Assembly: GCF_029953595.1 (NCBI RefSeq)
Contig: NZ_CP124535.1
Span: 2,202,001 to 2,266,000 of the forward strand
Reading direction: 5' to 3'
Source: Fuscovulum ytuae
Lineage (GTDB): Bacteria; Pseudomonadota; Alphaproteobacteria; Rhodobacterales; Rhodobacteraceae
Length of the DNA stretch: 64,000 nt
The notes beneath the pieces were generated by a model that worked only from the letters and a program-made list of their open reading frames with translations, was not told the origin of the DNA and ran no database searches. Shown here one piece after another: positions 1 through 64,000 of the stretch. The translations under genes were made by a program, and so were the position numbers. Each line of letters opens with the position of its first letter. Positions within the stretch are counted from its first letter, which is position 1.

Positions 1-323
1 TCGAGATGATGGAGGCCTCCGCCACCGCCGCCACCATCGATCTCGCTGCCCTCCCCCTCCTGCCGGGGGCAGAGGCACTGGCCGCACAAGGCATCGCCTC
101 CACAATCGCCCCCGCCAATCACGCCGCAACCGCCGCCCGCCTCACCGCCCCAGACACGGCCCGCACGGCCCTGCTCTTCGACCCCCAGACCGCAGGGCCC
201 CTCCTCGCGGCCCTTCCCCCCGATCAGGCCAAGGCCACCCTCGCCGCCCTCCACGCCATAGGCGAACCTGCCACGATCATCGGCCATGTCACCGAAGGCC
301 CCCCACATCTGACCGCGCGTTAA
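1..323 (+). CDS. selD: Selenide, water dikinase SelD, C-terminal part (5' end outside window)
   Basis: SelD makes selenophosphate from selenide and ATP; here it would supply the MnmH tRNA-modifying enzyme encoded next door. Only about the last 106 residues are present, and the frame is open through the left edge. The FDPQTAGPLLAALP segment matches the conserved FDPQTSGGLL block of the C-terminal AIRS domain, with one Gly replaced by Pro. The following residues fit the usual SelD C-terminus ending in a short GxV segment. The stop is TAA at 321-323. The gene is convergent with mnmH across a strong hairpin. Whether an N-terminal oxidoreductase fusion exists, as in some SelD proteins, cannot be seen. 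Confidence 0.85.
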   Translation, partial: EMMEASATAATIDLAALPLLPGAEALAAQGIASTIAPANHAATAARLTAPDTARTALLFDPQTAGPLLAALPPDQAKATLAALHAIGEPATIIGHVTEGPPHLTAR

Positions 324-340
324 GGGCAACCGTCGAAAGA

Positions 341-397
341 TTGAGTATTTTTGCCAAGATGAAGACCAACCCCCTTCATCTTGGCAAAAATACTCAA
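341..397. terminator. Perfect 24-bp inverted repeat between convergent selD and mnmH
   Basis: Arms at 341-364 and 374-397 are exact reverse complements around a 9-nt loop. The left arm holds TTTTTGCCAAGATGAAG and the right arm CTTCATCTTGGCAAAAA. A-rich sequence follows on the right and T-rich sequence begins the left arm, so it could serve as a bidirectional terminator for the two convergent genes. The arm is a variant of the TTCATCTTGGCCCAAATAC element found at three other places in this window. Confidence 0.8.
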
Positions 398-475
398 AAA
401 ACCCGCAGCCAAGCGGCGAAGGCCGCGCAGGCGAGGCAAAGGGAATGCGCCGCGCTCTTCGCGCGGCGCTCCGCA

Positions 476-1516
476 TCACAACCCGGCCACCGCCTCCGCG
501 ACCCGGTCGGCAATGGCGCCCGGATCGCCCAACCCGTCCACCGCCACTTCAGTGAAAGGCACAGCCATTCGCGCCCGATGCTTGCCATAGCGCGGGTCGT
601 AATGCCGCGCCATCAGCCCCTCGGCCAGATCGACGAACTGCCCCGCTGCCACCATCGCCCGCCATTCCGCGATCACCTCGCGCGGATGGGCCAGTGCCAA
701 GGACGCCACCACCCCATCCAGCCGCGCCGCATCCGCCACCAGATCGGCATAGGCACCCAGCAGATATTCCGCCCGCGCGCGCCGCGGCGCCTCTATGGCG
801 ACCCGCGGCGCTTCCACCATCGCCCGCCATAGTTTCGGCGGCAGGCGGCACTCCCCCACCTTGGCGCTCTCTGCCTCCACCACCACAGGTCGCGCCGGAT
901 CAAGCCGCGCCAAGGCCAGCGCCAACCGCCCCTCAAAGGCCTTCTGCGACGGCTGCGCCCCCATGGACCCGAACAAAGACCCGCGATGGTTCGCCAAGCC
1001 TTCCAGATCAACCACCTGCACGCCCCGCGCGGGCAACAGGTTCAACACTTCAGTCTTGGCCGACCCGGTATTCCCGTCCAGCACCACCAACCGAAAGGGG
1101 AAGGTGTCGGTATAAAGCGCATCCACCACCAGCCGCCGCCACGCCTTATAGCCGCCCTGCACCACCTCCACCCGCCAGCCGATCTGCGCCAAGATAGAGG
1201 CGAAGGACCCCGACCGCTGCCCCCCGCGCCAGCAATAGACCAAGGGCCGCCACCCGCCCGGCTTCTCGGCCAAAGGCCCCTCCAGATGCGCCGCCGCATT
1301 CTTTGCCACCAGCGCCGCGCCAATCTTGCGCGCCGAAAACGGGCTTGCCTGCTTGTAGATCGTCCCCACCCGCGCCCGTTCCGCATCGTCCAGCACCGGC
1401 AGCGAAACCGCCCCCGGTACATGATCCTCTGCCCATTCCGACGGCGACCGCACATCGATGATCGTGTCGAAATCCAGCGCCAGCACATCCGCCAGCGACC
1501 GCAACTGAACCGCCAT
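476..1516 (-). CDS. mnmH: tRNA 2-selenouridine synthase MnmH (SelU)
   Basis: MnmH uses selenophosphate to convert 2-thiouridine at the tRNA wobble position to 2-selenouridine, through a geranylated intermediate. The 346-residue length is usual. An N-terminal rhodanese domain (about residues 8-128) carries the active-site loop YCWRGGQRSGS with Cys95. A P-loop domain follows, with DGNTGSAKTEV at about 147-157. The Ala before the P-loop Lys-Thr is a slight departure from the GSGKT usual in the family. ATG at 1516 shares one base with the argE stop (TGATG), so translation is probably coupled. Adjacency to selD fits the pathway. Confidence 0.93.
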   Translation of the reverse strand: MAVQLRSLADVLALDFDTIIDVRSPSEWAEDHVPGAVSLPVLDDAERARVGTIYKQASPFSARKIGAALVAKNAAAHLEGPLAEKPGGWRPLVYCWRGGQRSGSFASILAQIGWRVEVVQGGYKAWRRLVVDALYTDTFPFRLVVLDGNTGSAKTEVLNLLPARGVQVVDLEGLANHRGSLFGSMGAQPSQKAFEGRLALALARLDPARPVVVEAESAKVGECRLPPKLWRAMVEAPRVAIEAPRRARAEYLLGAYADLVADAARLDGVVASLALAHPREVIAEWRAMVAAGQFVDLAEGLMARHYDPRYGKHRARMAVPFTEVAVDGLGDPGAIADRVAEAVAGL

Positions 1517-2670
1517 CAGAACCCCGCCTCACACGCCTGAACCAGCGCCGCCAGCATCGCCTCGCAGCGTGCCATCTGCTCCACGCTCACATATTCGTCG
1601 GGCTTGTGCCCCTGCGCCATCGACCCCGGTCCACAGATCACCGTGGGCACCCCCAGCCGCGCATCGAAAAGCCCGCCTTCTGTGCCAAAGGCCACCTTGA
1701 TCGTGCCATTGGCCCCGGTCAGCCCCTTCACGAACTGCACCACCCCCGCATCCGATGGCGTCCCCAGCCCCGGATAATCCCATAGTCTCTCAATACGGAT
1801 CTCCGCCTCAGGGAACTCGGCGCGCAAGGGCGCGACCACGGCCTCGCATCCCGCCCGGACCTCTGCGATCAGGGCCTCCACATCCTCCCCCGCCAGCGAC
1901 CTGATCTCCCAATCCGCCACCGCCTGATTGGGCACGATATTCACCTGCACCCCGCCCGCCATCTTGCCCACATGCAGCGTCGAATAGGGCACGTCATAAT
2001 CGCCATCCCGCAGCCCCTCCGCCGCCACCCGCGCCTGCACCCCGCGCAACACTCCCACGAAATCCGCCGCCAGATGCAACGCATTCAGCGCAAGCGGCGC
2101 CAGCGCCGAATGCCCCTCGCGCCCTACACAGGTCGCCCGCAAAGCCACCTTCCCCTTATGGCCCGTCGCCACCGCCATGCCCGTCGGCTCCCCCACGATG
2201 CACATCCGCGGCCGCACCGGCGCACCCTCCAGCATCTCGATCATCGACCGCACCCCCATGCAGCCGATCTCTTCGTCATAAGACAGCGCCAGATGCAGCG
2301 GCACCCGCAACTCTCGTCGCGCAGCCCCCAGAACCGCAGCAATCGCACAGGCCACAAAGCCCTTCATATCCGCTGTCCCGCGCCCATAAAGCCGCCCCCC
2401 GGCCTCCGTCAGCGCAAAGGGCGGATAGCTCCAGGCCTGCCCCTCCACGGGCACCACATCCGTATGCCCTGACAGCATCACGCCGCCCCGATCCACAGGC
2501 CCCACCGTCGCGTAAAGATTGGCCTTCCCCCCGCCCGCATCCGGGATCAGCACCGCCTCCACGCCCGCCTCGGCCAGAAGACCCGCCACCCAATCCATCA
2601 AATCCCGATTGGGCCGATGGCTCACCGTGTCAAAGGCGATCAACCGATCCAATATCGCGCGCGCATCCAT
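1516..2670 (-). CDS. argE: Acetylornithine deacetylase ArgE (M20 family)
   Basis: This is a cytoplasmic metallopeptidase-fold enzyme that releases acetate from N-acetylornithine in arginine synthesis. The 384-residue protein has the M20 metal-site blocks in order: SGHTDVVP, YGRGTADMKGF, the SYDEEIGC acid pair, GEPTGM, and a late HKPDE segment. The ATG at 2670 is preferred over a GTG nine codons upstream because GGAGG lies 8 nt before it. It is translationally coupled to mnmH. Many alphaproteobacteria also have ArgJ, so the enzyme could act on a related N-acyl amino acid; the family assignment is firm and the exact substrate less so. Confidence 0.85.
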   Translation of the reverse strand: MDARAILDRLIAFDTVSHRPNRDLMDWVAGLLAEAGVEAVLIPDAGGGKANLYATVGPVDRGGVMLSGHTDVVPVEGQAWSYPPFALTEAGGRLYGRGTADMKGFVACAIAAVLGAARRELRVPLHLALSYDEEIGCMGVRSMIEMLEGAPVRPRMCIVGEPTGMAVATGHKGKVALRATCVGREGHSALAPLALNALHLAADFVGVLRGVQARVAAEGLRDGDYDVPYSTLHVGKMAGGVQVNIVPNQAVADWEIRSLAGEDVEALIAEVRAGCEAVVAPLRAEFPEAEIRIERLWDYPGLGTPSDAGVVQFVKGLTGANGTIKVAFGTEGGLFDARLGVPTVICGPGSMAQGHKPDEYVSVEQMARCEAMLAALVQACEAGF

Positions 2671-2769
2671 TCCCGGGCCCTCCGTTCCACCCGCCACCTA
2701 ACCGCAAAGCCGCGTGAAGCGGAACCCCCGCCCCTTCCCCCGCGCCCCCCGCAATGCCAAGGTCGCGCC

Positions 2770-3417
2770 ATGACCCGATCCGCGATTCCCGCCCTCGCCG
2801 CCGCCCTCCTCCTCGCCGCCCCCGCCACGGCACAGGACAGCCCCTCCACCCCCCGCGATGCGGGCGCCGTGGCGCAACTCCTGCATGCCCATGCGCTCTT
2901 CGACCTTGGCCTCGCCCGCAAGGACCCGCTGGCCACCCTCGCCGCGGCCCGCCTTGCCGCGGGCATCGCCGCCACCGACAGCGACCGCAGCCCTTCGCCC
3001 CCCGGCGACCCCGTCCCCGCCACCTATCCCACCGCCGAGGTGATGTTCACCGCCGCCAAGGCGCTCGCACAAGAGGATGACCTTGCCAAAGACCTCGCCG
3101 TCCGCACCGAGGCCGAAGTGGCGCGCATCCCCACCCTCACCGTCATCCGCACCAGCCGTGGCATCGGCGCGGGCCAGACCCATGTCTGGCAAATCCCCTT
3201 CTTCGCCGAAGCCCAGTCCGAACTCGGCCTCTTGGGCGACGGCACGGCAAATCTCGACCTTGCCGTCACAGGGCTCGACGACACCCCCCTCTGCCTCGAC
3301 ACCGCCCCCACCGACCGCGCCCTCTGCGCCTTCCGGCTGACCGAGAACGCCACCCTCACCATCACGGTCACGAACCGCAGCGAAGCGGCAGCAACCTACA
3401 GCCTCCTTACCAACTAA
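2770..3417 (+). CDS. Secreted protein of unknown function
   Basis: The product is 215 residues with a clear Sec signal peptide (MTRSAIPALAAALLLAAPATAQ, cut after Ala-Gln). I do not recognise a domain. The mature part is Ala/Thr-rich; its N-terminal half looks helical (LARKDPLATLAAARLA repeats of charged and small residues) and its C-terminal half looks beta-rich, ending in TITVTNRSEAAATYSLLTN. Two Cys residues (LCLDTAPTDRALCAF) could form a periplasmic disulfide. It is divergent from argE and stands alone. Probably periplasmic. Confidence 0.7.
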   Translation: MTRSAIPALAAALLLAAPATAQDSPSTPRDAGAVAQLLHAHALFDLGLARKDPLATLAAARLAAGIAATDSDRSPSPPGDPVPATYPTAEVMFTAAKALAQEDDLAKDLAVRTEAEVARIPTLTVIRTSRGIGAGQTHVWQIPFFAEAQSELGLLGDGTANLDLAVTGLDDTPLCLDTAPTDRALCAFRLTENATLTITVTNRSEAAATYSLLTN

Positions 3418-3662
3418 CCTATTGATCAAAAACAATTGCTGCGCAGCGAAGACCGCAGCATTTTCCGGCTATGCTGCGCAGCAAAACCCGCAGCATCCGC
3501 TCTTTCATCTTGGCCCAAAGACGCACCTGCCACGCCGCGCATCCTGCGCCACGCCACAAGCCTCTCCCCCGCAGGATGGGCCATCGGCCCATCATCCCAA
3601 AGAAAAACGCCGCGCAAATTGCGCGGCGTCCAAAGGGCGCAAGCCCTGCCATGACCCAAAGA
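3418..3662. repeat. Intergenic repeat block: TTCATCTTGGCCC box plus GATGGGC palindrome
   Basis: This gap between convergent genes contains a CTGCGCAGC-type repeat (3438-3495, two diverged copies of CAGCGAAGACCGCAGC/CAGCAAAACCCGCAGC), the element TTTCATCTTGGCCCAAAG at 3503-3520, and the palindrome GATGGGC-N5-GCCCATC at 3575-3593. The same combination recurs near 15443 and 50449. No gene is supported here. Confidence 0.65.
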
Positions 3663-4664
3663 TCACATCACTTCAGACAGTTTCACAACCCGCCCTTCGG
3701 CCACCGATTTCACCGCCGCATCGGCCAAGGCCAGCGCGATCAGCCCATCCTCGCCCGTGGGCTCGGCCTTCCCTGTCCCGGCCATCGCCGCGATAAAGGT
3801 CGCGATCTCGGCGGCATAAGCCTCGGTATAGCGCGTCATGAAGAAATCATGCAGCGGCGGGCGGGTATAGCCCGTCCCCGTCGCCACCTCGATCGACACC
3901 GGGCGCTGGTTTTCCGCCGAGACCGCGCCCTTCGACCCATGCACCTCGATCCGCTGGTCATAACCATAGGTTGCGCGGCGGCTGTTTGAAATCATCGCCT
4001 GCTTGCCCGACGCCGTCTTCAGCAAGACCTGCACGGAATCGAAATCCCCCGCCGTCCCGATCGCGGGGTCCACCAGCACCGCCGCCGTTGCCACCACCTC
4101 GGTGATCTCTTCGCCCAAAAGGAACCGCGCCATGTCGAAATCATGGATCGTCATGTCGCGGAAAATCCCGCCCGACCGCTTGATATACTCCACAGGCGGC
4201 GCGCCGGGGTCGCGGCTGGTGATCACCACCATCTCGACATCGCCGATGGTGCCCTTGTCGATCTCGGCCCGCACCGCGCGGAAATGCGGGTCAAAGCGGC
4301 GGTTGAACCCCACCATCAGCGTCCCCTTATGGGCCCGCACCACCTCAAGACAGGCCTTCACGCGGGCCAGTGACAGATCAATGGGCTTTTCGCAGAACAC
4401 CGCCTTCCCGGCCTTCACAAACCGCTCGATCAGATCGGCATGGGTATCGGTCGGCGTGCAGATCACCACCGCGTCGATATCCGCCGCCGCCTCGATCGCC
4501 TCGATCGTCCGCACGTCACAGCCATATTGATCCGCAATCGCCTGCGCCGCGGCGGGCATGGCATCGGCCACCGCCACCAGACGCGCCTGCGCATCCCCCG
4601 TCACCGCCTTCGCATGCACCTTGCCGATACGCCCCGCGCCCAGCAGCCCGAACCTGATCGCCAT
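3663..4664 (-). CDS. iolG: Inositol 2-dehydrogenase-like oxidoreductase IolG
   Basis: A Gfo/Idh/MocA dehydrogenase that would oxidise myo-inositol (or a related polyol) with NAD+. The 333 residues begin with the nucleotide-binding motif GLLGAGRIGKVHA, followed by CTPTDTHADL and the family's CEKPIDLS (catalytic Lys in EKP). GGIFRDMTIHDFDMARFLLG is the typical substrate-side helix. ATG at 4664 has AGAGGAG upstream. It lies 37 bp downstream of an SDR gene in the same direction, and an IolR-like GGAA-N6-TTCC site precedes the pair. No other iol gene is visible, so another sugar or inositol isomer is possible. Confidence 0.82.
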   Translation of the reverse strand: MAIRFGLLGAGRIGKVHAKAVTGDAQARLVAVADAMPAAAQAIADQYGCDVRTIEAIEAAADIDAVVICTPTDTHADLIERFVKAGKAVFCEKPIDLSLARVKACLEVVRAHKGTLMVGFNRRFDPHFRAVRAEIDKGTIGDVEMVVITSRDPGAPPVEYIKRSGGIFRDMTIHDFDMARFLLGEEITEVVATAAVLVDPAIGTAGDFDSVQVLLKTASGKQAMISNSRRATYGYDQRIEVHGSKGAVSAENQRPVSIEVATGTGYTRPPLHDFFMTRYTEAYAAEIATFIAAMAGTGKAEPTGEDGLIALALADAAVKSVAEGRVVKLSEVM

Positions 4665-4701
4665 TTCCCGTCTCCTCTGCCCCATCTGGGGGGCGTTTCC
4701 A

Positions 4702-5484
4702 TCAGGCCCCATAGGCCCCATTCACATTCTGATCGAAATCCACCAGCGCCCCGGTCATCACGCCCGACTCCGGCGACAGCAGATAGGATACCAACCCCGC
4801 CACATGCGCAGGCTTCACCAGCATCCCAAAGGGCTGCTTCGCCTCCGCCTCGGCCAGCCAGCCATCCCCCGCGCCATGGAACTCCCGTTGGATCGCATCC
4901 TCTCCCGGCGTGTCCATCCAGCCCACATTCACCCCATTCACCCGGATGCGATGCGACCGCAGCGCATTCGCCGCGTTCTTCGTGATATTGGCCAGCGCCG
5001 CCTTGCTGGCCGCATAGCCGGCCAGAAAGCTCTGCCCGCAATGGCTGCTCATCGTCACGATATTCACCGCCGAAGCCGGATGCCCCGCCGCCACCGCCGC
5101 CTGCGCGAAACGTTGCAAGGCAAAGAACGGCCCCTTGGCATTGGTGTCCATCAACGTGTCCCACCCCTCCGGCGTGGTATCCAGAATGGACCCACGCGCG
5201 GTTGAGGCCGCCGCATTCACCAAGGCATTCACGGGACCGAACCGCATCAGCGCCCGATCCACCAATTCCGTCGCCTGCTGCGCATCCGCCATATCCGCAG
5301 GCAGAAAGCGCACATCCGCGCCCCGCGCGCGCAGCCCTTCCGCCGCCGCCTCACCCTTCGTGACATTGCGGCCCGAAATCACCAGCTTCTGGCACCCCTC
5401 GGCCACCAACCGCTCGGCAATGGCCAGCCCAAGGCCTTGCCCGCCCCCCGTAATCACGGCCACCGTCCCCGAATGATCCGGCAT
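4702..5484 (-). CDS. Short-chain dehydrogenase/reductase (SDR), probably polyol or sugar oxidation
   Basis: The 260-residue classical SDR has TGGGQGLGLA cofactor motif near the N-terminus, an NAAAS loop in place of NNAG, the catalytic region MSSHCGQSFLAGYAASKAAL (Ser, Tyr-x-x-x-Lys), and a C-terminal VDFDQNVNGAYGA. ATG at 5484 follows a strong GAGGGGGG. It is the first gene of a two-gene unit with iolG, so the two enzymes probably act on the same polyol pathway. The substrate cannot be read from sequence. Confidence 0.8.
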   Translation of the reverse strand: MPDHSGTVAVITGGGQGLGLAIAERLVAEGCQKLVISGRNVTKGEAAAEGLRARGADVRFLPADMADAQQATELVDRALMRFGPVNALVNAAASTARGSILDTTPEGWDTLMDTNAKGPFFALQRFAQAAVAAGHPASAVNIVTMSSHCGQSFLAGYAASKAALANITKNAANALRSHRIRVNGVNVGWMDTPGEDAIQREFHGAGDGWLAEAEAKQPFGMLVKPAHVAGLVSYLLSPESGVMTGALVDFDQNVNGAYGA

Positions 5485-5516
5485 GATCCCCCCTCGGAAA
5501 CCGAAGTCCATTTAGC

Positions 5517-5530
5517 GGAACTTCTATTCC
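5517..5530. promoter_or_regulatory. IolR-type operator GGAA-N6-TTCC upstream of SDR-iolG
   Basis: GGAACTTCTATTCC is an exact GGAA-N6-TTCC palindrome 33 bp upstream of the SDR start. That spacing is the published consensus for the RpiR-family inositol repressor IolR of Sinorhizobium. Further ATTCC half-sites at 5536-5540 and 5556-5560 could hold extra regulator contacts. The link to inositol control is inference from the motif plus the iolG gene. Confidence 0.55.
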
Positions 5531-5582
5531 ATCTTATTCCGAATTCAACCAGATTATTCCACGGCCTCTCTGACGAAGATCG

Positions 5583-6377
5583 TCAGACCAACCCCAGTTC
5601 CGCATCGCTCGCCACCCGGTCGTATTTATCCTTCGGCGGCATGGGCCGTGCGCGCCAATCCGGGTCGAACACGAACGAGGATCGCGCCCGCCCCTCGGGC
5701 AGCGCCCCGTTCCCCTTGCCCACAGCATAATCGTAATAAAGCTTCACGATCTCTTCCGCCGTCACCTGCTGCGCCGCCGGATGGGCCAGACAGGCCGCCC
5801 GCCACCGCGCCACGCGGGCAAAGGCCGGATCGTCGGGCAGGGCGAAGCCCTCATAGTAATCCAAAAACCAAAACCGCATCATAAGCGGCGTATAAACCGC
5901 CTCGGCCCATCCGAACCGGTCGAACAGAAACACCCCGTCCGGGTTGTGATGCCGCAGCATGTCATCCAGCCACGCATATTGGTCCAAAAGCGCCTGCCGC
6001 TTTGCCCCCGCCTGCGCCCGGTCGCGGTTCATCACATAAAGATATCCGGCATTCCCGAACGGCCCCTCACGGGTGACAAACAGCCGCTCCACCGCCCGCT
6101 CATAGGGGTCCGCCCGTGCCACGGCCACCTCGGGATAGCGCTCTTCGAAATAGCGCATCAGGACAAGGCTTTCCTTCAGGATGCGCCCATCCTCCAACTC
6201 CAGCACCGGCAGCGCCGTCGTCCCGCGCGTCTTGGCCAGCAATTCGGGGTCGCGCGGGCGCGTGATGTCCACCACGCGAAACTCCACCGCCTCGCGCAGG
6301 CCCTTCAGCGCCAGCAAAATCTCCACCCGTTGCGAAAACGGGCAGACGGGGATGTGGTGAATGATCGGCTTGCCCAT
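5583..6377 (-). CDS. Glutathione S-transferase family protein
   Basis: A cytosolic thioredoxin-fold enzyme of 264 residues. The N-terminal domain carries HIPVCPFSQRVEILLALKG, where CPFS (Cys12) resembles omega or lambda GSTs and DHAR-like thiol transferases rather than Tyr/Ser GSTs. The ALPVLELEDGRILKESLVLMRYFEE segment holds the conserved cis-Pro and the E-S glutathione contact. The all-helical C-terminal domain is followed by an unusual tail of about 40 residues (FDPDWRARPMPPKDKYD). ATG at 6377 has GAGGAGG upstream. Function in thiol or dehydroascorbate chemistry is inference. Confidence 0.8.
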   Translation of the reverse strand: MGKPIIHHIPVCPFSQRVEILLALKGLREAVEFRVVDITRPRDPELLAKTRGTTALPVLELEDGRILKESLVLMRYFEERYPEVAVARADPYERAVERLFVTREGPFGNAGYLYVMNRDRAQAGAKRQALLDQYAWLDDMLRHHNPDGVFLFDRFGWAEAVYTPLMMRFWFLDYYEGFALPDDPAFARVARWRAACLAHPAAQQVTAEEIVKLYYDYAVGKGNGALPEGRARSSFVFDPDWRARPMPPKDKYDRVASDAELGLV

Positions 6378-6434
6378 GGGTGCCTCCTCAGGCCGGATGG
6401 TGGCCCGCATCCTGCGCCGTGTGCAGGGCGCAGA

Positions 6435-7619
6435 TCAACCCGAAAGCCCGGCCTCCGCCGCGATCTCGCGCGCCGATTTCCGCGCCCGTTCCGTGGCCGA
6501 TTTCAACTGCCCACAGGCTGCCATGATATCCTCGCCGCGCGGGGTGCGGATCGGGCTTGCATAGCCCGCCTTGTAGATGATGTCGGCAAAGGCCTCGATC
6601 CGCTCCCAATCCGACCGCTCATAGGGCGCACCGGGCCATTCGTTGAAGGGGATCAGGTTGATCTTCGCCGGGATACCGGCAATCAGCTTCACCAACCGCC
6701 GCGCATCCGCATCGCTGTCATTCACGCCCTTTAGCATCACATATTCAAAGGTGATCCGCTCGGAATTCGACAGGCGCGGATACTCCCGCAGCGCATCCAG
6801 CAGCGTGGCGATGTTCCACTTCTTGTTCACCGGAACCAGACGGTCCCGCACCTCATCCGTCGTCGCATGGAAGGATACCGCCAGCAGACAGCCGATCTCC
6901 TCCGCCGTCCGCGCGATCTCTGGCACGATCCCGCTTGTCGACAGGGTGATCCGCCGCCGCGACAAGGTCAGCCCCTCATTGTCCATCACCACTTTCATGG
7001 CATCCCGGACATTCTCGAAATTATAAAGCGGCTCACCCATCCCCATCAGGACGACATTCGACACCAGCCGCGTTTCATCCTTCGGCTCACCGGGTTTCGG
7101 CCATTCCCCCAGATCGTCGCGCGCCAGCATCACCTGCCCCACGATCTCGCCCGCTGTCAGGTTCCGCACCAGCTTTTGCGTCCCCGTATGACAGAAGGAA
7201 CAGGTCAGCGTGCACCCAACCTGCGAGGAAATGCACAAAGTGCCCCGGTTCTCTTCGGGGATATAGACCGTCTCCACCTCATGCCCGCCCGCGATCCGCA
7301 CCAGATATTTCCGCGTCCCATCGGCCGAGATCTGGCGCGACACCACCTCCGGCACCTCGATCACGAAATGCTCGGCCAAAAGGGCGCGGTAATCCTTGGC
7401 AAGGTTCGTCATCGCCGCGAAATCGCGGATGCCAAAGTGATAGACCCATTGCCAGATCTGCCCCAGCCGCATCTTGGCCTGCCGCTCTGGCGTCCCCGCC
7501 GCGATCAGCGCATCCCGCAACTGATCCCGGGTCAGGCCGACGATATTCGTCTTCCCCCCCTCCGGCAATTTGCGCGGGATGGTCAGAACGTCCTGCGTGA
7601 TGGGCGCATTCGCGGTCAT
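6435..7619 (-). CDS. rlmN: 23S rRNA (A2503)/tRNA (A37) C2-methyltransferase RlmN
   Basis: A radical-SAM enzyme that methylates C2 of A2503 in 23S rRNA and A37 in some tRNAs. The 394-residue protein has [11 protein letters not shown] (CxxxCxxC for the 4Fe-4S cluster), [12 protein letters not shown] and the late [13 protein letters not shown] and MAACGQL segments; the last holds the second catalytic Cys. Length is normal. ATG at 7619 is followed by a roughly 160-bp gap to the divergently regulated IalB gene upstream. It stands as its own unit. Confidence 0.95.
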
Positions 7620-7710
7620 GTGTCAAAGGTCCTGAAAGGCCGGGAAGGCGTCCATATAGGGGATTCGCCCGAAAAACGAAAGAGAGCTGCGCCCCCGCCC
7701 ATCCCCATGC

Positions 7711-7732
7711 AAAAGGGCCCCAGCAGGGGCCC
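7711..7732 (-). terminator. Rho-independent terminator of the IalB-like gene
   Basis: On the minus strand a 7-bp GC stem (GGGCCCC/GGGGCCC, arms 7726-7732 and 7715-7721) is followed by TTTT. It lies 47 bp past the stop of the IalB-like gene. Confidence 0.7.
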
Positions 7733-7779
7733 CCGTCCTGTCACCGCATTGCGGCCCCGTTCCGGCGGGGCGCATGGGG

Positions 7780-8301
7780 TCATTTGCAGCGTGTCTCGGC
7801 TTCCGTCATCGCGGCGGTGAACCCCCGCAGGCTGAACGTGTCCTTGGTCTGCGTGCCGCGATCCGACCGCGCGCTGACCACCGCCGTCGCCCCGGCCTTC
7901 ATCGCCGCCAAAAGCTGTGCATCCGCCTCGGGCGTTGCGGGCCAGGCCCATTCGCCATCGGTGAACAGGTCATAGGAATTGCCATCCACATCGACCTGAA
8001 CCGTCGATCCATTGGCAAAGGGATAGCCGCCGGTGAAGGAAATCTCGCCCGGCCGACCGGGCCGGAAGGTCACAAACAGCAGGATATCGCCCCGCCGCAC
8101 CGAAACGGGCTGGCCGTCGCGTGTGTTCACCGTCTCTTTCGGGACGGTCACACCCCAGCATTCCTTCGGCTCATTTTCGGTAAAGACGTTCCAATCCGAC
8201 GTCACCGCCACACGGTTGTCGGATTCCTGCGCCATCGTCACAAAGGGCAAAGTCGCCGCGATCAAGGCAGCGCCAGCGACGCGGCCGAACAGGGTGGTCA
8301 T
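7780..8301 (-). CDS. Invasion-associated locus B (IalB)-like periplasmic protein
   Basis: The 173-residue product has an N-terminal signal peptide (MTTLFGRVAGAALIAATLPFVTMAQ) and the features of IalB proteins: a WNVFTENEPKECWGVTVPKE strand region with a Cys, a stretch RRGDILLFVTFRPG, and the late Cys in ETRCK that would pair with it. The family is periplasmic or outer-membrane linked; its role outside Bartonella is unclear. ATG at 8301 (GGAGG upstream) is preferred over an in-frame start six codons earlier. Confidence 0.75.
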   Translation of the reverse strand: MTTLFGRVAGAALIAATLPFVTMAQESDNRVAVTSDWNVFTENEPKECWGVTVPKETVNTRDGQPVSVRRGDILLFVTFRPGRPGEISFTGGYPFANGSTVQVDVDGNSYDLFTDGEWAWPATPEADAQLLAAMKAGATAVVSARSDRGTQTKDTFSLRGFTAAMTEAETRCK

Positions 8302-8484
8302 AGGGTCGGGCCTCCGCATTTGCCTCTCATCCGCCCACCGCCCTCGCTACCCTTCGGATAGACGGGCCTTTTCCTGTGGCGCGGACCTTGCCAACTCGAT
8401 ATCCCCTTCATAACCGATGAAGACCATTGCGCGAAAGCCCCATGGGCAACAATTCGCGCATCTGTGAGCGAAGGAGTCCCGGTC

Positions 8485-9480
8485 ATGCCCAGCCCCCATC
8501 CGATGATCGAGCTTTGGCGCGGCGGCCTTCTGGAAAGCACACATACCGGCCATGCCGTGATCTGCGACGAAACCGGCGCCATCGTCGAAAGCTGGGGCGA
8601 TCCCGGCGCGGTCATCTTCCCCCGTTCCTCCTGCAAGATGATCCAAGCACTTCCGCTTCTGGACTCCGGCGCGGCCGAGGCGCACGGCCTGACCGACCGG
8701 CAGGTCGCGCTGTCCTGCGCCTCGCATCAAGGGGCCGCCATCCATACCGAAGCCGTGACGCGCTGGCTTGCCGATCTGGGCCTTTCAGACGCCGATCTGC
8801 GCTGCGGCGCGCATGAACCCTATGACACCGCCGAACGGAACCGCCTGATCAAGGCAGATGAAAAGCCCTGCCAATGCCACAACAACTGTTCCGGCAAACA
8901 TGCAGGCTTCCTCACCCTGAACCGCCACCTGAAAGGGGACGCGGAATATGTCGAAGTCGATCACCCCGTACAGCAGGCCGCAAAGCTGGCCTTCGAAGAG
9001 GTAACGGGCGAAACCTCGCCCGGCTTTGGCATCGACGGCTGCTCGGCACCGAATTTCGCCACCTCTGTCCATGGCCTCGCCCGCGCCATGGCCCGCTTCG
9101 CCGCTGCCACTGGCACGGGTGACGCGCGCGACCGCGCCATGCACCGCCTGACCCGCGCCATGGGCCAATACCCCGAAATGGTCGCCGGCGAAGGTCGCGC
9201 CTGCACCGAACTCATGCGCGCGATGGAAGGCCGCGTGGCCATCAAGACCGGGGCCGAGGCGGTGTTCATCGCCATCATCCCCGAACGCAAGATGGGTATC
9301 GCGCTGAAAATCACCGATGGCGGCACCCGCGGTGCCGAAGGGGCGATCACCGCCCTTCTCGCCCGCCTTGGTGTCCTTGATCCGAACCACCCCGCCGCCA
9401 AGAAACGCCTCGACGCCGTGCAAAAGAACTGGCGCGGCCGCGAAACGGGCATCCTCCGCGCCGCTCCAAGCTTTCCATGA
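8485..9480 (+). CDS. Class 3 (Rhizobium etli ReAV-type) L-asparaginase
   Basis: Hydrolyses L-asparagine to aspartate and ammonia; unrelated in fold to E. coli AnsA/AnsB. With ATG at 8485 (AGGAG 8 nt before), the 331-residue protein places Ser48 and Lys51 in the SSCK motif and Cys135/Lys138 in NCSGKHAG. These are the same numbers as the catalytic Ser-Lys and zinc-site residues known for ReAV. Cys186 in GIDGCSAPN corresponds to the third zinc ligand. A GTG at 8464 would add seven residues and break this register. The gene stands alone with its own terminator. Confidence 0.88.
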   Translation: MPSPHPMIELWRGGLLESTHTGHAVICDETGAIVESWGDPGAVIFPRSSCKMIQALPLLDSGAAEAHGLTDRQVALSCASHQGAAIHTEAVTRWLADLGLSDADLRCGAHEPYDTAERNRLIKADEKPCQCHNNCSGKHAGFLTLNRHLKGDAEYVEVDHPVQQAAKLAFEEVTGETSPGFGIDGCSAPNFATSVHGLARAMARFAAATGTGDARDRAMHRLTRAMGQYPEMVAGEGRACTELMRAMEGRVAIKTGAEAVFIAIIPERKMGIALKITDGGTRGAEGAITALLARLGVLDPNHPAAKKRLDAVQKNWRGRETGILRAAPSFP

Positions 9481-9495
9481 CAGCAAAAAGCCGAA

Positions 9496-9524
9496 AGGCC
9501 CCCGCCGCGCTTCGACGGGGGCCT
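9496..9524 (+). terminator. Terminator after asparaginase gene
   Basis: Arms AGGCCCCCG (9496-9504) and CGGGGGCCT (9516-9524) form a 9-bp stem with an 11-nt loop, 15 bp past the stop. There is no long T-run. The remaining sequence to 9726 shows no gene or clear RNA. Confidence 0.6.
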
Positions 9525-9726
9525 CCGATTTCGACACACGTTGCGGACCCGGTGCTTGGTGGGGGCTGTGAAACCGACCCCGCCGCGTCGTCTGACCTTG
9601 TTTTCACCCCAGAACAGGGCGGAATTCGGATCGGATCAAGGTATCTTCGCGGACTCTTCGCGGCAGGTCCAAGGCCATCCACAGTCAATCGCTTGATTTG
9701 CCGCGCCAAGGGGGTAAGCTTTCGCC

Positions 9727-10077
9727 ATGACGGTCAACACGCCGACCCCTTTCCCGATCTCCAGCCGCCTGCCCGAACAGGTCAGCTTTGATCGGCATGA
9801 ACTGTCGACCATCCTCACCCTTTACGGGCGCATGGTGGCCTTGGGCGAATGGCGCGATTACGGCATCGCCTCGCTGCGTGACCTTGCGGTGTTTTCCGTC
9901 TTCCGTCGCACTGCCGAACATCCGCTTTACCGGATCGAAAAGCGCCCGAAACTCCGCGCCCGGCAGGGCATGTATGCCGTCATCGGCATGGACGGGCAGA
10001 TCCTGCGCCGCGGCCATGATCTGGCCGCCGTCCTCAAGGTGCTGGAAAAGCGCTTGATCCGCCCGATCGACGACTGA
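9727..10077 (+). CDS. DUF2794 family protein
   Basis: A 116-residue cytoplasmic protein. The central stretch FDRHELSTILTLYGRMVALGEWRDYGI is typical of DUF2794, a family nearly confined to Alphaproteobacteria. No catalytic motif is evident; charged helices and a KRPKLRARQGMYAVI strand dominate. Function is unknown. ATG at 9727 follows AAGGGGG at moderate spacing. It is convergent with the small secreted gene, with 6 bp between stops. Confidence 0.8.
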   Translation: MTVNTPTPFPISSRLPEQVSFDRHELSTILTLYGRMVALGEWRDYGIASLRDLAVFSVFRRTAEHPLYRIEKRPKLRARQGMYAVIGMDGQILRRGHDLAAVLKVLEKRLIRPIDD

Positions 10078-10083
10078 CGGGCC

Positions 10084-10266
10084 TCAGCCTTTCGCCCCCG
10101 ATTTCGTCGCAACCACCACGCCGCCCTCCGACGGCGGCAGGGTCGGACCTTCCGGCCACGTCAGATTGGGCAGATCGAAATAAAACCCCCCGGCCAGCGC
10201 GGGGCTGGTCATCATCGGCACCCCGGCCAGCGCGGCGATCAGGGCAAGGGACAGCAAGCGGCTCAT
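10084..10266 (-). CDS. Small secreted protein, unknown
   Basis: A 60-residue product with a signal peptide (MSRLLSLALIAALAGV, cut near SPALA-GG). The mature peptide of about 33 residues is rich in Pro and Gly (FDLPNLTWPEGPTLPPSEGG). ATG at 10266 has GGAG eight bases upstream. The same promoter region holds two TGAAC-N6-GTTCA palindromes and the Irr box of the divergent mbfA gene, so it may be regulated by one of those factors. No family recognised. Confidence 0.6.
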   Translation of the reverse strand: MSRLLSLALIAALAGVPMMTSPALAGGFYFDLPNLTWPEGPTLPPSEGGVVVATKSGAKG

Positions 10267-10278
10267 TGTGGTCACTCC

Positions 10279-10304
10279 AAAAGTGAACTGTTTCGTTCAC
10301 TTTT
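10279..10304. promoter_or_regulatory. Operator-like palindrome AAAAGTGAAC-N6-GTTCACTTTT
   Basis: Ten-bp perfect arms (10279-10288 and 10295-10304) around TGTTTC, 13 bp upstream of the small secreted gene. The core TGAAC-N6-GTTCA is repeated at 10343-10358, which suggests the same dimeric regulator, possibly of TetR or MarR type, binds both. Confidence 0.6.
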
Positions 10305-10342
10305 CCAATATGGCACCCCCAATCCACCCTTCAAGCCCAAAC

Positions 10343-10358
10343 TGAACTAATCTGTTCA
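10343..10358. promoter_or_regulatory. Second TGAAC-N6-GTTCA palindrome
   Basis: TGAAC-TAATCT-GTTCA, the same core and spacing as the palindrome 64 bp to the left (about six helical turns). It lies between the divergent small secreted gene and mbfA. Confidence 0.55.
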
Positions 10359-10397
10359 CATTTTCGACTTGGCATCTGTCCAGCGACGCCCTAAACC

Positions 10398-10410
10398 TAG
10401 AATCATTCTA
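10398..10410 (+). promoter_or_regulatory. Irr box (iron control element) upstream of mbfA
   Basis: TAGAATCATTCTA is a perfect palindrome (TAGAA-N3-TTCTA), extended on the right by AAT, matching the Irr/ICE consensus TTTAGAA-N3-TTCTAAA. It ends 16 bp before the mbfA start, a position that would block transcription or ribosome access. Irr repression of mbfA is known in Bradyrhizobium and Agrobacterium. Confidence 0.75.
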
Positions 10411-10426
10411 AATCATCCGGTGCCCC

Positions 10427-11404
10427 ATGATCCCCGGCCTTTCAAACCGCCGTCGCTTTTCCGACCTTTCGGAACAGGAAATCCTCGCCCTCGCCATCTC
10501 CTCCGAAGAAGATGACGCCCGCATCTACCGCTCTTATGCCGAACGGCTGCGCGGCGAATTCCCCGCCTCCGCCGCCATCTTCGATGGCATGGCCGCCGAG
10601 GAAGACCAGCATCGCCAGCGCCTGATCGACCTGCACCGCAGCCGCTTTGGCGAGGTGATCCCCCTCATCCGCCGCGAACATGTGGCAGGCCATTACGCGC
10701 GCAAACCCATCTGGCTGACGGCAAACCTGCCGCTCGACACGATCCGGGGCGAGGCAGCGGCCATGGAACAAGAGGCGCACCGTTTCTACACCCGCGCCGC
10801 GCAATCCACACAGGACGCCGCGACCCGCAAACTCTTGGGCGATCTCGCCGCCGCCGAGGCAGGCCATGAACGCAAGGCCGCCGATCTGACGGACAAACAC
10901 CTGACCGAAGATGCCAAGGCCGAAGAGGATTTCACCGCCCGCCGCCAATTCATCCTCACATGGGTGCAGCCGGGGCTGGCCGGGCTGATGGATGGCTCCG
11001 TCTCCACCCTCGCCCCCATCTTTGCCACCGCCTTCGCCACGCAGGACACATGGACAACCTTCCTCGTCGGCACCGCCGCCTCCGTCGGCGCAGGCATCTC
11101 GATGGGCTTTACCGAAGCCGCGCATGATGACGGCGTGCTATCGGGGCGCGGCAGCCCATGGAAACGCGGCGTCGCCTCCGGCGTGATGACGACACTGGGC
11201 GGGATGGGCCACGCGCTGCCCTATCTCATCCCCGATTTCTGGACGGCGACGATCATCGCCATGATCGTGGTTTTCGTGGAACTCTGGGCCATCGCGTGGA
11301 TTCAGAACCGCTTCATGGAAACGCCCTTCCTCCGCGCGGCCTTGCAGGTTGTCGTCGGCGGTGCTCTGGTCTTTGCCGCAGGGGCATTGATCGGAGGAGG
11401 CTAA
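10427..11404 (+). CDS. mbfA: Membrane-bound ferritin/iron exporter MbfA
   Basis: MbfA exports iron and protects against iron and peroxide stress. The 325-residue protein has an N-terminal ferritin-like four-helix domain (about 1-165) with iron ligands visible as E27-E28, E59xxH62, E114 and E144xxH147. The C-terminal half is a VIT1/CCC1 membrane domain starting at about QPGLAGLMDGSVSTLAPIFA and containing SVGAGISMGFTEA, with four to five membrane segments. The fusion is the MbfA architecture. An Irr box directly upstream agrees with control by iron. The next gene starts 2 bp after the stop, using GGAGGAGG inside the mbfA 3' end, so the two are probably co-transcribed. Confidence 0.9.
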   Translation: MIPGLSNRRRFSDLSEQEILALAISSEEDDARIYRSYAERLRGEFPASAAIFDGMAAEEDQHRQRLIDLHRSRFGEVIPLIRREHVAGHYARKPIWLTANLPLDTIRGEAAAMEQEAHRFYTRAAQSTQDAATRKLLGDLAAAEAGHERKAADLTDKHLTEDAKAEEDFTARRQFILTWVQPGLAGLMDGSVSTLAPIFATAFATQDTWTTFLVGTAASVGAGISMGFTEAAHDDGVLSGRGSPWKRGVASGVMTTLGGMGHALPYLIPDFWTATIIAMIVVFVELWAIAWIQNRFMETPFLRAALQVVVGGALVFAAGALIGGG

Positions 11405-11405
11405 G

Positions 11406-12110
11406 ATGTATCGCAAGGGCGAGGTGACCTATCAACCGCTCCCGCTGCCCGACCGCGTGCAAAAACCCGATGACGAGGCGCTTTCCGATGCGCAGGCCTT
11501 CCTCGCCTATATGCGCAAACGCCATTCCGTCCGCCACTTCTCCACCCGCCCGGTGCCACAGGCGGTGATCGAAACTTGCATCGCCACCGCAGGCACCGCG
11601 CCTTCGGGTGCAAACCACCAGCCGTGGCATTTCGTGGCGGTCTCGGACCCGGCACTCAAGGCCCGCATCCGCGACGGGGCCGAAGAAGAGGAACGCGCCT
11701 TCTATTCGGGGGCTGCGGGCGATGAATGGCTCGCCGCCCTCGAACCCATCGGGACCGGGGCGGAAAAACCCCATCTGACCGATGCGCCCTGGCTGATCGT
11801 GGTGTTCGCCCAGCGTTACGGGCTGACCCATGACGGCACCCGCTACAAGAATTACTACGTCCCCGAAAGCGTGGGGCTGGCCACGGGCTTCCTGATCGCC
11901 GCGCTGCATCATGCGGGGCTGGTCTGTCTAGAACACACGCCCAATCCGATGAAATTCTTGGGCCCCCTGCTGGGCCGCCCCGATCACGAAAAGCCGGTGA
12001 TGATTCTTCCCGTCGGCTGGCCGTCCGAGGATGCCACCGTGCCGGCCGTGGCAAAACGCAAGAAACCGCTCGACCAAATCCTGACGGTCTTCCCCGAAAG
12101 CGGTTCCTGA
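11406..12110 (+). CDS. Nitroreductase family FMN enzyme (iodotyrosine deiodinase-like)
   Basis: The 234-residue flavoprotein has the nitroreductase FMN blocks RKRHSVRHFSTRPVP and TAPSGANHQPWHFVAV, a lid-like KNYYVPESVGLATGFLIAALH, and the terminal LPVGWPSEDATVP. The PSGANHQPW loop is typical of the IYD/BluB-side subgroup. It is coupled to mbfA (start 2 bp after that stop). A role in iron release by ferric or flavin reduction is tempting but only inferred from position; the substrate is unknown. Confidence 0.8.
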   Translation: MYRKGEVTYQPLPLPDRVQKPDDEALSDAQAFLAYMRKRHSVRHFSTRPVPQAVIETCIATAGTAPSGANHQPWHFVAVSDPALKARIRDGAEEEERAFYSGAAGDEWLAALEPIGTGAEKPHLTDAPWLIVVFAQRYGLTHDGTRYKNYYVPESVGLATGFLIAALHHAGLVCLEHTPNPMKFLGPLLGRPDHEKPVMILPVGWPSEDATVPAVAKRKKPLDQILTVFPESGS

Positions 12111-12123
12111 CGCAGGAACCGCG

Positions 12124-12234
12124 CCGGAATTTGACGCAAATTCCGGTGCCCAAGGTTGCGCGCTATAGGATGGGCAATCCTGCCCATCCCGATTTTTGCG
12201 TCAAAAATCGCCGCGAAATCTGCGCCAGATTTCG
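12124..12234. repeat. Cluster of four consecutive hairpins
   Basis: Four perfect stem-loops follow one another: CCGGAATTT/AAATTCCGG (12124-12146), GGATGGGC-N6-GCCCATCC (12168-12189), CGATTTTTG-CGT-CAAAAATCG (12190-12210) and CGAAATCTG-CGC-CAGATTTCG (12214-12234). They fill the gap between convergent nitroreductase and HAD genes and may act as a two-way terminator or nucleoid/REP-like element. The second belongs to the window-wide GATGGGC palindrome family. Confidence 0.75.
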
Positions 12235-12311
12235 CCTCCCCGCCCATGTGCGCCCACGCACGCTTAACCATAAATCCAATCGCCACCCTGCCGAAATTTG
12301 TATGTACAGTT

Positions 12312-12344
12312 TGCTGCACAAATCCCGGCACAAAACAGGGCACA
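12312..12344. repeat. Dispersed 33-bp repeat, copy 1 (TGCTGCACA...CAGGGCACA)
   Basis: TGCTGCACA followed by CCCGGCACAAAACAGGGCACA is repeated at 50709-50741 with two differences. Both copies lie 140-200 bp to the right of a GGATGGGC palindrome and after a TTAAC-rich stretch. Function unknown. Confidence 0.6.
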
Positions 12345-12355
12345 GTCTTTGACGG

Positions 12356-13000
12356 CTAAACCCCCAGAATCCCCGGCAATTCCGCCATATCGTGAAAGAG
12401 GATCGCACCCTCCGCAACCAACGCCGGATGCGCCCCCTTGGGCGCATAGCCATAGCAGCGCATCCCCGCCGCCCGGGCCGCCCGCGCCCCTGCCGGACTG
12501 TCCTCCACCACCACGCAACCGTCCGGCGGAATCCCCAACCGCCCCGCTGCATGCAGATAAAGGTCCGGCGCAGGCTTCGGCCGCCCCAAGGCCTGCCCCG
12601 AATACAGATGCCCCCGGAACCGCTCCACCAGCCCATGCTGGCCCAGCGTGATCTGCATCTTTTCCGGCGTCCCGTTCGACCCCATGGCGTAGGGAATCCC
12701 TGCCATATCAAGGGCATCCAGCACAGCCACCACCCCGGGAATCAAGGGCACGGATGCCCGCAACATGGCATACATCCGGTCATAGAAATCGGCGACCCAC
12801 CCCTCCGGCAGCTGCGCTCCATTGGCCCGCGCCTTGGTCGCCACCGTTTCCACCGTCCCGCCGACATAGCCCGCCTCCAGCGCCTCCAACGTCAGGGGCA
12901 GGCCATAGCGCTCCAGATCATCGCGCAGCATCACCAGCGTGGGATGCTCGCTGTCCACCACCACCCCGTCACAGTCAAAGATCACCGCAGCAGGCCTCAT
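12356..13000 (-). CDS. HAD-IA family phosphatase/phosphomutase-like hydrolase
   Basis: A 214-residue cytoplasmic HAD enzyme. Motif I is FDCDGVVVDSE (nucleophile Asp and general-acid Asp), motif II MGSNGTP, motif III Lys in GRPKPAPDLYLHAA, and motif IV EDSPAG. The cap lies between motif I and II, as in beta-phosphoglucomutase and phosphoglycolate phosphatase relatives. The start overlaps the rsmD stop by ATGA, making it the last gene of a reductase-rsmD-HAD operon. The substrate cannot be determined. Confidence 0.82.
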   Translation of the reverse strand: MRPAAVIFDCDGVVVDSEHPTLVMLRDDLERYGLPLTLEALEAGYVGGTVETVATKARANGAQLPEGWVADFYDRMYAMLRASVPLIPGVVAVLDALDMAGIPYAMGSNGTPEKMQITLGQHGLVERFRGHLYSGQALGRPKPAPDLYLHAAGRLGIPPDGCVVVEDSPAGARAARAAGMRCYGYAPKGAHPALVAEGAILFHDMAELPGILGV

Positions 13001-13560
13001 GACTCTGGCCTCAACATCGTCACGACCGTGTCGCCATAGGATCTTTGATCAAGCATTTCAAACCCTTGCGGGACGGCTGGCGGCACGCCCTCCTCCCAGA
13101 CGATCAACGCATCCGGGGCCAGCCACCCCCCCTCGACGCAACTGGCAAGCGCCTTCTCCCCCAGCCCTTTCCCATAAGGCGGGTCCAGAAAAACCAGTGA
13201 ATACCCTGCCCCTCGGTTCGGCCCCATCCGCGTTGCATCCCGTCGCCAGACATCCGTCACGCCCATCGTCCGCGTCAATTCGATGTTCCGGCGGAGAAGC
13301 GCCCTTGCCGCCGTCCCATCATCCACAAAGGCCGCCCGCACCGCCCCGCGCGAGATCGCCTCTAACCCCAAAGCCCCGGTCCCCGCGAAAAGATCAAGCA
13401 CCCGCGCCCCGGTCACAGGATCGCCATATCCCCCATTTATCAATAGGTTGAAGATTGCCTCCCGCACCCTGTCCGAGGTCGGGCGCAGATGCGCCTTGGC
13501 ATCCCCATCCCCCACAGGCGCAAGGTGCAACCCGCGGAACTGGCCACCGATGATCCTCAT
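12997..13560 (-). CDS. rsmD: 16S rRNA (guanine966-N2)-methyltransferase RsmD
   Basis: Methylates G966 of 16S rRNA on the small subunit. The 187-residue protein starts with the typical MRIIGGQFRGLHL and RPTSDRVREAIFN, then the SAM-binding VLDLFAGTGALGLEAISRG and the catalytic FLDPPYGKG (DPPY, as in N6/N2-methyltransferases). It overlaps both neighbours by 4 nt, so the three genes are co-translated. Confidence 0.93.
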   Translation of the reverse strand: MRIIGGQFRGLHLAPVGDGDAKAHLRPTSDRVREAIFNLLINGGYGDPVTGARVLDLFAGTGALGLEAISRGAVRAAFVDDGTAARALLRRNIELTRTMGVTDVWRRDATRMGPNRGAGYSLVFLDPPYGKGLGEKALASCVEGGWLAPDALIVWEEGVPPAVPQGFEMLDQRSYGDTVVTMLRPES

Positions 13561-14765
13561 GCCTTCAGCAGCGCCTTCAACTCGGTCGCCGGGTCGGCGA
13601 TGACTTCGGCCAAGGGTGATTTCCCCATCTCGATTAGCCGCTTGCCCACCATATAGGCGCGGCTGTCATTCATCGCATCCACTGCCAACAGCTCCGCCCC
13701 GCGATAATACCAGAAGGACACCGCGCCCCCCTCGCCGGGCCGTGTCACAATCCGGTCATAGCCCGTGTTCAGCCCTGCAATCTGCAACTTGCAATCATAT
13801 TGATCCGACCAAAACCATGGCCGCGCCGCATAAGGCTTTGCCGCACCACAGATATTTTCCGCCACTGCCTCGGCCATGTCGATGGCGTTGCCCACCGATT
13901 CCAACCGAAGCTGCCCCCCCTTCCAAGGGAAGGACGCGCAATCCCCCGCCGCCCAGACATGCGGGGCCGAGGTGCGCCCCTGCTCGTCGCAGGCAATCCC
14001 GTTCTCCACCGCAATCCCCGCTGCCTCGGCAAGGCCCGTGGCAGGCACGATCCCCACCCCCGCGATGACGAAATCCGCAGGCAATTCCCGGCCATCGGAC
14101 AGGCGCACACCCCTCACCCGCCCCTCGCCCAGAATCCGCTCAAGCCCTGTGGATTCAAGGATGTTCACCCCATGCGCCGCATGCAGCGCGCGGAAATAGT
14201 CCGACGTTTCCGGGGCAGCCACCCGTTGCAGGATGCGCGGCGCCATCTCCAGAACCGTCACATCCAGCCCCAGCTTCGCGCCCACCGCCGCGGCTTCCAA
14301 CCCGATATAGCCCCCTCCCACGATCACCAACCGCCGCCCCGCCACGAACTCGGCCCGCATCGCATCCACATCGGCCAGCGTCCGCACCGTGAACACCCCT
14401 GCCAGATCGCCCCCAATCGCCGACGGCAGCCGCCGCGGCACCGATCCGGTGGTCAGCACAAGCTCGTCATAGCCAACCGCTTCGCCCCCCACCGTCACCA
14501 CCTGCGCCACCGGATCAATCCCCGCGACCTTCGCCCCCAGACGCAGTGCAATCCCTTGTTCCGCATAGAATTCCGCCGAACGCAGCCACAGCCGCTCCTC
14601 TTCCATCTCCCCCAAGAGATAGGCCTTGGACAACGGCGGCCGCTGATAGGGCGGCGCGGGTTCTTCGCCGATCAGCGTGATCTCCCCCGCAAATCCCAGC
14701 GCCCGCAGCTTCGCCGCACAGGCTGCCCCGGCCTGCCCTGCCCCCACGATCACCACATGCGCCAT
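13557..14765 (-). CDS. FAD-dependent ferredoxin reductase (rhodocoxin/putidaredoxin reductase type)
   Basis: The 402-residue protein has an N-terminal FAD site VIVGAGQAGAACAAKLRALG, the NAD(P)H site VIVGGGYIGLEAAAVG in the middle, and the second FAD contact WAAGDCASFP, followed by the reductase C-terminal domain (YDCKLQIAGLN). Such enzymes pass electrons from NADH to 2Fe-2S ferredoxins serving P450 or dioxygenase systems; none is seen nearby. ATG at 14765 has GGGAGG upstream. It is divergent from a peroxiredoxin gene. Confidence 0.88.
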   Translation of the reverse strand: MAHVVIVGAGQAGAACAAKLRALGFAGEITLIGEEPAPPYQRPPLSKAYLLGEMEEERLWLRSAEFYAEQGIALRLGAKVAGIDPVAQVVTVGGEAVGYDELVLTTGSVPRRLPSAIGGDLAGVFTVRTLADVDAMRAEFVAGRRLVIVGGGYIGLEAAAVGAKLGLDVTVLEMAPRILQRVAAPETSDYFRALHAAHGVNILESTGLERILGEGRVRGVRLSDGRELPADFVIAGVGIVPATGLAEAAGIAVENGIACDEQGRTSAPHVWAAGDCASFPWKGGQLRLESVGNAIDMAEAVAENICGAAKPYAARPWFWSDQYDCKLQIAGLNTGYDRIVTRPGEGGAVSFWYYRGAELLAVDAMNDSRAYMVGKRLIEMGKSPLAEVIADPATELKALLKA

Positions 14766-14853
14766 CGCCTGACCTCCCTTTACATCTGGCCGAAGCCCGG
14801 GCCGGACCCTATATCCCGCCTCACCTGAAACGCAACGACACGAGGGACGACGC

Positions 14854-15342
14854 ATGACGATTTCCGCAGGCCAGACGCTGCCCGAAGCCACCCTGATCCG
14901 TATGGGCGCTAATGGTGCCGAACAGGTCTCCATCTCCGCGCTGACCAAAGGCCGCAAGGTTGTGATCTTCGGGGTCCCCGGCGCCTTCACGCCCACCTGC
15001 CATTCGGCCCATGTGCCCAGCTTCATCCGCACGAAAGATGGATTCGCGGCCAAGGGCGTCGAAGACATCATCTGCGTTTCGGTCAACGATCCCTTCGTGA
15101 TGAAGGCATGGGGCGAAGCGACCGGGGCCAGCGCGGCAGGCCTCTCGCTCCTGGCTGACGCCGATTCCAGCTTCACCAAGGCACTGGGCCTCGCCTTTGA
15201 CGCCCCCCCGGTCGGCCTTCTCGCCCGGTCCAAGCGTTATGCGCTCTACGCCGAGGATGGCGTGGTCAAAGCGCTCCATCTCGAAGAAAGCCCCGGCACC
15301 TGCGAAATTTCGGGTGGTGAGTCGCTGCTCAAGGCGATCTAA
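14854..15342 (+). CDS. Peroxiredoxin, Prx5/type II
   Basis: A cytosolic thiol peroxidase that reduces H2O2 and alkyl hydroperoxides, often glutaredoxin- or glutathione-dependent. The 162 residues hold the active-site loop VPGAFTPTCHSAH with peroxidatic Cys49 and the downstream NDPFVMKAW and GLLARSKRYAL segments. A late Cys152 in GTCEISGGESLL sits where a resolving Cys occurs in some Prx5 proteins. Single gene, divergent from the ferredoxin reductase. Confidence 0.9.
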   Translation: MTISAGQTLPEATLIRMGANGAEQVSISALTKGRKVVIFGVPGAFTPTCHSAHVPSFIRTKDGFAAKGVEDIICVSVNDPFVMKAWGEATGASAAGLSLLADADSSFTKALGLAFDAPPVGLLARSKRYALYAEDGVVKALHLEESPGTCEISGGESLLKAI

Positions 15343-15662
15343 GCGGGCAATCTGACAGGCCGCTCTGAGGGGCCGCTCTGACGGAACGGGTGGGGTCCAA
15401 CCCCACCCTACCCCAGCCCTAAGGGCAGAACCGAACCCGCCCCTTCATCTTGGCCCAAATACGCGCAACCACACCTGACCCATACCCAAAGCGTCGGATT
15501 GGGGGCAGCCTGGCAGGATGGTCATCCGGCCCATCACAAACCGGCAGCCGCGCCTGCCGCAGGCGTGCATCCGCCACCCGCTCCAACGCATCGTTCCGGA
15601 CCATTGTCCGCACCGCAATCGAAAGGCACAATCGCCCGGACTTGCATAGTGTGAGGTGACCC
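15343..15662. repeat. 320-bp intergenic region with three repeat elements
   Basis: After the peroxiredoxin stop there is a 9-bp hairpin GGGTGGGGT-CCA-ACCCCACCC (15388-15408) that may terminate transcription. Then come TTCATCTTGGCCCAAATAC at 15444-15462 and a decayed GATGG/CCCATC palindrome at 15517-15535. The rest has no supported gene. The region ends with GAGGTGA, the ribosome site of the transglycosylase gene. Confidence 0.6.
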
Positions 15663-16805
15663 GTGCCCCTTGACCGCCGCACCTTCGGATTGGGCCTCCT
15701 TGGCCTTGGCCTTTCGGCCTGCACGCAAAGCCTGCCCGTAGGCGGCAGCAGCGTCCCGCAATCCCTGCCCGCCGACCTGCGCCCCGTGCGCAACGAAGCC
15801 TATGACGCTTGGGTCACAGCCTTCCGCGACCGCGCCGCAAGCCGGGGCATCACGCAGCCCACCCTGTCGATGGCCTTCCGCGATACAGGCTTCCTTCCCG
15901 GCGTCATCACCCGCGACCGCAACCAGACCGAAACCGCCCGCAGCCTCGAAGATTACCTCTCCATCGCGGTGTCAGATGAACGTGTCGCCAAAGGCCGCGC
16001 GGCCTTCGCCCGCAATCGCGGCCTGCTTCTTGACCTGCAATCTCGCTATGGGGTGGAGGCCGAGGTCATCACCGCCATCTGGGGACTCGAAAGCTTTTAC
16101 GGCGAAAGGCGCGGCGATGTGCCGGTGATCTCCGCCACCTCGACCCTCGCCTTCGATGGCCGCCGCGGCGCCTTCTTCGAACAGCAACTCACCGCAGCCC
16201 TGCGTATCCTGCAAAATGGCGATATCCCGCCGTCGCGGATGACAGGCAGTTGGGCCGGGGCCATGGGCCATACCCAATTCATCCCCACCTCCTACCTACA
16301 ATTCGCCGTCGATCACACAGGCGACGGGCGCCGCGACATCTGGTCGGACGATCCCGCCGACGCGCTCGCCTCCGCCGCCGCCTATCTGCAACGAAACGGC
16401 TGGACCCCCGGCCTCCGCTGGGGTGACGAGGTGGGCAGCAACGCCCCTTCCGGCACCGTCATCCAGCCGCAACCCGGTGGCCCGCAATTCGCCACCACCG
16501 CCAATTTCCGCGTCATCAAGCGCTATAACAACTCCGATGCCTATGCCATCGGCGTGGGTCATCTGTCAGACCGGATCGCGGGCGCAGGCCCCCTGCGCGG
16601 CAGCTTCCCGCCCGATGCCAACGGGCTGACCAAGGCCGACCGCATCGCGCTGCAACAGCGCCTCACCGCGCGCGGCTATGACACTCAAGGGACCGATGGC
16701 GTGATCGGCAGGAACACCGAAACCGCCATCCGCGCCTTTCAGGCGGCCCAAGGCCTACCCGTCACCGGCCAGCCCTCGCAGGCCCTTTTGCAAGCACTGC
16801 GCTGA
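15663..16805 (+). CDS. Lytic murein transglycosylase (MltB-type) lipoprotein with peptidoglycan-binding domain
   Basis: A periplasmic, lipid-anchored enzyme cleaving the glycan strand with 1,6-anhydro product. The 380 residues begin (GTG at 15663, GAGGTGA before it) with a lipobox signal GLLGLGLSAC. The SLT/MltB catalytic domain runs from about 40 to 315, with the catalytic Glu in IWGLESFYG and the motif GSWAGAMGHTQFIPTSYL. A C-terminal peptidoglycan-binding domain occupies about 320-380 (RGYDTQGTDGVIGRNTETAIRAFQ). Confidence 0.9.
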   Translation: MPLDRRTFGLGLLGLGLSACTQSLPVGGSSVPQSLPADLRPVRNEAYDAWVTAFRDRAASRGITQPTLSMAFRDTGFLPGVITRDRNQTETARSLEDYLSIAVSDERVAKGRAAFARNRGLLLDLQSRYGVEAEVITAIWGLESFYGERRGDVPVISATSTLAFDGRRGAFFEQQLTAALRILQNGDIPPSRMTGSWAGAMGHTQFIPTSYLQFAVDHTGDGRRDIWSDDPADALASAAAYLQRNGWTPGLRWGDEVGSNAPSGTVIQPQPGGPQFATTANFRVIKRYNNSDAYAIGVGHLSDRIAGAGPLRGSFPPDANGLTKADRIALQQRLTARGYDTQGTDGVIGRNTETAIRAFQAAQGLPVTGQPSQALLQALR

Positions 16806-16808
16806 AGG

Positions 16809-17111
16809 TCACCCCCCGACCGACCGCCGCCAAGCCGCCACCATCGCCTCGAACGGCACGCCGTCGATCGTCATGCCCGTCAGACGGCAGTCCTTCAGCA
16901 CGACACCCGACAGGTCGATATTGGCAAACACCGCGCCGGACAGGGTGGCATCACTCACCCGGCAGCCCGTCATGTCCGCATCGCTGATCTGTGCTCCTGC
17001 AAGGGTGACCTGCGTAAAGATCGTCTCTGACAGATTGGTATTGTTGAACCTCGATCCCGACAGATCGGCGTCGTCCACCTCCAAGCGAGTCGTCACATGA
17101 TGCAGGTCCAT
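16809..17111 (-). CDS. Pentapeptide repeat protein
   Basis: A 100-residue protein, nearly all of it A(D/N)LSG-like pentapeptide repeats: ADLSGSRFNNTNLSETIFTQ and continuing through DLSGVVLKDCRLTG. These repeats form a right-handed quadrilateral beta-helix. The short C-terminal tail is PFEAMVAAWRRSVGG. The start at 17111 has GGGAG 9 nt before; starts at 17120 and 17159 are also possible. The role is unknown; some members mimic DNA, and it lies 79 bp from the imuB stop on the same strand, so co-transcription is possible. Confidence 0.7.
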   Translation of the reverse strand: MDLHHVTTRLEVDDADLSGSRFNNTNLSETIFTQVTLAGAQISDADMTGCRVSDATLSGAVFANIDLSGVVLKDCRLTGMTIDGVPFEAMVAAWRRSVGG

Positions 17112-17190
17112 GGCGTCCATCTCCCATCCGAGGCCTCTCTTGCACGAGGACAGGTCCATCCCCGCCCGTCAACACGCGGCGTGCCTCCCC

Positions 17191-18852
17191 TCACTCCCCG
17201 CCGTGACAGAACCACCCCCCCGTCACATCGCCGCCATGGGCAAAGAACAGCCACAGCCGCTCGCCCCCTTCCGTCTCCACCCGCCAGTAATCGCGCGGGC
17301 CAGACCGCCAGTCGGGATCGTCCAGCCACCATTCCGGCGCGATCCGCTCTGGCCCCACGGCAAAGCGTGTCACCATCTCGCGCCGCCGCCAGCGGAACCG
17401 GGCGGGCGGCGTCGGGTCATCCTCCGGCGCCCCCAAAGGTTCGGGCCGGAACAGCACCAAGGGCCGCCGCATCCGCTTCGGCCATTCCCCCGCGAAAGGC
17501 GCCGACCATGCCGCCGCCAAAACCTGCGCCCCCTTTTCCGGCACATGGCTGTCGCCCGGATGGAACCGCGTCACCGCCTCGGCCCCCAGCCGCACGCCCA
17601 GCTTGCCCAGCAGATCGTCCAGCCCCCCATCCTGTGGCGGCACCCCTCCGCCCCCGGAAACCGACGGGCTGCGATGCTGCATCGGGGCCAACCGCTCCAC
17701 CGCCACCGCCTCCAGCCGGATCACGTCGAAACCGAACCCCGCCTCCAGATCGGGCAGCTTCATCGCCAGAAGGGGCCTTATGCGATCTTCCCGGTCCGAG
17801 GCGCGGGCCAACCCCACCTCGGCCACCTGCACCGCGCCATCCGTCCGCATCGCCTCCAGCCGCACGCGCCGCGCGCCATGGCCCTGCCGCTTCAGCCGCG
17901 CGCAAAGGACCGGCAGCAGCCGGTCCACCGCCGCCTCCACATCCGCCAGCAACCCGATGGGTTCCGGCAGGCTGATACGCGCCGCGAAATGCAAAGGTGC
18001 CCCCGCCGGCGTCACCGGTTCCGGCTCCAACCCCAGCGCCTGATCCAGCCGCCGCAACACCGCCGCCCCGAACCGCCGCGCCAGCGCCGCGCGCGGCAGC
18101 ACGGCGATATCCTCCACCCGGCGCAGGCCCAGCCGCACCAGCCCCTCCACCGCCTCCGCCTCCAGCCGCAGCGCCGCCACTGGCAAGGGGCCCATCGCCT
18201 GCCGCATCTTCCCCTCGGGCGCGATCACCCCGCGCGGGCCCACCGCCCCGGCCCCCGCCACAGGCAGCGCACCCCCCTTTTCCCATCCCCGCCGCTTGGC
18301 CGCTTTCGAGCGCGTCGCATGCGCCTCTTGCTCTATCGCATCGCCGCTGCGCAGCACGGCCACCCCCGCCCCCGCATGGCGCGACAGCGCCCAAGCCGCG
18401 CCCACCGTATCGGCAATCGCCGCCCGCAGCGTCAGCCCCATCTCGGCGCAATCCTCCTCCACCTGCGCCAAAAGCGCGGCCTCGCCGCCAAAAAGATGCG
18501 CGCACCCCGTCAGATCGACGACCAGCCCACCGGGCGGCTCTTCTGCAACCCAAGGCGAAAACTTCCCCGCCCAGCGCCGCAGTCGCATCAGGAAAGCCGC
18601 CTCTGCCGCAGGATCGGCGGGCACCGTCGCAAGCTCGGGGCACATCGCCGTGGCATCGCGCAGCGGCTGGCCAAGACCTACCCCCGCCGCCTCAGCCGCC
18701 GCCGAAACCGATACGATCACCTGCGCCCCGTTACGATCCGCCACCACCGCAAGCGGCCCGGCAAGACCCGCCACCCCCGCCCGCGCGCGGCGCAGGGCGC
18801 GCTCTGCCCCCAATCGTGGAAACCACAGCGAAAGAATGCGCCGCTGTCCCAT
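17191..18852 (-). CDS. imuB: ImuB-type Y-family polymerase-like protein (SOS mutasome)
   Basis: ImuB is a catalytically dead Y-family polymerase that links ImuA, DnaE2 and the beta clamp in SOS mutagenesis. The 553-residue protein keeps the family landmarks LSLWFPRLGAERA, LVVDLTGCAHLFGG and the palm and thumb regions, but lacks the DxD metal site at the N-terminus where active Pol IV has a DxDxFY motif. A region near residue 400-430 (SVSGGGGVPPQDG) looks like a flexible linker. A LexA box lies 22 bp before the start. imuA and dnaE2 are not adjacent, unlike the usual cassette. Confidence 0.88.
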   Translation of the reverse strand: MGQRRILSLWFPRLGAERALRRARAGVAGLAGPLAVVADRNGAQVIVSVSAAAEAAGVGLGQPLRDATAMCPELATVPADPAAEAAFLMRLRRWAGKFSPWVAEEPPGGLVVDLTGCAHLFGGEAALLAQVEEDCAEMGLTLRAAIADTVGAAWALSRHAGAGVAVLRSGDAIEQEAHATRSKAAKRRGWEKGGALPVAGAGAVGPRGVIAPEGKMRQAMGPLPVAALRLEAEAVEGLVRLGLRRVEDIAVLPRAALARRFGAAVLRRLDQALGLEPEPVTPAGAPLHFAARISLPEPIGLLADVEAAVDRLLPVLCARLKRQGHGARRVRLEAMRTDGAVQVAEVGLARASDREDRIRPLLAMKLPDLEAGFGFDVIRLEAVAVERLAPMQHRSPSVSGGGGVPPQDGGLDDLLGKLGVRLGAEAVTRFHPGDSHVPEKGAQVLAAAWSAPFAGEWPKRMRRPLVLFRPEPLGAPEDDPTPPARFRWRRREMVTRFAVGPERIAPEWWLDDPDWRSGPRDYWRVETEGGERLWLFFAHGGDVTGGWFCHGGE

Positions 18853-18874
18853 CCCGTCTCAGGTCCCTGCAAAT

Positions 18875-18889
18875 GTTCACTCTTTGTTC
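18875..18889 (-). promoter_or_regulatory. LexA (SOS) box upstream of imuB
   Basis: GTTC-ACTCTTT-GTTC is an exact GTTC-N7-GTTC direct repeat, the alphaproteobacterial LexA consensus. It lies 22 bp before the imuB start codon, where it would overlap the promoter or transcript start. The distance to the divergent cytochrome c' gene (about 150 bp) makes imuB the likely target. Confidence 0.8.
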
Positions 18890-19040
18890 GAATATCGCAG
18901 CCCCAAGGCAGGAGTCCAGCCGCAAGCCCCAACTTTCCGTGATCTGGGGGAAATCCCCCAGTCTCCGAGTGACAACGTCACTTTCGCGACTCAATCTCAC
19001 GTCTATAGTGATCCAACATTTCCAACAGGGAGCCAGAACA

Positions 19041-19478
19041 ATGAAACTTTCCACCAAGGTGCTCGTCCTTGGCTTTACGATGATGGCCGGTGTCGCCATC
19101 GCCGCCGAAGCCACCGACCCCACCGTGAAGGCCCGTCAGGAACTGATGGACACGATCGCCATGAACACGGGCATCCTCGGCAAGATGGCTGGTGGTGAGA
19201 ATCCCTTCGACGCCGCCGCCGCCGAAGGGGCCAAGGCCGCCATCGTCGCCGCCTCGGCCGAAATCGCGGCCAAGTTCGAACCGCAGGCTTCCGACCCCAA
19301 ATCCACCTCGAAAGAGGATATCTGGGCCAACTGGGATGATTTCGTGAAGAAGGGCGACGCGCTGAATGCCGCCGCCGCGGCGATGGACACCACCACGCTG
19401 GAAGGCGTGCAGGCGGGCATGGGCGGCGTCGGCGGGGCCTGCAAGGACTGCCACACCACCTATCGCATCCCGTCCTGA
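19041..19478 (+). CDS. cycP: Cytochrome c'
   Basis: A periplasmic, high-spin haem protein that binds NO and is found in many photosynthetic and denitrifying proteobacteria. The 145-residue precursor has a signal peptide (MKLSTKVLVLGFTMMAGVAIA, cut before AEA) and the four-helix-bundle pattern of the family. The single haem site CKDCH is near the C-terminus (Cys134, Cys137, His138), as expected for cytochrome c'. Haem attachment needs the Ccm system, which is not in this window. NO detoxification is the usual suggestion. Confidence 0.9.
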   Translation: MKLSTKVLVLGFTMMAGVAIAAEATDPTVKARQELMDTIAMNTGILGKMAGGENPFDAAAAEGAKAAIVAASAEIAAKFEPQASDPKSTSKEDIWANWDDFVKKGDALNAAAAAMDTTTLEGVQAGMGGVGGACKDCHTTYRIPS

Positions 19479-19500
19479 TCCAGCATCAGACACGGCGCAG

Positions 19501-19533
19501 GGCCCCCGCCACCGGCGGGGGCCTTCGCGTTTT
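19501..19533 (+). terminator. Rho-independent terminator after cytochrome c'
   Basis: A 10-bp stem GGCCCCCGCC/GGCGGGGGCC (19501-19510, 19514-19523) with a 3-nt loop is followed by TTCGCGTTTT. It starts 23 bp past the stop and separates this gene from the convergent I78 lipoprotein gene. Confidence 0.75.
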
Positions 19534-19817
19534 CACCCGCAGGTCACGCGCGCAATCAGCCCGGCGCGGTCCACATCGAAATTCAACCGCTCTGGGTTGT
19601 AATCCATCGTCACCGCCATGTCGGGATAGATCACCCGCACCGGCTTGTTGAACTGCGCAGTGTTCAGCTCGCGCGCAGGCGTCCCGACCAGATCCTGCAC
19701 ATCCAGCGCCCCGCATTGATTCACCGGCTCCACGGCCACATCGGCCCCAGCTGGAACGCAGCCCGACACCCCCAGAACCACCATCATCGCCACTCCCGCC
19801 GCAGACGTCCTCAGCAT
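19533..19817 (-). CDS. Small lipoprotein, peptidase inhibitor I78 family
   Basis: A 94-residue precursor with a lipoprotein signal (VVLGVSGC, Cys20). The mature part has the I78 pattern: CGALDVQDLVGTP, a TAQFNKPVRVIYPDMAVTMDYNPERLNF core and the terminal DVDRAGLIARVTCG, with two Cys residues likely paired. The family inhibits serine peptidases in fungi; in alphaproteobacteria the role is not established. Probably anchored in the periplasm. Confidence 0.8.
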   Translation of the reverse strand: MLRTSAAGVAMMVVLGVSGCVPAGADVAVEPVNQCGALDVQDLVGTPARELNTAQFNKPVRVIYPDMAVTMDYNPERLNFDVDRAGLIARVTCG

Positions 19818-19998
19818 CGCCCTGCCCCCTTCACCCCGCTCCACTCCCAGCCTCACCCGCCCGATGGCCGCAGACAAGCCGCCCTGCCGCAAACCGGCAA
19901 GGATCAGCCGTTTCGGCGATTGCATTCCCCGCCCGTTTCGCCCAGCCTGCCCCGCAAGGGCAGGGCCAAGACCCGCCAAAGCAGAATGGGAGGATAAG

Positions 19999-21135
<1,137 letters not shown>

Positions 21136-21137
21136 CC

Positions 21138-22094
21138 TTAGCCCCGCGCGTCGCGGTCCGGCAGGAACCGGGCCGCAAGCGCGGCCAGCACGGCAAACAG
21201 CAGGACCGCAGCGATCAGGTCCGAAAGGTGATGCCCGCCATGGCCAAGCGTGGCGGGAATCATCAGCCCGCTAATGATCACCATGGCCGGAAACACCGCC
21301 GTCCCCCGCGCATACCACAGCCCCATGCAGGCCATAAACATGTGGAAGGACGGGAAAGCCACCACGCCAATCACAAGATCGGGCCGGATCACCGGCATGC
21401 CCTCCGCCGCATAGCGCATCAACAGGGCCGCGTAATCGGCATCTACGATCAGCGCGATCCGCTCCGCTCCAGCCGGAATGGCGTGATAAGGCGACGGTCC
21501 GACCGAAGGCAACACATGCCAGACGCCGACCGTAATCGCCATTCCCACCACGCCCACCCACAAGAACCGATGCAGCGCCTGCTCTCGCTCTTGTGCGGCA
21601 AGAACCGCGATCACCACCACAAGCTGCGGGATAGCCGCCGCATAGACCCAAGCCAGCACATAGCCAAAGGCTGGCCAAGCCATCAAAAGCGTCACGAATT
21701 CCGCCCAGTCATAGCCCAGTGCCGCATCCACCGCGATGAGCTTCTGGTCGATTGTCGGATGCTCAAAGGGGAAAAGCTGCAACACGAAAATCGCCACCAC
21801 CGCCGTGAATGCCGAAAAGATGCCAAAGCACACGGCAAAGGACGCCATTCGCGGCATCGGGCGGCGCAGCCTGAGGAAGGCCCCCAAACCCACCAAGGTC
21901 AGCGTCGCCGCAATCGGCGGGGCAAAAGCAATCCAATCCACCCGTCCCGGCAACAGAATATCGCGCAGGATCGTCACCACCAGAACCGCGAGAATGACGG
22001 CCAGCAACCCGATTTCGGCCGGGAACAGCCCGAAATTGCTGCCCTTAGCGCCCGCCTTTCCGGCAAATTCCGCCTGCCCTGCCAAGGATTGCAT
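21138..22094 (-). CDS. PAP2-superfamily membrane phosphatase-like protein
   Basis: A 318-residue inner-membrane protein with about six to seven hydrophobic segments. The PAP2_3 (inositol phosphorylceramide synthase-like) signature is visible as VAFPSFHMFMACMG and GHGGHHLSDLIAA, which carry the conserved His residues. The expected role is phospholipid or polyprenyl phosphate head-group hydrolysis or transfer. It is convergent with adhC (2 bp between stops). The substrate is unknown. Confidence 0.75.
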   Translation of the reverse strand: MQSLAGQAEFAGKAGAKGSNFGLFPAEIGLLAVILAVLVVTILRDILLPGRVDWIAFAPPIAATLTLVGLGAFLRLRRPMPRMASFAVCFGIFSAFTAVVAIFVLQLFPFEHPTIDQKLIAVDAALGYDWAEFVTLLMAWPAFGYVLAWVYAAAIPQLVVVIAVLAAQEREQALHRFLWVGVVGMAITVGVWHVLPSVGPSPYHAIPAGAERIALIVDADYAALLMRYAAEGMPVIRPDLVIGVVAFPSFHMFMACMGLWYARGTAVFPAMVIISGLMIPATLGHGGHHLSDLIAAVLLFAVLAALAARFLPDRDARG

Positions 22095-22230
22095 TGCCCA
22101 CCTCCATTTGGTCGCGGCTTCCCTGCCACGCCGCTGTGACGGAAATTAGGCGCAGCGATGCCCGGATGGGGGCCTTTGCGCTTTCACAGATCGCGCTTTT
22201 GGCGCAAGACTCGTCCGTAGAGGAGAAACC

Positions 22231-22980
22231 ATGCCCGACCCCCGCGCCCCCCGACTCTGCGTCCTGATTGACGCCGATAACGTCCCCTCCGGCTATGCCG
22301 AGGCCATCTTCGAAGAGATCGCTTCGCTGGGCGAGGCCTCCGTCCGCCGCATCTATGGCGACTGGTCTGCACAACGCCTTGCAGGCTGGGCCAAAAAGGT
22401 GGCGGCCTTGGGCCTTGTCGCCGATCAGCAATTTTCCAACACCAAGGGCAAGAACGCCTCTGACATCGGCCTTGTCATCGCGGCGATGGATTTTTTGCAT
22501 TCCGGCCTGTTCGATGGCTTCGTTCTGGTCTCCTCAGACAGCGATTTCACCCGCCTTGCTGCGCGCATCCGCGAACAGGGCCTTGATGTCTACGGTATCG
22601 GCGAGAAGAAAACGCCCGAAGCCTTTCGCATGGCCTGCAAACGCTTCATCTATGTTGAAAACCTCGGTGCGGATGACCATGCCGAACCCGCCCCGGCCAA
22701 GGGCACCCCCAAGTCCGAAACGCCCGACGCGCCGAAACCCGGCACGAAAGAGGCCCCCGCCAAGGCCATCCCCTTCATCATCGCCGCCATGCGCGCCATC
22801 GACCCGGATGGCGAATGGTATTCGCTTGGCCAGATCGGCCAGTTCATCACCCAAGGCAATCCCGACTTCGACACCCGCACCTATGGCAGCGCGAAACTCT
22901 CTGACCTTGTGCGCAAGATCAGCCGGTTTGAGGTGCGCCCCGGCCCCGGCGGGCAGCTTCAGATGCGCGACGTGGCCTGA
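22231..22980 (+). CDS. NYN-domain ribonuclease-like protein with LOTUS/OST-HTH domain
   Basis: The 249-residue protein has an N-terminal NYN (PIN-like) domain with the acidic residues expected for metal binding: VLIDADNVPSG, KNASDIGLVIAAMDFLH and VSSDSDFTRLAARIRE. After a low-complexity Lys/Pro linker (about 150-180), a C-terminal LOTUS-type winged helix appears (IGQFITQGNPDFDTRTYGSAKLSDLVRKI). This pairing suggests an RNA-binding nuclease. Cellular target unknown. ATG at 22231 follows GAGGAG. Confidence 0.82.
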   Translation: MPDPRAPRLCVLIDADNVPSGYAEAIFEEIASLGEASVRRIYGDWSAQRLAGWAKKVAALGLVADQQFSNTKGKNASDIGLVIAAMDFLHSGLFDGFVLVSSDSDFTRLAARIREQGLDVYGIGEKKTPEAFRMACKRFIYVENLGADDHAEPAPAKGTPKSETPDAPKPGTKEAPAKAIPFIIAAMRAIDPDGEWYSLGQIGQFITQGNPDFDTRTYGSAKLSDLVRKISRFEVRPGPGGQLQMRDVA

Positions 22981-23148
22981 CACGGCACTAGCCCCCCTTG
23001 CGCCGGCCCGGTGAAGCGGGTATCGCCCGCGCCTTCTGCCGGCCTCGCAGGCTTCGGTCTCGCAATCATTGAGAAACCCGCGCCGCGATGCTACCTTTGC
23101 TTGAACGCCCCGCGCCGGGGCCTGCACGGCGCGCAACCCAGGAGGACG

Positions 23149-23211
23149 ATGTCCTGTCTCATTCTGACCCAGCGACCGGCCTGCCGGTCGGCCCGAGGGC
23201 CCCGCGCATGA
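23149..23211 (+). CDS. Possible 20-residue leader peptide upstream of rsfS
   Basis: An ATG at 23149 with an excellent AGGAGG five bases upstream opens a 20-codon frame (MSCLILTQRPACRSARGPRA) whose TGA overlaps the rsfS ATG as ATGA. The strong ribosome site and coupling suggest translation, or that the leader regulates rsfS. A GACCGG-CCTG-CCGGTC hairpin (about 23173-23189) lies inside it. The alternative is that rsfS simply has a longer 5' leader. Confidence 0.35.
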   Translation: MSCLILTQRPACRSARGPRA

Positions 23212-23582
23212 GCGAGACGGCCACGGCAACCGCCCCCGCCTATACGTCCGAAGAAATCCTCGCCGCCGTCCTGAAATCCGTCGACGACGACAAGGCCGAA
23301 GATATCGTGCAGATTGATCTGCGCGGCCGTTCGGATGTGGCCGATTACATGGTCATCTGCTCGGGCCGTTCGTCCCGCCAGGTCGCCGCCATCTCGGAAA
23401 AGCTGGTCGATCGCCTGAAACAGGATTTCCGCCTCCACACCAAGATGGAAGGCAAGGAAACCGGCGATTGGGTGCTGATCGACACGGGCGATGTGATCGT
23501 CCATGTCTTCCGCCCCGAAGTGCGCGAATTCTACCAGCTTGAAAAGATGTGGCTGCCGGGAAGCGCGCATCGCGGGGCCTGA
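23208..23582 (+). CDS. rsfS: Ribosomal silencing factor RsfS
   Basis: Binds uL14 (RplN) on the 50S subunit and blocks subunit joining in starvation. The 124-residue protein has the family core KAEDIVQIDLRGRSDVADYM, CSGRSSRQVAAI, EGKETGDWVLIDTGDVIVHVF and the end REFYQLEKMW. An upstream in-frame ATG at 23088 would add 40 poorly conserved residues; ATG at 23208 with GAGGG 8 nt before gives the normal size. rlmH follows 5 bp after, the common rsfS-rlmH arrangement. Confidence 0.92.
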   Translation: MSETATATAPAYTSEEILAAVLKSVDDDKAEDIVQIDLRGRSDVADYMVICSGRSSRQVAAISEKLVDRLKQDFRLHTKMEGKETGDWVLIDTGDVIVHVFRPEVREFYQLEKMWLPGSAHRGA

Positions 23583-23587
23583 TCCCC

Positions 23588-24061
23588 ATGCGCCTGCACA
23601 TCTGCGCCATGGGCCGCATCCGGGCCGATCAGCCCGAACGCGCCATCCTCGAAGACTATCAGATGCGGTTCAACCGCACCGGCAAACCGCTTGCCCTCGG
23701 TCCGCTGACGGAAATCGAAGTCGAGGACAAGAAGGGCGGCGGGATGGAAGCAGAGGCCGAACTTCTGCTCAAGGCCGTCCCCGCCGGATCGCTTCTCGTG
23801 ACCCTCGATGAACGGGGGCGCGTCCTCTCCTCCCCTGAATTCGCCACCCAGATCGCCCGCTGGCGCGACGAAGGGCGGCAGGACGTGGCCTTCGTGATTG
23901 GCGGGGCCGATGGCCTTGCGCCGGGCCTGCGCGACCGCGCGGCTTTCTCGATCAGCTTCGGGCGCATGGTCTGGCCGCACATGCTTGTGCGCGCGATGCT
24001 GGCCGAACAGCTTTACCGCGCCGCCACCATCCTTGCGGGCAGCCCCTACCACCGCGCCTGA
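23588..24061 (+). CDS. rlmH: 23S rRNA (pseudouridine1915-N3)-methyltransferase RlmH
   Basis: A SPOUT enzyme that methylates pseudouridine 1915 in helix 69 of 23S rRNA. The 157 residues include LLVTLDERGRVLSSPEFA, the knot region FVIGGADGLAPGLRDRA and the terminal LVRAMLAEQLYRAATILAGSPYHR, all strongly conserved. Directly downstream of rsfS. Confidence 0.95.
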   Translation: MRLHICAMGRIRADQPERAILEDYQMRFNRTGKPLALGPLTEIEVEDKKGGGMEAEAELLLKAVPAGSLLVTLDERGRVLSSPEFATQIARWRDEGRQDVAFVIGGADGLAPGLRDRAAFSISFGRMVWPHMLVRAMLAEQLYRAATILAGSPYHRA

Positions 24062-24062
24062 C

Positions 24063-24106
24063 CAAATTTCTTCGAAGAAATTTGCAAAAGTTTTCGAAAA
24101 CTTTTG
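24063..24106. terminator. Two adjacent perfect 22-bp palindromes after rlmH
   Basis: CAAATTTCTTCGAAGAAATTTG (first and last 20 bases: positions 24063-24084) and the CAAAAGTTTTCGAAAACTTTTG type palindrome at 24085-24106 abut exactly. Each is fully self-complementary with a TTCGAA centre. They sit 2 bp after the rlmH stop and probably terminate the rsfS-rlmH transcript; a regulator site is also possible. Confidence 0.7.
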
Positions 24107-24186
24107 CCGCCCCGCCCTCGCACGTTGCCCCCCGGTGCCCCGGCGGGTATTCAGACGCCAACGACACCGCAAAGGGGCATGCCGCC

Positions 24187-25704
24187 ATGACCGTTCCGAA
24201 ACCCGTCGTCCTTTGCATCCTTGATGGCTGGGGCCTGTCGGACCGGACCGAAGGCAATGCCCCCGCGCAGGCCAATGTGCCGACCTTCAACCGCCTCTGG
24301 TCCACCTGCCCGCATGCCACGCTCATCACCCATGGCCCGGATGTGGGCCTGCCATCGGGCCAGATGGGGAATTCCGAGGTGGGCCATACCAATATCGGCG
24401 CGGGCCGCGTCGTGGCCATGGACCTTGGCGCCATCGACCTCGCGGTGGAAGACGGCTCCTTTGCCACCAATGCCGCGCTACAGGCCTTCATCGCCACGCT
24501 GAAATCTACCGGCGGGGCGGCGCATCTGATGGGCGTGGCCTCCGATGGCGGGGTGCATGGCCATATCACCCACGTCCTCGCCGCCTGCCGCGCGATCACT
24601 GCCGCAGGCGTGCCCGTCTGGCTCCATGCCATCACCGATGGCCGCGACGTGGCCCCCTCGTCTGCAGCGGGCTTCATTGCCGACCTTGCCGCCCGCCTGC
24701 CCGTAGGTGCGCGCATCGCCACCGTGATCGGCCGCTACTGGGCGATGGACCGCGACACCCGCTGGGACCGCGTCGCGCGTGCCTATGCCGCCATGATCCA
24801 CGCGCAGGGCGAACCTGCCCCCGATGCCGAAACCGCCGTCGCCCAATCCTATGCCAAGGGCGAAACGGACGAATTCATCGCCCCCACCGTTATCGCCAAT
24901 TACTCCGGCGCGCGCGACGGCGACGGGTTCTTCTGCCTCAACTTCCGCGCCGACCGCGCGCGGGAAATCCTCTCGGCCATCGGCGACCCGGCCTTCACCG
25001 CCTTTGACACCGCCCCCCGCCCCGCCTTTGCGGCGCGTCTCGGGATGGTCGAATATTCCGACGCCCATAACGCCTATATGACCACGGCCTTCCCCAAACG
25101 CGTGCTGGTCAATACCCTTGGCGAATGGGTGGCCGCGCAAGGCCGCCGTCAATTCCGGCTCGCGGAAACCGAAAAATACCCCCATGTCACCTTCTTTCTG
25201 AATGGCGGGCGCGAAACCCCCTTCGCGGGCGAAGACCGCACCATGCCGAAATCCCCCAAGGTCGCCACCTATGACCTGCAACCGGAAATGAGCGCGCCAG
25301 AAGTCGGCACCCGTCTGGTCGAGGCAATCCGCGCCGGATACGACCTGATCGTGGTGAACTTCGCCAACCCAGACATGGTCGGCCATACCGGCGATCTTGC
25401 TGCCGCCATCGCAGCCTGCGAGGCGGTAGATCAAGCCTTGGGTGATGCGGTCGCAGCGCTTGCCGACAGGGGCGGCGCGATGATCGTCACCGCCGACCAT
25501 GGCAATTGCGAACAGATGATCGACCCGCTGACGGGTGGCCCCCACACCGCCCATACCACCAACCCTGTCCCCGTGATCCTTTATGGCGGCCCCGAAGGCG
25601 CAACCCTACGCGACGGACGACTGGCCGACCTTGCCCCCACCCTGCTTGCGCTGATGGGCCTGCCGCAACCGGTGGAAATGACGGGGCAAAGCCTGCTCAC
25701 ATGA
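24187..25704 (+). CDS. gpmI: 2,3-bisphosphoglycerate-independent phosphoglycerate mutase GpmI
   Basis: Interconverts 3- and 2-phosphoglycerate in the cytoplasm with two Mn ions. The 505-residue protein has the alkaline-phosphatase-like metal motif LDGWG near the start, catalytic Ser63 in GNSEVGHTNIGAG, ASDGGVHGHITH, FRADRAREI, NPDMVGHTGD and the late TADHGNCEQM with HTTNPVP. ATG at 24187. Its stop overlaps the envC start (ATGA), so the two are co-translated; the gpmI-envC-ctpA order is common. Confidence 0.95.
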   Translation: MTVPKPVVLCILDGWGLSDRTEGNAPAQANVPTFNRLWSTCPHATLITHGPDVGLPSGQMGNSEVGHTNIGAGRVVAMDLGAIDLAVEDGSFATNAALQAFIATLKSTGGAAHLMGVASDGGVHGHITHVLAACRAITAAGVPVWLHAITDGRDVAPSSAAGFIADLAARLPVGARIATVIGRYWAMDRDTRWDRVARAYAAMIHAQGEPAPDAETAVAQSYAKGETDEFIAPTVIANYSGARDGDGFFCLNFRADRAREILSAIGDPAFTAFDTAPRPAFAARLGMVEYSDAHNAYMTTAFPKRVLVNTLGEWVAAQGRRQFRLAETEKYPHVTFFLNGGRETPFAGEDRTMPKSPKVATYDLQPEMSAPEVGTRLVEAIRAGYDLIVVNFANPDMVGHTGDLAAAIAACEAVDQALGDAVAALADRGGAMIVTADHGNCEQMIDPLTGGPHTAHTTNPVPVILYGGPEGATLRDGRLADLAPTLLALMGLPQPVEMTGQSLLT

Positions 25705-26813
25705 TCCTGCGCGCTGCGGCCCTTACCCTTGCCCTCACCACGGCCCCCGCCGTGGCGCAATCCGTGGCCGAACAGGCCGCGCAAGCCTCGGCTGACCTGC
25801 AAGCCGCAGTCGCCGCATTGCAAGCCGCCGAAGGCGCACGCGACCGTGTCGCCGCCCTGACCGAAACGATCCGCGCCTATGAAACTGGCCTCGGCGCCCT
25901 GCGTGAGGCGCTCCGTCAGGCCTCCTTGCGCGAAACCGCCCTCACACTCCAGTTCAACGCCCAGCGTGACCGCATCTCGCAACTCGTCGGCGTTCTGGGG
26001 CAGATGGAGGCCGAACCCGGCCCCTCCCTCCTCCTGCATCCCACCGGGGCGCTTGGCACGGTGCGTTCCGGCATGATCCTTGCCGATGTCACCCCGGCCC
26101 TTCAGGCCGAAGCCGCCCGCCTGCGCGCCGAATTGCAGGAACTGCGCGATTTGCGCGATCTGCAACTTGCGTCAGGCCAGACGCTCGCCGCAGGCCTTTC
26201 CGCCGCGCAAGAGGCGCGCACGGCCCTGTCGCAGGCCATCTCCGACCGCACCGATCTGCCCCGCCGCTTTACCGAAGACCCCGATGCCCTGCGCGGCCTT
26301 CTGGAAAGCGCTGACACGCTTCAGGCCTTCGCCGAAGGCCTCGCCCCCGATGACAGCGATACCGAAGATTTCGCCGCCGCACAGGGTCGCCTGCCTTGGC
26401 CTGTCCTCGGTTCCATCCTCCTGCGGCCCGATGAGGCAGATGCCGCAGGCATCCGCCGCCCCGGCCTGACCCTTTCGACTCGCCCCCGCGCCCTTGTCAC
26501 CGCGCCATGGCCCGCCACCATCCGCTATCGCGGCCCGCTGCTGGACTACGGAAATGTGATGATCCTCGAACCCGGCGGGGGCTATCTTCTGATCCTAGCC
26601 GGGCTGGATACCGTCTATGGCGAAGTGGGAGAGGTGGTCGCACAGTCTGCGCCCCTCGGTCTCATGGGCGGGAACGAGCCCGCGCTTGCAGACATCCTCG
26701 CCGCGTCGGAAGAAGGTGGTGGCGTGCGCGAATCGGAAACGCTTTACTTGGAACTACGGCAGGGAGCCGAGCCGGTGGACCCCGAACCCTGGTTCGCCGA
26801 AGGAAGGGATTGA
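25701..26813 (+). CDS. envC: EnvC-like murein hydrolase activator (degenerate M23/LytM)
   Basis: A periplasmic coiled-coil protein expected to activate septal amidases. The 370 residues begin with a signal peptide (MILRAAALTLALTTAPAVAQ). Residues about 25-185 are Ala/Glu/Arg-rich coiled coil; about 260-360 is a LytM fold. In the LytM part the usual metal-binding His residues are absent: the HGGGY position reads EPGGGYLLILAGL, so it should not be a peptidase itself. Overlaps gpmI by 4 nt and lies 7 bp before ctpA, which may process or cooperate with it. Confidence 0.85.
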   Translation: MILRAAALTLALTTAPAVAQSVAEQAAQASADLQAAVAALQAAEGARDRVAALTETIRAYETGLGALREALRQASLRETALTLQFNAQRDRISQLVGVLGQMEAEPGPSLLLHPTGALGTVRSGMILADVTPALQAEAARLRAELQELRDLRDLQLASGQTLAAGLSAAQEARTALSQAISDRTDLPRRFTEDPDALRGLLESADTLQAFAEGLAPDDSDTEDFAAAQGRLPWPVLGSILLRPDEADAAGIRRPGLTLSTRPRALVTAPWPATIRYRGPLLDYGNVMILEPGGGYLLILAGLDTVYGEVGEVVAQSAPLGLMGGNEPALADILAASEEGGGVRESETLYLELRQGAEPVDPEPWFAEGRD

Positions 26814-26820
26814 GTTCGAC

Positions 26821-28170
26821 ATGAAGAAGTTCGTCATGGCCGCGCTGGGCGGCACGGTGGCCGGGGTGCTGATCACCACACAGGTTGCAGGACCCCTCAT
26901 CGCGCAAGAGGCCGCACGAACCGAAAACGTCTATGAACAGCTTGATCTGTTCGGCGACATCTTCGAACGCATCCGCGCCCAATATGTCGAAGAGGTCGAC
27001 AGCCAGCAGCTGATCGAAGCGGCCATCAACGGCATGCTCACCTCGCTTGACCCACATAGCAGCTATCTCGCCCCCGATGATTTCGACGATATGCGGGTGC
27101 AGACACGTGGCGAATTCGGCGGTCTGGGGATCGAGGTCACGCAGGAAGAGGGCTTCGTCAAAGTCGTCTCGCCCATGGACGGAACCCCCGCCGATGCCGC
27201 CGGGATCGAGGCAGGCGATTTCATCACCCATGTGAATGGCGAAAGCGTCCTTGGCCTGACCCTTGACGATGCCGTCGAAATGATGCGCGGTCCGGTCGGA
27301 TCGGAAATCATCATCACCGTCGTCCGTGAAGGCGTCGAAGAACCCTTCGACGTCTCGATCATCCGCGATACGATCAAGGTGACGGCGGTCCGCTCGCGCA
27401 TTGTTGGCAACACACCCGTCCTGCGCATCACCACCTTCAACGACCAGACAACCCCCGGCCTTGAGGCCGAATTGCAAAAGTCCCTTGATGAACTGGGCGG
27501 TCTGGACAACGTCGATGGCTTCGTCATCGACCTGCGCAACAACCCCGGCGGCCTCCTGACCGAGGCGATCAGCGTCTCTGACGCCTTCCTCGAGAAAGGC
27601 GAAATCGTCTCGACCCGTGGCCGCGATCCCGCGGATGGCGAACGCTTCAACGCCACACCGGGCGATCTGGCCGCCGCCAAGCCCATCGTTGTCCTGATCA
27701 ACGGCGGCTCCGCCTCGGCCTCTGAAATTGTCGCCGGCGCCTTGCAGGATCACCGCCGCGCCATCGTCGTGGGGACCAAAAGCTTTGGCAAAGGGTCCGT
27801 GCAAAGCGTGGTCCCCCTGCGTGGCGACGGCGCGATGCGCCTGACCACCGCGCGCTACTACACGCCCTCGGGCCGTTCGATCCAAGCGCTCGGCGTGATG
27901 CCCGATATCGTGGTCAATCAACCCGTTCGCCCCCCGGCAACCGAAGGCGAAGAGGAAGAACAGTCCATCGCCCGCCGCCCGCAATCCGAGGCCGATCTGC
28001 GCGGCATCATCTCGAACGACTCCATGACCGAAGATGAACGCAAGCAGTTGGAAGAAGATCGCGCCCGGATCGAGGAAACCGCCGCGCTCCGGGACGAGGA
28101 TTACCAGCTGGCTTATGCCGTCGACATCCTGCGCGGCCTGAAGGCCGTTGCCCCCTCCACCCAACCCTGA
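26821..28170 (+). CDS. ctpA: C-terminal processing peptidase CtpA (S41A)
   Basis: A periplasmic Ser/Lys protease with a PDZ domain, usually acting on cell-wall enzymes. The 449 residues begin with an N-terminal membrane or signal segment ([19 protein letters not shown]). The PDZ domain spans about 95-170 ([20 protein letters not shown]). The catalytic pair is Ser299 in [10 protein letters not shown] and Lys324 in SFGKGSVQ, 25 residues apart as in E. coli Prc. A Glu-rich tail follows ([24 protein letters not shown]). Third gene of gpmI-envC-ctpA. Confidence 0.93.
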
Positions 28171-28177
28171 CCCAGAG

Positions 28178-28205
28178 GCGCGGCCCCGATCAGAAGGGGC
28201 CGCGC
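28178..28205 (+). terminator. 10-bp hairpin between ctpA and rppH
   Basis: GCGCGGCCCC/GGGGCCGCGC (28178-28187, 28196-28205) with an 8-nt loop. There is no T-run, and the right arm holds the only purine-rich sequence ahead of the rppH ATG (AAGGGG, 12 nt upstream). It may terminate the ctpA transcript weakly or cover the rppH ribosome site. Confidence 0.5.
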
Positions 28206-28211
28206 AGTCCC

Positions 28212-28697
28212 ATGGCCATCGACCCCAGCACCCTGCCCTACCGCCCCTGCGTCGGCGTCACCCTGATCAATGACAAGGGTGAGATTTTCGCGGGCCAGCG
28301 CCTCGATTCCACCGTCCCCGCATGGCAAATGCCGCAGGGGGGAATCGACGATGGCGAAAAGCCCCGCGCCGCCGCGCTGCGCGAGTTATGGGAAGAAACC
28401 GGTGTCACCGCTGATCTGGTGGATTTCGTGGCCAAGACCCCCGATTGGGTCACTTATGACCTGCCCCCCGAACTCTTGGGCAAGGTCTGGGGCGGCAAAT
28501 ATCGCGGTCAGCGTCAGAAATGGTTCCTCTTCCGCTTCATCGGAACCGACGATCAGATCCGCATCGACAGCGACCACCCCGAATTTTCCCGCTGGCGCTG
28601 GATCGGCGCTGCGGAAATGGTGGCCTCCATCGTCCCCTTCAAGCGCAAGGTCTATGAAGAGGTGGTGGCCGCCTTCCACCCCCACCTCGCGCCCTGA
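28212..28697 (+). CDS. rppH: RNA pyrophosphohydrolase RppH
   Basis: Removes pyrophosphate from 5'-triphosphate RNA and so triggers decay. The 161-residue protein begins [12 protein letters not shown] and has a complete Nudix box, [17 protein letters not shown] then WEETGV. The second half ([31 protein letters not shown]) is typical of alphaproteobacterial RppH. No good Shine-Dalgarno is visible apart from AAGGGG inside the preceding hairpin. It is convergent with the LLM gene (3 bp between stops). Confidence 0.93.
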
Positions 28698-28700
28698 TCC

Positions 28701-29744
28701 TTACTGCGCGGCGACCCGCGCCTCTGCCACCATGTCCTTGACCATCGGGATGACCTTCTCGCCATAAAGGCGGATGCTCTCCATCAGATGGACATGCGGC
28801 ATCGGCCCGGTCGAATACTTCATGTCGAACCGCGTCACGCCCAGCGCCGTCACCGTCGCCGCAATCTTCCGCGCCACCGTCTCCGGGCTGCCGACATACA
28901 GCGACCCTTGCGTGATCTCCCCCATGAATCGATCCGCCGTCACCGGGGGCCAGCCCCGCTCGGCCCCGATCCGGTCAAACATCGCCTTGTAATGTGGCCA
29001 AAGCTGCTCTGCCGCCGCCTCATCCGTCTCGGCCACATGCCCCGGTGAATGCACTCCGATGGGCCGCACCACGCCCCCCACCTGCGCCACCGCCCGGTGA
29101 TAGAGGTCCACATAGGGTTTGAACCGCCGCGGATCGCCCCCGATGATCGCCAGCATCATCTGCAAATCTTGCCGCACCACCCGGATGACCGACTCGGGGC
29201 TTCCCCCAACGCCGACCCAAACCTGCATCCCATCGCCCAGCGACGGATAGACCCGCGCCCGGTCCAAGGGCGCGCGCGTCTCGCCCGACCACGTCACCTC
29301 TTCCTCGCGCACCAGCCGCGCGAAAAGATCCAGCTTTTCCTCGAAAAGCTGCTCGTAATCCTCCAGCGCATAGCCGAACAAGGGGAAGCTTTCGGTAAAC
29401 GACCCGCGCCCAAGGATCACTTCCGCCCGCCCGCCCGATATCGCGTTCAGCGTGGAAAACCGCTGAAACACCCGCACCGGATCATCCGACGACAAAACCG
29501 TGACCGCCGATCCCAAGCGTATCCGTTCCGTCCGCGCTGCAATAGCGGCCAGCACGATCTCTGGGGCCGAGACGGAAAAATCCGCCCGATGATGTTCGCC
29601 GACGCCAAGGAAATGGATGCCCACCTGATCGGCCAGCACCCCCTGCTCCACCACCTCGCGCAGCACGACCTCATGGTGCTGCAACCGCCCATCCGGCCCC
29701 AGCGTCGTATCCCCGAACGTGTCCAGACCCAGTTCCACCTGCAT
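28701..29744 (-). CDS. LLM-class flavin-dependent oxidoreductase
   Basis: A TIM-barrel F420/FMN-type oxidoreductase of the bacterial luciferase family, 347 residues. Visible features are GVGEHHRADFSVSAPEIVLAA, RTERIRLGSAVTVLSSDDPVRV, the GRAEVILGRGSF loop and the late VGSPETVARKIAATV. This subgroup is usually annotated as 'LLM class' with unknown substrate, often paired with a flavin reductase; none is adjacent. ATG at 29744 is followed by normal family sequence (MQVELGLDTFGDTTLGPDG). Confidence 0.85.
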   Translation of the reverse strand: MQVELGLDTFGDTTLGPDGRLQHHEVVLREVVEQGVLADQVGIHFLGVGEHHRADFSVSAPEIVLAAIAARTERIRLGSAVTVLSSDDPVRVFQRFSTLNAISGGRAEVILGRGSFTESFPLFGYALEDYEQLFEEKLDLFARLVREEEVTWSGETRAPLDRARVYPSLGDGMQVWVGVGGSPESVIRVVRQDLQMMLAIIGGDPRRFKPYVDLYHRAVAQVGGVVRPIGVHSPGHVAETDEAAAEQLWPHYKAMFDRIGAERGWPPVTADRFMGEITQGSLYVGSPETVARKIAATVTALGVTRFDMKYSTGPMPHVHLMESIRLYGEKVIPMVKDMVAEARVAAQ

Positions 29745-29819
29745 CGCGGCCTCCTTCAACCTTCGCGCCCAACATAGGCCCAACAGGCCCCGCGCGAAAC
29801 TCTGCACCCGCGCACAGGC

Positions 29820-30401
29820 TTAGCGCAGAACGAAACCCACCTCGTTCAAACGCGCCCCGGCAGGCGTCCATGGCGCATCATAAAAAGAATAAACCGGCCC
29901 GCCTTCCACCCGCAGCCCCCGCGCCTCGGCCCATGCCCGCAGCGCATCGGCCCGCGCCGCCATATCGACGCTGTCCGGCATGCCCGAAAATCCCTCCACC
30001 ACCATCCGCGCCGCGGGCATCTCGCGCAGCACAACCCGCGCATCCTTCGGCACAGGCAACCCCGCCGCAACCGCCGCCGCAGGCATGGTGAACCGCACCC
30101 GCCACACCCCTTCGCCCTGATCCGCCTGCTCGACCGGGACGGTCATGGCGATCTTGTCGCCCCCGTCGTTGCCGCCAAAGATATACCCCGCCAACAACCC
30201 GAACCCGGTGTTCACCGCCGCCTTCCGGTCTCCCCGCACCGCCACCTCGGCCACAACGCGGGGTCCATAGGCCCGCACCTCTCGCGCGCCCTCTGCCGCC
30301 TCCACTACAAAGGCAGGCCGTTCATATCCCTTCCGCGTCATCTCTTCCGCCCCCGCCTGCCCCGCCATCATCGCCACCGCCACCAGCCACAGCCACCGCA
30401 T
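29820..30401 (-). CDS. SOUL family haem-binding protein, secreted
   Basis: The 193-residue product has a signal peptide (MRWLWLVAVAMMAGQAGA) and the SOUL domain: YERPAFVVEAAEGAREVRAYGP, GFGLLAGYIFGGNDGGDKIAMTVPV (the conserved N-x-x-x-x-KIAMTxPV) and VRFTMPA. SOUL proteins bind haem or tetrapyrroles; the periplasmic bacterial forms have no settled function. It may form a unit with the LLM gene 75 bp downstream. Confidence 0.87.
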   Translation of the reverse strand: MRWLWLVAVAMMAGQAGAEEMTRKGYERPAFVVEAAEGAREVRAYGPRVVAEVAVRGDRKAAVNTGFGLLAGYIFGGNDGGDKIAMTVPVEQADQGEGVWRVRFTMPAAAVAAGLPVPKDARVVLREMPAARMVVEGFSGMPDSVDMAARADALRAWAEARGLRVEGGPVYSFYDAPWTPAGARLNEVGFVLR

Positions 30402-30472
30402 AGCGCACCTCCTGTATCACAACCCTTCAACCTAGCTTGCCTCACAAGGGATTCGAGCGTATCTAGCCCCGC

Positions 30473-30562
30473 ATGACCCGCTTCTTCGACATGGCCGATC
30501 ACGCCCGCCTGCCTTGGCGCTTCACCCGCGAAAGCCGGTCCGTCCTCGCACGACTTATCTGA
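30473..30562 (+). CDS. Possible 29-residue small ORF upstream of leuC
   Basis: ATG at 30473 opens a 29-codon frame (MTRFFDMADHARLPW, then RFTRESRSVLARLI) ending in TGA, 62 bp before leuC. It is Arg-rich and has no run of Leu codons, so it is not an obvious leucine attenuator. No strong ribosome site. Weakly supported; the rest of the 223-bp gap shows nothing else. Confidence 0.25.
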   Translation: MTRFFDMADHARLPWRFTRESRSVLARLI

Positions 30563-30624
30563 CGCCTTCCCGCGTCATCGGCGCTCTGCGCCACCCCCAC
30601 AGCCATATCCGAAAGAGATGAGCC

Positions 30625-32040
30625 ATGACCGCTCCGCGCACCCTCTATGACAAGATCTGGGATGATCACGTCGTCCATCAGGCCGAAGACGGCACCTGCC
30701 TTCTGTATATCGACCGCCACCTCGTGCATGAGGTGACCTCGCCGCAGGCCTTCGAAGGCCTGCGCATGACGGGCCGCAAAGTCCGCGCCCCGGAAAAGAC
30801 CATCGCCGTGCCGGACCACAACGTCCCCACGACCGCGGGCCGCGACACGCATATCGACAACGAAGAAAGCCGGATTCAGGTTGAGGCGTTGGATAAGAAC
30901 GCCAAGGATTTCGGCATCAACTACTATCCGGTGTCCGACATCCGCCAAGGCATCGTCCACATCGTCGGCCCCGAACAGGGCTGGACGCTGCCGGGCATGA
31001 CTGTCGTCTGCGGTGACTCGCATACGGCAACGCATGGCGCCTTTGGTGCACTCGCCCACGGCATCGGCACCTCCGAAGTGGAACATGTTCTGGCGACGCA
31101 AACGTTGATCCAGAAGAAATCCAAGAACATGAAGGTGGAAATCACCGGCAGCCTGCGTCCCGGCGTCACCGCCAAGGACATCACCCTGTCCGTCATCGGC
31201 GCAACCGGTACGGCGGGCGGCACCGGCTACGTCATCGAATATTGCGGCCAAGCCATCCGCGAACTGTCGATGGAAGGCCGCATGACGGTCTGCAACATGG
31301 CCATCGAAGGCGGCGCTCGCGCCGGCCTCATCGCACCGGATGAGAAAACCTTCGCCTATGTGATGGGCCGCCCCCACGCCCCGAAAGGCGCGAAATGGGA
31401 GGCAGCGCTTGCCTATTGGAAGACCCTCTTCACCGATGAAGGCGCGCATTTCGACAAGGTCGTGACGATCAAGGGCGAAGATATCGCCCCCGTCGTCACC
31501 TGGGGCACCTCGCCCGAAGACGTGCTGCCCATCACCGGCACCGTGCCGTCCCCCGAAGACTTCACCGGCGGCAAGGTCGATGCGGCGAAGCGCTCGCTCG
31601 ATTATATGGGCCTGACGCCGGGCATGAAGCTGACCGATATCGCCATCGACACGGTCTTCATCGGCTCTTGCACCAATGGCCGGATCGAAGATCTCCGCGC
31701 CGCCGCTGCGATCCTGAAGGGCAAGAAGATCAAGGTCAAACGCGCCATGGTCGTCCCCGGATCGGGCCTTGTGCGCGCGCAGGCCGAAGAGGAAGGTCTG
31801 GCCCAAATCTTCATCGATGCGGGCTTTGAATGGCGTCTGGCGGGCTGCTCCATGTGCCTTGCCATGAACCCCGACCAGCTCAGCCCCGGCGAACGCTGCG
31901 CCGCCACCTCCAACCGCAACTTCGAAGGCCGCCAAGGCCGCGGTGGACGCACGCATCTCCTGTCGCCCGCCATGGCCGCTGCCGCCGCGATCACCGGTCA
32001 CCTGACCGATGTGCGCGAGATGATGTCGGAACAGGTGTAA
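30625..32040 (+). CDS. leuC: 3-isopropylmalate dehydratase, large subunit LeuC
   Basis: The aconitase-type subunit that carries the 4Fe-4S cluster, isomerising 2- to 3-isopropylmalate in leucine synthesis. The 471-residue protein has [44 protein letters not shown] and the cluster ligands in [13 protein letters not shown] at 30625 with a GAAAGAG upstream. leuD follows after 11 bp, so the two subunits are co-expressed. Confidence 0.97.
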
Positions 32041-32051
32041 GGAATAGACCG

Positions 32052-32657
32052 ATGGACAAATTCACCACCCTCACCGGCATCGCGGCGCCCATGCCGCTGG
32101 TCAATATCGACACCGATATGATCATCCCGAAACAGTTCCTGAAGACGATCCAACGTTCGGGCCTTGGCAAGAACCTGTTCGATGAGATGCGCTATACGCA
32201 GGACGGGCAAGAAATCCCCGATTTCGTCCTGAACCAGCCCGCCTATCGCAAGGCCGAAATCCTTGTCGCGGGCGATAACTTCGGCTGCGGCTCGTCGCGC
32301 GAACACGCCCCTTGGGCGCTGCTCGACTTCGGCATCCGCTGCGTGATCTCCACCAGCTTTGCCGACATCTTCTTCAACAACTGCTTCAAGAACGGCATCC
32401 TGCCCATCGTCCTGCCGCAGGATCAGGTGGATGTGCTGATGGCCGATGCGAAAAAAGGCGCCAATGCCCGTGTCACCATCGACCTTGAGGCGCAGACAGT
32501 CACCACCTCGGATGGCCAGACCTTTTCTTTCGAGGTCGACCCCTTCCGCAAGCACTGCCTCTTGAACGGGCTGGATGACATCGGCCTGACGCTGGAAAAA
32601 GCCGCCGCAATCGACAGCTTTGAACAAAAAGCAGCGACCCTGCGCCCCTGGGCCTGA
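32052..32657 (+). CDS. leuD: 3-isopropylmalate dehydratase, small subunit LeuD
   Basis: Small subunit, 201 residues, partner of Leu[16 protein letters not shown] begins the domain; [17 protein letters not shown] is the conserved substrate loop, and [17 protein letters not shown] follows. A standard terminator follows at 32693-32717. Confidence 0.96.
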
Positions 32658-32692
32658 TTAGCGGCCAACACTCTGTTACCCACAACATCTAG

Positions 32693-32717
32693 GGCCGCCC
32701 CACGGGGCGGCCTTTTT
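32693..32717 (+). terminator. Rho-independent terminator of leuCD
   Basis: Eight-bp stem GGCCGCCC/GGGCGGCC (32693-32700, 32705-32712) with CACG loop followed by TTTTT. Confidence 0.85.
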
Positions 32718-32880
32718 CTTGCCCGCGTCTTGATGCAATTGCGCGACACCTTGCCCGCGAAATGGCCCGAAATCCCACCCATACCTCTGAAGGTGTGTTG
32801 TCAGAGTTTTCGAAAGTTGGCACAAATTGGGCAAGATTGAGGCAGTCCGCCATAATGTGCGGGAAATCGTCGAAACGGTC

Positions 32881-33759
32881 ATGCGGGGCAAACCCGTGGT
32901 CCAACGACGGGAAGGAAACAGGGTAGTGGCGTCACGGGTCACAGGGGCGATTTTTCGCGCGTTCATCGTTGCGGCACTTGTGCTTGCGCCTTCCATGCTT
33001 GTCCCCGGCCTTTCGGTCGATGCGCAGCAGACGGTGGCGCTTGTCGCGCTTTTTGCGGCGGCCCTAACCTATGTTGAATACAATGCCGATGCCCCCGGTC
33101 TTGTCGAATTCCGGGATGCGCCGCCGTTCAATCGCACCCGTTTTGCCCTGCTTGCCGTCACGGTCTTTGCGCTGACCCTGATCGAACGCGGGCGCGATCT
33201 GCCGTCCACTTTGACCGACCTTATCACGGCGGTGGGCATGCTGATCGGGCAGGCGATGGATTTCCCCTACAGCCCCGTTCGTCTGGCGACCGAGGCTTTG
33301 GCAGACACAGCATCGGCGACCGAAATTGCCGCCCTTCGCACCGCCGCAGGCACCGCCTATCTGACGACGCTGCTTGCGCTTTTCGTCTTTTCTTTCCTGA
33401 TGCGCCGCACTTGGCCGCGCCCAGGTCGCACCTTCAACGTCTGGGTCAATCTGCCCACCTTCGACCCGACCAGCGTCTCCGACATCGTGGCCCGCCTCGA
33501 ACGTGACGCGCGCATTAACATTTCCTTAGGGTTTCTCCTGCCATTCCTGTTGCCAGCCGTGGCGCATCTCACCATGGGCGGGCTCGACCCGGCAGTGGTG
33601 ACGGCACCACATACCTTGATCTGGATCACGGCAGCATGGGCCTTCTTCCCCGCCAGCCTGTTCATGCGCGGCATCGCCATGCTTCGGCTGGCCCAGATGA
33701 TCCGCGAAAAACGCCGCGCCAATTCGGCGCTGGCCGAAGCAGGCGCGCAGCTGGCCTGA
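32881..33759 (+). CDS. Integral membrane protein, unknown
   Basis: About 292 residues with five or six hydrophobic segments (FRAFIVAALVLAPSMLVPGL, TVALVALFAAALTYV, FALLAVTVFALTLI, TTLLALFVFSFLM, LGFLLPFLLPAVAHLTMG, LIWITAAWAFFPASLFM). A cytoplasmic-side stretch RRTWPRPGRTFNVWVNLPTFDPTS lies between them. I recognise no family. The start is uncertain: ATG at 32881, GTG at 32857 and TTG at 32827 are all in frame without a strong ribosome site. The next gene begins inside or at its 3' end, so the two probably belong together. Confidence 0.65.
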   Translation: MRGKPVVQRREGNRVVASRVTGAIFRAFIVAALVLAPSMLVPGLSVDAQQTVALVALFAAALTYVEYNADAPGLVEFRDAPPFNRTRFALLAVTVFALTLIERGRDLPSTLTDLITAVGMLIGQAMDFPYSPVRLATEALADTASATEIAALRTAAGTAYLTTLLALFVFSFLMRRTWPRPGRTFNVWVNLPTFDPTSVSDIVARLERDARINISLGFLLPFLLPAVAHLTMGGLDPAVVTAPHTLIWITAAWAFFPASLFMRGIAMLRLAQMIREKRRANSALAEAGAQLA

Positions 33760-34823
33760 TCCTCGCCGCCTGCCTTGCCGCCGTTCAGGCGCAGGCCGAA
33801 ACCCTCCGCATCGCAACATGGAATATCGGGCTGGAACGGCCCGGCCCCGGCCTTCTGTTGCAGGATATCTCCCGTGGGAAAGACCCCGCCATCGCCGCCG
33901 CTGTCGCGGTGCTGATCCGGCTCGATGCCGATATCCTTGTGCTGACCGGAGTGGATTACGATCCCAATCTTCTGGCCCTCACCGCCTTCGCGCAACGTCT
34001 GGCCGAAGCTGGGCTTCCCTACCCCCATCTGCATGCCCCCCGCCCCAATAGCGGCCAACCCACAGGCCATGATGTTGACGGCAACGGCACCACCCATGAT
34101 CCCGCCGATGCGCAAGGCTGGGGCCGCTTTCCCGGCGCAGGCGGCACCGCCATCCTGTCGCGCCTGCCCCTGATGACAGATCGCGCCACCGATCATTCCA
34201 CCTACCTCTGGCGCGATCTGCCGGGCCACCTGATGCCGCCCATCACCCCCGCCCTCGCCGCGATCCAGCGCCTGTCCTCCCATAGCCACCTTGAACTGCC
34301 CGTCGCCCTGCCCGATGGCCTGCCCCTCACGCTGCTCATATGGCACGCCACCCCGCCCGTCTTCGACGGCCCCGAAGACCGCAATGGCCGACGCAACCAT
34401 GATGAGGCGGCCTTCTGGCTGCACCTCCTTGATGGCACCCTGCCCACCCCGCCCCCGACACAACCCTTCCTCCTGATCGGCGATGCCAATCTCGACCCGG
34501 CCGATGGCGATGGCCGCCCCGCAGCGCTGGCCGCCCTGCTCGCCCATCCGATGCTGCAAGACCCCGCCCCCCGTGGCAGCCATGGCCGGACGGAACCCAC
34601 CCAGAAAGGCGACCCCGACCTTGATACCGTCTTCTACCCCCGTCTCGGCGGCCTCAGGCTCGACTACATCCTGCCCTCGCGCGATCTGGCGGTCACCGCT
34701 TCGGGCGTCCTCTGGCCGCCCGCAGGTGATCCCTTCGCCGGAACCCTCGCCACCGCCTCGCGCCACTACCCTGTCTGGGTCGACATCACGCCACCCGCAG
34801 CCCCCAATCCTTTGCCGCCTTGA
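33636..34823 (+). CDS. Secreted endonuclease/exonuclease/phosphatase-family protein (start uncertain)
   Basis: The conserved EEP domain begins at about 33804 (ETLRIATWNIGLERP) and shows LDADILVLTGVDYDPN, PGAGGTAILSRLPL, the DxN motif GDANLDPADGDGR and LDYILPSRDLAVTASG, with a final SRHYPVWVDI carrying the catalytic His. A signal-like stretch (RSRRAAGLILAACLAAVQAQA) precedes it. The only in-frame ATG is at 33636, inside the upstream membrane gene; otherwise a CTG at 33756 overlapping that gene's TGA would be needed. Exact substrate (DNA, phosphoester lipid or other) is unknown. Confidence 0.7.
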   Translation: MGLLPRQPVHARHRHASAGPDDPRKTPRQFGAGRSRRAAGLILAACLAAVQAQAETLRIATWNIGLERPGPGLLLQDISRGKDPAIAAAVAVLIRLDADILVLTGVDYDPNLLALTAFAQRLAEAGLPYPHLHAPRPNSGQPTGHDVDGNGTTHDPADAQGWGRFPGAGGTAILSRLPLMTDRATDHSTYLWRDLPGHLMPPITPALAAIQRLSSHSHLELPVALPDGLPLTLLIWHATPPVFDGPEDRNGRRNHDEAAFWLHLLDGTLPTPPPTQPFLLIGDANLDPADGDGRPAALAALLAHPMLQDPAPRGSHGRTEPTQKGDPDLDTVFYPRLGGLRLDYILPSRDLAVTASGVLWPPAGDPFAGTLATASRHYPVWVDITPPAAPNPLPP

Positions 34824-34880
34824 CCAGCCCCCGACGACCCGCTAGGCCACGCCCAACACCCCAAAAGCAGGAGCGCCACC

Positions 34881-35987
34881 GTGGCCAACCCCTCCCTTCT
34901 CATCCTCGCCGGCGATGGAATCGGCCCCGAAGTCATGGCCGAGGTGAAAAAGATCATCGGCTGGTTCGGCACGAAACGCGGCATTACCTTCGACGTGTCT
35001 GAAGACCTCGTCGGCGGCTGCGCCTATGACAAGCACGGCACCCCCCTGCACGATGACACCATGGCCAAGGCGCAGGAAGTGGACGCCGTCCTCCTCGGTG
35101 CCGTCGGCGGCCCGCAATATGACAATCTCGACTTCTCGGTGAAACCCGAACGCGGCCTTCTGCGCCTGCGCAAGGAGATGGACCTTTATTCCAACCTCCG
35201 CCCCGCCCAATGCTTTGACGCGCTGGCCGATTTCTCTTCGCTGAAGAAAGAGGTGGTGGCTGGCCTCGACATCGTCATCGTCCGCGAACTCACCTCCGGT
35301 GTCTATTTCGGCGAACCCCGCGGCATCTTCACCGAAGGCAATGAACGCGTCGGCATCAACACCCAGCGCTACACGGAATCCGAAATCGCCCGCGTCGCGC
35401 GCTCGGCCTTCGAACTCGCCCGCCGCCGCAACAACAAGGTCTGCTCGATGGAGAAGGCCAATGTCATGGAATCCGGCATCCTCTGGCGTCAGGTGGTGCA
35501 AGAGGTGCATGACCGCGAATATCCCGACGTGCAACTGTCGCACATGTATGCCGATGCCGGCGCCATGCAGCTGTGCCGCTGGCCCAAGCAGTTTGACGTG
35601 ATCGTCACGGATAACCTTTTTGGCGACCTTCTGTCGGATGCCGCCGCGATGCTGACTGGCTCGCTCGGCATGCTGCCCTCGGCCAGCCTCGGCGCGCCGA
35701 TGGCCAATGGCCGCCCCAAGGCGCTTTACGAACCCGTCCACGGGTCGGCCCCCGATATCGCGGGCCAAGGCAAGGCCAACCCCATCGCCTGCATCCTCTC
35801 CTTCGCCATGGCGCTGCGCTACAGCTTTGATCTGGGGGATGAGGCAAAGCGCGTGGAGGCCGCGGTTGAAAAGGTGCTCGCCGATGGCGTCCGCACCGCC
35901 GATCTGATGGGCCCCGAAGGCGGCACCCCCGTCTCGACCAGCCAGATGGGCGACGCGATCCTCGCCGCGCTGGACGCCTCGCTCTGA
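34881..35987 (+). CDS. leuB: 3-isopropylmalate dehydrogenase LeuB
   Basis: Oxidatively decarboxylates 3-isopropylmalate with NAD+. The 368-residue protein has [60 protein letters not shown] and [28 protein letters not shown] with [15 protein letters not shown] at 34881 follows a short gap after the EEP gene. It completes the isomerisation and dehydrogenation steps of leucine synthesis together with leuCD. Confidence 0.97.
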
Positions 35988-35992
35988 TCCGG

Positions 35993-36061
35993 AGGATGGG
36001 CAGAACAGCCCATCCTACCGCATACCGTCGGGCCTGTAGGATGGGCCAATGCGCCCATCCT
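35993..36061. repeat. Two GGATGGGC-N6-GCCCATCC palindromes after leuB
   Basis: AGGATGGGC-AGAACA-GCCCATCCT (35993-36016) and AGGATGGGC-CAATGC-GCCCATCCT (36038-36061) have identical 9-bp arms and differ only in the loop. They belong to the dispersed family also present at 3575, 12168, 15517 and 50511. They may terminate leuB. Confidence 0.75.
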
Positions 36062-36151
36062 TACCCCAAGGCCACAACCGCACCTTGCGCCCGCGCGCGT
36101 CCCGGTCCATGACCGGAACAGGATCACTCCGCGCCGGACCAAAGGCCCCCG

Positions 36152-37123
36152 ATGACCAGCTCGCACTCCAACCTCAAGGGCGCCGCGCTGTCGCTGGCGG
36201 CCTTTGGCATCTACGCCACCCATGACGTCGTGGTGAAATATCTCGGCAGCAGCTTCTCGGCCGTTCAGATCATCTTCTTCTCCGGCCTTCTGTCCTTCCC
36301 CCTTCTCTCCGTCATGCTGATGGGCGACCGGCGCGACGAAAACCTCGTCCCCCGCCATCCATGGTGGAGCCTGCTGCGCGCCGTCTGTGCCGTCATCAGC
36401 GGGGTGCTCGCCTTTTACGCCTTCTCCACCCTCCCGCTCGCCCAGTGCTACGCAATCTTCTTTTCCATGCCGCTGCTCATCACCGTTCTGGCCATTCCGA
36501 TGCTGGGCGAACGCGTCGGCATCCATCGCGGCGCGGCGGTGGTCGTCGGGCTGATCGGCGTTCTCGTCGTGCTCCGCCCCGGTCAGGCCGACCTTGAACT
36601 TGGCCATCTCGCGGCGCTGGCCGCCGCCGTCTCGGCCTCGCTCGGCTCCGTCATCGTGCGCAAGATCGGCAAAGAGGAACGCTCCGCCGTCCTCATGCTT
36701 TACCCGATGCTCGGCAACGTGCTGGCGATGGGTGCGGCACTCCCGTTTGTCTATGAACCGATGCAGATCACCGATCTCGGCCTCATGGGGATCATCGCGC
36801 TCTTTTCCTTCCTCGCGGGCCTTCTCGTGATCAAGGCCTATCGCACCGCGCCCGCCGTCATCGTCGCGCCCATGCAATATTCCCAAATCCTCTGGGCCGC
36901 CCTGTACGGCACGCTTCTCTTCGACGAATCGATCAACCGCTTCACCGCCATCGGCTCCGCCATCATCATCGCCTCCGGCATCTACATCGTCCTGCGCGAA
37001 GGCACGCCCTCGGTCTCTGGCAACCGCCCCGTCCTTTCCACCCGCAGCCGCGCCGAAACCGCCACCATGCCGCGCGTCAGTGTCATGATGCGCCGCATGG
37101 GCATTCCCGAAAGGCAGGATTGA
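36152..37123 (+). CDS. EamA/DMT-family transporter
   Basis: A 323-residue inner-membrane protein with ten predicted helices in two EamA repeats (residues about 8-150 and 160-290). The pattern ISGVLAFYAFSTLPLAQCYAIFFSMPLLITVLA and VGLIGVLVVLRPG is typical of RhtA/YddG-like exporters. A charged C-terminal tail of about 25 residues follows. Likely exports a metabolite or amino acid; the substrate is unknown. Confidence 0.85.
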   Translation: MTSSHSNLKGAALSLAAFGIYATHDVVVKYLGSSFSAVQIIFFSGLLSFPLLSVMLMGDRRDENLVPRHPWWSLLRAVCAVISGVLAFYAFSTLPLAQCYAIFFSMPLLITVLAIPMLGERVGIHRGAAVVVGLIGVLVVLRPGQADLELGHLAALAAAVSASLGSVIVRKIGKEERSAVLMLYPMLGNVLAMGAALPFVYEPMQITDLGLMGIIALFSFLAGLLVIKAYRTAPAVIVAPMQYSQILWAALYGTLLFDESINRFTAIGSAIIIASGIYIVLREGTPSVSGNRPVLSTRSRAETATMPRVSVMMRRMGIPERQD

Positions 37124-37131
37124 CGCGCCCA

Positions 37132-37154
37132 CCCCTTGCAAATGCCGCAAGGGG
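37132..37154 (+). terminator. Hairpin after EamA gene
   Basis: CCCCTTGC/GCAAGGGG (37132-37139, 37147-37154) with a 7-nt loop, 8 bp past the stop; no T-run. It separates the transporter from the tRNA. Confidence 0.5.
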
Positions 37155-37177
37155 GCTGTAACCCACCCCCACACGGT

Positions 37178-37254
37178 CGGAGCGTAGCGCAGTCTGGTAG
37201 CGCACCTGCTTCGGGAGCAGGGGGTCGGAGGTTCGAATCCTCTCGCTCCGACCA
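37178..37254 (+). tRNA. tRNA-Pro (anticodon CGG)
   Basis: A 77-nt cloverleaf: acceptor arm CGGAGCG/CGCTCCG with encoded ACCA, D arm GCGC...GCGC containing AGTCTGGTA, anticodon stem CCTGC/GCAGG with loop TTCGGGA (anticodon CGG), and T arm with GGTTCGAATCC. It reads the proline codon CCG. No integrase or direct-repeat attachment site is seen next to it. Confidence 0.95.
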
Positions 37255-37342
37255 ATTTCCCGAAAACCCTACAATCCGCACAGGCGCGTGAGCGGTCTTC
37301 CTCCGTCACGCTTGGCCTGCCCTTGGATCACCCGAAATCCCA

Positions 37343-37380
37343 ATAAAAAAGGTGCAGGCAGGCCATCGCCCCCCTGCACC
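37343..37380 (-). terminator. Terminator of the TRAP operon (minus strand)
   Basis: Arms GGTGCAGG (37351-37358) and CCTGCACC (37373-37380); on the minus strand the stem is followed by TTTTTTATT. It lies just past the dctP stop. Confidence 0.75.
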
Positions 37381-37401
37381 CCATCATCTACGCCAGCAGC
37401 C

Positions 37402-38463
37402 TTAGTTCAGGTCGCCCGCCCGTGCCGCGCTGACCGAGGCTTCCGCGCTCGTCACCGCCGCCGTGAAGGCGTCCAGAACCTCCGGCCCGCCCTTCACATT
37501 GGCTTTGAACCAGTCAAAAACCGGGTTCACAGCTGCCTTGAAGGCCGCCTTTTCCTCGGCGGTGGGCACATAGATCTCACCCCCTGCCGCGCGGAAATCG
37601 GCATAGGCCTGAATTTCCTTGCGCTTCGGGCTGGCAAAGGTCGCCTGTTGCAGCGCGGCAAAGCCATCCACAACGATCTGCTGCTGCTCCGGGGTCAGCG
37701 ACTTGAACCGATCATTCCCCATCCACCAGAAGGCGCCCATATAGCTGTGCCCGTCCAGCGTCAGGTATTTGATCCCCGCATCGGTGAACTTCATCGACAT
37801 GATGTCGGTGATCCCGTTCGCCGTACCTTCCACCACCCCGGTCTGAAGCGAGGTGAACAGTTCCGGCCACGGAATCGGCGTCGGCGATGCCCCAAGCGTG
37901 GTGGCCAACGTCTGCGGCAGGTCCGCAGGAACGGTGCGCATCTTCAGACCCGCCAGATCGCCCGGTGCCGCCACGCGACGCTGGGTGTTGGCATAGTTCC
38001 GCCAGCCGCCCGTATTGCCGATGGTCATCAGCCGGATCTTGTCGTCCGAATCCGCCAAGGCCATCGCCCGCAGCTTTGCCGTGAAATCGGTGCGCGTCAG
38101 CACCTCTTCGGCCACGCGGTCATCGCTCATCAGATAGGGCAGGTCCAGCACCTGAATATAGGGGAACAGCCCCGCCGCCCCGCCACTGGTCGAGATGTAG
38201 ATGTCGATCGTGCCATCCGCGACCCCGGCAAGGCATTCATCCCCCTTGGCGCACAGTTGGGTGCCCATGAAGATCTCCACCCCGATCGCGCCATTCGAGG
38301 CGTTCTCGACATAGTTCTTGAACACGACCAGACCGTCGTAATCCTCGTCCTGTTCGTTGGAATTGGCGGTGGCGCGCAGCATGATGTCCTGCGCCAGCGC
38401 GGCCCCGGCCGTTCCGGCCAAAAGCGCGGCAAGCGCCACGGACCGAAGGGTGTTCTTGAGCAT
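37402..38463 (-). CDS. dctP: TRAP transporter substrate-binding protein (DctP family)
   Basis: A 353-residue periplasmic solute receptor. The signal peptide is MLKNTLRSVALAALLAGTAGAALA. Family features include TLDGHSYMGAFWWMG, MRTVPADLPQTLATTLGASPTPIPWPELFTSLQTGVVEG (the Arg that clamps a carboxylate is in KMRTV) and NGITDIMSMKF. An unusual CAKGDEC pair could form a disulfide. The carboxylate-type clamp suggests an organic anion ligand. Last gene of the six-gene operon with dctQM and the monooxygenase genes. Confidence 0.9.
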   Translation of the reverse strand: MLKNTLRSVALAALLAGTAGAALAQDIMLRATANSNEQDEDYDGLVVFKNYVENASNGAIGVEIFMGTQLCAKGDECLAGVADGTIDIYISTSGGAAGLFPYIQVLDLPYLMSDDRVAEEVLTRTDFTAKLRAMALADSDDKIRLMTIGNTGGWRNYANTQRRVAAPGDLAGLKMRTVPADLPQTLATTLGASPTPIPWPELFTSLQTGVVEGTANGITDIMSMKFTDAGIKYLTLDGHSYMGAFWWMGNDRFKSLTPEQQQIVVDGFAALQQATFASPKRKEIQAYADFRAAGGEIYVPTAEEKAAFKAAVNPVFDWFKANVKGGPEVLDAFTAAVTSAEASVSAARAGDLN

Positions 38464-38493
38464 GGTTTCCTCCCTTTTTAACTCGTCTCAAGG

Positions 38494-39783
38494 TTAGTTC
38501 ACGAACCCGAAAAAGCGCGGGATCGTCAGGCAGATTGCGGGGAAGTAGGTGATCAGGAAGATCACCAGAACCTCCACCGCCAGAAATGGCAGGGTCGCTT
38601 TGGCAACGGTCTCGACCCTCAGCCCCGACACAACAGAGGTGACGAACAGCACAAGCCCCATCGGCGGCGTCAACAGGCCAACCGTCAGGTTGACCGCCAT
38701 GATGATGGCGAAATGCACGGAATCAACACCCAGTGCGGTGAAGATCGGCCCCAGGATCGGCCCGAGGATGATGATGGCGGGACCTGCGTCCAGAAACATC
38801 CCCACGATGAACAGCAGGATGTTGATCAGGAACAGCAGGATCAGCGGATTGTCCGACAGCGACAGGATGAAACCGGCAAGGATTTCCGGTGTATGGGCAA
38901 GCGCCGCAACCGTCTTGAAGGCCATCGCCGCCCCCACCAACAACAGCACAACGGCCGAGGTCAGGCCCGCCCGGATCAGAATGCCGGACAGGTCGGAAAG
39001 CTTTAGCGTCCGCAGCACGAACAGACCGATCAGAACGGAATAGCCCACCGCCACAGCCGCGGCCTCGGTCGGGGTGAAAATCCCGCCCAGAATGCCCCCC
39101 AGAATGATGACGGGCGTCAGTAACGGCCAAATGGCGTTCAGGCTGGCCTTGCCACGCGTTCCCCAACTGGCCTTCTGCGTCCGTGCAGGCAGGTCGTATC
39201 TGTCGGCCAAGAAATGGATGCACAGCATCAGACCGCCGCCGATGAGGATGCCCGGAACAATCCCCGCCAAGAACAGCGCGGCCACACTCTCGCCCATGAC
39301 ATAGGCGTAGATGATCATGATGCCCGAAGGCGGGATGATCGGCCCGATGATCGACGATGCGGCGGTGATCGCGGCGGCAAAGCGTCGGGTATAGCCCTGC
39401 CGTTCCATCGCGGGGATCAGCATCGACCCAAGCGCCGATACATCCGCCACCGCAGACCCCGACAGCCCCGCAAACAGCATCGAGGACAGCACATTCACAT
39501 GCGCCAACCCGCCGCGCAAATGGCCCATCATCGCCTGACTGAACTCGACCAGCCGAAGGGTGATGTTGGACCGGTTCATCACCTCGCCCGCGATCATGAA
39601 GAACGGGATCGCCATCAACGGAAAGCTGTCCATCCCGTTATAGACATTGCGGTACAAAAGGACGATGTCGCGCTCCTGCCCGTTCATCCACAGCAGCACC
39701 GCAGGCGCGAAGATCAGCCCGAAAAAGACCGGCAGGCCAATCAGCAACAGAACAAGGAAAAGCGGCAGGAACAGGCTCAGCAT
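38494..39783 (-). CDS. dctM: TRAP transporter large permease (DctM family)
   Basis: A 429-residue membrane protein with about 12-13 helices, using Na+ to drive uptake with DctQ and DctP. Typical signatures: LFAGLSGSAVADVSALGSMLIPAM, AASSIIGPIIPPSGIMIIYAYV, GGIFTPTEAAAVAV and GLLTPPMGLVLF. ATG at 39783 overlaps the dctQ stop by one base (TGATG). Confidence 0.93.
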   Translation of the reverse strand: MLSLFLPLFLVLLLIGLPVFFGLIFAPAVLLWMNGQERDIVLLYRNVYNGMDSFPLMAIPFFMIAGEVMNRSNITLRLVEFSQAMMGHLRGGLAHVNVLSSMLFAGLSGSAVADVSALGSMLIPAMERQGYTRRFAAAITAASSIIGPIIPPSGIMIIYAYVMGESVAALFLAGIVPGILIGGGLMLCIHFLADRYDLPARTQKASWGTRGKASLNAIWPLLTPVIILGGILGGIFTPTEAAAVAVGYSVLIGLFVLRTLKLSDLSGILIRAGLTSAVVLLLVGAAMAFKTVAALAHTPEILAGFILSLSDNPLILLFLINILLFIVGMFLDAGPAIIILGPILGPIFTALGVDSVHFAIIMAVNLTVGLLTPPMGLVLFVTSVVSGLRVETVAKATLPFLAVEVLVIFLITYFPAICLTIPRFFGFVN

Positions 39784-40388
39784 CACTCCGCCCCCAGACT
39801 GACCGCGTCGGCAATGGGCAGCAATGCGTCACCGCGGCCCGCCAAGGAAAGGATTTGCCGCAGCAAAAGCTCCAGATTGACAGCGATCAGCAGCCAGATG
39901 CCGACCAGCAAAGACGCCATCATCGTGGACTTCGGCAGCTTCATCCAAACATCGAAGCCAAGGCTGACCGGCACCCGCAGCGTATCCATTTCCGCCCGCC
40001 CGCCAAAGCCCGTCACCTCGGCCCAGCCAATCGCCGCCGCCTTCAAAAGAACCACCATCGCAACGCCCGTCAGGATCAACCCAAGCAAAGCGGCGATCCC
40101 CCGAGGCAGCAACCGTGACAGCATGTCGATGGAAACAAAGCCCCCCCTGCGATAGGCCGTCCCGATCATCAACCCCGTGGCCCACAGCATCAGAAACCGC
40201 GCCAACTCTTCTGGCCAAGGCAGCGCATTATCAAGGACATAGCGGAAGAAGACCTGCACCAGAATGGCAATGACCATCACGCCAAGGAAAGCAGCGCCCA
40301 GCCAGCGGCCAAGCGTCAACACAGCAGCGTTCAACCTGCTTAGGCCGTTGCAGATGGCCAATAATGCCGCCACGTCTCCTCCCCTCAT
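39783..40388 (-). CDS. dctQ: TRAP transporter small permease (DctQ family)
   Basis: About 201 residues with four membrane helices. The family's VQVFFRYVLDNALPWPEELARFLMLW segment is clear. The start could be ATG at 40388 or GTG at 40373, which has GGGGAGG a few bases before it. It begins 16 bp after the flavin reductase stop on the same strand. Confidence 0.87.
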   Translation of the reverse strand: MRGGDVAALLAICNGLSRLNAAVLTLGRWLGAAFLGVMVIAILVQVFFRYVLDNALPWPEELARFLMLWATGLMIGTAYRRGGFVSIDMLSRLLPRGIAALLGLILTGVAMVVLLKAAAIGWAEVTGFGGRAEMDTLRVPVSLGFDVWMKLPKSTMMASLLVGIWLLIAVNLELLLRQILSLAGRGDALLPIADAVSLGAE

Positions 40389-40404
40389 CCCCGCTTGCGC
40401 AGGG

Positions 40405-40914
40405 TCAACCGTCAAACCGTCCGAACCTGCCTTTCGCGAAAACCAGCGGCTCCCCCTCCTCAAGGGTCAATCGCAGGACCCTGCCCACGATGATCAGATG
40501 ATCCCCGCCTTCATGCGTGGCGTCCTGCGCGCATTCAAACCGCGCCAGCGTGCCGTCCAGAACCGGAACGCCCTCGGCATTCGCCCGCCAGTCCAGCCCG
40601 TCGAACCCCACGCCCTCGCGCCCGAACCGCGCCGGAAAGCCCGCCTGATCCTGCCCGAGCACATGGATCGCATAATGCCGCGCCCCGGCAAAGGCCGCAA
40701 ACCGCCGCGACGCCCGCGCCAGCGACCACAGCACCAAGGGCGGGTCCAGCGACAGGCTCGCAAAGCTGTTGGCGACAAACCCCATCGGCCCCGCCGGCCC
40801 CGCGACGGTGACCAGCGTCACCCCCGTGGCAAAACGGCCCAGCGCATCGCGGTACTGCCGCGCTTGCCCCGCATCCGGCACGATCGCCTCGCCCTGCATG
40901 CCGCCATCCGCCAT
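40405..40914 (-). CDS. Flavin reductase family protein (FMN reductase component)
   Basis: A 169-residue split-barrel flavin reductase (HpaC/RutF-like). Features are RDALGRFATGVTLVTV, GFVANSFASLSLDPPLVLWSLAR, FAGARHYAIHVLG and the terminal GDHLIIVGRVLRL. It should supply reduced FMN to the SsuD-like monooxygenase two genes upstream in the same operon. ATG at 40914 overlaps the aldo/keto reductase stop by one base. Confidence 0.88.
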   Translation of the reverse strand: MADGGMQGEAIVPDAGQARQYRDALGRFATGVTLVTVAGPAGPMGFVANSFASLSLDPPLVLWSLARASRRFAAFAGARHYAIHVLGQDQAGFPARFGREGVGFDGLDWRANAEGVPVLDGTLARFECAQDATHEGGDHLIIVGRVLRLTLEEGEPLVFAKGRFGRFDG

Positions 40915-41810
40915 CAGGCCACCTCATGCCCTTGCGCCAGCGTCAGCAGCTCGAACCACGTCTGGCGGTCCATCGGCACCCGCAACGCATCCGAAATCGC
41001 CGCAATCCGCGACAGGGTGTTGGTCCCCAGAACCGGAATGATCCGCGCCGGATGATGCAGCAGCCACGCCACCGCCACCGCCGTCCAATCCGTGCCCGCC
41101 TCGGCCCCAATCGCATCCAGCCGCGCGGCCAGCCCATCCCGCGCCTCGGCCCTCAGCCGCCCGCCGCCAAGCGGGCTCCACGCCATCGGCGCGATCCCCC
41201 GCTCTTGCAGAAAGGCCAGATCGCCATTGGTAAAGGCGTCCCGGCAGGTCAGCGACAACTCGATCTGGTTCGTCACCAAAGGGGTCGACATGGCCGATTG
41301 CAGCAGCCGCGTATCCCATGGGCGAAAGTTTGAAACCCCGACCGCCCGCACCTTGCCCCCTGCCACCAACGCATCCAGCGCGCGGCCCGTCTCGTGATGG
41401 TCCATCAATGGATCGGGGCGATGGATCAGCAACAGGTCAATCCGATCCGTCGCCATCTCGCGCAGGCTGGTTTCCACCGATGCGGTGATATGCGCCGCCG
41501 AGGTATCGTAATACTTCACCCGCGCCGCCGCATGCCGCCCAACCGGGGCCACGATATCGCATTTCGTCACGATCTCGATCCGGTCGCGCAATCCGGGGGC
41601 CGCCCGCAGCGCAGCCCCCAGCAAGGCCTCGGCAGCGTAGCCGCCATAGATATCGGCCTGATCCATCGTGGTGATGCCCTGCGCCAGACAGGCCTCCACC
41701 TTCGCCTGCACATGGGCGGCGCTTGTGTCGGCATCATCACCCAGCCGCCACATGCCATAGACCAGCCGCGACATCGTGATCGGTCCCAGCGTAACCCGCT
41801 CCATGCTCAT
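40914..41810 (-). CDS. Aldo/keto reductase (YdhF-like)
   Basis: A 298-residue NADPH-dependent (alpha/beta)8 enzyme. The catalytic tetrad residues appear in TTMDQADIYGGYAAE (Asp, Tyr), VTKCDI (Lys) and LLLIHRPDPLMD (His), followed by GKVRAVGVSNFRPWDTRLL and TNQIELS. The ATG at 41810 overlaps the monooxygenase stop (TGATG). It may reduce the aldehyde released by the monooxygenase; this is an inference from operon position. Confidence 0.87.
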   Translation of the reverse strand: MSMERVTLGPITMSRLVYGMWRLGDDADTSAAHVQAKVEACLAQGITTMDQADIYGGYAAEALLGAALRAAPGLRDRIEIVTKCDIVAPVGRHAAARVKYYDTSAAHITASVETSLREMATDRIDLLLIHRPDPLMDHHETGRALDALVAGGKVRAVGVSNFRPWDTRLLQSAMSTPLVTNQIELSLTCRDAFTNGDLAFLQERGIAPMAWSPLGGGRLRAEARDGLAARLDAIGAEAGTDWTAVAVAWLLHHPARIIPVLGTNTLSRIAAISDALRVPMDRQTWFELLTLAQGHEVA

Positions 41811-42967
41811 CACCGACGCACTCCATTTCCAAGGGGGGTTGCCGGGGTCGTTGCAGGCACCCTTCCATAGGCATGGGGCAGCGAACAGGTCTTCAACTCC
41901 GGCATCACCTTGGTCCCAAAATGATCGCATTCATCCAGATGCGGATAGCCCGAAAAAATGAAGGCCCGTATCCCCATGGCCCGATATTCCTCGATCTTCG
42001 AACAAACCTGATCGACCGATCCCACCAGCGCCGCGCCACAGCCCGACCGCGCGCGCCCGATCCCCGTCCACAGATGTGGCTCCACATAGCCGAACTGATC
42101 GGCCAATTCGCGCGCCCGCGCCTGATGCGCCACGCCAAGGCTGATGGAATCATGCGCCCGGTCGCGGATCAGCTTGCCATATTCGTCATCCAGCTTGGAC
42201 ACGATGTAATCGGCATAATCCCGTGCCTCGGCCTCGGTATCCCGCACGATCATATGCACCCGCAGCCCGTAATCCAGCGTCCGGCCATGCCGCTCGGCAT
42301 GCGCATGCACATCCTGCATCCGCTTGGCCAGCATCTCTTTCGTCTCCGGCCACATCAGATAGACGTCGCATTGCGCCCCGCACAGTTCCAACGCATCGGG
42401 CGAATAGCCCCCGAAATACAAAAGCGGCCCGCCATTCTGCTGATACGGCCGCGCCGGGTCCGACGTGATCTTGGAGATATGATAAATATCACCATGATAT
42501 TCGATATGGTCCTGCGTCCATGCCTGACGCAGAATCTCCACCACCTCATGGCTGCGACGATAGCGATAGGCGCTGTCGGCCACCTCGCCCGGAAAATCCG
42601 ACGAGATGACGTTCAACGTCAGCCGTCCCTGCAACATGTGATCCAGCGTCGCCACCGTCCGCGCCAGCATCACGGGCTGCATCTCGCCACAACGGATGGC
42701 CGCGAGGAAATTGATCCGCTCCGTGATCGGTGCACAGCCCGCCACGAAAGACAGCGTATCTTGCCCCACCTGATAAGAGGACGGGCACAGGATATTGCGG
42801 AACCCATGCCCCTCGGCCCGTTTCACGATGTCCGAACAATGCGCCCAGCTTGACCGCAGATCGCCATCCGGCACACCAAGGAACTGGTAATCATCCGAAC
42901 ACAGGGCCCCGAACCAGCTGACCTCACACGCATCCAGATCGGGCGAGGTGATCGGAACGACGGACAT
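41810..42967 (-). CDS. SsuD-like LLM-class FMNH2-dependent monooxygenase
   Basis: A 385-residue luciferase-like enzyme close in layout to alkanesulfonate monooxygenase SsuD: EVSWFGALC, CAPITERINFLAAIRCGEMQPV, ARTVATLDHMLQGRLTLNVI with SSDFPGE, a DHIEYHGDIYHI segment and GPLLYFGGYSPDALELCG. With the flavin reductase in the same operon it would form a two-component oxygenase cleaving a C-S or similar bond. The importer is TRAP, not SsuABC, so the natural substrate may differ from alkanesulfonates. First gene of the operon; an FNR-type box lies 48 bp upstream. Confidence 0.85.
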   Translation of the reverse strand: MSVVPITSPDLDACEVSWFGALCSDDYQFLGVPDGDLRSSWAHCSDIVKRAEGHGFRNILCPSSYQVGQDTLSFVAGCAPITERINFLAAIRCGEMQPVMLARTVATLDHMLQGRLTLNVISSDFPGEVADSAYRYRRSHEVVEILRQAWTQDHIEYHGDIYHISKITSDPARPYQQNGGPLLYFGGYSPDALELCGAQCDVYLMWPETKEMLAKRMQDVHAHAERHGRTLDYGLRVHMIVRDTEAEARDYADYIVSKLDDEYGKLIRDRAHDSISLGVAHQARARELADQFGYVEPHLWTGIGRARSGCGAALVGSVDQVCSKIEEYRAMGIRAFIFSGYPHLDECDHFGTKVMPELKTCSLPHAYGRVPATTPATPLGNGVRR

Positions 42968-43014
42968 GATTCTGTGACTCCGCTTTCGTGCTTTCCTCTT
43001 GCGTAGCATCCGCT

Positions 43015-43028
43015 TTGATGTAGATCAA
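43015..43028. promoter_or_regulatory. FNR/FnrL-type box TTGAT-N4-ATCAA
   Basis: TTGAT-GTAG-ATCAA matches the FNR consensus exactly. It lies between the divergent monooxygenase operon (48 bp from its start) and the GntR gene (28 bp from its start). Sequence to the right, ATCATGTATCAA, offers a further half-site. A GntR operator is the alternative reading. Confidence 0.6.
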
Positions 43029-43055
43029 TCATGTATCAATTCTGGATGCGACGTG

Positions 43056-43757
43056 ATGGCCCACCCCGGATCGCTGCCGCTTTATCAGCAGATCGCCGAA
43101 CTCCTGATCCGCGATATCGCCTCGGGCCGCCTGATCGACGGCGAAAGGCTTCCCCCCGAACGCGATATGGCGGCGTCTCTTGGCATCGCGGTTGGCACGC
43201 TCCGGCAAGCACTTAAATCCCTGACGGAAAAGGGGCTGCTGGAACGCGTGCAAGGATCGGGCAACTATATCCGCGCGCGGGCCGATGCGGCCTCGGTCTA
43301 TGCGCTCTTCCGGCTAGAGCGGATCGAAGGCGGCGGCCTTCCCACCGCCCGCGTCCTTTCCGTGGACCGCGTGCCGAAATCCCCTGCCCTGCCGCCCTTT
43401 GGCCGCCACGCCGAAGGTCACCGCATCCGCCGCCTCCGCTTCCTCTCCGGCACCGTCGCCGCGGTCGAGGAGATTTGGCTCGACGCCGCCGAGGTGGACC
43501 GCATCGCCCCGGCCGACCTGCTTGAATCCCTCTACCTCTTCTACCGTCAGCGTCTGGGCATCTGGATCGCCCGCGCCGAAGACAGCATCGGCCAAGGCCC
43601 CCTCCCCGATTGGGCCCCGCCCGACTTTCCCCATGCCCCCGGCACTCCGCTTCCCCTCATCACGCGGGTCAGCTGGGCGCAGGACGGCCGCTCGGTCGAA
43701 GCCTCGCTCACCTGGTACGACCCCGACACCATGCGCTATGTCGCGCGCCTCAGATAG
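43056..43757 (+). CDS. GntR-family regulator, HutC subfamily
   Basis: A 233-residue repressor. The N-terminal winged helix (PLYQQIAELLIRDIASGRL, ERDMAASLGIAVGTLRQALK, GLLERVQGSGNYIRA) is followed by a UTRA ligand domain (about 90-233, with RIRRLRFLSGTVAAVEEIWLDAAE). It probably controls the divergent monooxygenase-TRAP operon and the dehydrogenase gene 10 bp downstream. The inducer is unknown. Confidence 0.88.
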   Translation: MAHPGSLPLYQQIAELLIRDIASGRLIDGERLPPERDMAASLGIAVGTLRQALKSLTEKGLLERVQGSGNYIRARADAASVYALFRLERIEGGGLPTARVLSVDRVPKSPALPPFGRHAEGHRIRRLRFLSGTVAAVEEIWLDAAEVDRIAPADLLESLYLFYRQRLGIWIARAEDSIGQGPLPDWAPPDFPHAPGTPLPLITRVSWAQDGRSVEASLTWYDPDTMRYVARLR

Positions 43758-43767
43758 GAAAACACCC

Positions 43768-44874
43768 ATGCTGCGTTACGGGATCATCGGTTGCGGAATG
43801 ATGGGGCAGGAACACCTGCGCAACATCGCCCTTTTGGACGGGGCCTCCGTCGCCGCCATCTTCGAACCCGACCCTGACATGCGCGCCGCCGCCGCCACGC
43901 TCGTGCCAGACGCGCAAATGGTGGGCAGCGTGGCCGAGGTTCTGGCCAACCCGGAGGTGAACGCCCTTCTGATCGCCAGCCCCAACCATATGCATTTGGG
44001 CCAGCTGGAACAGATTGCCGCCATCCGCCCCCTGCCAATCCTCTGCGAAAAGCCGCTTTTCACCGATCCCGCCGATGCGCCGCGCCTTGCGCGCCTGCGC
44101 GCAGCCTATCCCGCGCCGATCTGGGTGGCGATGGAATACCGCTACATGCCCCCCGTCGCCCACTTCCTGCAACAGGCCGCCGCCGCCACCGGGGGCGTCC
44201 GCATGCTGACGATCCGCGAACACCGCTTCCCCTTCCTGCGCAAGGTGGGCGACTGGAACCGCTTCAACCGCAATTCCGGCGGCACGCTGGTCGAAAAATG
44301 CTGCCACTTCTTCGATCTGATGCGCCTTGTCGCAGGCTGCAATCCGGTCCGCGTCATGGCCAGCGGCGGGCAGGCCGTCAACCATCTGGACGAGGTCTAT
44401 GATGGCCAGCGCTCCGACATCTGGGATCATGCCTATGTCATCGTCGACTTCGCCTCCGGGCTGCGCGCGATGCTCGAACTCTGCATGTTCGCCGAAGGCA
44501 GCCGCTATCAGGAAGAGATTTCCGCCACCGGCCCCATGGGCAAGATCGAATGCCTCGTCCCCGGCCCCGGCCGTTTCTGGCCCGCCCATCTGGGCGCGGC
44601 CCCGGTGCCCAAAGTCATCCTCAGCCCGCGCCAGCCCGCCGGTCCGGTGGAACTGGATATCCCTGTCGATCCAGCCCTCCTTGCCGCAGGGGATCACAAC
44701 GGTTCCACCTTCTACCAACATCGCGGCTTTCAACGCATGGTCGCCGGCGAACAGACCGCCGAGGTGGGGTTCGAAGATGGCTGGTGGGCTGCGGCCATCG
44801 GCATGGCCGCCCAGCAAAGCGCGATGACGGGCGAAGCCGTCCATCTGGATCGCGCGCCCTTCACCCCCGCCTGA
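43768..44874 (+). CDS. Gfo/Idh/MocA-family dehydrogenase
   Basis: A 368-residue NAD(P)-dependent oxidoreductase with the cofactor motif GIIGCGMMGQEHLRNI, SPNHMHLGQLEQ, CEKPLFTDPAD (catalytic Lys in EKP) and GGTLVEKCCHFFDLMRLVAG. The C-terminal beta sheet domain is complete. It is transcribed with the GntR gene. The substrate (a sugar or polyol-type compound) is not known; it may process part of the compound imported by the adjacent TRAP system. Confidence 0.87.
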   Translation: MLRYGIIGCGMMGQEHLRNIALLDGASVAAIFEPDPDMRAAAATLVPDAQMVGSVAEVLANPEVNALLIASPNHMHLGQLEQIAAIRPLPILCEKPLFTDPADAPRLARLRAAYPAPIWVAMEYRYMPPVAHFLQQAAAATGGVRMLTIREHRFPFLRKVGDWNRFNRNSGGTLVEKCCHFFDLMRLVAGCNPVRVMASGGQAVNHLDEVYDGQRSDIWDHAYVIVDFASGLRAMLELCMFAEGSRYQEEISATGPMGKIECLVPGPGRFWPAHLGAAPVPKVILSPRQPAGPVELDIPVDPALLAAGDHNGSTFYQHRGFQRMVAGEQTAEVGFEDGWWAAAIGMAAQQSAMTGEAVHLDRAPFTPA

Positions 44875-44910
44875 CAAATTCCCGCACGGTCATTCGTAAA
44901 ACACCCCCTA

Positions 44911-44950
44911 CCGTCACCCAATCGTCACCGAACCGTCGCGCCTGCGTCAC
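44911..44950 (+). promoter_or_regulatory. PHO-box-like array upstream of cluster A phnD
   Basis: Four 7-bp half-sites at exact 11-bp intervals: CCGTCAC (44911), TCGTCAC (44922), CCGTCGC (44933) and GCGTCAC (44944). This resembles the PhoB direct-repeat consensus CTGTCAT-N4-CTGTCAT in spacing and core GTCA. A further CGGTCAT lies at 44887. It ends 72 bp before the phnD-like start. PhoB control is an inference. Confidence 0.65.
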
Positions 44951-45022
44951 CCGGCCTTTGCCGGGGCGTCACACCGCCCTGTTATGCGGAACCCCGTCAT
45001 CCACCATGAACGGGATACCGCC

Positions 45023-45904
45023 ATGACGTCCTTCCTCGCCAAGACCCTGATCGCGCCGGGCCTGATCGCCGCAAGCATTCTTGCCGCCACCCCGACCGTC
45101 GCCGCCGAAACCATCCGCTTCGCCTTCACCGATATCGACGGGATGGAAGCGGTCCAGCGCGAAATGGGCCCCTTCAAAGAGGCGTTCGAAGCAGCCTCCG
45201 GCCTCACGGTCGAGTTCTTCCCCGTCTCCGGCCGCACTGTCGCGGTCGAGGCGATGGCTGCGGGTCAGGTCGACTTCGTCCTCACCGGCCCCGCCGAATA
45301 TGTGGTCTTCAACGCCCGCCTCGACGCCCAGCCCGTCGTGACCTGGGTCCGCCCGGATTACTGGTCCTCCGTCGTCGTCCTCGATGGCTCGGCCATCCAG
45401 ACGCCCGATGATCTGAAGGGCGCCAAGATATCCTTCGGCGAGATCGGCTCCACGTCCCAGCATCTTGGCCCCGTCACCCTGCTCTCTGATGCGGGCCTGA
45501 CCTATGCCACCGACTATGAACCCGTCTTCCTGAACCGCAATGTCGCGGTCGAGGCGATGATCAAAGGCGAAATCGCCGCCATCGGCATGAACCGCACCCA
45601 TATCGACTCGGTCACGTCCAAGTTCCCGGATCAGAAGTTCCGCATCCTCGTGAAGGGCGAACAGCTTCCCGATGATGTGCTGCTCGCCTCGCCCGATGTC
45701 GCGCCTGAAGTCGTGGAAACCGTCCGCAAGACCTTTGCCGAAAAGGGTGCCGACATGCTCGCCGCCGTCACCGCGACGGAAGAGAACGCCAAATACATCG
45801 GCGGCTCCTTCAACGCGACGGTCACGGATGCCGATTACGATGTGGTCCGCCTGATGTATCAGAACGTCGGCGTCACCGAATTCGCCGAATTCGTCGGCCA
45901 GTGA
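45023..45904 (+). CDS. phnD: Phosphonate-type ABC transporter substrate-binding protein (PhnD-like, cluster A)
   Basis: A 293-residue periplasmic receptor. The signal peptide is MTSFLAKTLIAPGLIAASILAATPTVAA. The PhnD/SsuA-like core shows FPVSGRTVAVEAMAAGQVDF, TGPAEYVVFNARL, SFGEIGSTSQHLGPVTLL and the helix FAEKGADMLAAV. It is more diverged from E. coli PhnD than the cluster B copy, so the ligand may be phosphite, phosphate ester or another phosphonate. ATG at 45023; first gene of a six-gene unit. Confidence 0.82.
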   Translation: MTSFLAKTLIAPGLIAASILAATPTVAAETIRFAFTDIDGMEAVQREMGPFKEAFEAASGLTVEFFPVSGRTVAVEAMAAGQVDFVLTGPAEYVVFNARLDAQPVVTWVRPDYWSSVVVLDGSAIQTPDDLKGAKISFGEIGSTSQHLGPVTLLSDAGLTYATDYEPVFLNRNVAVEAMIKGEIAAIGMNRTHIDSVTSKFPDQKFRILVKGEQLPDDVLLASPDVAPEVVETVRKTFAEKGADMLAAVTATEENAKYIGGSFNATVTDADYDVVRLMYQNVGVTEFAEFVGQ

Positions 45905-45926
45905 TCGGCACAGGACACACGGGCCG

Positions 45927-46733
45927 ATGAACGCACCCCTCCTTCCGGCCCGCACGGCCACCGGCTCCACAGAAGTGGGGCCGGTTCTTCGCGTCTCCGG
46001 CCTGACCAAGGCCTATGCCGATGGCCGCCCCATCCTTCAGGGCCTCGATTTCGCGCTGGCCCCCGGCCAATCCACCGCCCTGATCGGGGCCAATGGATCG
46101 GGCAAATCCACCCTTCTGAAATGCCTCATCCGCCTGACCGAACCCAGCCAAGGCCGGATCGAGATGCTGGGCCAGGACATCCGCGCCCTGTCCCCCGCCG
46201 CCTTGCGCCGCTTTCGCGCCCAAGTGGGCATCGTCTGGCAAAAGCACAACCTCGTGCCGCGCCTTTCGGCGCTGTCGAACGTGATCCACGGCGTGCAATC
46301 CCGCCTGTCCGGCCCCCGCGCATGGTTCCAATCCCTCGCCCCCGCCGATGTGCGCGCCGAGGCGATGGCCTGCCTCGCCCGCGTAGGCCTTGCCGACCGC
46401 GCCTCTGCCCGCGTCGACAGCCTCTCCGGTGGCCAGCAGCAACGCATCGCCATCGCGCGCATGCTGATGCAGCGCCCCGCCTTCATCCTTGCCGATGAAC
46501 CTGATGCCAGCCTCGACCCCCAGACGGGGGAAGAGGTGATGTCCCTCCTCCTCAACCTCGTGCGCGCCGACGGCCTGTCGCTTCTGGTGATCTCGCACCG
46601 CCTTGAACACACCTTGGCCTTCTCCGACCGCATCCTTGGCCTGCAAGCGGGGCGCATCGCGCTCGATCTGCCCACGGCCCGGGCCGATGCCGAAGGCCTG
46701 CGCCGCTTCTTCGATCACGGGGATCACGCATGA
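45927..46733 (+). CDS. phnC: Phosphonate-type ABC transporter ATP-binding protein (PhnC-like, cluster A)
   Basis: A 268-residue ATPase. Walker [16 protein letters not shown]-loop VWQKHNLVP, signature [15 protein letters not shown], Walker B FILADEPDASLDPQ and the H-loop ISHRLEH are all intact. ATG at 45927; its end overlaps the permease start by ATGA. Energises the importer with the adjacent PhnE. Confidence 0.9.
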   Translation: MNAPLLPARTATGSTEVGPVLRVSGLTKAYADGRPILQGLDFALAPGQSTALIGANGSGKSTLLKCLIRLTEPSQGRIEMLGQDIRALSPAALRRFRAQVGIVWQKHNLVPRLSALSNVIHGVQSRLSGPRAWFQSLAPADVRAEAMACLARVGLADRASARVDSLSGGQQQRIAIARMLMQRPAFILADEPDASLDPQTGEEVMSLLLNLVRADGLSLLVISHRLEHTLAFSDRILGLQAGRIALDLPTARADAEGLRRFFDHGDHA

Positions 46734-47527
46734 CCGCCCTTCCCGCCCCGCCCCGTTTCCAACACCGTAGCCTTGCCGAATATCTGGGCCTCCTTCTGGT
46801 GCTGGCGCTGGTGCTGTCCTCCCTCGCCGCCACCGCCCCCTCGGCGCAGGCCTTGGGCAATGGCATCGCCCGCCTTTTCGCACCCTCGGGCCTTCTGATG
46901 CAGATGTTCCCGCCCGATTTCACGCGCATCGTGCCGATCGGATGGAAACTGCTCGAAACGCTGCAAATGGCGGTCGCGGGCTGTGCGCTGGGCCTTCTCT
47001 TCGCCATCCCCTTCGCCATCCTCGCCACCGATCGCCTCTCGCCCCACCCCGTGGTGCGCTTCGTCGCGCGCTCCCTCATCGCGCTTTTCCGCACGGTGCC
47101 CGATCTCGTCTGGGCCATCGTCTTCATCATCATCGTGGGGCTGGGGCCTGCGGCAGGCGTCATGGCGATCATGATCGACAAGATCGGCTTCGCAGGCCGC
47201 TTCTTCGCCGAAGCGATGGAGGAAACCGACCCCGGCCCACAAGACGCGCTCCGCGCCATCGGCGCCTCGCGCATGGGGATCATCGTCTCTTCCGTCTTTC
47301 CCGCCTGCCTGCCCTCCTTCACCGCCACCTCGCTCTTCGCGCTGGAAAAGGCCGTGCGTGGATCGGCAGCACTCGGCCTTGTCGGCGCAGGCGGCATCGG
47401 GGTCGACCTCAAGGTGGCCTTCGACCTTTTCAACTACGACGAAGCCCTCGCGATCATCCTCCTCCTTTTGGCCCTCGTGATCGCAGTCGAACAGGGCTCC
47501 GGCTGGATTCGCAGGAAATTGATATGA
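46730..47527 (+). CDS. phnE: Phosphonate-type ABC permease (PhnE-like, cluster A)
   Basis: A 265-residue permease with about six helices. The EAA loop region is visible in EETDPGPQDALRAIGASRMGI, with SAALGLVGAGGIGVDLKVAF after it, as in PhnE. Only one permease gene is present here, so it should form a homodimer. It overlaps both neighbours by 4 nt. Confidence 0.9.
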   Translation: MTALPAPPRFQHRSLAEYLGLLLVLALVLSSLAATAPSAQALGNGIARLFAPSGLLMQMFPPDFTRIVPIGWKLLETLQMAVAGCALGLLFAIPFAILATDRLSPHPVVRFVARSLIALFRTVPDLVWAIVFIIIVGLGPAAGVMAIMIDKIGFAGRFFAEAMEETDPGPQDALRAIGASRMGIIVSSVFPACLPSFTATSLFALEKAVRGSAALGLVGAGGIGVDLKVAFDLFNYDEALAIILLLLALVIAVEQGSGWIRRKLI

Positions 47528-48192
47528 ACGACATGACCACCGACACCGCCCATCTCTACTGGAACCGCGAATGGCAAAAGGCCGACGGCACCTCGCCTTG
47601 GGCGCAGGCCGAACCTTGGGTCACCGAACACGCCGCCTCCCTGCCCCCCGGCTCCCGCATCCTCGACCTTGGTGCCGGAATCGGCCGCCATGCGCTGGCC
47701 TTTGCCCGCGCCGGCCACCACGTCACCGCGCTTGACGCGGCCGAGGCCGCCACCGCCGCCATCGCCGCCGCCGCCTTCGCCGAAGGCCTGACCATCGCCA
47801 CCCATCACGGGCCGATGACCGACCTGCCCTTCCCAGACGCCACCTTCGACCACGTCCTCGCCTGGAATGTCATCTACCACGGCGACGAAACCATCGTCCG
47901 CCGCACCATGGCCGAAGTCGCCCGCGTCACCCGCCCCGGCGGCAGTTTCATGGCCACCATGCTGTCGGCCCGCCGCCTGCCCGTCGAACAAGCCAAGGCC
48001 AAGGGGCGCGAGATCAGCCGCAACACATGGGTCTTCGAAGGCCCCGGCGACAAGGTCCACCCCCATTACTTCTGCACCGCCCCCGAACTCCTGTCCCTCC
48101 TCTGGGGCTTCGAAGTGGTCACCCTCTTCGACCGGCCCCATGAAAAGCCCGGCTCGTGGCACTGGCACCTTCTTGCGGAACGCCTGAAATGA
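47524..48192 (+). CDS. Class I SAM-dependent methyltransferase in the phosphonate-type cluster A
   Basis: A 222-residue cytosolic methyltransferase. SAM-binding motif I is RILDLGAGIGRHALAFARAGHHVTALD, motif II/III DATFDHVLAWNVIYHG and post-III RPGGSFMAT. Two WHW-like and His-rich stretches near the end (GSWHWHLLAERLK, HPHYFCTAPEL) are notable. It is locked by ATGA overlaps between a phosphonate-type permease and a PhnM-like hydrolase. The acceptor is unknown; it could methylate an imported or released organophosphorus compound. Confidence 0.85.
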   Translation: MNDMTTDTAHLYWNREWQKADGTSPWAQAEPWVTEHAASLPPGSRILDLGAGIGRHALAFARAGHHVTALDAAEAATAAIAAAAFAEGLTIATHHGPMTDLPFPDATFDHVLAWNVIYHGDETIVRRTMAEVARVTRPGGSFMATMLSARRLPVEQAKAKGREISRNTWVFEGPGDKVHPHYFCTAPELLSLLWGFEVVTLFDRPHEKPGSWHWHLLAERLK

Positions 48193-49430
48193 CCGCCGAA
48201 TATATCGAAGGCGCAAGCCTCCTTCTCGATGACCGCATCGTCACCGGCTCCGTCCGCATCGAAGATGGCCGGATCACCGGCATCGACGTCGCCCGCGATG
48301 GCGCGACGGTGATCAAGGCCCGCGGCCTCCTCCTCGCCCCTGCCTTTGTCGATATCCACGGCGATGCTTTCGAACGGCAGGTCATGCCCCGCCCCGGCGT
48401 CGCCGTCCCGATCCCTGCGGCGCTTCTGGAAACCGACCGCCAACTTGCGGCCAACGGCATCGCGACCGCCTACCACGCCCTCACCCTCTCATGGGAACCG
48501 GGCCTGCGCTCCGTCGATACAGGCTGGCGCATCGTCCGCGCACTCGAAGACCTGCGCTCCCGCCTCACCGCCGACAACCGCATCCAACTGCGCTGGGAAA
48601 CCTTCTGCCCCGAGGCGGAACCCCTCATCGCCCATGTCCTGCAAGGCGCAGACCGCCCCGCGCTCGCCTTCAACGATCATACGACAAGCGCCCTCCTCCA
48701 CCCTTCCATCCCCATCCACGACCGCCCCTTCGACCATGTCCCCGATTATCCGGTGACCGATCTCGCCAGCCCTGCCTTCGCCGCGAAACTCTCCGACCGC
48801 GCGAAACGCGCCCATATGTCACCCGCCGAATTCGTGGACCTCATCACTCGCATCTGGTCCCGCCGCCCGGCCGTCCCGGCCGATATCAACCGCATCGCCG
48901 CCATGGCCCGCCGCGCGGGCGTGCCCATGCTCTCGCATGACGACACGCAGGTCGAAACCCGCGACCATTACCGCGCCTTGGGTGCGCGCGTGGCCGAATT
49001 CCCGATGCATGACCGCGTCTTCCACGCCGCCCGCGCCGCAGGCGATGCCATCGTCCTTGGCGCCCCAAACGCCATGCGCGGCGGCAGCCACTTGGGCAGC
49101 CCCAGCGCGGCCGAGATGATCGCCCGTGGTCTCTGCGACATCCTCGCTTCCGATTACTACTATCCCGCCATGCTGGGCGCGATGGTCCGGCTGCATGCCG
49201 ACAACATCGCCCCCCTCCCCGCCCTCTGGCAACTGGTCGCCGCCAATCCCGCCCTTGCCATGGGCCTGACCGACAGGGGCCGCATCGCGCCGGGCCTGCG
49301 CGCCGACCTTCTCCTGATCGACTGGCCCGAAGGCGGCCCCCCCGCCCCCTTGCGTACTTGGGTCGCGGGCCGCGCGGGCTATTCCGCCCTGCCAACCGCC
49401 CGCCAACCGCATCCCGAACCCGCCGTCTAG
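48189..49430 (+). CDS. PhnM-like amidohydrolase, 'HGDxFERQ' type (cluster A)
   Basis: A 413-residue amidohydrolase resembling PhnM, which hydrolyses alpha-ribosyl-1-methylphosphonate 5-triphosphate to the 5-phosphate. Metal-binding features: AFVDIHGDAFERQ with His57 and Asp59, LAFNDHTT, LSHDDTQVETRDHY, GAPNAMRGGSHLG, SDYYYP. E. coli PhnM has HTDNLDK where this protein has HGDAFERQ, so this is a distinct subgroup. A sister gene is at 55542-56726 and canonical phnM starts at 63952. Overlaps the methyltransferase by ATGA. Confidence 0.82.
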   Translation: MTAEYIEGASLLLDDRIVTGSVRIEDGRITGIDVARDGATVIKARGLLLAPAFVDIHGDAFERQVMPRPGVAVPIPAALLETDRQLAANGIATAYHALTLSWEPGLRSVDTGWRIVRALEDLRSRLTADNRIQLRWETFCPEAEPLIAHVLQGADRPALAFNDHTTSALLHPSIPIHDRPFDHVPDYPVTDLASPAFAAKLSDRAKRAHMSPAEFVDLITRIWSRRPAVPADINRIAAMARRAGVPMLSHDDTQVETRDHYRALGARVAEFPMHDRVFHAARAAGDAIVLGAPNAMRGGSHLGSPSAAEMIARGLCDILASDYYYPAMLGAMVRLHADNIAPLPALWQLVAANPALAMGLTDRGRIAPGLRADLLLIDWPEGGPPAPLRTWVAGRAGYSALPTARQPHPEPAV

Positions 49431-49456
49431 ACCCCCGCTCAAGGAAAGGCCCGGCC

Positions 49457-50359
49457 ATGTATACCGACTTCCTGCCCGAAGACGCCCCCGCCCCGCAGAC
49501 CGTCGCCTTTACCTATTCCCATCCCGACCAGCCGCTTCTGCGCCGCACGCTGATCCGCGCCTTCGAACGCGCCACGGGCCGCGCCCGCCTGCAACGGCTC
49601 TATGCCGATTGGGCCGCGCATGGCAAACGCCCCGGTGAATCGGTGTTCGAGGCCGCGCTCCGCCTCCTCGACATCCGCCCCCGCATCGCAGGGGCCGAAA
49701 ACCTTGACGCCCTCCCGCGCGAAGGCGGGCTGCTCCTCATCGCCAACCATCCCTTCGGCATCGTTGACGGCCTCGCCTTGGGCCGTCTGGGGATGGAGTT
49801 GCGCGGCAATGTCCATATCCTGACCAACAGCCTCCTCTGCCGCGTGCCCGAGGTGGACCCCCACCTTCTTCCCGTCGATTTCGCAGGCACGCCCGAAGCC
49901 CGCCGCCTCACCAGCGAAACCCGCCGCCGCGCCACGGCGCTTCTCGCGGCGGGCAAGGTCGTGGCGATTTTCCCCGCAGGCGGCATCGCCACGGCGAACC
50001 GCCCCGTAAAGGGACATGCCGTCGACAGCTCATGGCACCCCTTCGTCGGCCGCCTCGCCACCCAACCCGGCGTCACCACCCTGCCCTTGCATTTCCCCGG
50101 GCAGAATTCGCGCCTCTTCCAGATCGCCAGCCATTCCAGCTATGCGCTGCGCGTCGCGCTGATCTTCTTTGAAACCCGCCGCCGGATGGGCCGCCCCGTC
50201 GATGTTCGTGTGGGCAACCCCATCACAGCCGAGGAACTCGCCCCCCTCGACCGCAGCGCCATCGCCGCCACGCTGCGTCAGCGCACCATGGCCCTCGCAG
50301 GCTCCGCGCTCCCCGACCCGGATGAGGTCTTCCACTGGCCCGCCCATATCCGCTGGTAG
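49457..50359 (+). CDS. PlsC-type acyltransferase (lysophospholipid acyltransferase family)
   Basis: A 300-residue acyltransferase. The catalytic HX4D motif is ANHPFGIVDGLALG, followed by FPAGGIATA (Glu replaced by Ala at the usual FPEG position) and an H-rich LPLHFPGQNS segment. It may acylate a lysolipid or an ornithine-lipid precursor. The gene follows the PhnM-like gene after 26 bp and ends cluster A, so it may be induced with it in phosphate starvation. Membrane association is likely from the family. Confidence 0.8.
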   Translation: MYTDFLPEDAPAPQTVAFTYSHPDQPLLRRTLIRAFERATGRARLQRLYADWAAHGKRPGESVFEAALRLLDIRPRIAGAENLDALPREGGLLLIANHPFGIVDGLALGRLGMELRGNVHILTNSLLCRVPEVDPHLLPVDFAGTPEARRLTSETRRRATALLAAGKVVAIFPAGGIATANRPVKGHAVDSSWHPFVGRLATQPGVTTLPLHFPGQNSRLFQIASHSSYALRVALIFFETRRRMGRPVDVRVGNPITAEELAPLDRSAIAATLRQRTMALAGSALPDPDEVFHWPAHIRW

Positions 50360-50655
50360 GCCGCCCCCGGCGCCACCCGATCCCGCGCGCAATAGGGCCG
50401 CAGCATCAGACCGATCCTGCGGTCCAAGGGCTTTCACCCTGCCCCCCATTCACCTTGGTCCAAATACTCACCTCCCTCGCGCCACGGTCCAGATCGGTCG
50501 CAAAGCCGTAGGATGGGCCATCCGGCCCATCCCCCGACAGTCTCGACCACAGCCATCCCGCTTCCGCTGCGCGTTCCCGCCCCAAGTAGACCCAAGGTCA
50601 CCGCGCACCACATCCGCGCCACCATCCCGAACAGCCCTGCCCCCCGATTCGACCC

Positions 50656-50669
50656 TTAACGCGCGTTAA
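50656..50669. promoter_or_regulatory. TTAACGCGCGTTAA palindrome
   Basis: A perfect 14-bp palindrome followed at once by CCTTAACG. TTAAC-rich pairs of this kind resemble CtrA-type half-sites in alphaproteobacteria, but the spacing (TTAA-N6-TTAA) is one base off the N7 consensus. Confidence 0.35.
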
Positions 50670-50708
50670 CCTTAACGATCCGGAACCCCGGCGCGCGTGG
50701 CCACAGAA

Positions 50709-50741
50709 TGCTGCACAGAACCCGGCACAAAACAGGGCACA
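50709..50741. repeat. Dispersed 33-bp repeat, copy 2
   Basis: TGCTGCACAGAACCCGGCAC then AAAACAGGGCACA; the copy at 12312-12344 differs at two positions. Confidence 0.6.
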
Positions 50742-50795
50742 AAGGATTTCGCCCCCCGCGCCCCGTAAACCCAGCGCCCGCATGGCTTTTCCGCT

Positions 50796-50835
50796 CTGTT
50801 GGAAAACTTTCATGAAACTGCAGCCATTCCGTCAC
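50796..50835 (+). promoter_or_regulatory. PHO-box-like array upstream of cluster B phnC
   Basis: Half-sites at 11-bp spacing: CTGTTGG (50796), CTTTCAT (50807), CTGCAGC (50818) and CCGTCAC (50829), close to the PhoB consensus CTGTCAT repeats. It ends 46 bp before the phnC start and so should cover the promoter. Confidence 0.65.
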
Positions 50836-50881
50836 CTCACCCCGCTATCCCCGCCCCAACCAGCGACAAGGGGACTGACAG

Positions 50882-51706
50882 ATGCTGCTCGAAGCCCGCC
50901 AGGTGACCCGCCTCTTCGGCCAGAAGGCCGCCGTCGACCATGTCAGTTTCCGCGTCGAGAAACCCGCCTTCATCGGCATCATCGGGCGGTCCGGCGCGGG
51001 GAAATCCACCTTCCTCCGGATGATGAACCGCCTGACCGACGCCACCTCCGGAGAGCTTCTTTTCGAAGGCCGCAACATCCTGTCCTTGCAGGGAAAATCC
51101 ATGCGCGACTGGCAGGGCCAATGCGCGATGATCTTCCAACAGTTCAACCTCGTCCCGCGCGCCGATGTCGTTTCGAACGTCCTGCATGGCACGCTGGCAC
51201 GGCGGGGCACGCTTTCCACCATGTTCGGCTTCTGGCCCGATGACGACACGCTGAAAGCGCTCGCCATCCTCGACCGCCTCGGCATCGCCGAACAGGCCGC
51301 CAAACGGGCCGAGGCCCTGTCCGGCGGTCAGCAGCAGCGCGTCGCCATCGCCCGCGCCCTGATGCAGGATCCGAAAATTATCCTTGCAGATGAACCCATT
51401 GCCAGCCTCGACCCGATGAATGCCCAGCTGGTGATGGACACCCTCCGCCGCATCCACGACGAAGACCGTCGTCTCATCATCGCCAACCTCCACACCCTCG
51501 ACACCGCCCGCCGCTACTGCGACCGGGTGATCGGCATGCGTGACGGCCGCGTGGTTTTCGACGGCACCCCCGACCAACTCACCACCGGCGTCGCGCGCGA
51601 CATCTACGGCGCGGATGCAAGCTTCAACGAATCCGCCACCTCGACCTCGATCGACGGGCTCGGGCGCAAGGGCGACGACGCCTATGCCCTTGCAATGCTG
51701 AACTGA
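50882..51706 (+). CDS. phnC: Phosphonate ABC transporter ATP-binding protein PhnC
   Basis: A 274-residue ATPase of the phosphonate importer. Walker [18 protein letters not shown]-loop [11 protein letters not shown], signature [15 protein letters not shown], Walker [13 protein letters not shown], and H-loop NLHTLD are complete. The [16 protein letters not shown] insert is typical of PhnC. ATG at 50882. First gene of cluster B, behind a PHO-box-like array. A GCCCCG/CGGGGC hairpin lies between it and phnD. Confidence 0.95.
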
Positions 51707-51752
51707 TTTCCAACCGCCCCGGGTTTCGGGGCTTCCTCAACGGAGTGTTCCG

Positions 51753-52649
51753 ATGAAGCACCTGCTTGCCATCCTTGCAGCCACCACCACCCTCGCCGGC
51801 GCCGCCCAGGCGCAGGACATCACCGAATTCAACATCGGCATTCTTGGCGGCGAAAACGCCCAGGACCGCCTGACCAATCAGGAATGCTTCCGCGCCAAAA
51901 TCGAAGAGACGCTAGGCGTCCCGGTCAAGCTCTTCGCTCCCGCCGATTACGACGGCGTGATCCAGGGCCTGCTCGGCGGCACGATCGACTACGCCTGGCT
52001 CGGCGCCTCGGCCTTTGCCAAGATCCACCTGACCGACCCGAATGCCGTGGAACTGAAGCTGACCAAGCAGAACATCGACGGCTCCACTGGCTACTACTCC
52101 ATCGGTTTCGCCCGTGCCGACTCGGGCATCACCTCGATCGAAGACGCCAAGGGCAAGGTCTTTGCCTTCGCCGACCCGAACTCCACCTCCGGCTATCTGG
52201 TGCCCGGCGCGGAACTGATCGCAACCTATGGCCCGTTGGAGCAGTATTTCTCCGAAGTGAAGATGTCGGGCGGCCACGAACAATCCATCGTTGGCGTCCA
52301 TAACGGCGACTTCGATGCCGCCGTGTCCTGGGCTGATGGTCTGGGCAACTGGGAAGACGGCTACAATTCCGGCGCCTTCCGCCGCGCCGCCGATGCGGGC
52401 CTTGTCGATATGAACAACCTTGTCGAAATCTGGCGCTCGAAGCTGATCCCCGAAGGCCCGATGGTCATCCGCTCCGCTCTGCCGCAAGAGGTGAAGGACA
52501 AGGTCACCACCCTGACCGCCGACCTGTGGGAAACCGATCCGGAATGCGCCTACAACGTCGCCGCGGGCGATGCCAAGGACTTCGTCCCGGTCGATCTGTC
52601 CGCCTATGAAGGCGTGCTGGCCGCGCGCAAGCTTCAGGAAGGCATGTAA
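51753..52649 (+). CDS. phnD: Phosphonate ABC transporter substrate-binding protein PhnD
   Basis: A 298-residue periplasmic receptor with signal peptide MKHLLAILAATTTLAGAAQA. Typical PhnD content: NIGILGGENAQDRLTNQECF, LFAPADYDGVIQGLLGGTIDYAWLGASAFA, STSGYLVPGAEL, EVKMSGGHEQSIVGVHNGDFDAAVSWADG. Binds alkyl- and aminoalkylphosphonates. A terminator-like hairpin follows, which would favour excess receptor over permease. Confidence 0.95.
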   Translation: MKHLLAILAATTTLAGAAQAQDITEFNIGILGGENAQDRLTNQECFRAKIEETLGVPVKLFAPADYDGVIQGLLGGTIDYAWLGASAFAKIHLTDPNAVELKLTKQNIDGSTGYYSIGFARADSGITSIEDAKGKVFAFADPNSTSGYLVPGAELIATYGPLEQYFSEVKMSGGHEQSIVGVHNGDFDAAVSWADGLGNWEDGYNSGAFRRAADAGLVDMNNLVEIWRSKLIPEGPMVIRSALPQEVKDKVTTLTADLWETDPECAYNVAAGDAKDFVPVDLSAYEGVLAARKLQEGM

Positions 52650-52665
52650 TCCTTCCCACCGCAAA

Positions 52666-52700
52666 ACCGGGCTGCCCATCGGGCGGCCCGGTCCTTTTTT
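52666..52700 (+). terminator. Intercistronic terminator/attenuator between phnD and phnE1
   Basis: Arms ACCGGGC (52666-52672) and GCCCGGT (52686-52692) with additional inner pairing, followed by CCTTTTTT. Because it lies within an operon, partial termination would lower permease expression relative to the receptor. Confidence 0.75.
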
Positions 52701-52709
52701 GGGGGTCTC

Positions 52710-53588
52710 ATGGTCGATATCGCATTCGGGCCGGAACCGGGGAAACGCCCCGATCTTTCCGTATCTTCAACCAGTTACCTAGAAATGGTCCGCCGCAAAC
52801 GCATGTATGGCGGTATCCTTCTGGTATTCTTCATCGCTCTCATGGCCTCAGGCTGGATGCTGGCCGAGGAACGCAATGCGGGCGATTTCTGGTCCGGCCT
52901 GCCGCAGGTGATCGACTTCCCCGCCGAGGTCCTTTCCGAGGCCTGGGCGAACCGCTCCAATATCGCGGGCTACGCATGGGAACATTTCCCGTCGCTGATC
53001 GAGACGATCAACATCGCCGCCGTTGCCACGCTTATGGGTGCGCTCGCGGCCATGTTCCTGTCGCTTCTGGCCACGCGCGGCCTTGCCCGTTGGCCTCGAC
53101 TGATCCCGGTTTTCCGCCGCATGATGGATGGCCTGCGCGCCATCCCCGAAATCGTCATCGCGCTTGTCCTGATCTACATCCTCGGCGGCGGCCCCGTCCC
53201 CGCCGTCATCGCCATCGCCCTGCATACGGGCGGCGCATTGGGCAAGCTCTTCTCTGAAGTCGCTGAAAACGCGGACACAAAACCCATCGAGGGCCTTGCC
53301 TCCGTCGGCGCGACATGGTCGCAGCGCATGTGGCTGGGCGTCATCCCGCAGGTCGCGCCGAACTGGCTCTCCTATGCCCTTTTGCGCTTTGAAATCAACA
53401 TCCGCGCCAGCGCCATCCTTGGCTTCGTGGGCGAAGGCGGCATCGGCAGCGACCTGAAAATCGCGATGCAATGGGGGCAGGGCCGCTATGACGAGGTGGT
53501 GGCAATCTTCCTGCTGCTGTTCATCACCATCGTCGTGATCGACCAGATCTCCGACCACTTCCGCCACAAGCTGGTAAAGGGGCACTGA
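52710..53588 (+). CDS. phnE: Phosphonate ABC transporter permease PhnE1
   Basis: A 292-residue permease with about six helices (ILLVFFIALMASGWML, NIAAVATLMGALAAMFLSLLATRG, AIPEIVIALVLIYILGGG, and others). The ATP-binding contact loop is ENADTKPIEGLASVGATWSQRM, and RASAILGFVGEGGIGSDLK is conserved. ATG at 52710. Works with phnE2, 3 bp after its stop. Confidence 0.93.
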   Translation: MVDIAFGPEPGKRPDLSVSSTSYLEMVRRKRMYGGILLVFFIALMASGWMLAEERNAGDFWSGLPQVIDFPAEVLSEAWANRSNIAGYAWEHFPSLIETINIAAVATLMGALAAMFLSLLATRGLARWPRLIPVFRRMMDGLRAIPEIVIALVLIYILGGGPVPAVIAIALHTGGALGKLFSEVAENADTKPIEGLASVGATWSQRMWLGVIPQVAPNWLSYALLRFEINIRASAILGFVGEGGIGSDLKIAMQWGQGRYDEVVAIFLLLFITIVVIDQISDHFRHKLVKGH

Positions 53589-53591
53589 CCC

Positions 53592-54917
53592 ATGACGATG
53601 ACCATGACCGATCCGACGCTTGCCCCGTCCATCCTGCGGAACATGCGCCGCAAGCGGCGTATCGCGCTGGCCATCCCTGCCGCGATCATCGCCTATCTGA
53701 TCTATGCGGCCATCAGCTTCGATATCGCCAGCCTCGCGCAGCGCGCGCGTTTTGATAATGCGGCGATCCTTCTGTCGGACTTCTGGTCGCACAAGACCCA
53801 TGTCACGCGCGACAACCGTTCAGGCGATGTCACCATCGCCATCGAAGGCGAAGGCAAAGGCACCTATCCCCAAGGCATGATGCCTGATTGGGTGACCATG
53901 GCCGATGGCGTCACCACCATCGACCTCGGCAATGGCCATGTCGTCACCTATGACGATGCGGGCGCGCGCTATGTCGTGCCGGGCTATGGCACGATCGACA
54001 TCCGTTCCGAAGGGGGGCGTCCGGTGATGACCGCGCCGGAACCCATCCCCGATTGGATCAGCGTGGCGCAGAACCGCATCGGCGTCACCACCGATGCCGG
54101 ACGCTTCAGCTTTTCCCGGTCCAAGGTGGAGACCTTCAAATATGAACCGGGATGGGAGCTATTCTTCTTCACCCTCGACAGCCCCTTCTACGGCAAATCC
54201 TTTGTCGAACTCGTCTCGCTTGCCACGGTGGGTGAGCGGGTCGACGAGAACCGCACGAATATCGGCTACATGATCGGCGAATTCTGGACCAACCGCATGT
54301 GGCGGCATGGCGATGTGGCCTGGGCGATCTTCGAGACGATGCTGATGGCCTTTCTCGGCACCTTTGCCGCCGCAATCGTGGCCCTGCCCCTGTCTTTCAT
54401 CGCGGCCCGCAACTTCATGCCACTGGGCATTTTTCGCGGCACCATCCGGCGCGTCTTCGATTTCGTCCGCGGTGTCGATGGTCTGATCTGGACGATCATC
54501 CTCTCGCGCGCCTTTGGGCCGGGGCCGATGACCGGGGCCATCGCCATCGCCATCACCGATGCGGGCAGCTTCGGTAAGACCTTCTCCGAGGCATTGGAAA
54601 ATATCGATGAAAAACAGGTCGAAGGCATCCGCTCCACCGGCGCGAACGCAACGCAGCGCGCGCGCTTTGGCGTCATCCCGCAACTGATGCCCGTGATTCT
54701 TGCGCAGGTTCTCTATTACCTCGAATCCAACACCCGCAGCGCCACCATCATCGGGGCCATCGTTGGTGGCGGCATCGGTCTGCTGCTGACGCAGGCCATC
54801 ATCACCCAGAAAGATTGGGAAGAGGTCGCCTATTACATGGTCCTCATCGTCCTGATGGTCATGGCGATGGACAGCTTCTCAGGCTGGCTGCGGCGCAAGC
54901 TCATCAAGGGCGAATGA
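53592..54917 (+). CDS. phnE: Phosphonate ABC transporter permease PhnE2 with extended periplasmic insert
   Basis: A 441-residue permease, unusually long. After the first helix (ALAIPAAIIAYLIYAAI) there is an extra domain of about 170 residues between roughly residue 40 and 215 (HKTHVTRDNRSGDVTIAIEG, TTIDLGNGHVVTYDDAG, FSFSRSKVETFKYEPGWEL), predicted to be periplasmic. The rest is a normal PhnE fold with ENIDEKQVEGIRSTGANATQRAR and SATIIGAIVGGGIG. Such an enlarged PhnE2 is known in alphaproteobacterial phn operons. Its stop overlaps the next start by ATGA. Confidence 0.9.
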   Translation: MTMTMTDPTLAPSILRNMRRKRRIALAIPAAIIAYLIYAAISFDIASLAQRARFDNAAILLSDFWSHKTHVTRDNRSGDVTIAIEGEGKGTYPQGMMPDWVTMADGVTTIDLGNGHVVTYDDAGARYVVPGYGTIDIRSEGGRPVMTAPEPIPDWISVAQNRIGVTTDAGRFSFSRSKVETFKYEPGWELFFFTLDSPFYGKSFVELVSLATVGERVDENRTNIGYMIGEFWTNRMWRHGDVAWAIFETMLMAFLGTFAAAIVALPLSFIAARNFMPLGIFRGTIRRVFDFVRGVDGLIWTIILSRAFGPGPMTGAIAIAITDAGSFGKTFSEALENIDEKQVEGIRSTGANATQRARFGVIPQLMPVILAQVLYYLESNTRSATIIGAIVGGGIGLLLTQAIITQKDWEEVAYYMVLIVLMVMAMDSFSGWLRRKLIKGE

Positions 54918-55540
54918 CCGCGATGCCGAAACTATCCCCCGATACGCCATTCCTGCATCCCGATGTGCAGGCCGTGAACTGCACCTTCGGCGCCTATGTT
55001 GAAATCGGACAAGGGTCGCGCCTGCAAAACACGACCTTCGAGGATTACGCCTATTGCGACCGGTTGGCCGACATCGCCAACACCACCGTCGGCCGCTTTT
55101 CCAACATCGCCGCGCTGACGCGCATCGGGCCGACGGATCACCCCTTCACCCATGCCGCGCAGCATCATTTCCTCTACCGTTCCAGCTATTACTGGGACGA
55201 TGTCGAAGATGACCCCACCTTCTTCGCCGCTCGCGCCGCACGGCGCACCACTTTGGGCGCGGATTGCTGGATCGGCCACGGTGCCATTATCAAACCCGAG
55301 GTGGCGGTTGGCATCGGGGCCATCATCGCCTCTGGCGCTGTCGTCACCCGTGACGTGGCCCCCTTCGCCATCGTGGCAGGCGTCCCGGCCGCCCCGATCC
55401 GCAGCCGCTTTACCCCGCAGATCATCGACCGCCTGCTTGCGCTGGCATGGTGGGATTGGGATCACGCCCGCCTGCGTGGAGCCTTGGCAGATTTCCGAAG
55501 CCTGAGGGCCGAAGAGTTTCTGGAACGCTACGGCGGCTGA
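54914..55540 (+). CDS. Hexapeptide-repeat transferase of the phn operon
   Basis: A 208-residue left-handed beta-helix acyltransferase-like protein (CAT/LpxA type). The coil residues appear as VNCTFGAYVEIGQGSRLQNTTFEDYAYC and TTLGADCWIGHGAIIKPEVAVGIGAIIASGAVVTRDVAPFAIVAGVPA, with a His in the PTDHPFTHAAQHH loop as possible catalyst. Transferases of this type occur in many phn operons and may acetylate aminoalkylphosphonates, as PhnO does. ATG at 54914 overlaps phnE2. Confidence 0.88.
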   Translation: MTAMPKLSPDTPFLHPDVQAVNCTFGAYVEIGQGSRLQNTTFEDYAYCDRLADIANTTVGRFSNIAALTRIGPTDHPFTHAAQHHFLYRSSYYWDDVEDDPTFFAARAARRTTLGADCWIGHGAIIKPEVAVGIGAIIASGAVVTRDVAPFAIVAGVPAAPIRSRFTPQIIDRLLALAWWDWDHARLRGALADFRSLRAEEFLERYGG

Positions 55541-55541
55541 T

Positions 55542-56726
55542 CTATTCCGCCGCCATCCGCGTCACCTGCGCCGCGCTGGCAAACCGCGCCGCCGCATCGC
55601 CCGACAGATGCGCAACGCGCCCACCCGCCAGCACCATCTCGATGGCCCGCGTATCCTTGTTCACGGCCACCAGATCGGCCCGCAACCCAGCCACCACCTC
55701 GCCCCGATCGGCAAGGCCAAGGATGCGCGCAGGCCCGCTTGATACCAGCCGCCACGCGGAAGCCAAAGGCAGGATGCCCTGATCGACAAGGGCCCAAACC
55801 GCCAATGGCAGCGCCGGAATATGGTAATCCGATACCAGCGCATCGCACAGCCCTTCGCGGATCAGGTCCACCGCTGCGATATTGCCCGCCTGCGATCCGC
55901 CGCGCACCACATTCGGCGCGCCCATCACCACAGGGTCACCCGCCGCCCGCGCCGCCGCCGCCGCCCTGCGCGCGGTGGGGAACTCTGCCACCTTCGCCCC
56001 GATCATGCGGTAAACCTCGCGCGTTTCGGCATCGGGATCATCATGGCTACCATAGGTCACGCCAAGCCGATCAAAGGCCGCAGCCAGCATGCACAAGGCG
56101 CGCGGCACATCCCGCGCCCGCGCCCGCGCCGCCTCCATCCGGGTCAGAAGCTGCACTTCCGTCAGCCCAGCCTTGCGTGCCCAATGGGCAAAACCATCGG
56201 GATTGGACCGATGCATCTGGAACCCTTCCTCCAGATGATCATTGAAGATCACATAGCCCACACGAAACCGTTCCACCGCCGCAATCAGGCGCGATGCCTG
56301 TTCCACCAGATGCGTCTCGGCCCGGATTTGCACCCGCAGATCAACCACCGCCGTCTCGCGGTGGTGCAGCACCGCCTCCATCAGGGCCTCAGCATGGTCC
56401 GGTCCACGAAAGCCGCCTTCCCAGCTCCAGCTTTGGGCAAGGAAGGCCGTCGTTACGCCATTCGCAGCCGCCTCCCGCTCGGTCGCGGCCAAGGCGACGG
56501 TCAGGGGAAAGGATGCCGTCGGGCGCGGAAAGACCTGCCGTTCAAACCCGTCGCCATGAAGGTCCACGATTCCCGGCAAAAGCCAGTAGCCGCGCAGGTC
56601 CACCTCAGGCAGGCCCGCCCCGTCGACGACCTGACCCAAGGCCACGCCCACCGGACGGTCCGCAAATCCGCGATCCGTCAGGACATCGGCACCGGTCAAG
56701 GAAAGCGCAGGCAGGAAGGACGGCAT
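55542..56726 (-). CDS. PhnM-like amidohydrolase, 'HGDxFERQ' type (cluster B)
   Basis: A 394-residue amidohydrolase. LLPGIVDLHGDGFERQVFPRP, FNDHLEEGFQ, YGSHDDPDAETREVYRMIG, GAPNVVRGGSQAGN and SDYHIP mirror the cluster A copy, and both differ from canonical PhnM at the HTDNLDK position. The stop lies 1 bp from that of the convergent hexapeptide transferase. ATG at 56726 follows AAGGTG; a GTG at 56735 is also in frame. It may be co-transcribed after phnF (64 bp gap). Confidence 0.83.
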   Translation of the reverse strand: MPSFLPALSLTGADVLTDRGFADRPVGVALGQVVDGAGLPEVDLRGYWLLPGIVDLHGDGFERQVFPRPTASFPLTVALAATEREAAANGVTTAFLAQSWSWEGGFRGPDHAEALMEAVLHHRETAVVDLRVQIRAETHLVEQASRLIAAVERFRVGYVIFNDHLEEGFQMHRSNPDGFAHWARKAGLTEVQLLTRMEAARARARDVPRALCMLAAAFDRLGVTYGSHDDPDAETREVYRMIGAKVAEFPTARRAAAAARAAGDPVVMGAPNVVRGGSQAGNIAAVDLIREGLCDALVSDYHIPALPLAVWALVDQGILPLASAWRLVSSGPARILGLADRGEVVAGLRADLVAVNKDTRAIEMVLAGGRVAHLSGDAAARFASAAQVTRMAAE

Positions 56727-56790
56727 GGGGAACACCTTCGGGTTGCAATTGGCTGTGGATAACCTCGGCCTGCAACGGCGGTGTGACAGG

Positions 56791-57501
56791 TCACCGTCCT
56801 TCTACGGTCAATGTCACACGATCCCCGGCAAACCATGTGATGCCGTATTCCACAGGCCGCCCCGTGCCATCGACATTCACCGCCACGCTGCGCAGCACCG
56901 GCGCCCCTTCGCGGATCTGCAGGGCAAGTGCCTGCACAGGCTTGGCCGCCTTGGCCGTGATGCGCGTGCTGTCGCGCGTGTAATCCGCTACGCCACAGGC
57001 CGCCAGCGCCGCCGTGATCGACCCCGTCTCTTCGATGACACGGGGCAGATCGGGCAGGGGTGCTGCTGGAAACACCGACCGGAACAAGGCAATGGGCTGG
57101 CCATCGGCCATCGACACACCCTCGATCACATGCACCGCGTCGCCGGGGGCAATCTGCAGGGGCGCGGCCTCTTCGGCATCCGAGCGGCGTGTTTCGATCC
57201 GTGTCAGTTTGCGCGATGGCGTCATCCCCGCCGCCGTCACCGCCTGATGGAACCGCACCCGCCGCCCCAGCGGATAATCCGCTGCCCGCCCGGTGACAAA
57301 GACCCCTGCCCCACGCCGCGCATGCACCAAACCGCGCGCCGCCATATCGGCCAGAGCATGGCGCACCGTATGCCGATTTACCCCGAACCGCGCCGAAAGC
57401 TCTGCCTCCGTCGGCAGCCGCCCGCCGGGCGGAAAGTGGCCCCGCCCGATCTCTGCCTCCAAGGCCACCGCGATCTCGCGCCAAAGCGCCGAACGGGCCA
57501 T
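56791..57501 (-). CDS. phnF: Phosphonate metabolism GntR-family regulator PhnF
   Basis: A 236-residue HutC-type regulator. Winged helix: LWREIAVALEAEIGRGHFPPGGRLPTEAELSARFGVNRHTVRHAL, then RGLVHARRGAGVFV; the UTRA domain spans about 80-236. Divergent from phnG, so it most likely controls phnG-phnN. Two tandem TTGTATAG half-sites in the intergenic region are candidate operators. Confidence 0.92.
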   Translation of the reverse strand: MARSALWREIAVALEAEIGRGHFPPGGRLPTEAELSARFGVNRHTVRHALADMAARGLVHARRGAGVFVTGRAADYPLGRRVRFHQAVTAAGMTPSRKLTRIETRRSDAEEAAPLQIAPGDAVHVIEGVSMADGQPIALFRSVFPAAPLPDLPRVIEETGSITAALAACGVADYTRDSTRITAKAAKPVQALALQIREGAPVLRSVAVNVDGTGRPVEYGITWFAGDRVTLTVEGR

Positions 57502-57510
57502 CCACCCCTC

Positions 57511-57539
57511 CTGTTACACAAGTTTCACCAAAGCGTCGT
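57511..57539 (+). promoter_or_regulatory. PHO-box-like array between phnF and phnG
   Basis: Half-sites CTGTTAC (57511), GTTTCAC (57522) and GCGTCGT (57533) at exact 11-bp spacing. The same spacing is seen ahead of both ABC clusters. About 50 bp before phnG. Confidence 0.55.
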
Positions 57540-57569
57540 GGTGCCGACTCTTTGGTTGATGTATGTAAT

Positions 57570-57585
57570 TTGTATAGTTGTATAG
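57570..57585. promoter_or_regulatory. Tandem TTGTATAG TTGTATAG, candidate PhnF operator
   Basis: Two identical 8-bp units without a gap, directly ahead of phnG (5-20 bp). The GTATA core is typical of HutC-subfamily sites, though those are usually inverted rather than direct repeats. Confidence 0.5.
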
Positions 57586-57589
57586 GATC

Positions 57590-58060
57590 ATGGACAAGTC
57601 CCGCCAGATGTCTAGCCCAGCCCCTTCTTACATGGCCCGCCCCGAATGGCTTGGCCTGCTCGCCCGGTCCAGACCCGCACATCTGGCCGCGCTGATGCCC
57701 GACCCCCTGCCCGACCACCATCTTTTGCGCGCCCCCGAAATCGGTGCCGTGATGCTGCGTGGCCGGGCAGGGGCAACCGGTTCCCCCTTCAATCTGGGCG
57801 AGATGACGGTGACGCGCTGCTCAATCCGCCTGCGCTGCGGGACGGTGGGGCATGGTTATGTGCAGAGCCGCGATAGGGCGCATGCCCTGCGCGCCGCCGC
57901 GCTTGATGCGCTGCTGCAAACGGATGCGGGGAAGGATCTGCAAAACACCATCCTCGCCCCTCTGACTCAGGCAGAGGCAGAGGCTCGGCAGACCCGTGCC
58001 GCCAAGGCCGCCGCCACCAAGGTGGAATTCTTCACTCTCGTTCGCGGAGAAGATGCATGA
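57590..58060 (+). CDS. phnG: C-P lyase subunit PhnG
   Basis: A core subunit of the PhnGHIJ complex. About 156 residues; the family block ARPEWLGLLARSRPAHLAALM, FNLGEMTVTRCSIRLRCGTVGHGYVQSRDRAHALRAAALDALLQ is clear. The start is uncertain: ATG at 57590, 57608 or 57632 are in frame, none with a good ribosome site (AGGA is only 2 bp from 57590). The E. coli protein length favours 57590-57608. Ends in an ATGA overlap with phnH. Confidence 0.9.
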   Translation: MDKSRQMSSPAPSYMARPEWLGLLARSRPAHLAALMPDPLPDHHLLRAPEIGAVMLRGRAGATGSPFNLGEMTVTRCSIRLRCGTVGHGYVQSRDRAHALRAAALDALLQTDAGKDLQNTILAPLTQAEAEARQTRAAKAAATKVEFFTLVRGEDA

Positions 58061-58629
58061 TTGCCCCCGATACCCTGTCCGGTGGCCTTGCCGATCCGGC
58101 GACAGATGCCGCCCGCGCCTTCCGTGCCTGCCTCACGGCGCTGTCGCGCCCCGGCACCATCGTGCCGCTGACTGGTGCGCAACCGCCCGCGCCGCTTTCT
58201 GTCGCGGCGGGCACGCTTCTCCTAACGCTGCTTGACCGAACGACCTCTGTCTTCCTCGCCCCGTCGCATGACACGCCAACCTTGCGTGACTGGATCACCT
58301 TCCACTGCGGCGCGCCTTTCGCAGCGGCAGAGGAGGCGACCTTCGCCCTCGGCACCTGGGCCGCACTTGACCCCGTCACACGCTTCGCCATCGGCCAGCC
58401 GGACTATCCAGACCGCGCCTGCACCCTGATCGTAGAATGCGACGCGCTCAGCCATGATGGCCCGCGCCTCTCCGGCCCCGGTATAAAAGGCAGCGTGCGC
58501 CTCTCCCTGCCCGAAACCGCAGCCTTCCGGGCCAATCGTGCGCTCTTCCCCCTTGGATTTGACACTTTTCTCACCGCTGGCGACCTGATCGCCGGCTTGC
58601 CCCGATCCACCATCGTAGGGGATGCCTGA
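58057..58629 (+). CDS. phnH: C-P lyase subunit PhnH
   Basis: A 190-residue subunit that resembles a PLP-fold domain without the cofactor site. It shows DAARAFRACLTALSRPGTIVPL, LLLTLLDRTTSVFLAP and GTWAALDPVTRFAIGQPDYPDRACTLIVE, ending with FPLGFDTFLTAGDLIAGLPRST. It is coupled to phnG and phnI by short overlaps (ATGA and TGATG). Confidence 0.93.
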   Translation: MIAPDTLSGGLADPATDAARAFRACLTALSRPGTIVPLTGAQPPAPLSVAAGTLLLTLLDRTTSVFLAPSHDTPTLRDWITFHCGAPFAAAEEATFALGTWAALDPVTRFAIGQPDYPDRACTLIVECDALSHDGPRLSGPGIKGSVRLSLPETAAFRANRALFPLGFDTFLTAGDLIAGLPRSTIVGDA

Positions 58630-59711
58630 TGTATGTCGCCGTCAAGGGTGGCGAACGCGCCATCGACAATGCCCATGCCTTCCTTGCCGAAGAACGCCGC
58701 GGCGACCCCGAGGTGGCCGAGATTGGCACCGACCAGATCCGCGAGCAGCTTCGCCTTGCCGTCAACCGCGTCATGGCCGAAGGCTCGCTCTATGACCCCG
58801 ACCTCGCCGCGCTGGCGATCAAGCAGGCCCGCGGTGATCTGATCGAGGCGGTCTTCCTGATCCGCGCCTATCGCACCACCCTGCCCCGCCTTGGCTATGC
58901 GAAACCAGTGGACACCGCGCAGATGGCCGTCACCCGGCGCATCAGCGCCACCTTCAAAGACGCGCCGGGGGGCCAGATCCTTGGCCCCACCTTCGACTAT
59001 ACCCACCGCCTGCTCGACTTCACCCTGATGGCGAATGGCGAGGCTCCAACTGCCCCGCTGGTCCCGGCAAAGCCCGGCGCCGTTCCTCACATCACGACCT
59101 TCCTGGGTCAGGATGGGCTGATCGAGGCGGCCCGTCCCGACGACACAGCGCCGTCCGACCTGACACGCGAACCGATGGAACTGCCCGCCTCGCGCGCAAC
59201 GCGCCTTCAGGCGATCACGCGAGGAGATGAGGGGTTCATCCTGTCACTCGCCTATTCTACGCAGCGCGGCTATGGCCGCACCCATGCCTTCGTGGGCGAA
59301 TTGCGGATCGGTATGGTCGCGGTCGAGATGGATATACCCGAACTCGGTTTCGCCATCTGCATCGGCGAGGTGGAGGTGACGGAATGCGAAACCGTCAACC
59401 AGTTCAAGGGATCGAAGACCGAACCCCCGCAATTCACCCGCGGCTATGGCCTGACCTTCGGCCAGAACGAACGCAAATCCATCGCGATGAGTCTTGTTGA
59501 TCGCGCCCTGCGCTGGAAGGAGTTGGGCGAAGACTTCACCGGTGCTCCCGCTCAGGATGAGGAATTCGTTCTGATGCATGCCGATAACGTGCAGGCGACG
59601 GGCTTTTTGGAACATATCAAGCTGCCGCATTACGTGGATTTCCAGAGCGAGTTGGAACTTATCCGCAAGCTGCGTGCCGAGGTCTTGGCGCAGCGGGAGG
59701 CGGCGGAATGA
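58629..59711 (+). CDS. phnI: C-P lyase subunit PhnI
   Basis: A 360-residue subunit; with ATP and PhnGHL it forms the triphosphate nucleoside phosphonate by displacing adenine. Begins MYVAVKGGERAIDNAH and continues with IGTDQIREQLRLAVNRVMAEGSLYD, LGPTFDYTHRLLDFTL and a late HADNVQATGFLEHIKLPHYVDF. Length is normal. Its end overlaps the DUF559 gene start by ATGA. Confidence 0.96.
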   Translation: MYVAVKGGERAIDNAHAFLAEERRGDPEVAEIGTDQIREQLRLAVNRVMAEGSLYDPDLAALAIKQARGDLIEAVFLIRAYRTTLPRLGYAKPVDTAQMAVTRRISATFKDAPGGQILGPTFDYTHRLLDFTLMANGEAPTAPLVPAKPGAVPHITTFLGQDGLIEAARPDDTAPSDLTREPMELPASRATRLQAITRGDEGFILSLAYSTQRGYGRTHAFVGELRIGMVAVEMDIPELGFAICIGEVEVTECETVNQFKGSKTEPPQFTRGYGLTFGQNERKSIAMSLVDRALRWKELGEDFTGAPAQDEEFVLMHADNVQATGFLEHIKLPHYVDFQSELELIRKLRAEVLAQREAAE

Positions 59712-60262
59712 CGGGGTCGGATGACCGTCTTGCGCTGACACGGCTTTTCCTCAAGCCAGGGTCCACCTCGTCACGACGTTCGTTTCCGGCGGAGCGGCAA
59801 CAGCCGGATCTCAATCGCGGGACGCTTCACGTTTTCTTAGGAAGCCCACCGCTAAGCTCTTTTTCTGTTTTCCCTCCCCTAGGATGGGGGAGGGTTAGGG
59901 AGGGGGTTTTCAGAATACCGGCCTATCGCTCGAACTCTCAGCGCCTTCATGCCCGCGCGCAGCGCGCCGACCTCACGGCACCCGAGCGCGCGCTTTGGGC
60001 CGCCTTGCGCAACCACCGTTTCCATGGCCTGTCCATCCGCCGCAAGGCCCCAATCGGGCCTTGGATCGCCGATTTCGTCATCCCCGCCCATCGCATCGCC
60101 ATCTGCATCCAGCCCGAAACAGCCGGAATAGGGCAGGACCACCCGCCACCCGGCGCCCTTAAACGTCTCGGCTACACCATCCTGCGACCCGCTGCCTCCG
60201 ACCTCACCGGCGCAGCCTTGCCCCTCTTCCTCCGCCACCTCTCCCAAAGGGTCACCGAATGA
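59708..60262 (+). CDS. DUF559-domain protein embedded in the phn operon
   Basis: A 184-residue protein between phnI and phnJ. The C-terminal about 110 residues match the DUF559 (Vsr/VSR-like nuclease fold) pattern: RAQRADLTAPERALWAALRNHRFHGLSIRRKAPIGPWIADFVIP. The following motif, normally VELDGGQH, reads CIQPETAGIGQDH, so the nuclease site looks altered. The first about 75 residues are poorly conserved and are encoded over a G-rich repeat (59872-59910). ATGA overlaps with both phnI and phnJ make it fully embedded in the operon. Inserted gene whose role in C-P lyase is unknown. Confidence 0.7.
   Translation: MTGSDDRLALTRLFLKPGSTSSRRSFPAERQQPDLNRGTLHVFLGSPPLSSFSVFPPLGWGRVREGVFRIPAYRSNSQRLHARAQRADLTAPERALWAALRNHRFHGLSIRRKAPIGPWIADFVIPAHRIAICIQPETAGIGQDHPPPGALKRLGYTILRPAASDLTGAALPLFLRHLSQRVTE
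59872..59910. repeat. G-rich repeat CCCTCCCC...GGGGAGGG...GGGAGGGG inside DUF559 gene
   Basis: CCCTCCCC (59872-59879) pairs with GGGGAGGG (59887-59894), and a further TTAGGGAGGGGG follows. Low-complexity G-rich blocks of this kind often flank DUF559 genes in proteobacteria and may mark the way the gene was inserted here. Confidence 0.5.
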
Positions 60263-61140
60263 CCGACCGCGCCTATAACTTCGCCTATCTCGACGAACAG
60301 ACCAAACGCATGATCCGCCGCGCCATCCTGAAAGGTGTCGCCGTGCCCGGCTATCAGGTCCCCTTTGCCAGCCGCGAGATGCCCATGCCCTATGGCTGGG
60401 GCACCGGTGGCGTTCAGGTCACCGCCGCCTGCCTGACGCCCGAAGACTGCCTAAAGGTCATCGACCAAGGCGCCGATGACACGACCAATGCCGTCTCCAT
60501 CCGCAAATTCTTCCAGCGCACCGCAGGCATCGCCACGACCGAGTCCACGGTCGAGGCGACCGTCATCCAGACCCGTCACCGCATTCCCGAACACCCGCTC
60601 ACCGAGGACCAGATCCTCGTCTATCAGGTGCCGATCCCCGAACCCCTCCGTTTCCTTGAACCGCGTGAGACGGAGACGCGCAAAATGCACGAGCTTGAAG
60701 AATACGGCCTCATGCATGTCAAACTCTACGAAGACATCGCCCGCCACGGCCATATCGCCACGGCCTATGCCTATCCGGTCAAGGTCGAGGGGCGCTATGT
60801 GATGGACCCGTCGCCCATCCCGAAATTCGACAACCCGAAACTTTCCGATAGCCCCGCCCTGCAACTTTTCGGCGCGGGACGGGAACAGCGCATCTATGCG
60901 TTGCCCCCCTATACCCATGTCGTCAGCCTCGATTTCGAAGACCACCCTTTCGAAGCCTCAAAAGCCCCGCATGACTGCGATCTTTGCGGTGCTTCAGACA
61001 GCTATCTTGACGAGGTCATCACAGATGACCGGGGCAGCCGCATGTATGTCTGCTCAGACACCGACCATTGCCGCAGCCGCCGCGCGGCGGGCCATGCGGG
61101 CCGACTTGGCTCCCCCCTTGCGACCGAGGCCGCCGAATGA
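60259..61140 (+). CDS. phnJ: C-P lyase catalytic subunit PhnJ
   Basis: The radical-SAM enzyme that cleaves the C-P bond. The 293-residue protein has cluster cysteines Cys240, Cys243, Cys265 and Cys271 in CDLCGAS...CSDTDHC, one residue off the E. coli numbering (241/244/266/272). Gly31 in VPGYQVPF corresponds to the radical-bearing Gly32. FAYLDEQTKRMIRRAI at the start is strongly conserved. Overlaps DUF559 and phnK by 4 nt each. Confidence 0.97.
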   Translation: MTDRAYNFAYLDEQTKRMIRRAILKGVAVPGYQVPFASREMPMPYGWGTGGVQVTAACLTPEDCLKVIDQGADDTTNAVSIRKFFQRTAGIATTESTVEATVIQTRHRIPEHPLTEDQILVYQVPIPEPLRFLEPRETETRKMHELEEYGLMHVKLYEDIARHGHIATAYAYPVKVEGRYVMDPSPIPKFDNPKLSDSPALQLFGAGREQRIYALPPYTHVVSLDFEDHPFEASKAPHDCDLCGASDSYLDEVITDDRGSRMYVCSDTDHCRSRRAAGHAGRLGSPLATEAAE

Positions 61141-61931
61141 CCCTGATGCAACCCGTCAACACCATCAGCCCCCTCCTCACCGTCCGCAATCTGACCAAAC
61201 GCTACGGCCCCCGCATCGGCTGCGCCGACATTTCCTTCACCCTCTGGCCGGGTGAGGTGCTGGGCATCGTCGGCGAAAGCGGATCGGGCAAGTCCACCCT
61301 CCTCTCCTGCCTTGCAGGCCATCTGCGCCCCGATCAGGGCGAGGTGATCTTCGCCACAGACCAAGGCCCCCGCGACGTCCTGCAAATGGCCGAGGCCGAC
61401 CGCCGCCGCCTTGCGCGCAGCGACTGGGCCTTCGTCCACCAGAACCCCCGTGACGGTCTACGCATGGGCGTGACTGCCGGCGGCAATGTGGGTGAACGGC
61501 TGATGGCCGTGGGTGCCCGCAATTACGGCGACATCCGCGCCCGTGCGACCGATTGGCTGGGCCGGGTCGAAATTGCCGCCGAACGCATCGACGACCGCCC
61601 CACAGCCTTTTCGGGCGGAATGCAGCAGCGACTGCAAATTGCGCGCAATCTTGTCACCGGGCCGCGCCTCGTCTTCATGGATGAACCGACCGGGGGCTTG
61701 GATGTCAGCGTGCAGGCAAGGCTGCTTGACCTGCTGCGCGGTCTGGTGCGCGAAATGGGGCTTTCCGCCATCATCGTGACCCATGACCTTGCCGTGGTGC
61801 GCCTTCTGGCGGACCGGTTGATGGTCATGAAATCGGGGCGCGTGGTGGAACAGGGCCTGACCGATCAGGTGCTTGACGACCCGCAACACGCCTATACCCA
61901 GCTTCTCGTTTCCTCTGTTCTGCAGGTCTGA
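61137..61931 (+). CDS. phnK: C-P lyase ABC-type ATPase PhnK
   Basis: A 264-residue ABC ATPase that binds the PhnGHIJ core rather than a transporter. Walker [18 protein letters not shown]-loop [11 protein letters not shown], signature [15 protein letters not shown], Walker [14 protein letters not shown] and H-loop THDLAVV are complete. Four-nt overlap with phnJ. Confidence 0.95.
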
Positions 61932-61935
61932 TCCC

Positions 61936-62640
61936 ATGACCCACCCCATGATCCGTGTCTCGCAACTGTCCAAGAACTTCACCCTTCACAATCAGGGCGG
62001 TGCGGTCCTGCCCGTCATGCGCGGGGCCGACCTTACCGTGAACCCCGGTGAATGCGTCGGCCTCATCGGCGCATCAGGGGCAGGCAAATCCACACTGATG
62101 CGGATGATCTGGGGCAATTACCTTGCCGCATCGGGCAGCATCCTGGTGGGCGATCTGGACGTGGTTCAGGCCGAACCGCGCCAGATCATTGCGCTGCGCC
62201 GCGCCACATTGGGCTATGTCAGCCAGTTCCTTCGCGTCGTCCCGCGCGTGCCCACGCTGGATGTGGTGGCCGAACCCCTGCTCGTCCTTGGGACCCCCTT
62301 GGCCGAGGCCCGCGCCCGCGCCGCAGACCTTCTGGCCCGCCTCAATATCCCCGAACGGCTCTGGTCCCTCTCACCCACCACCTTTTCGGGCGGTGAACAG
62401 CAGCGCGTCAACATCGCCCGCGGCTTCGCCCATCCCTACCCTGCCCTCCTCCTTGACGAACCCACCGCCAGCCTTGATGCCGCCAACCGCGCCGTCGTTC
62501 TTTCGCTGATCCAAGAGGCAAAGGCCCGTGGTGCCGCCATTCTTGGTATCTTCCACGACGAAGGCGCACGGGCGCAGGTCTGCGACCGCTTCGTTGATGT
62601 GGGCAGCTTCACGCCCAAGGCCAACGGGGCCGCCGCATGA
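61936..62640 (+). CDS. phnL: C-P lyase accessory ABC-type ATPase PhnL
   Basis: A 234-residue ATPase needed with PhnGHI for ribosylation of the phosphonate. Walker [17 protein letters not shown], signature [15 protein letters not shown], Walker [15 protein letters not shown] and a degenerate H-loop [10 protein letters not shown] at 61936, 4 bp after the phnK stop; its end overlaps phnN by ATGA. Confidence 0.95.
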
Positions 62641-63182
62641 CCAAAGGTCGCCTCTTCGCCGTCGTCGGCCCCTCGGGCGCGGGCAAGGACACGCTGATTG
62701 CCGCCGCCCGTGCTGCACGGCCCGATCTCGTGATCGTTCGCCGTGTTATCACACGCCCCTCCGAATTGGGCGGCGAAGATTTCGATGGCGTGACCGAGGC
62801 TGACTTCGCCACCCGCAAGGCAAACGGCGATTTCGCGCTAGACTGGCGCGCGCATGGCCTGCGCTATGGCCTGCCTGCCGCCCAGATCAACCAGCGCAAC
62901 ACGGGCTGCGACGTCCTCTTCAACGGCTCCCGCGCCGCACTAGAGCCTGCGGCGCATCTCTTCCCCGATCTGATCGTGATCCGCGTCACGGCCCCCTCGT
63001 CGGTACTGATGGACCGCCTGCTCGCCCGTGGCCGCGAAAGCCGCGACGATATCGCCGCCCGTCTGCAAAGACCCAGCTTCGACCTGCCCGCCAATCTGCA
63101 CGTGATCGACGTGCTGAACGATGGCCCCGTGGAACAGGGCGCGGCGCGCTTCCTTGCCGCGCTTCAACCGGTCAAGGCGTGA
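62637..63182 (+). CDS. phnN: Ribose 1,5-bisphosphokinase PhnN
   Basis: Converts ribose 1,5-bisphosphate to PRPP at the end of the C-P lyase pathway. The 181-residue kinase has a Walker [17 protein letters not shown] and a guanylate-kinase-like [23 protein letters not shown] lid. Its 3' end overlaps the convergent DUF1045 gene by 19 bp. Confidence 0.94.
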
Positions 63183-63853
63183 CGCGACAGCAGATGGAAC
63201 CGTCCCGCCGCATCTTCGCCGAACAGGCACAGCTCTGCGATCTCGAAGGGACGCGGCAGCACAGGCGCGAAATACGCGGCCAAGGCCGCCGCCACCGGAC
63301 CCGCCACCTCAGCCGCCAGCCGATCGGTCAGCGTCAGGTGGAACCGGAACTCCTCCATCACGTAAGGATATCCCCAACGCGCCAGCAATTCCCGCTGCCG
63401 GGGCGAAAGCCGTTCAGGCCGGCGCCGCGCGATCTCGGCCTCGGTCAGAGGCGCGCGCAGATGATCCGTCCCCTCCACCACCGCCGCCCCCAGTTCCAGC
63501 AGCGCCGCCTCGCACCCTGCGGGCGTCAGGGCAAGGAAACCTTGCAGATTCTCCAGCACCAACCCATCGCAGGTAACGGGGGCCAGCCGTGCCGCCAGCG
63601 CCGCCACCGCCTCCTCTACCGCCCGTCGGTCCAGCCCATCCGCAGGCCGGAATGGCGCGCGGATCGTACCGTGAAAGCCGTATTTCCGGGGATCGGCGGT
63701 GATGTCGCCAAGACCATCTGGCAAACCTTCCGGCTTGGGGCCAGACACCATCTCGCCCCGCACCGCATCCCAGCCAAGCCAACCCGCCGCACGGCTGGCG
63801 AAATCGCCCTCAGGGGGCGCGTAATAGACGGCGTATCGCTTCATTTGATCCAT
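63164..63853 (-). CDS. DUF1045/TIGR03223 2H-phosphoesterase-family protein of phn operon
   Basis: A 229-residue protein with the two HxTx motifs of 2H phosphodiesterases: FHGTIRAPF near residue 60 and FHLTLTD near residue 170. Family members sit in phn operons that lack PhnP, so it may open the ribosyl cyclic phosphate that PhnJ produces; that is an inference. ATG at 63853 is divergent from phnM and convergent with phnN. Confidence 0.87.
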   Translation of the reverse strand: MDQMKRYAVYYAPPEGDFASRAAGWLGWDAVRGEMVSGPKPEGLPDGLGDITADPRKYGFHGTIRAPFRPADGLDRRAVEEAVAALAARLAPVTCDGLVLENLQGFLALTPAGCEAALLELGAAVVEGTDHLRAPLTEAEIARRRPERLSPRQRELLARWGYPYVMEEFRFHLTLTDRLAAEVAGPVAAALAAYFAPVLPRPFEIAELCLFGEDAAGRFHLLSRHALTG

Positions 63854-63876
63854 GCCCGCCTGCCTAGCCCCGCTTT

Positions 63877-63892
63877 GTCACACAGGTGTGAC
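63877..63892. promoter_or_regulatory. Palindrome GTCACAC-AG-GTGTGAC between DUF1045 and phnM
   Basis: Seven-bp perfect arms, followed by a TGTCAC at 63901. TTGTCAC and GTGTGAC also sit 11 bp apart, so this could be a partial PHO box or an operator for a dimeric regulator. Confidence 0.5.
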
Positions 63893-63951
63893 GCAGCCAT
63901 GTCACGGCACGCCACCGGACCCAAATCCGCACCACAGGACCCTTCCGCACC

Positions 63952-64000
63952 ATGACCGACGAAACGCTGCTTTCCAATGCCACGCTTGTCCTGCCCGATA
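63952..64000 (+). CDS. phnM: Canonical PhnM, N-terminus only (cut by window end)
   Basis: The first 16 codons read MTDETLLSNATLVLPD, matching the NxxLVL start of PhnM/amidohydrolases that hydrolyse alpha-ribosyl-1-methylphosphonate 5-triphosphate. Its place next to DUF1045 and phnN fits. It would be the third PhnM-type gene of the region; the active site is outside the window. Confidence 0.6.
   Translation, partial: MTDETLLSNATLVLPD

Follow-up and report, generated by a model that had tools for sequence, protein, structure and literature searches.

The 64,000-nucleotide stretch of the Fuscovulum ytuae genome analysed here (the window) very probably carries a sulfo-SMO-type catabolic unit for sulfoquinovose (SQ) in which a TRAP transporter stands where a sugar ABC importer is usual. 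The most probable substrates of the unit are SQ, a sugar that carries sulfur and occurs in the membranes of plants and algae, and its glycoside SQ-glycerol (SQGro). A preliminary description of the region, which our results support in part, had proposed a carboxylated or otherwise anionic sulfonate; an anionic sulfonate is indeed likely, but we find no reason for a carboxylate. We also consider it likely that the transporter represents a well-conserved TRAP subfamily dedicated to SQ and its glycerol glycoside, serving two unrelated pathways and forming the commonest identified importer near sulfo-SMO genes in the family (36 of 59 loci).

The unit consists of six minus-strand genes (37402-42967), all lying where they had been placed before. 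These are smoC (41810-42967), encoding a 385-residue FMNH2-dependent SQ monooxygenase of the LLM/bacterial luciferase family; smoB (40914-41810), encoding an aldo/keto reductase (AKR) acting from 6-dehydroglucose to glucose; smoA (40405-40914), encoding a flavin reductase for FMNH2 supply; and dctQ (39783-40388), dctM (38494-39786) and dctP (37402-38463), encoding the small permease, large permease and periplasmic solute-binding protein of the TRAP system. The start of dctQ was set at an ATG downstream of the TTG that opens the longest ORF. Three of the five junctions overlap (by 1, 1 and 4 bases), and gaps of 16 and 30 bases separate smoA from dctQ and dctM from dctP. Opposite smoC lies a divergent plus-strand pair that had gone unmentioned: gntR (43056-43757), encoding a GntR/UTRA regulator (PF00392, 64 bits; PF07702, 79 bits), and sqgA (43768-44874), encoding a GH188 NAD+-dependent sulfoquinovosidase (SQase). 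The six-gene order is intact in 34 of 36 TRAP-bearing SmoC loci, and the arrangement is therefore beyond chance; gntR and sqgA are divergent in 33 of these 34 loci, the last being cut by a contig end. Other bearers of the unit include Ruegeria sp. TM1040, whose DctP is WP_011536972.1. The link between TRAP and sulfo-SMO genes is thus real, and the view that oxygenase, aldehyde-reducing partner and TRAP transporter form one conserved unit is borne out by the comparison of gene order that had been suggested for it.

The terminator assigned to the unit is also real: a G+C-rich hairpin about 20 bases past the dctP stop runs into six U (37345-37382, minus strand). The 96-nt region folds at -42.6 kcal/mol (z -3.1), with 1 of 200 shuffles equally good. 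A simple consensus scan reported just a 5-pair version of this hairpin, and its nine terminator-like sites in the region compare with 8.3 expected by chance. At the other end, a conserved promoter/operator element upstream of smoC (42998-43041, minus strand), common to gntR, reads AATTGATACA-N2-ATTGATCTACATCAA ... TGCTACGCAAG. Of 64 upstream regions, 44 contain an exact ATTGATACA and 29 an exact GCTACGCAAG, whereas mononucleotide shuffles gave means of 0.02 and 0.01, respectively. Judging from gene context, the GntR/UTRA protein is the probable regulator of both arms.

On sequence evidence, the monooxygenase is the SmoC of the sulfo-SMO pathway rather than a generic SsuD. The closest relatives of known structure, 7olf and 7oh2 (746 and 740 bits in a PDB search, ungapped over 384 residues), carry entry titles that name monooxygenases for the oxidative desulfurization of sulfoquinovose. 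A generic alkanesulfonate or methanesulfonate monooxygenase (SsuD or MsuD) serving sulfur scavenging would share the same superfamily, and SsuD and MsuD do come next in the match list, but at 197-201 bits (197 for SsuD proper); moreover, SmoC does not reach the cut-off of the SsuD equivalog TIGR03565 (242.5 versus 518.2 bits), and 60 of 61 SmoC genomes also have SqgA, which together make this reading exceedingly improbable. The earlier label of an SsuD-like oxygenase therefore holds for the superfamily, but not for the enzyme. No SsuA_fam protein, the SsuA-type binding protein, scored above cut-off in the F. ytuae genome, and the fitting comparison is not SsuABC, as had been supposed, but the sugar ABC importer that accompanies the pathway in Agrobacterium. 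Residues W206, R236, H238, Y341 and H343, which we take to form the SQ pocket, are present in SmoC and invariant in 14 orthologues; the SmoC structure model was poor (pLDDT 58.1) and served only for finding PDB entry titles. SmoB matched 7bbz/7bby, presumably SmoB itself, at 474 bits (next AKR, 220 bits), and its D50, Y55, K83 and H130 fit the AKR tetrad motif and are assumed to be that tetrad. SmoA was assigned from PF01613 (117.5 bits) and its conserved position as third gene. The features of a sulfo-SMO system found here are thus SmoC, SmoB and SmoA encoded beside it, and a sulfoquinovosidase; the enzymes are of an already known kind, and strong orthology supports their putative identities.

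The adjoining sulfoquinovosidase gene names the substrate of the unit. SqgA matched the solved SqgA enzymes 8qc2 and 8qc3 (378 and 375 bits) and 8zn9 (528 bits). The alignment retains K107, Y136, R166, L170, K172, E189, H193 and H321 (ArSqgA numbering), with the sulfonate triad R166, L170 and K172 among them; this active-site count covers the eight mappable residues, the ninth, Glu163, falling off the shared numbering offset. The predicted activity is NAD+-dependent hydrolysis of SQGro. Because GH31 (PF01055) had zero matches across the F. ytuae genome, SqgA is its sole known SQase candidate. By eye, the N-terminus opens straight on a Rossmann strand with no signal peptide; an NAD+-dependent enzyme of this kind implies that the glycoside must enter the cell intact. 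GH188 variants are treated in the accessible text of PMC11465081. The PhnCDE-like ABC set and methyltransferase that follow sqgA (44984-48192) were rejected as members of the SQ unit for want of conservation: the binding protein or methyltransferase had a match in 0 of 67 loci (L101 repeating L092), and only in L085 were there weak matches to the ATPase (39%) and the permease (34%), at a distance of a few kb. The region beyond this set is phosphonate/C-P lyase.

DctP (PF03480, 179 bits), DctQ (PF04290, 72 bits) and DctM (PF06808, 387 bits) all exceed Pfam cut-offs, and DctM also exceeds that of TIGR00786 (422 bits). R176 of DctP aligns with an Arg conserved among other DctP proteins, which we take to be the clamp, and is invariant over 41 orthologues, as are W154, R155, N216, D220, W246, C71 and C77. 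The DctP model (mean pLDDT 79.4; residues 203-238 weak, below 50) has the TRAP solute-binding fold, with Z up to 31.6 and identity of at most 25% among the 50 matches listed. Binders of sugar acids, ectoine and isethionate all score within 1.5 Z of the best match; with so many TRAP binding proteins nearly tied, structure was set aside as a route to the ligand, since it singles out no substrate. Within 30001-55000 of the window, no sugar ABC system of the type seen at locus L104 was found, and the TRAP genes occupy its place. Gene context points to SQ or SQGro as the cargo.

Across 149 family genomes, SmoC was present in 61, SqgA in 74 and a DctP orthologue in 54. DctP and SqgA occurred together in 52, DctP without SqgA in 2, SqgA without DctP in 22 and neither in 73 (p 7e-20); the corresponding counts for the 88 SmoC-less genomes were 13 with both, 1 and 1 with each alone, and 73 with neither (p 1.6e-13), both p values coming from Fisher tests that ignore phylogeny. 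The oxygenase genes are conserved with DctP in genome co-occurrence as well as in gene order. Beside SmoC in 59 fetched loci we found DctM and DctP in 36 and a sugar ABC in 5, never both; in the remaining 18 the stretch examined contained no TRAP genes and no ABC of the tested type, and in two of these cases (G133 and G102) the genome carries DctQMP on another contig. Because these 18 loci lack both importers in that stretch and a DctP orthologue is missing from 21 of the 61 SmoC genomes, TRAP is not obligatory for SmoC. A Marinovum sugar-ABC binding protein was dropped as a SmoF candidate, a PDB search at 1e-10 giving two distant sugar binders only. Among the best 80 named DctP loci, SmoC lay nearby in 58 and sulfo-EMP-like genes in 9, while in 9 the stretch examined was devoid of SQ genes; in seven of the latter the upstream contig end is no more than about 3.2 kb from DctP, the exceptions being L176 and L191.

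These distributions bear on whether the transporter might import free SQ only, with SQGro entering or being cleaved by another route. Such an arrangement would suit a Qingshengfaniella locus (L092, repeated as plasmid record L101) that carries SmoC and DctQMP without SqgA, SmoB or SmoA. It is improbable, however, given that DctP accompanies SqgA in 52 of 54 genomes, SmoC-less ones included, and that an NAD+-dependent SqgA with no visible signal peptide requires cytoplasmic glycoside.

DctQMP also adjoins sulfo-EMP-like genes in 9 of the 14 SmoC-less DctP genomes, and two further ones have such genes on a different contig; the label denotes BLAST matches to single representatives from L118, L109 and L106. 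The L118 kinase has sulfofructose kinase 7ag6 as its best solved match, the L109 isomerase relative scores 266 bits against the NCBIfam 'sulfoquinovose isomerase' model, under the cut-off of 700, with no PDB match at 1e-40, and the L106 aldolase is LacD-type. The sets vary: L113 is without an aldolase, and L142 is without SqgA and a detected DctQ. On a DctP tree with weak support at 28 of its 65 inner branches, the two partner types require at least 6 changes, 2 of them forced by strongly supported branches. Partner labels are clustered (6 changes versus 12.9 in shuffles), and pathway swapping is therefore not frequent. Loci L110, L117, L120 and L122 (SmoB/SmoA, no SmoC in the stretch) were counted as SMO and L108, with sulfo-EMP-like genes on another contig of its genome, as EMP; L119, L141, L111 and L121 were left unlabelled, and L101 and L129 excluded.

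That one transporter is common to two unrelated SQ pathways argues for the sugar or its glycoside as the cargo. This sharing, the six-gene order kept at 34 of 36 TRAP loci and the fact that sulfo-SMO yields no C2/C3 sulfonate make it very unlikely that TRAP is merely a frequent neighbour importing another organic acid such as a C4-dicarboxylate, sulfolactate or isethionate, even though such acids are the best-known cargo of TRAP families, DctP retains the conserved Arg176 and the isethionate-binding IseP is among its near-tied structural matches.

In the pathway that we propose for SQ and SQGro, periplasmic DctP would catch SQGro and/or free SQ, for DctQM to import by means of an ion gradient, the general driving force of TRAP transporters. 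In the cytoplasm, SqgA would then split SQGro into SQ and glycerol; SmoC would use FMNH2 produced by SmoA to oxidise SQ, yielding sulfite and 6-dehydroglucose, and the latter would be reduced to glucose by SmoB. The F. ytuae genome has no member of the sulfite/sulfate exporter family PF03601; it encodes seven TauE-like proteins. SQ production is put at about 10 billion tons per year in the accessible text of PMC10755693. If correct, our reading describes a TRAP importer for a sulfonate-bearing sugar glycoside rather than for a simple acid, and predicts that these bacteria import the abundant glycoside beyond the scarce free sugar. The DctP subfamily, which tracks the SQase over two pathways, would serve as a metagenome marker for the import of SQ or SQ glycosides and as a directly testable candidate importer.

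The Agrobacterium sulfo-SMO pathway, with SmoABC, SmoI and SmoEFGH, was reportedly described by Sharma in 2022. Its sugar ABC importer is the Agrobacterium form and lies outside the enzyme definition of sulfo-SMO. The F. ytuae unit shares SmoC, SmoB and SmoA, with glucose and sulfite as products, but has TRAP DctPQM in place of the ABC importer, GH188 SqgA in place of a GH31 SQase, and, unlike Agrobacterium, a divergent GntR/UTRA regulator. Liu reportedly described GH188-bearing sulfo-SMO clusters of the Roseobacter clade in 2023, and these resemble the present one in pairing SmoC with this SQase. Accessible text summarises the Agrobacterium pathway (PMC12890257, section 2.2; PMC9594981) and gives SmoC plus GH188 SQase as near-universal in Roseobacter-clade clusters (Kaur 2023, PMC10755693). 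The accessible main text of PMC10755693 names no importer for those clusters, whereas TRAP genes are traced here and, unlike in the accessible Roseobacter-clade accounts, also occur with sulfo-EMP-like genes. By title and abstract we found no TRAP importer assigned to SQ, although primary papers, figures or supplements may mention one, and no paper citing the PDB codes had this subject by title; the accessible SQ literature speaks of ABC importers. The solved TRAP binding proteins IseP (isethionate; 8t9t/8te9) and DctPAm (sugar acids; 7bbr) share the solute-binding fold of DctP (Z 29-31) at 20-22% identity, whereas the cargo here would be a sulfosugar or its glycoside.

The unit runs from position 42967 down to 37402 of the window on the minus strand and comprises genes for a luciferase-like monooxygenase (smoC), an aldo/keto reductase (AKR; smoB), a flavin reductase (smoA) and the TRAP components DctQ, DctM and DctP. 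The smoC/smoB and smoB/smoA pairs each share 1 base and dctQ/dctM overlap by 4 bases, so these pairs look translationally coupled; gaps of 16 and 30 bases separate smoA from dctQ and dctM from dctP. About 20 bases 3' of dctP, a hairpin precedes a run of six U. The six-gene, terminator-closed unit of the preliminary description is confirmed; that description omitted two divergent plus-strand genes opposite smoC, one at 43056-43757 for a GntR/UTRA regulator and one, sqgA, at 43768-44874 for a Gfo/Idh/MocA-type protein. A tRNA-Pro (cgg) gene lies immediately past the terminator (37178-37254, plus strand).

Over 384 residues, SmoC gave gap-free alignments to 7olf (746 bits) and 7oh2 (740 bits), entries whose titles refer to oxidative desulfurization of sulfoquinovose (SQ), versus 197-201 bits for SsuD and MsuD. 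It also fell below the SsuD equivalog cut-off in a profile search. SmoB matched 7bbz/7bby, which we take to be SmoB, at 474 bits, compared to 220 bits for the next AKR. Residues W206, R236, H238, Y341 and H343, presumably the SmoC substrate pocket, are present at those numbers and invariant across 14 orthologues. SqgA scored 378 and 375 bits against the solved GH188 enzymes 8qc2 and 8qc3, and 528 bits against 8zn9; no GH31 (PF01055) match was found in its own genome. SqgA keeps all of eight residues that Kaur et al. (PMC10755693) position around bound SQ and NAD+; for a ninth, Glu163, the same numbering offset gave no position.

Following excerpts of two published accounts (PMC12890257, PMC10755693), SqgA with NAD+ would convert SQ-glycerol (SQGro) to SQ, the flavin reductase would provide FMNH2 to SmoC, SmoC would yield sulfite and 6-dehydroglucose, and SmoB would convert the latter to glucose. 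SqgA is NAD+-dependent and, judged by eye, has no signal peptide, so its glycoside substrate must enter the cytoplasm intact. Because DctPQM is the importer conserved in the unit, its cargo is likely SQ/SQGro. DctP has an unremarkable predicted fold, which picks out no single ligand. No study that credits SQ uptake to a TRAP importer came up in a search of titles and abstracts, a scope outside which the primary sulfo-SMO (SQ monooxygenase) papers fell; excerpts of a 2025 sulfofucose paper name ABC transporters for SQ uptake (PMC12421959).

Across 149 family genomes (148 genera), SmoC was present in 61, SqgA in 74 and a DctP orthologue (E 1e-90; one per genome) in 54. DctP and SmoC occurred together in 40 genomes, DctP only in 14, SmoC only in 21 and neither in 74; the corresponding counts for DctP and SqgA were 52, 2, 22 and 73, and, among the 88 SmoC-less genomes, 13, 1, 1 and 73 (Fisher p-values for co-occurrence ignore phylogeny). 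Of the 60 SmoC genomes besides that of F. ytuae, 59 had their SmoC surroundings compared: 36 contain DctM and DctP, five a sugar ABC transporter of the Marinovum type, none both and 18 neither, some of these last being truncated by contig ends. DctQMP lies on another contig in two of the 18 (G133, G102) and in the 60th SmoC genome (G147), behind SmoB and SmoA in G133 and G147. The six-gene order is kept in 34 of the 36 TRAP loci, 33 of which also have the divergent gntR and sqgA. Eight of 23 matched plasmid records were examined, and seven carry the TRAP unit (Rhizobium, Roseicitreum, Ruegeria, Paracoccus, Salipiger, Roseivivax and, partially, Qingshengfaniella, the same locus as L092 of the genome set); the eighth is the Marinovum ABC case (L104). 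Two ABC-type sulfo-SMO clusters (L104:12566-14579 and L055) carry additional genes between smoA and those for the sugar ABC, one esterase-like and the other a second dehydrogenase-like gene.

The 14 DctP-bearing, SmoC-less genomes, which yielded no SmoC even at E 1e-20, served as a control from another pathway. Nine of them hold DctQMP, SqgA and genes resembling a second SQ pathway (sulfo-EMP-like) in one stretch: a PfkB kinase (the one tested had sulfofructose kinase 7ag6 as its best solved match), an SQ isomerase relative under its family cut-off and a LacD-type aldolase (8/9 stretches). Some stretches also contain an aldehyde dehydrogenase, a mutarotase and a DeoR regulator. In G014 and G126, SqgA and the sulfo-EMP-like genes are on another contig, and in G126 DctQMP itself follows SmoB and SmoA. 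The last three genomes have SqgA, GntR, SmoB and SmoA (G040), SmoA only (G048), or SqgA and GntR (G143). Loci L110 and L117 retain SmoB, SmoA and DctQMP in genomes where SmoC is absent at E 1e-20; L119 and L222 (the latter titled uncultured Pelagibacteraceae bacterium) have SqgA and DctQMP with no Smo or sulfo-EMP-like enzyme in the stretch. A quick tree built from 68 DctP proteins has 28 weak branches among its 65 inner ones; on it, the two partner types require at least six changes, two of which strongly supported branches make unavoidable. The labels nonetheless cluster (12.9 changes in shuffles; 0/500 as low).

Class-wide, the DctP orthologue was found in 12 of 385 genomes. Nine of these places were examined, one (L129) being a 3.2-kb contig: four had sulfo-EMP-like genes, three SmoC, and two neither in the stretch. 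A named collection contained at least 582 DctP relatives at E 1e-3. Among the best 80 of these (67-94% identity), 58 lie by SmoC, nine by sulfo-EMP-like genes, four by SmoB, SmoA or SqgA alone or SmoA plus SmoB, and nine by none. There is species overlap among these samples, which are not independent. Both SQ pathway types repeatedly show a large MauG-like di-haem protein (PF03150; L118:7690-9501) behind dctP (19 of 36 TRAP loci; 37 of the 80 best named loci), and none was found in positions 30001-55000 of the window. A PhyH-family oxygenase (~230 aa) recurs near dctP (L108, L113, L116, L061, L067, L079). Positions 44984-62640 of the window, behind sqgA, form a phosphonate region: a PhnD-like binding protein accompanied by an ABC ATPase and a permease, a methyltransferase and a PhnM-like protein, followed by an ABC ATPase, PhnD, PhnE, and PhnG, PhnH, PhnK and PhnL; across relatives' loci it showed no conservation with the SQ unit.

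The region upstream of smoC contains a strikingly conserved element, AATTGATACA-N2-ATTGATCTAC plus TGCTACGCAAG. Exact ATTGATACA occurs in 44 and GCTACGCAAG in 29 of 64 upstream regions (one duplicate record removed), with shuffles, which preserve base content only and leave relatedness uncontrolled, near zero; we infer that the element combines a promoter with a GntR operator. TTGAT-N4-ATCAA, a type of motif that we take to resemble an FNR box, is present in 28 of the 64 and, if functional, could place an oxygen-dependent pathway under oxygen control. In the window, TTGATCTACATCAA (43015-43041) is FNR-box-like.

Together, the results indicate that these enzymes belong to a known pathway and that the unit is a real, widely conserved variant. 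Of greatest interest is its TRAP subfamily, a likely and readily testable SQ/SQGro importer. Compared to the prototype sulfo-SMO cluster, the F. ytuae unit differs in its importer and its sulfoquinovosidase.
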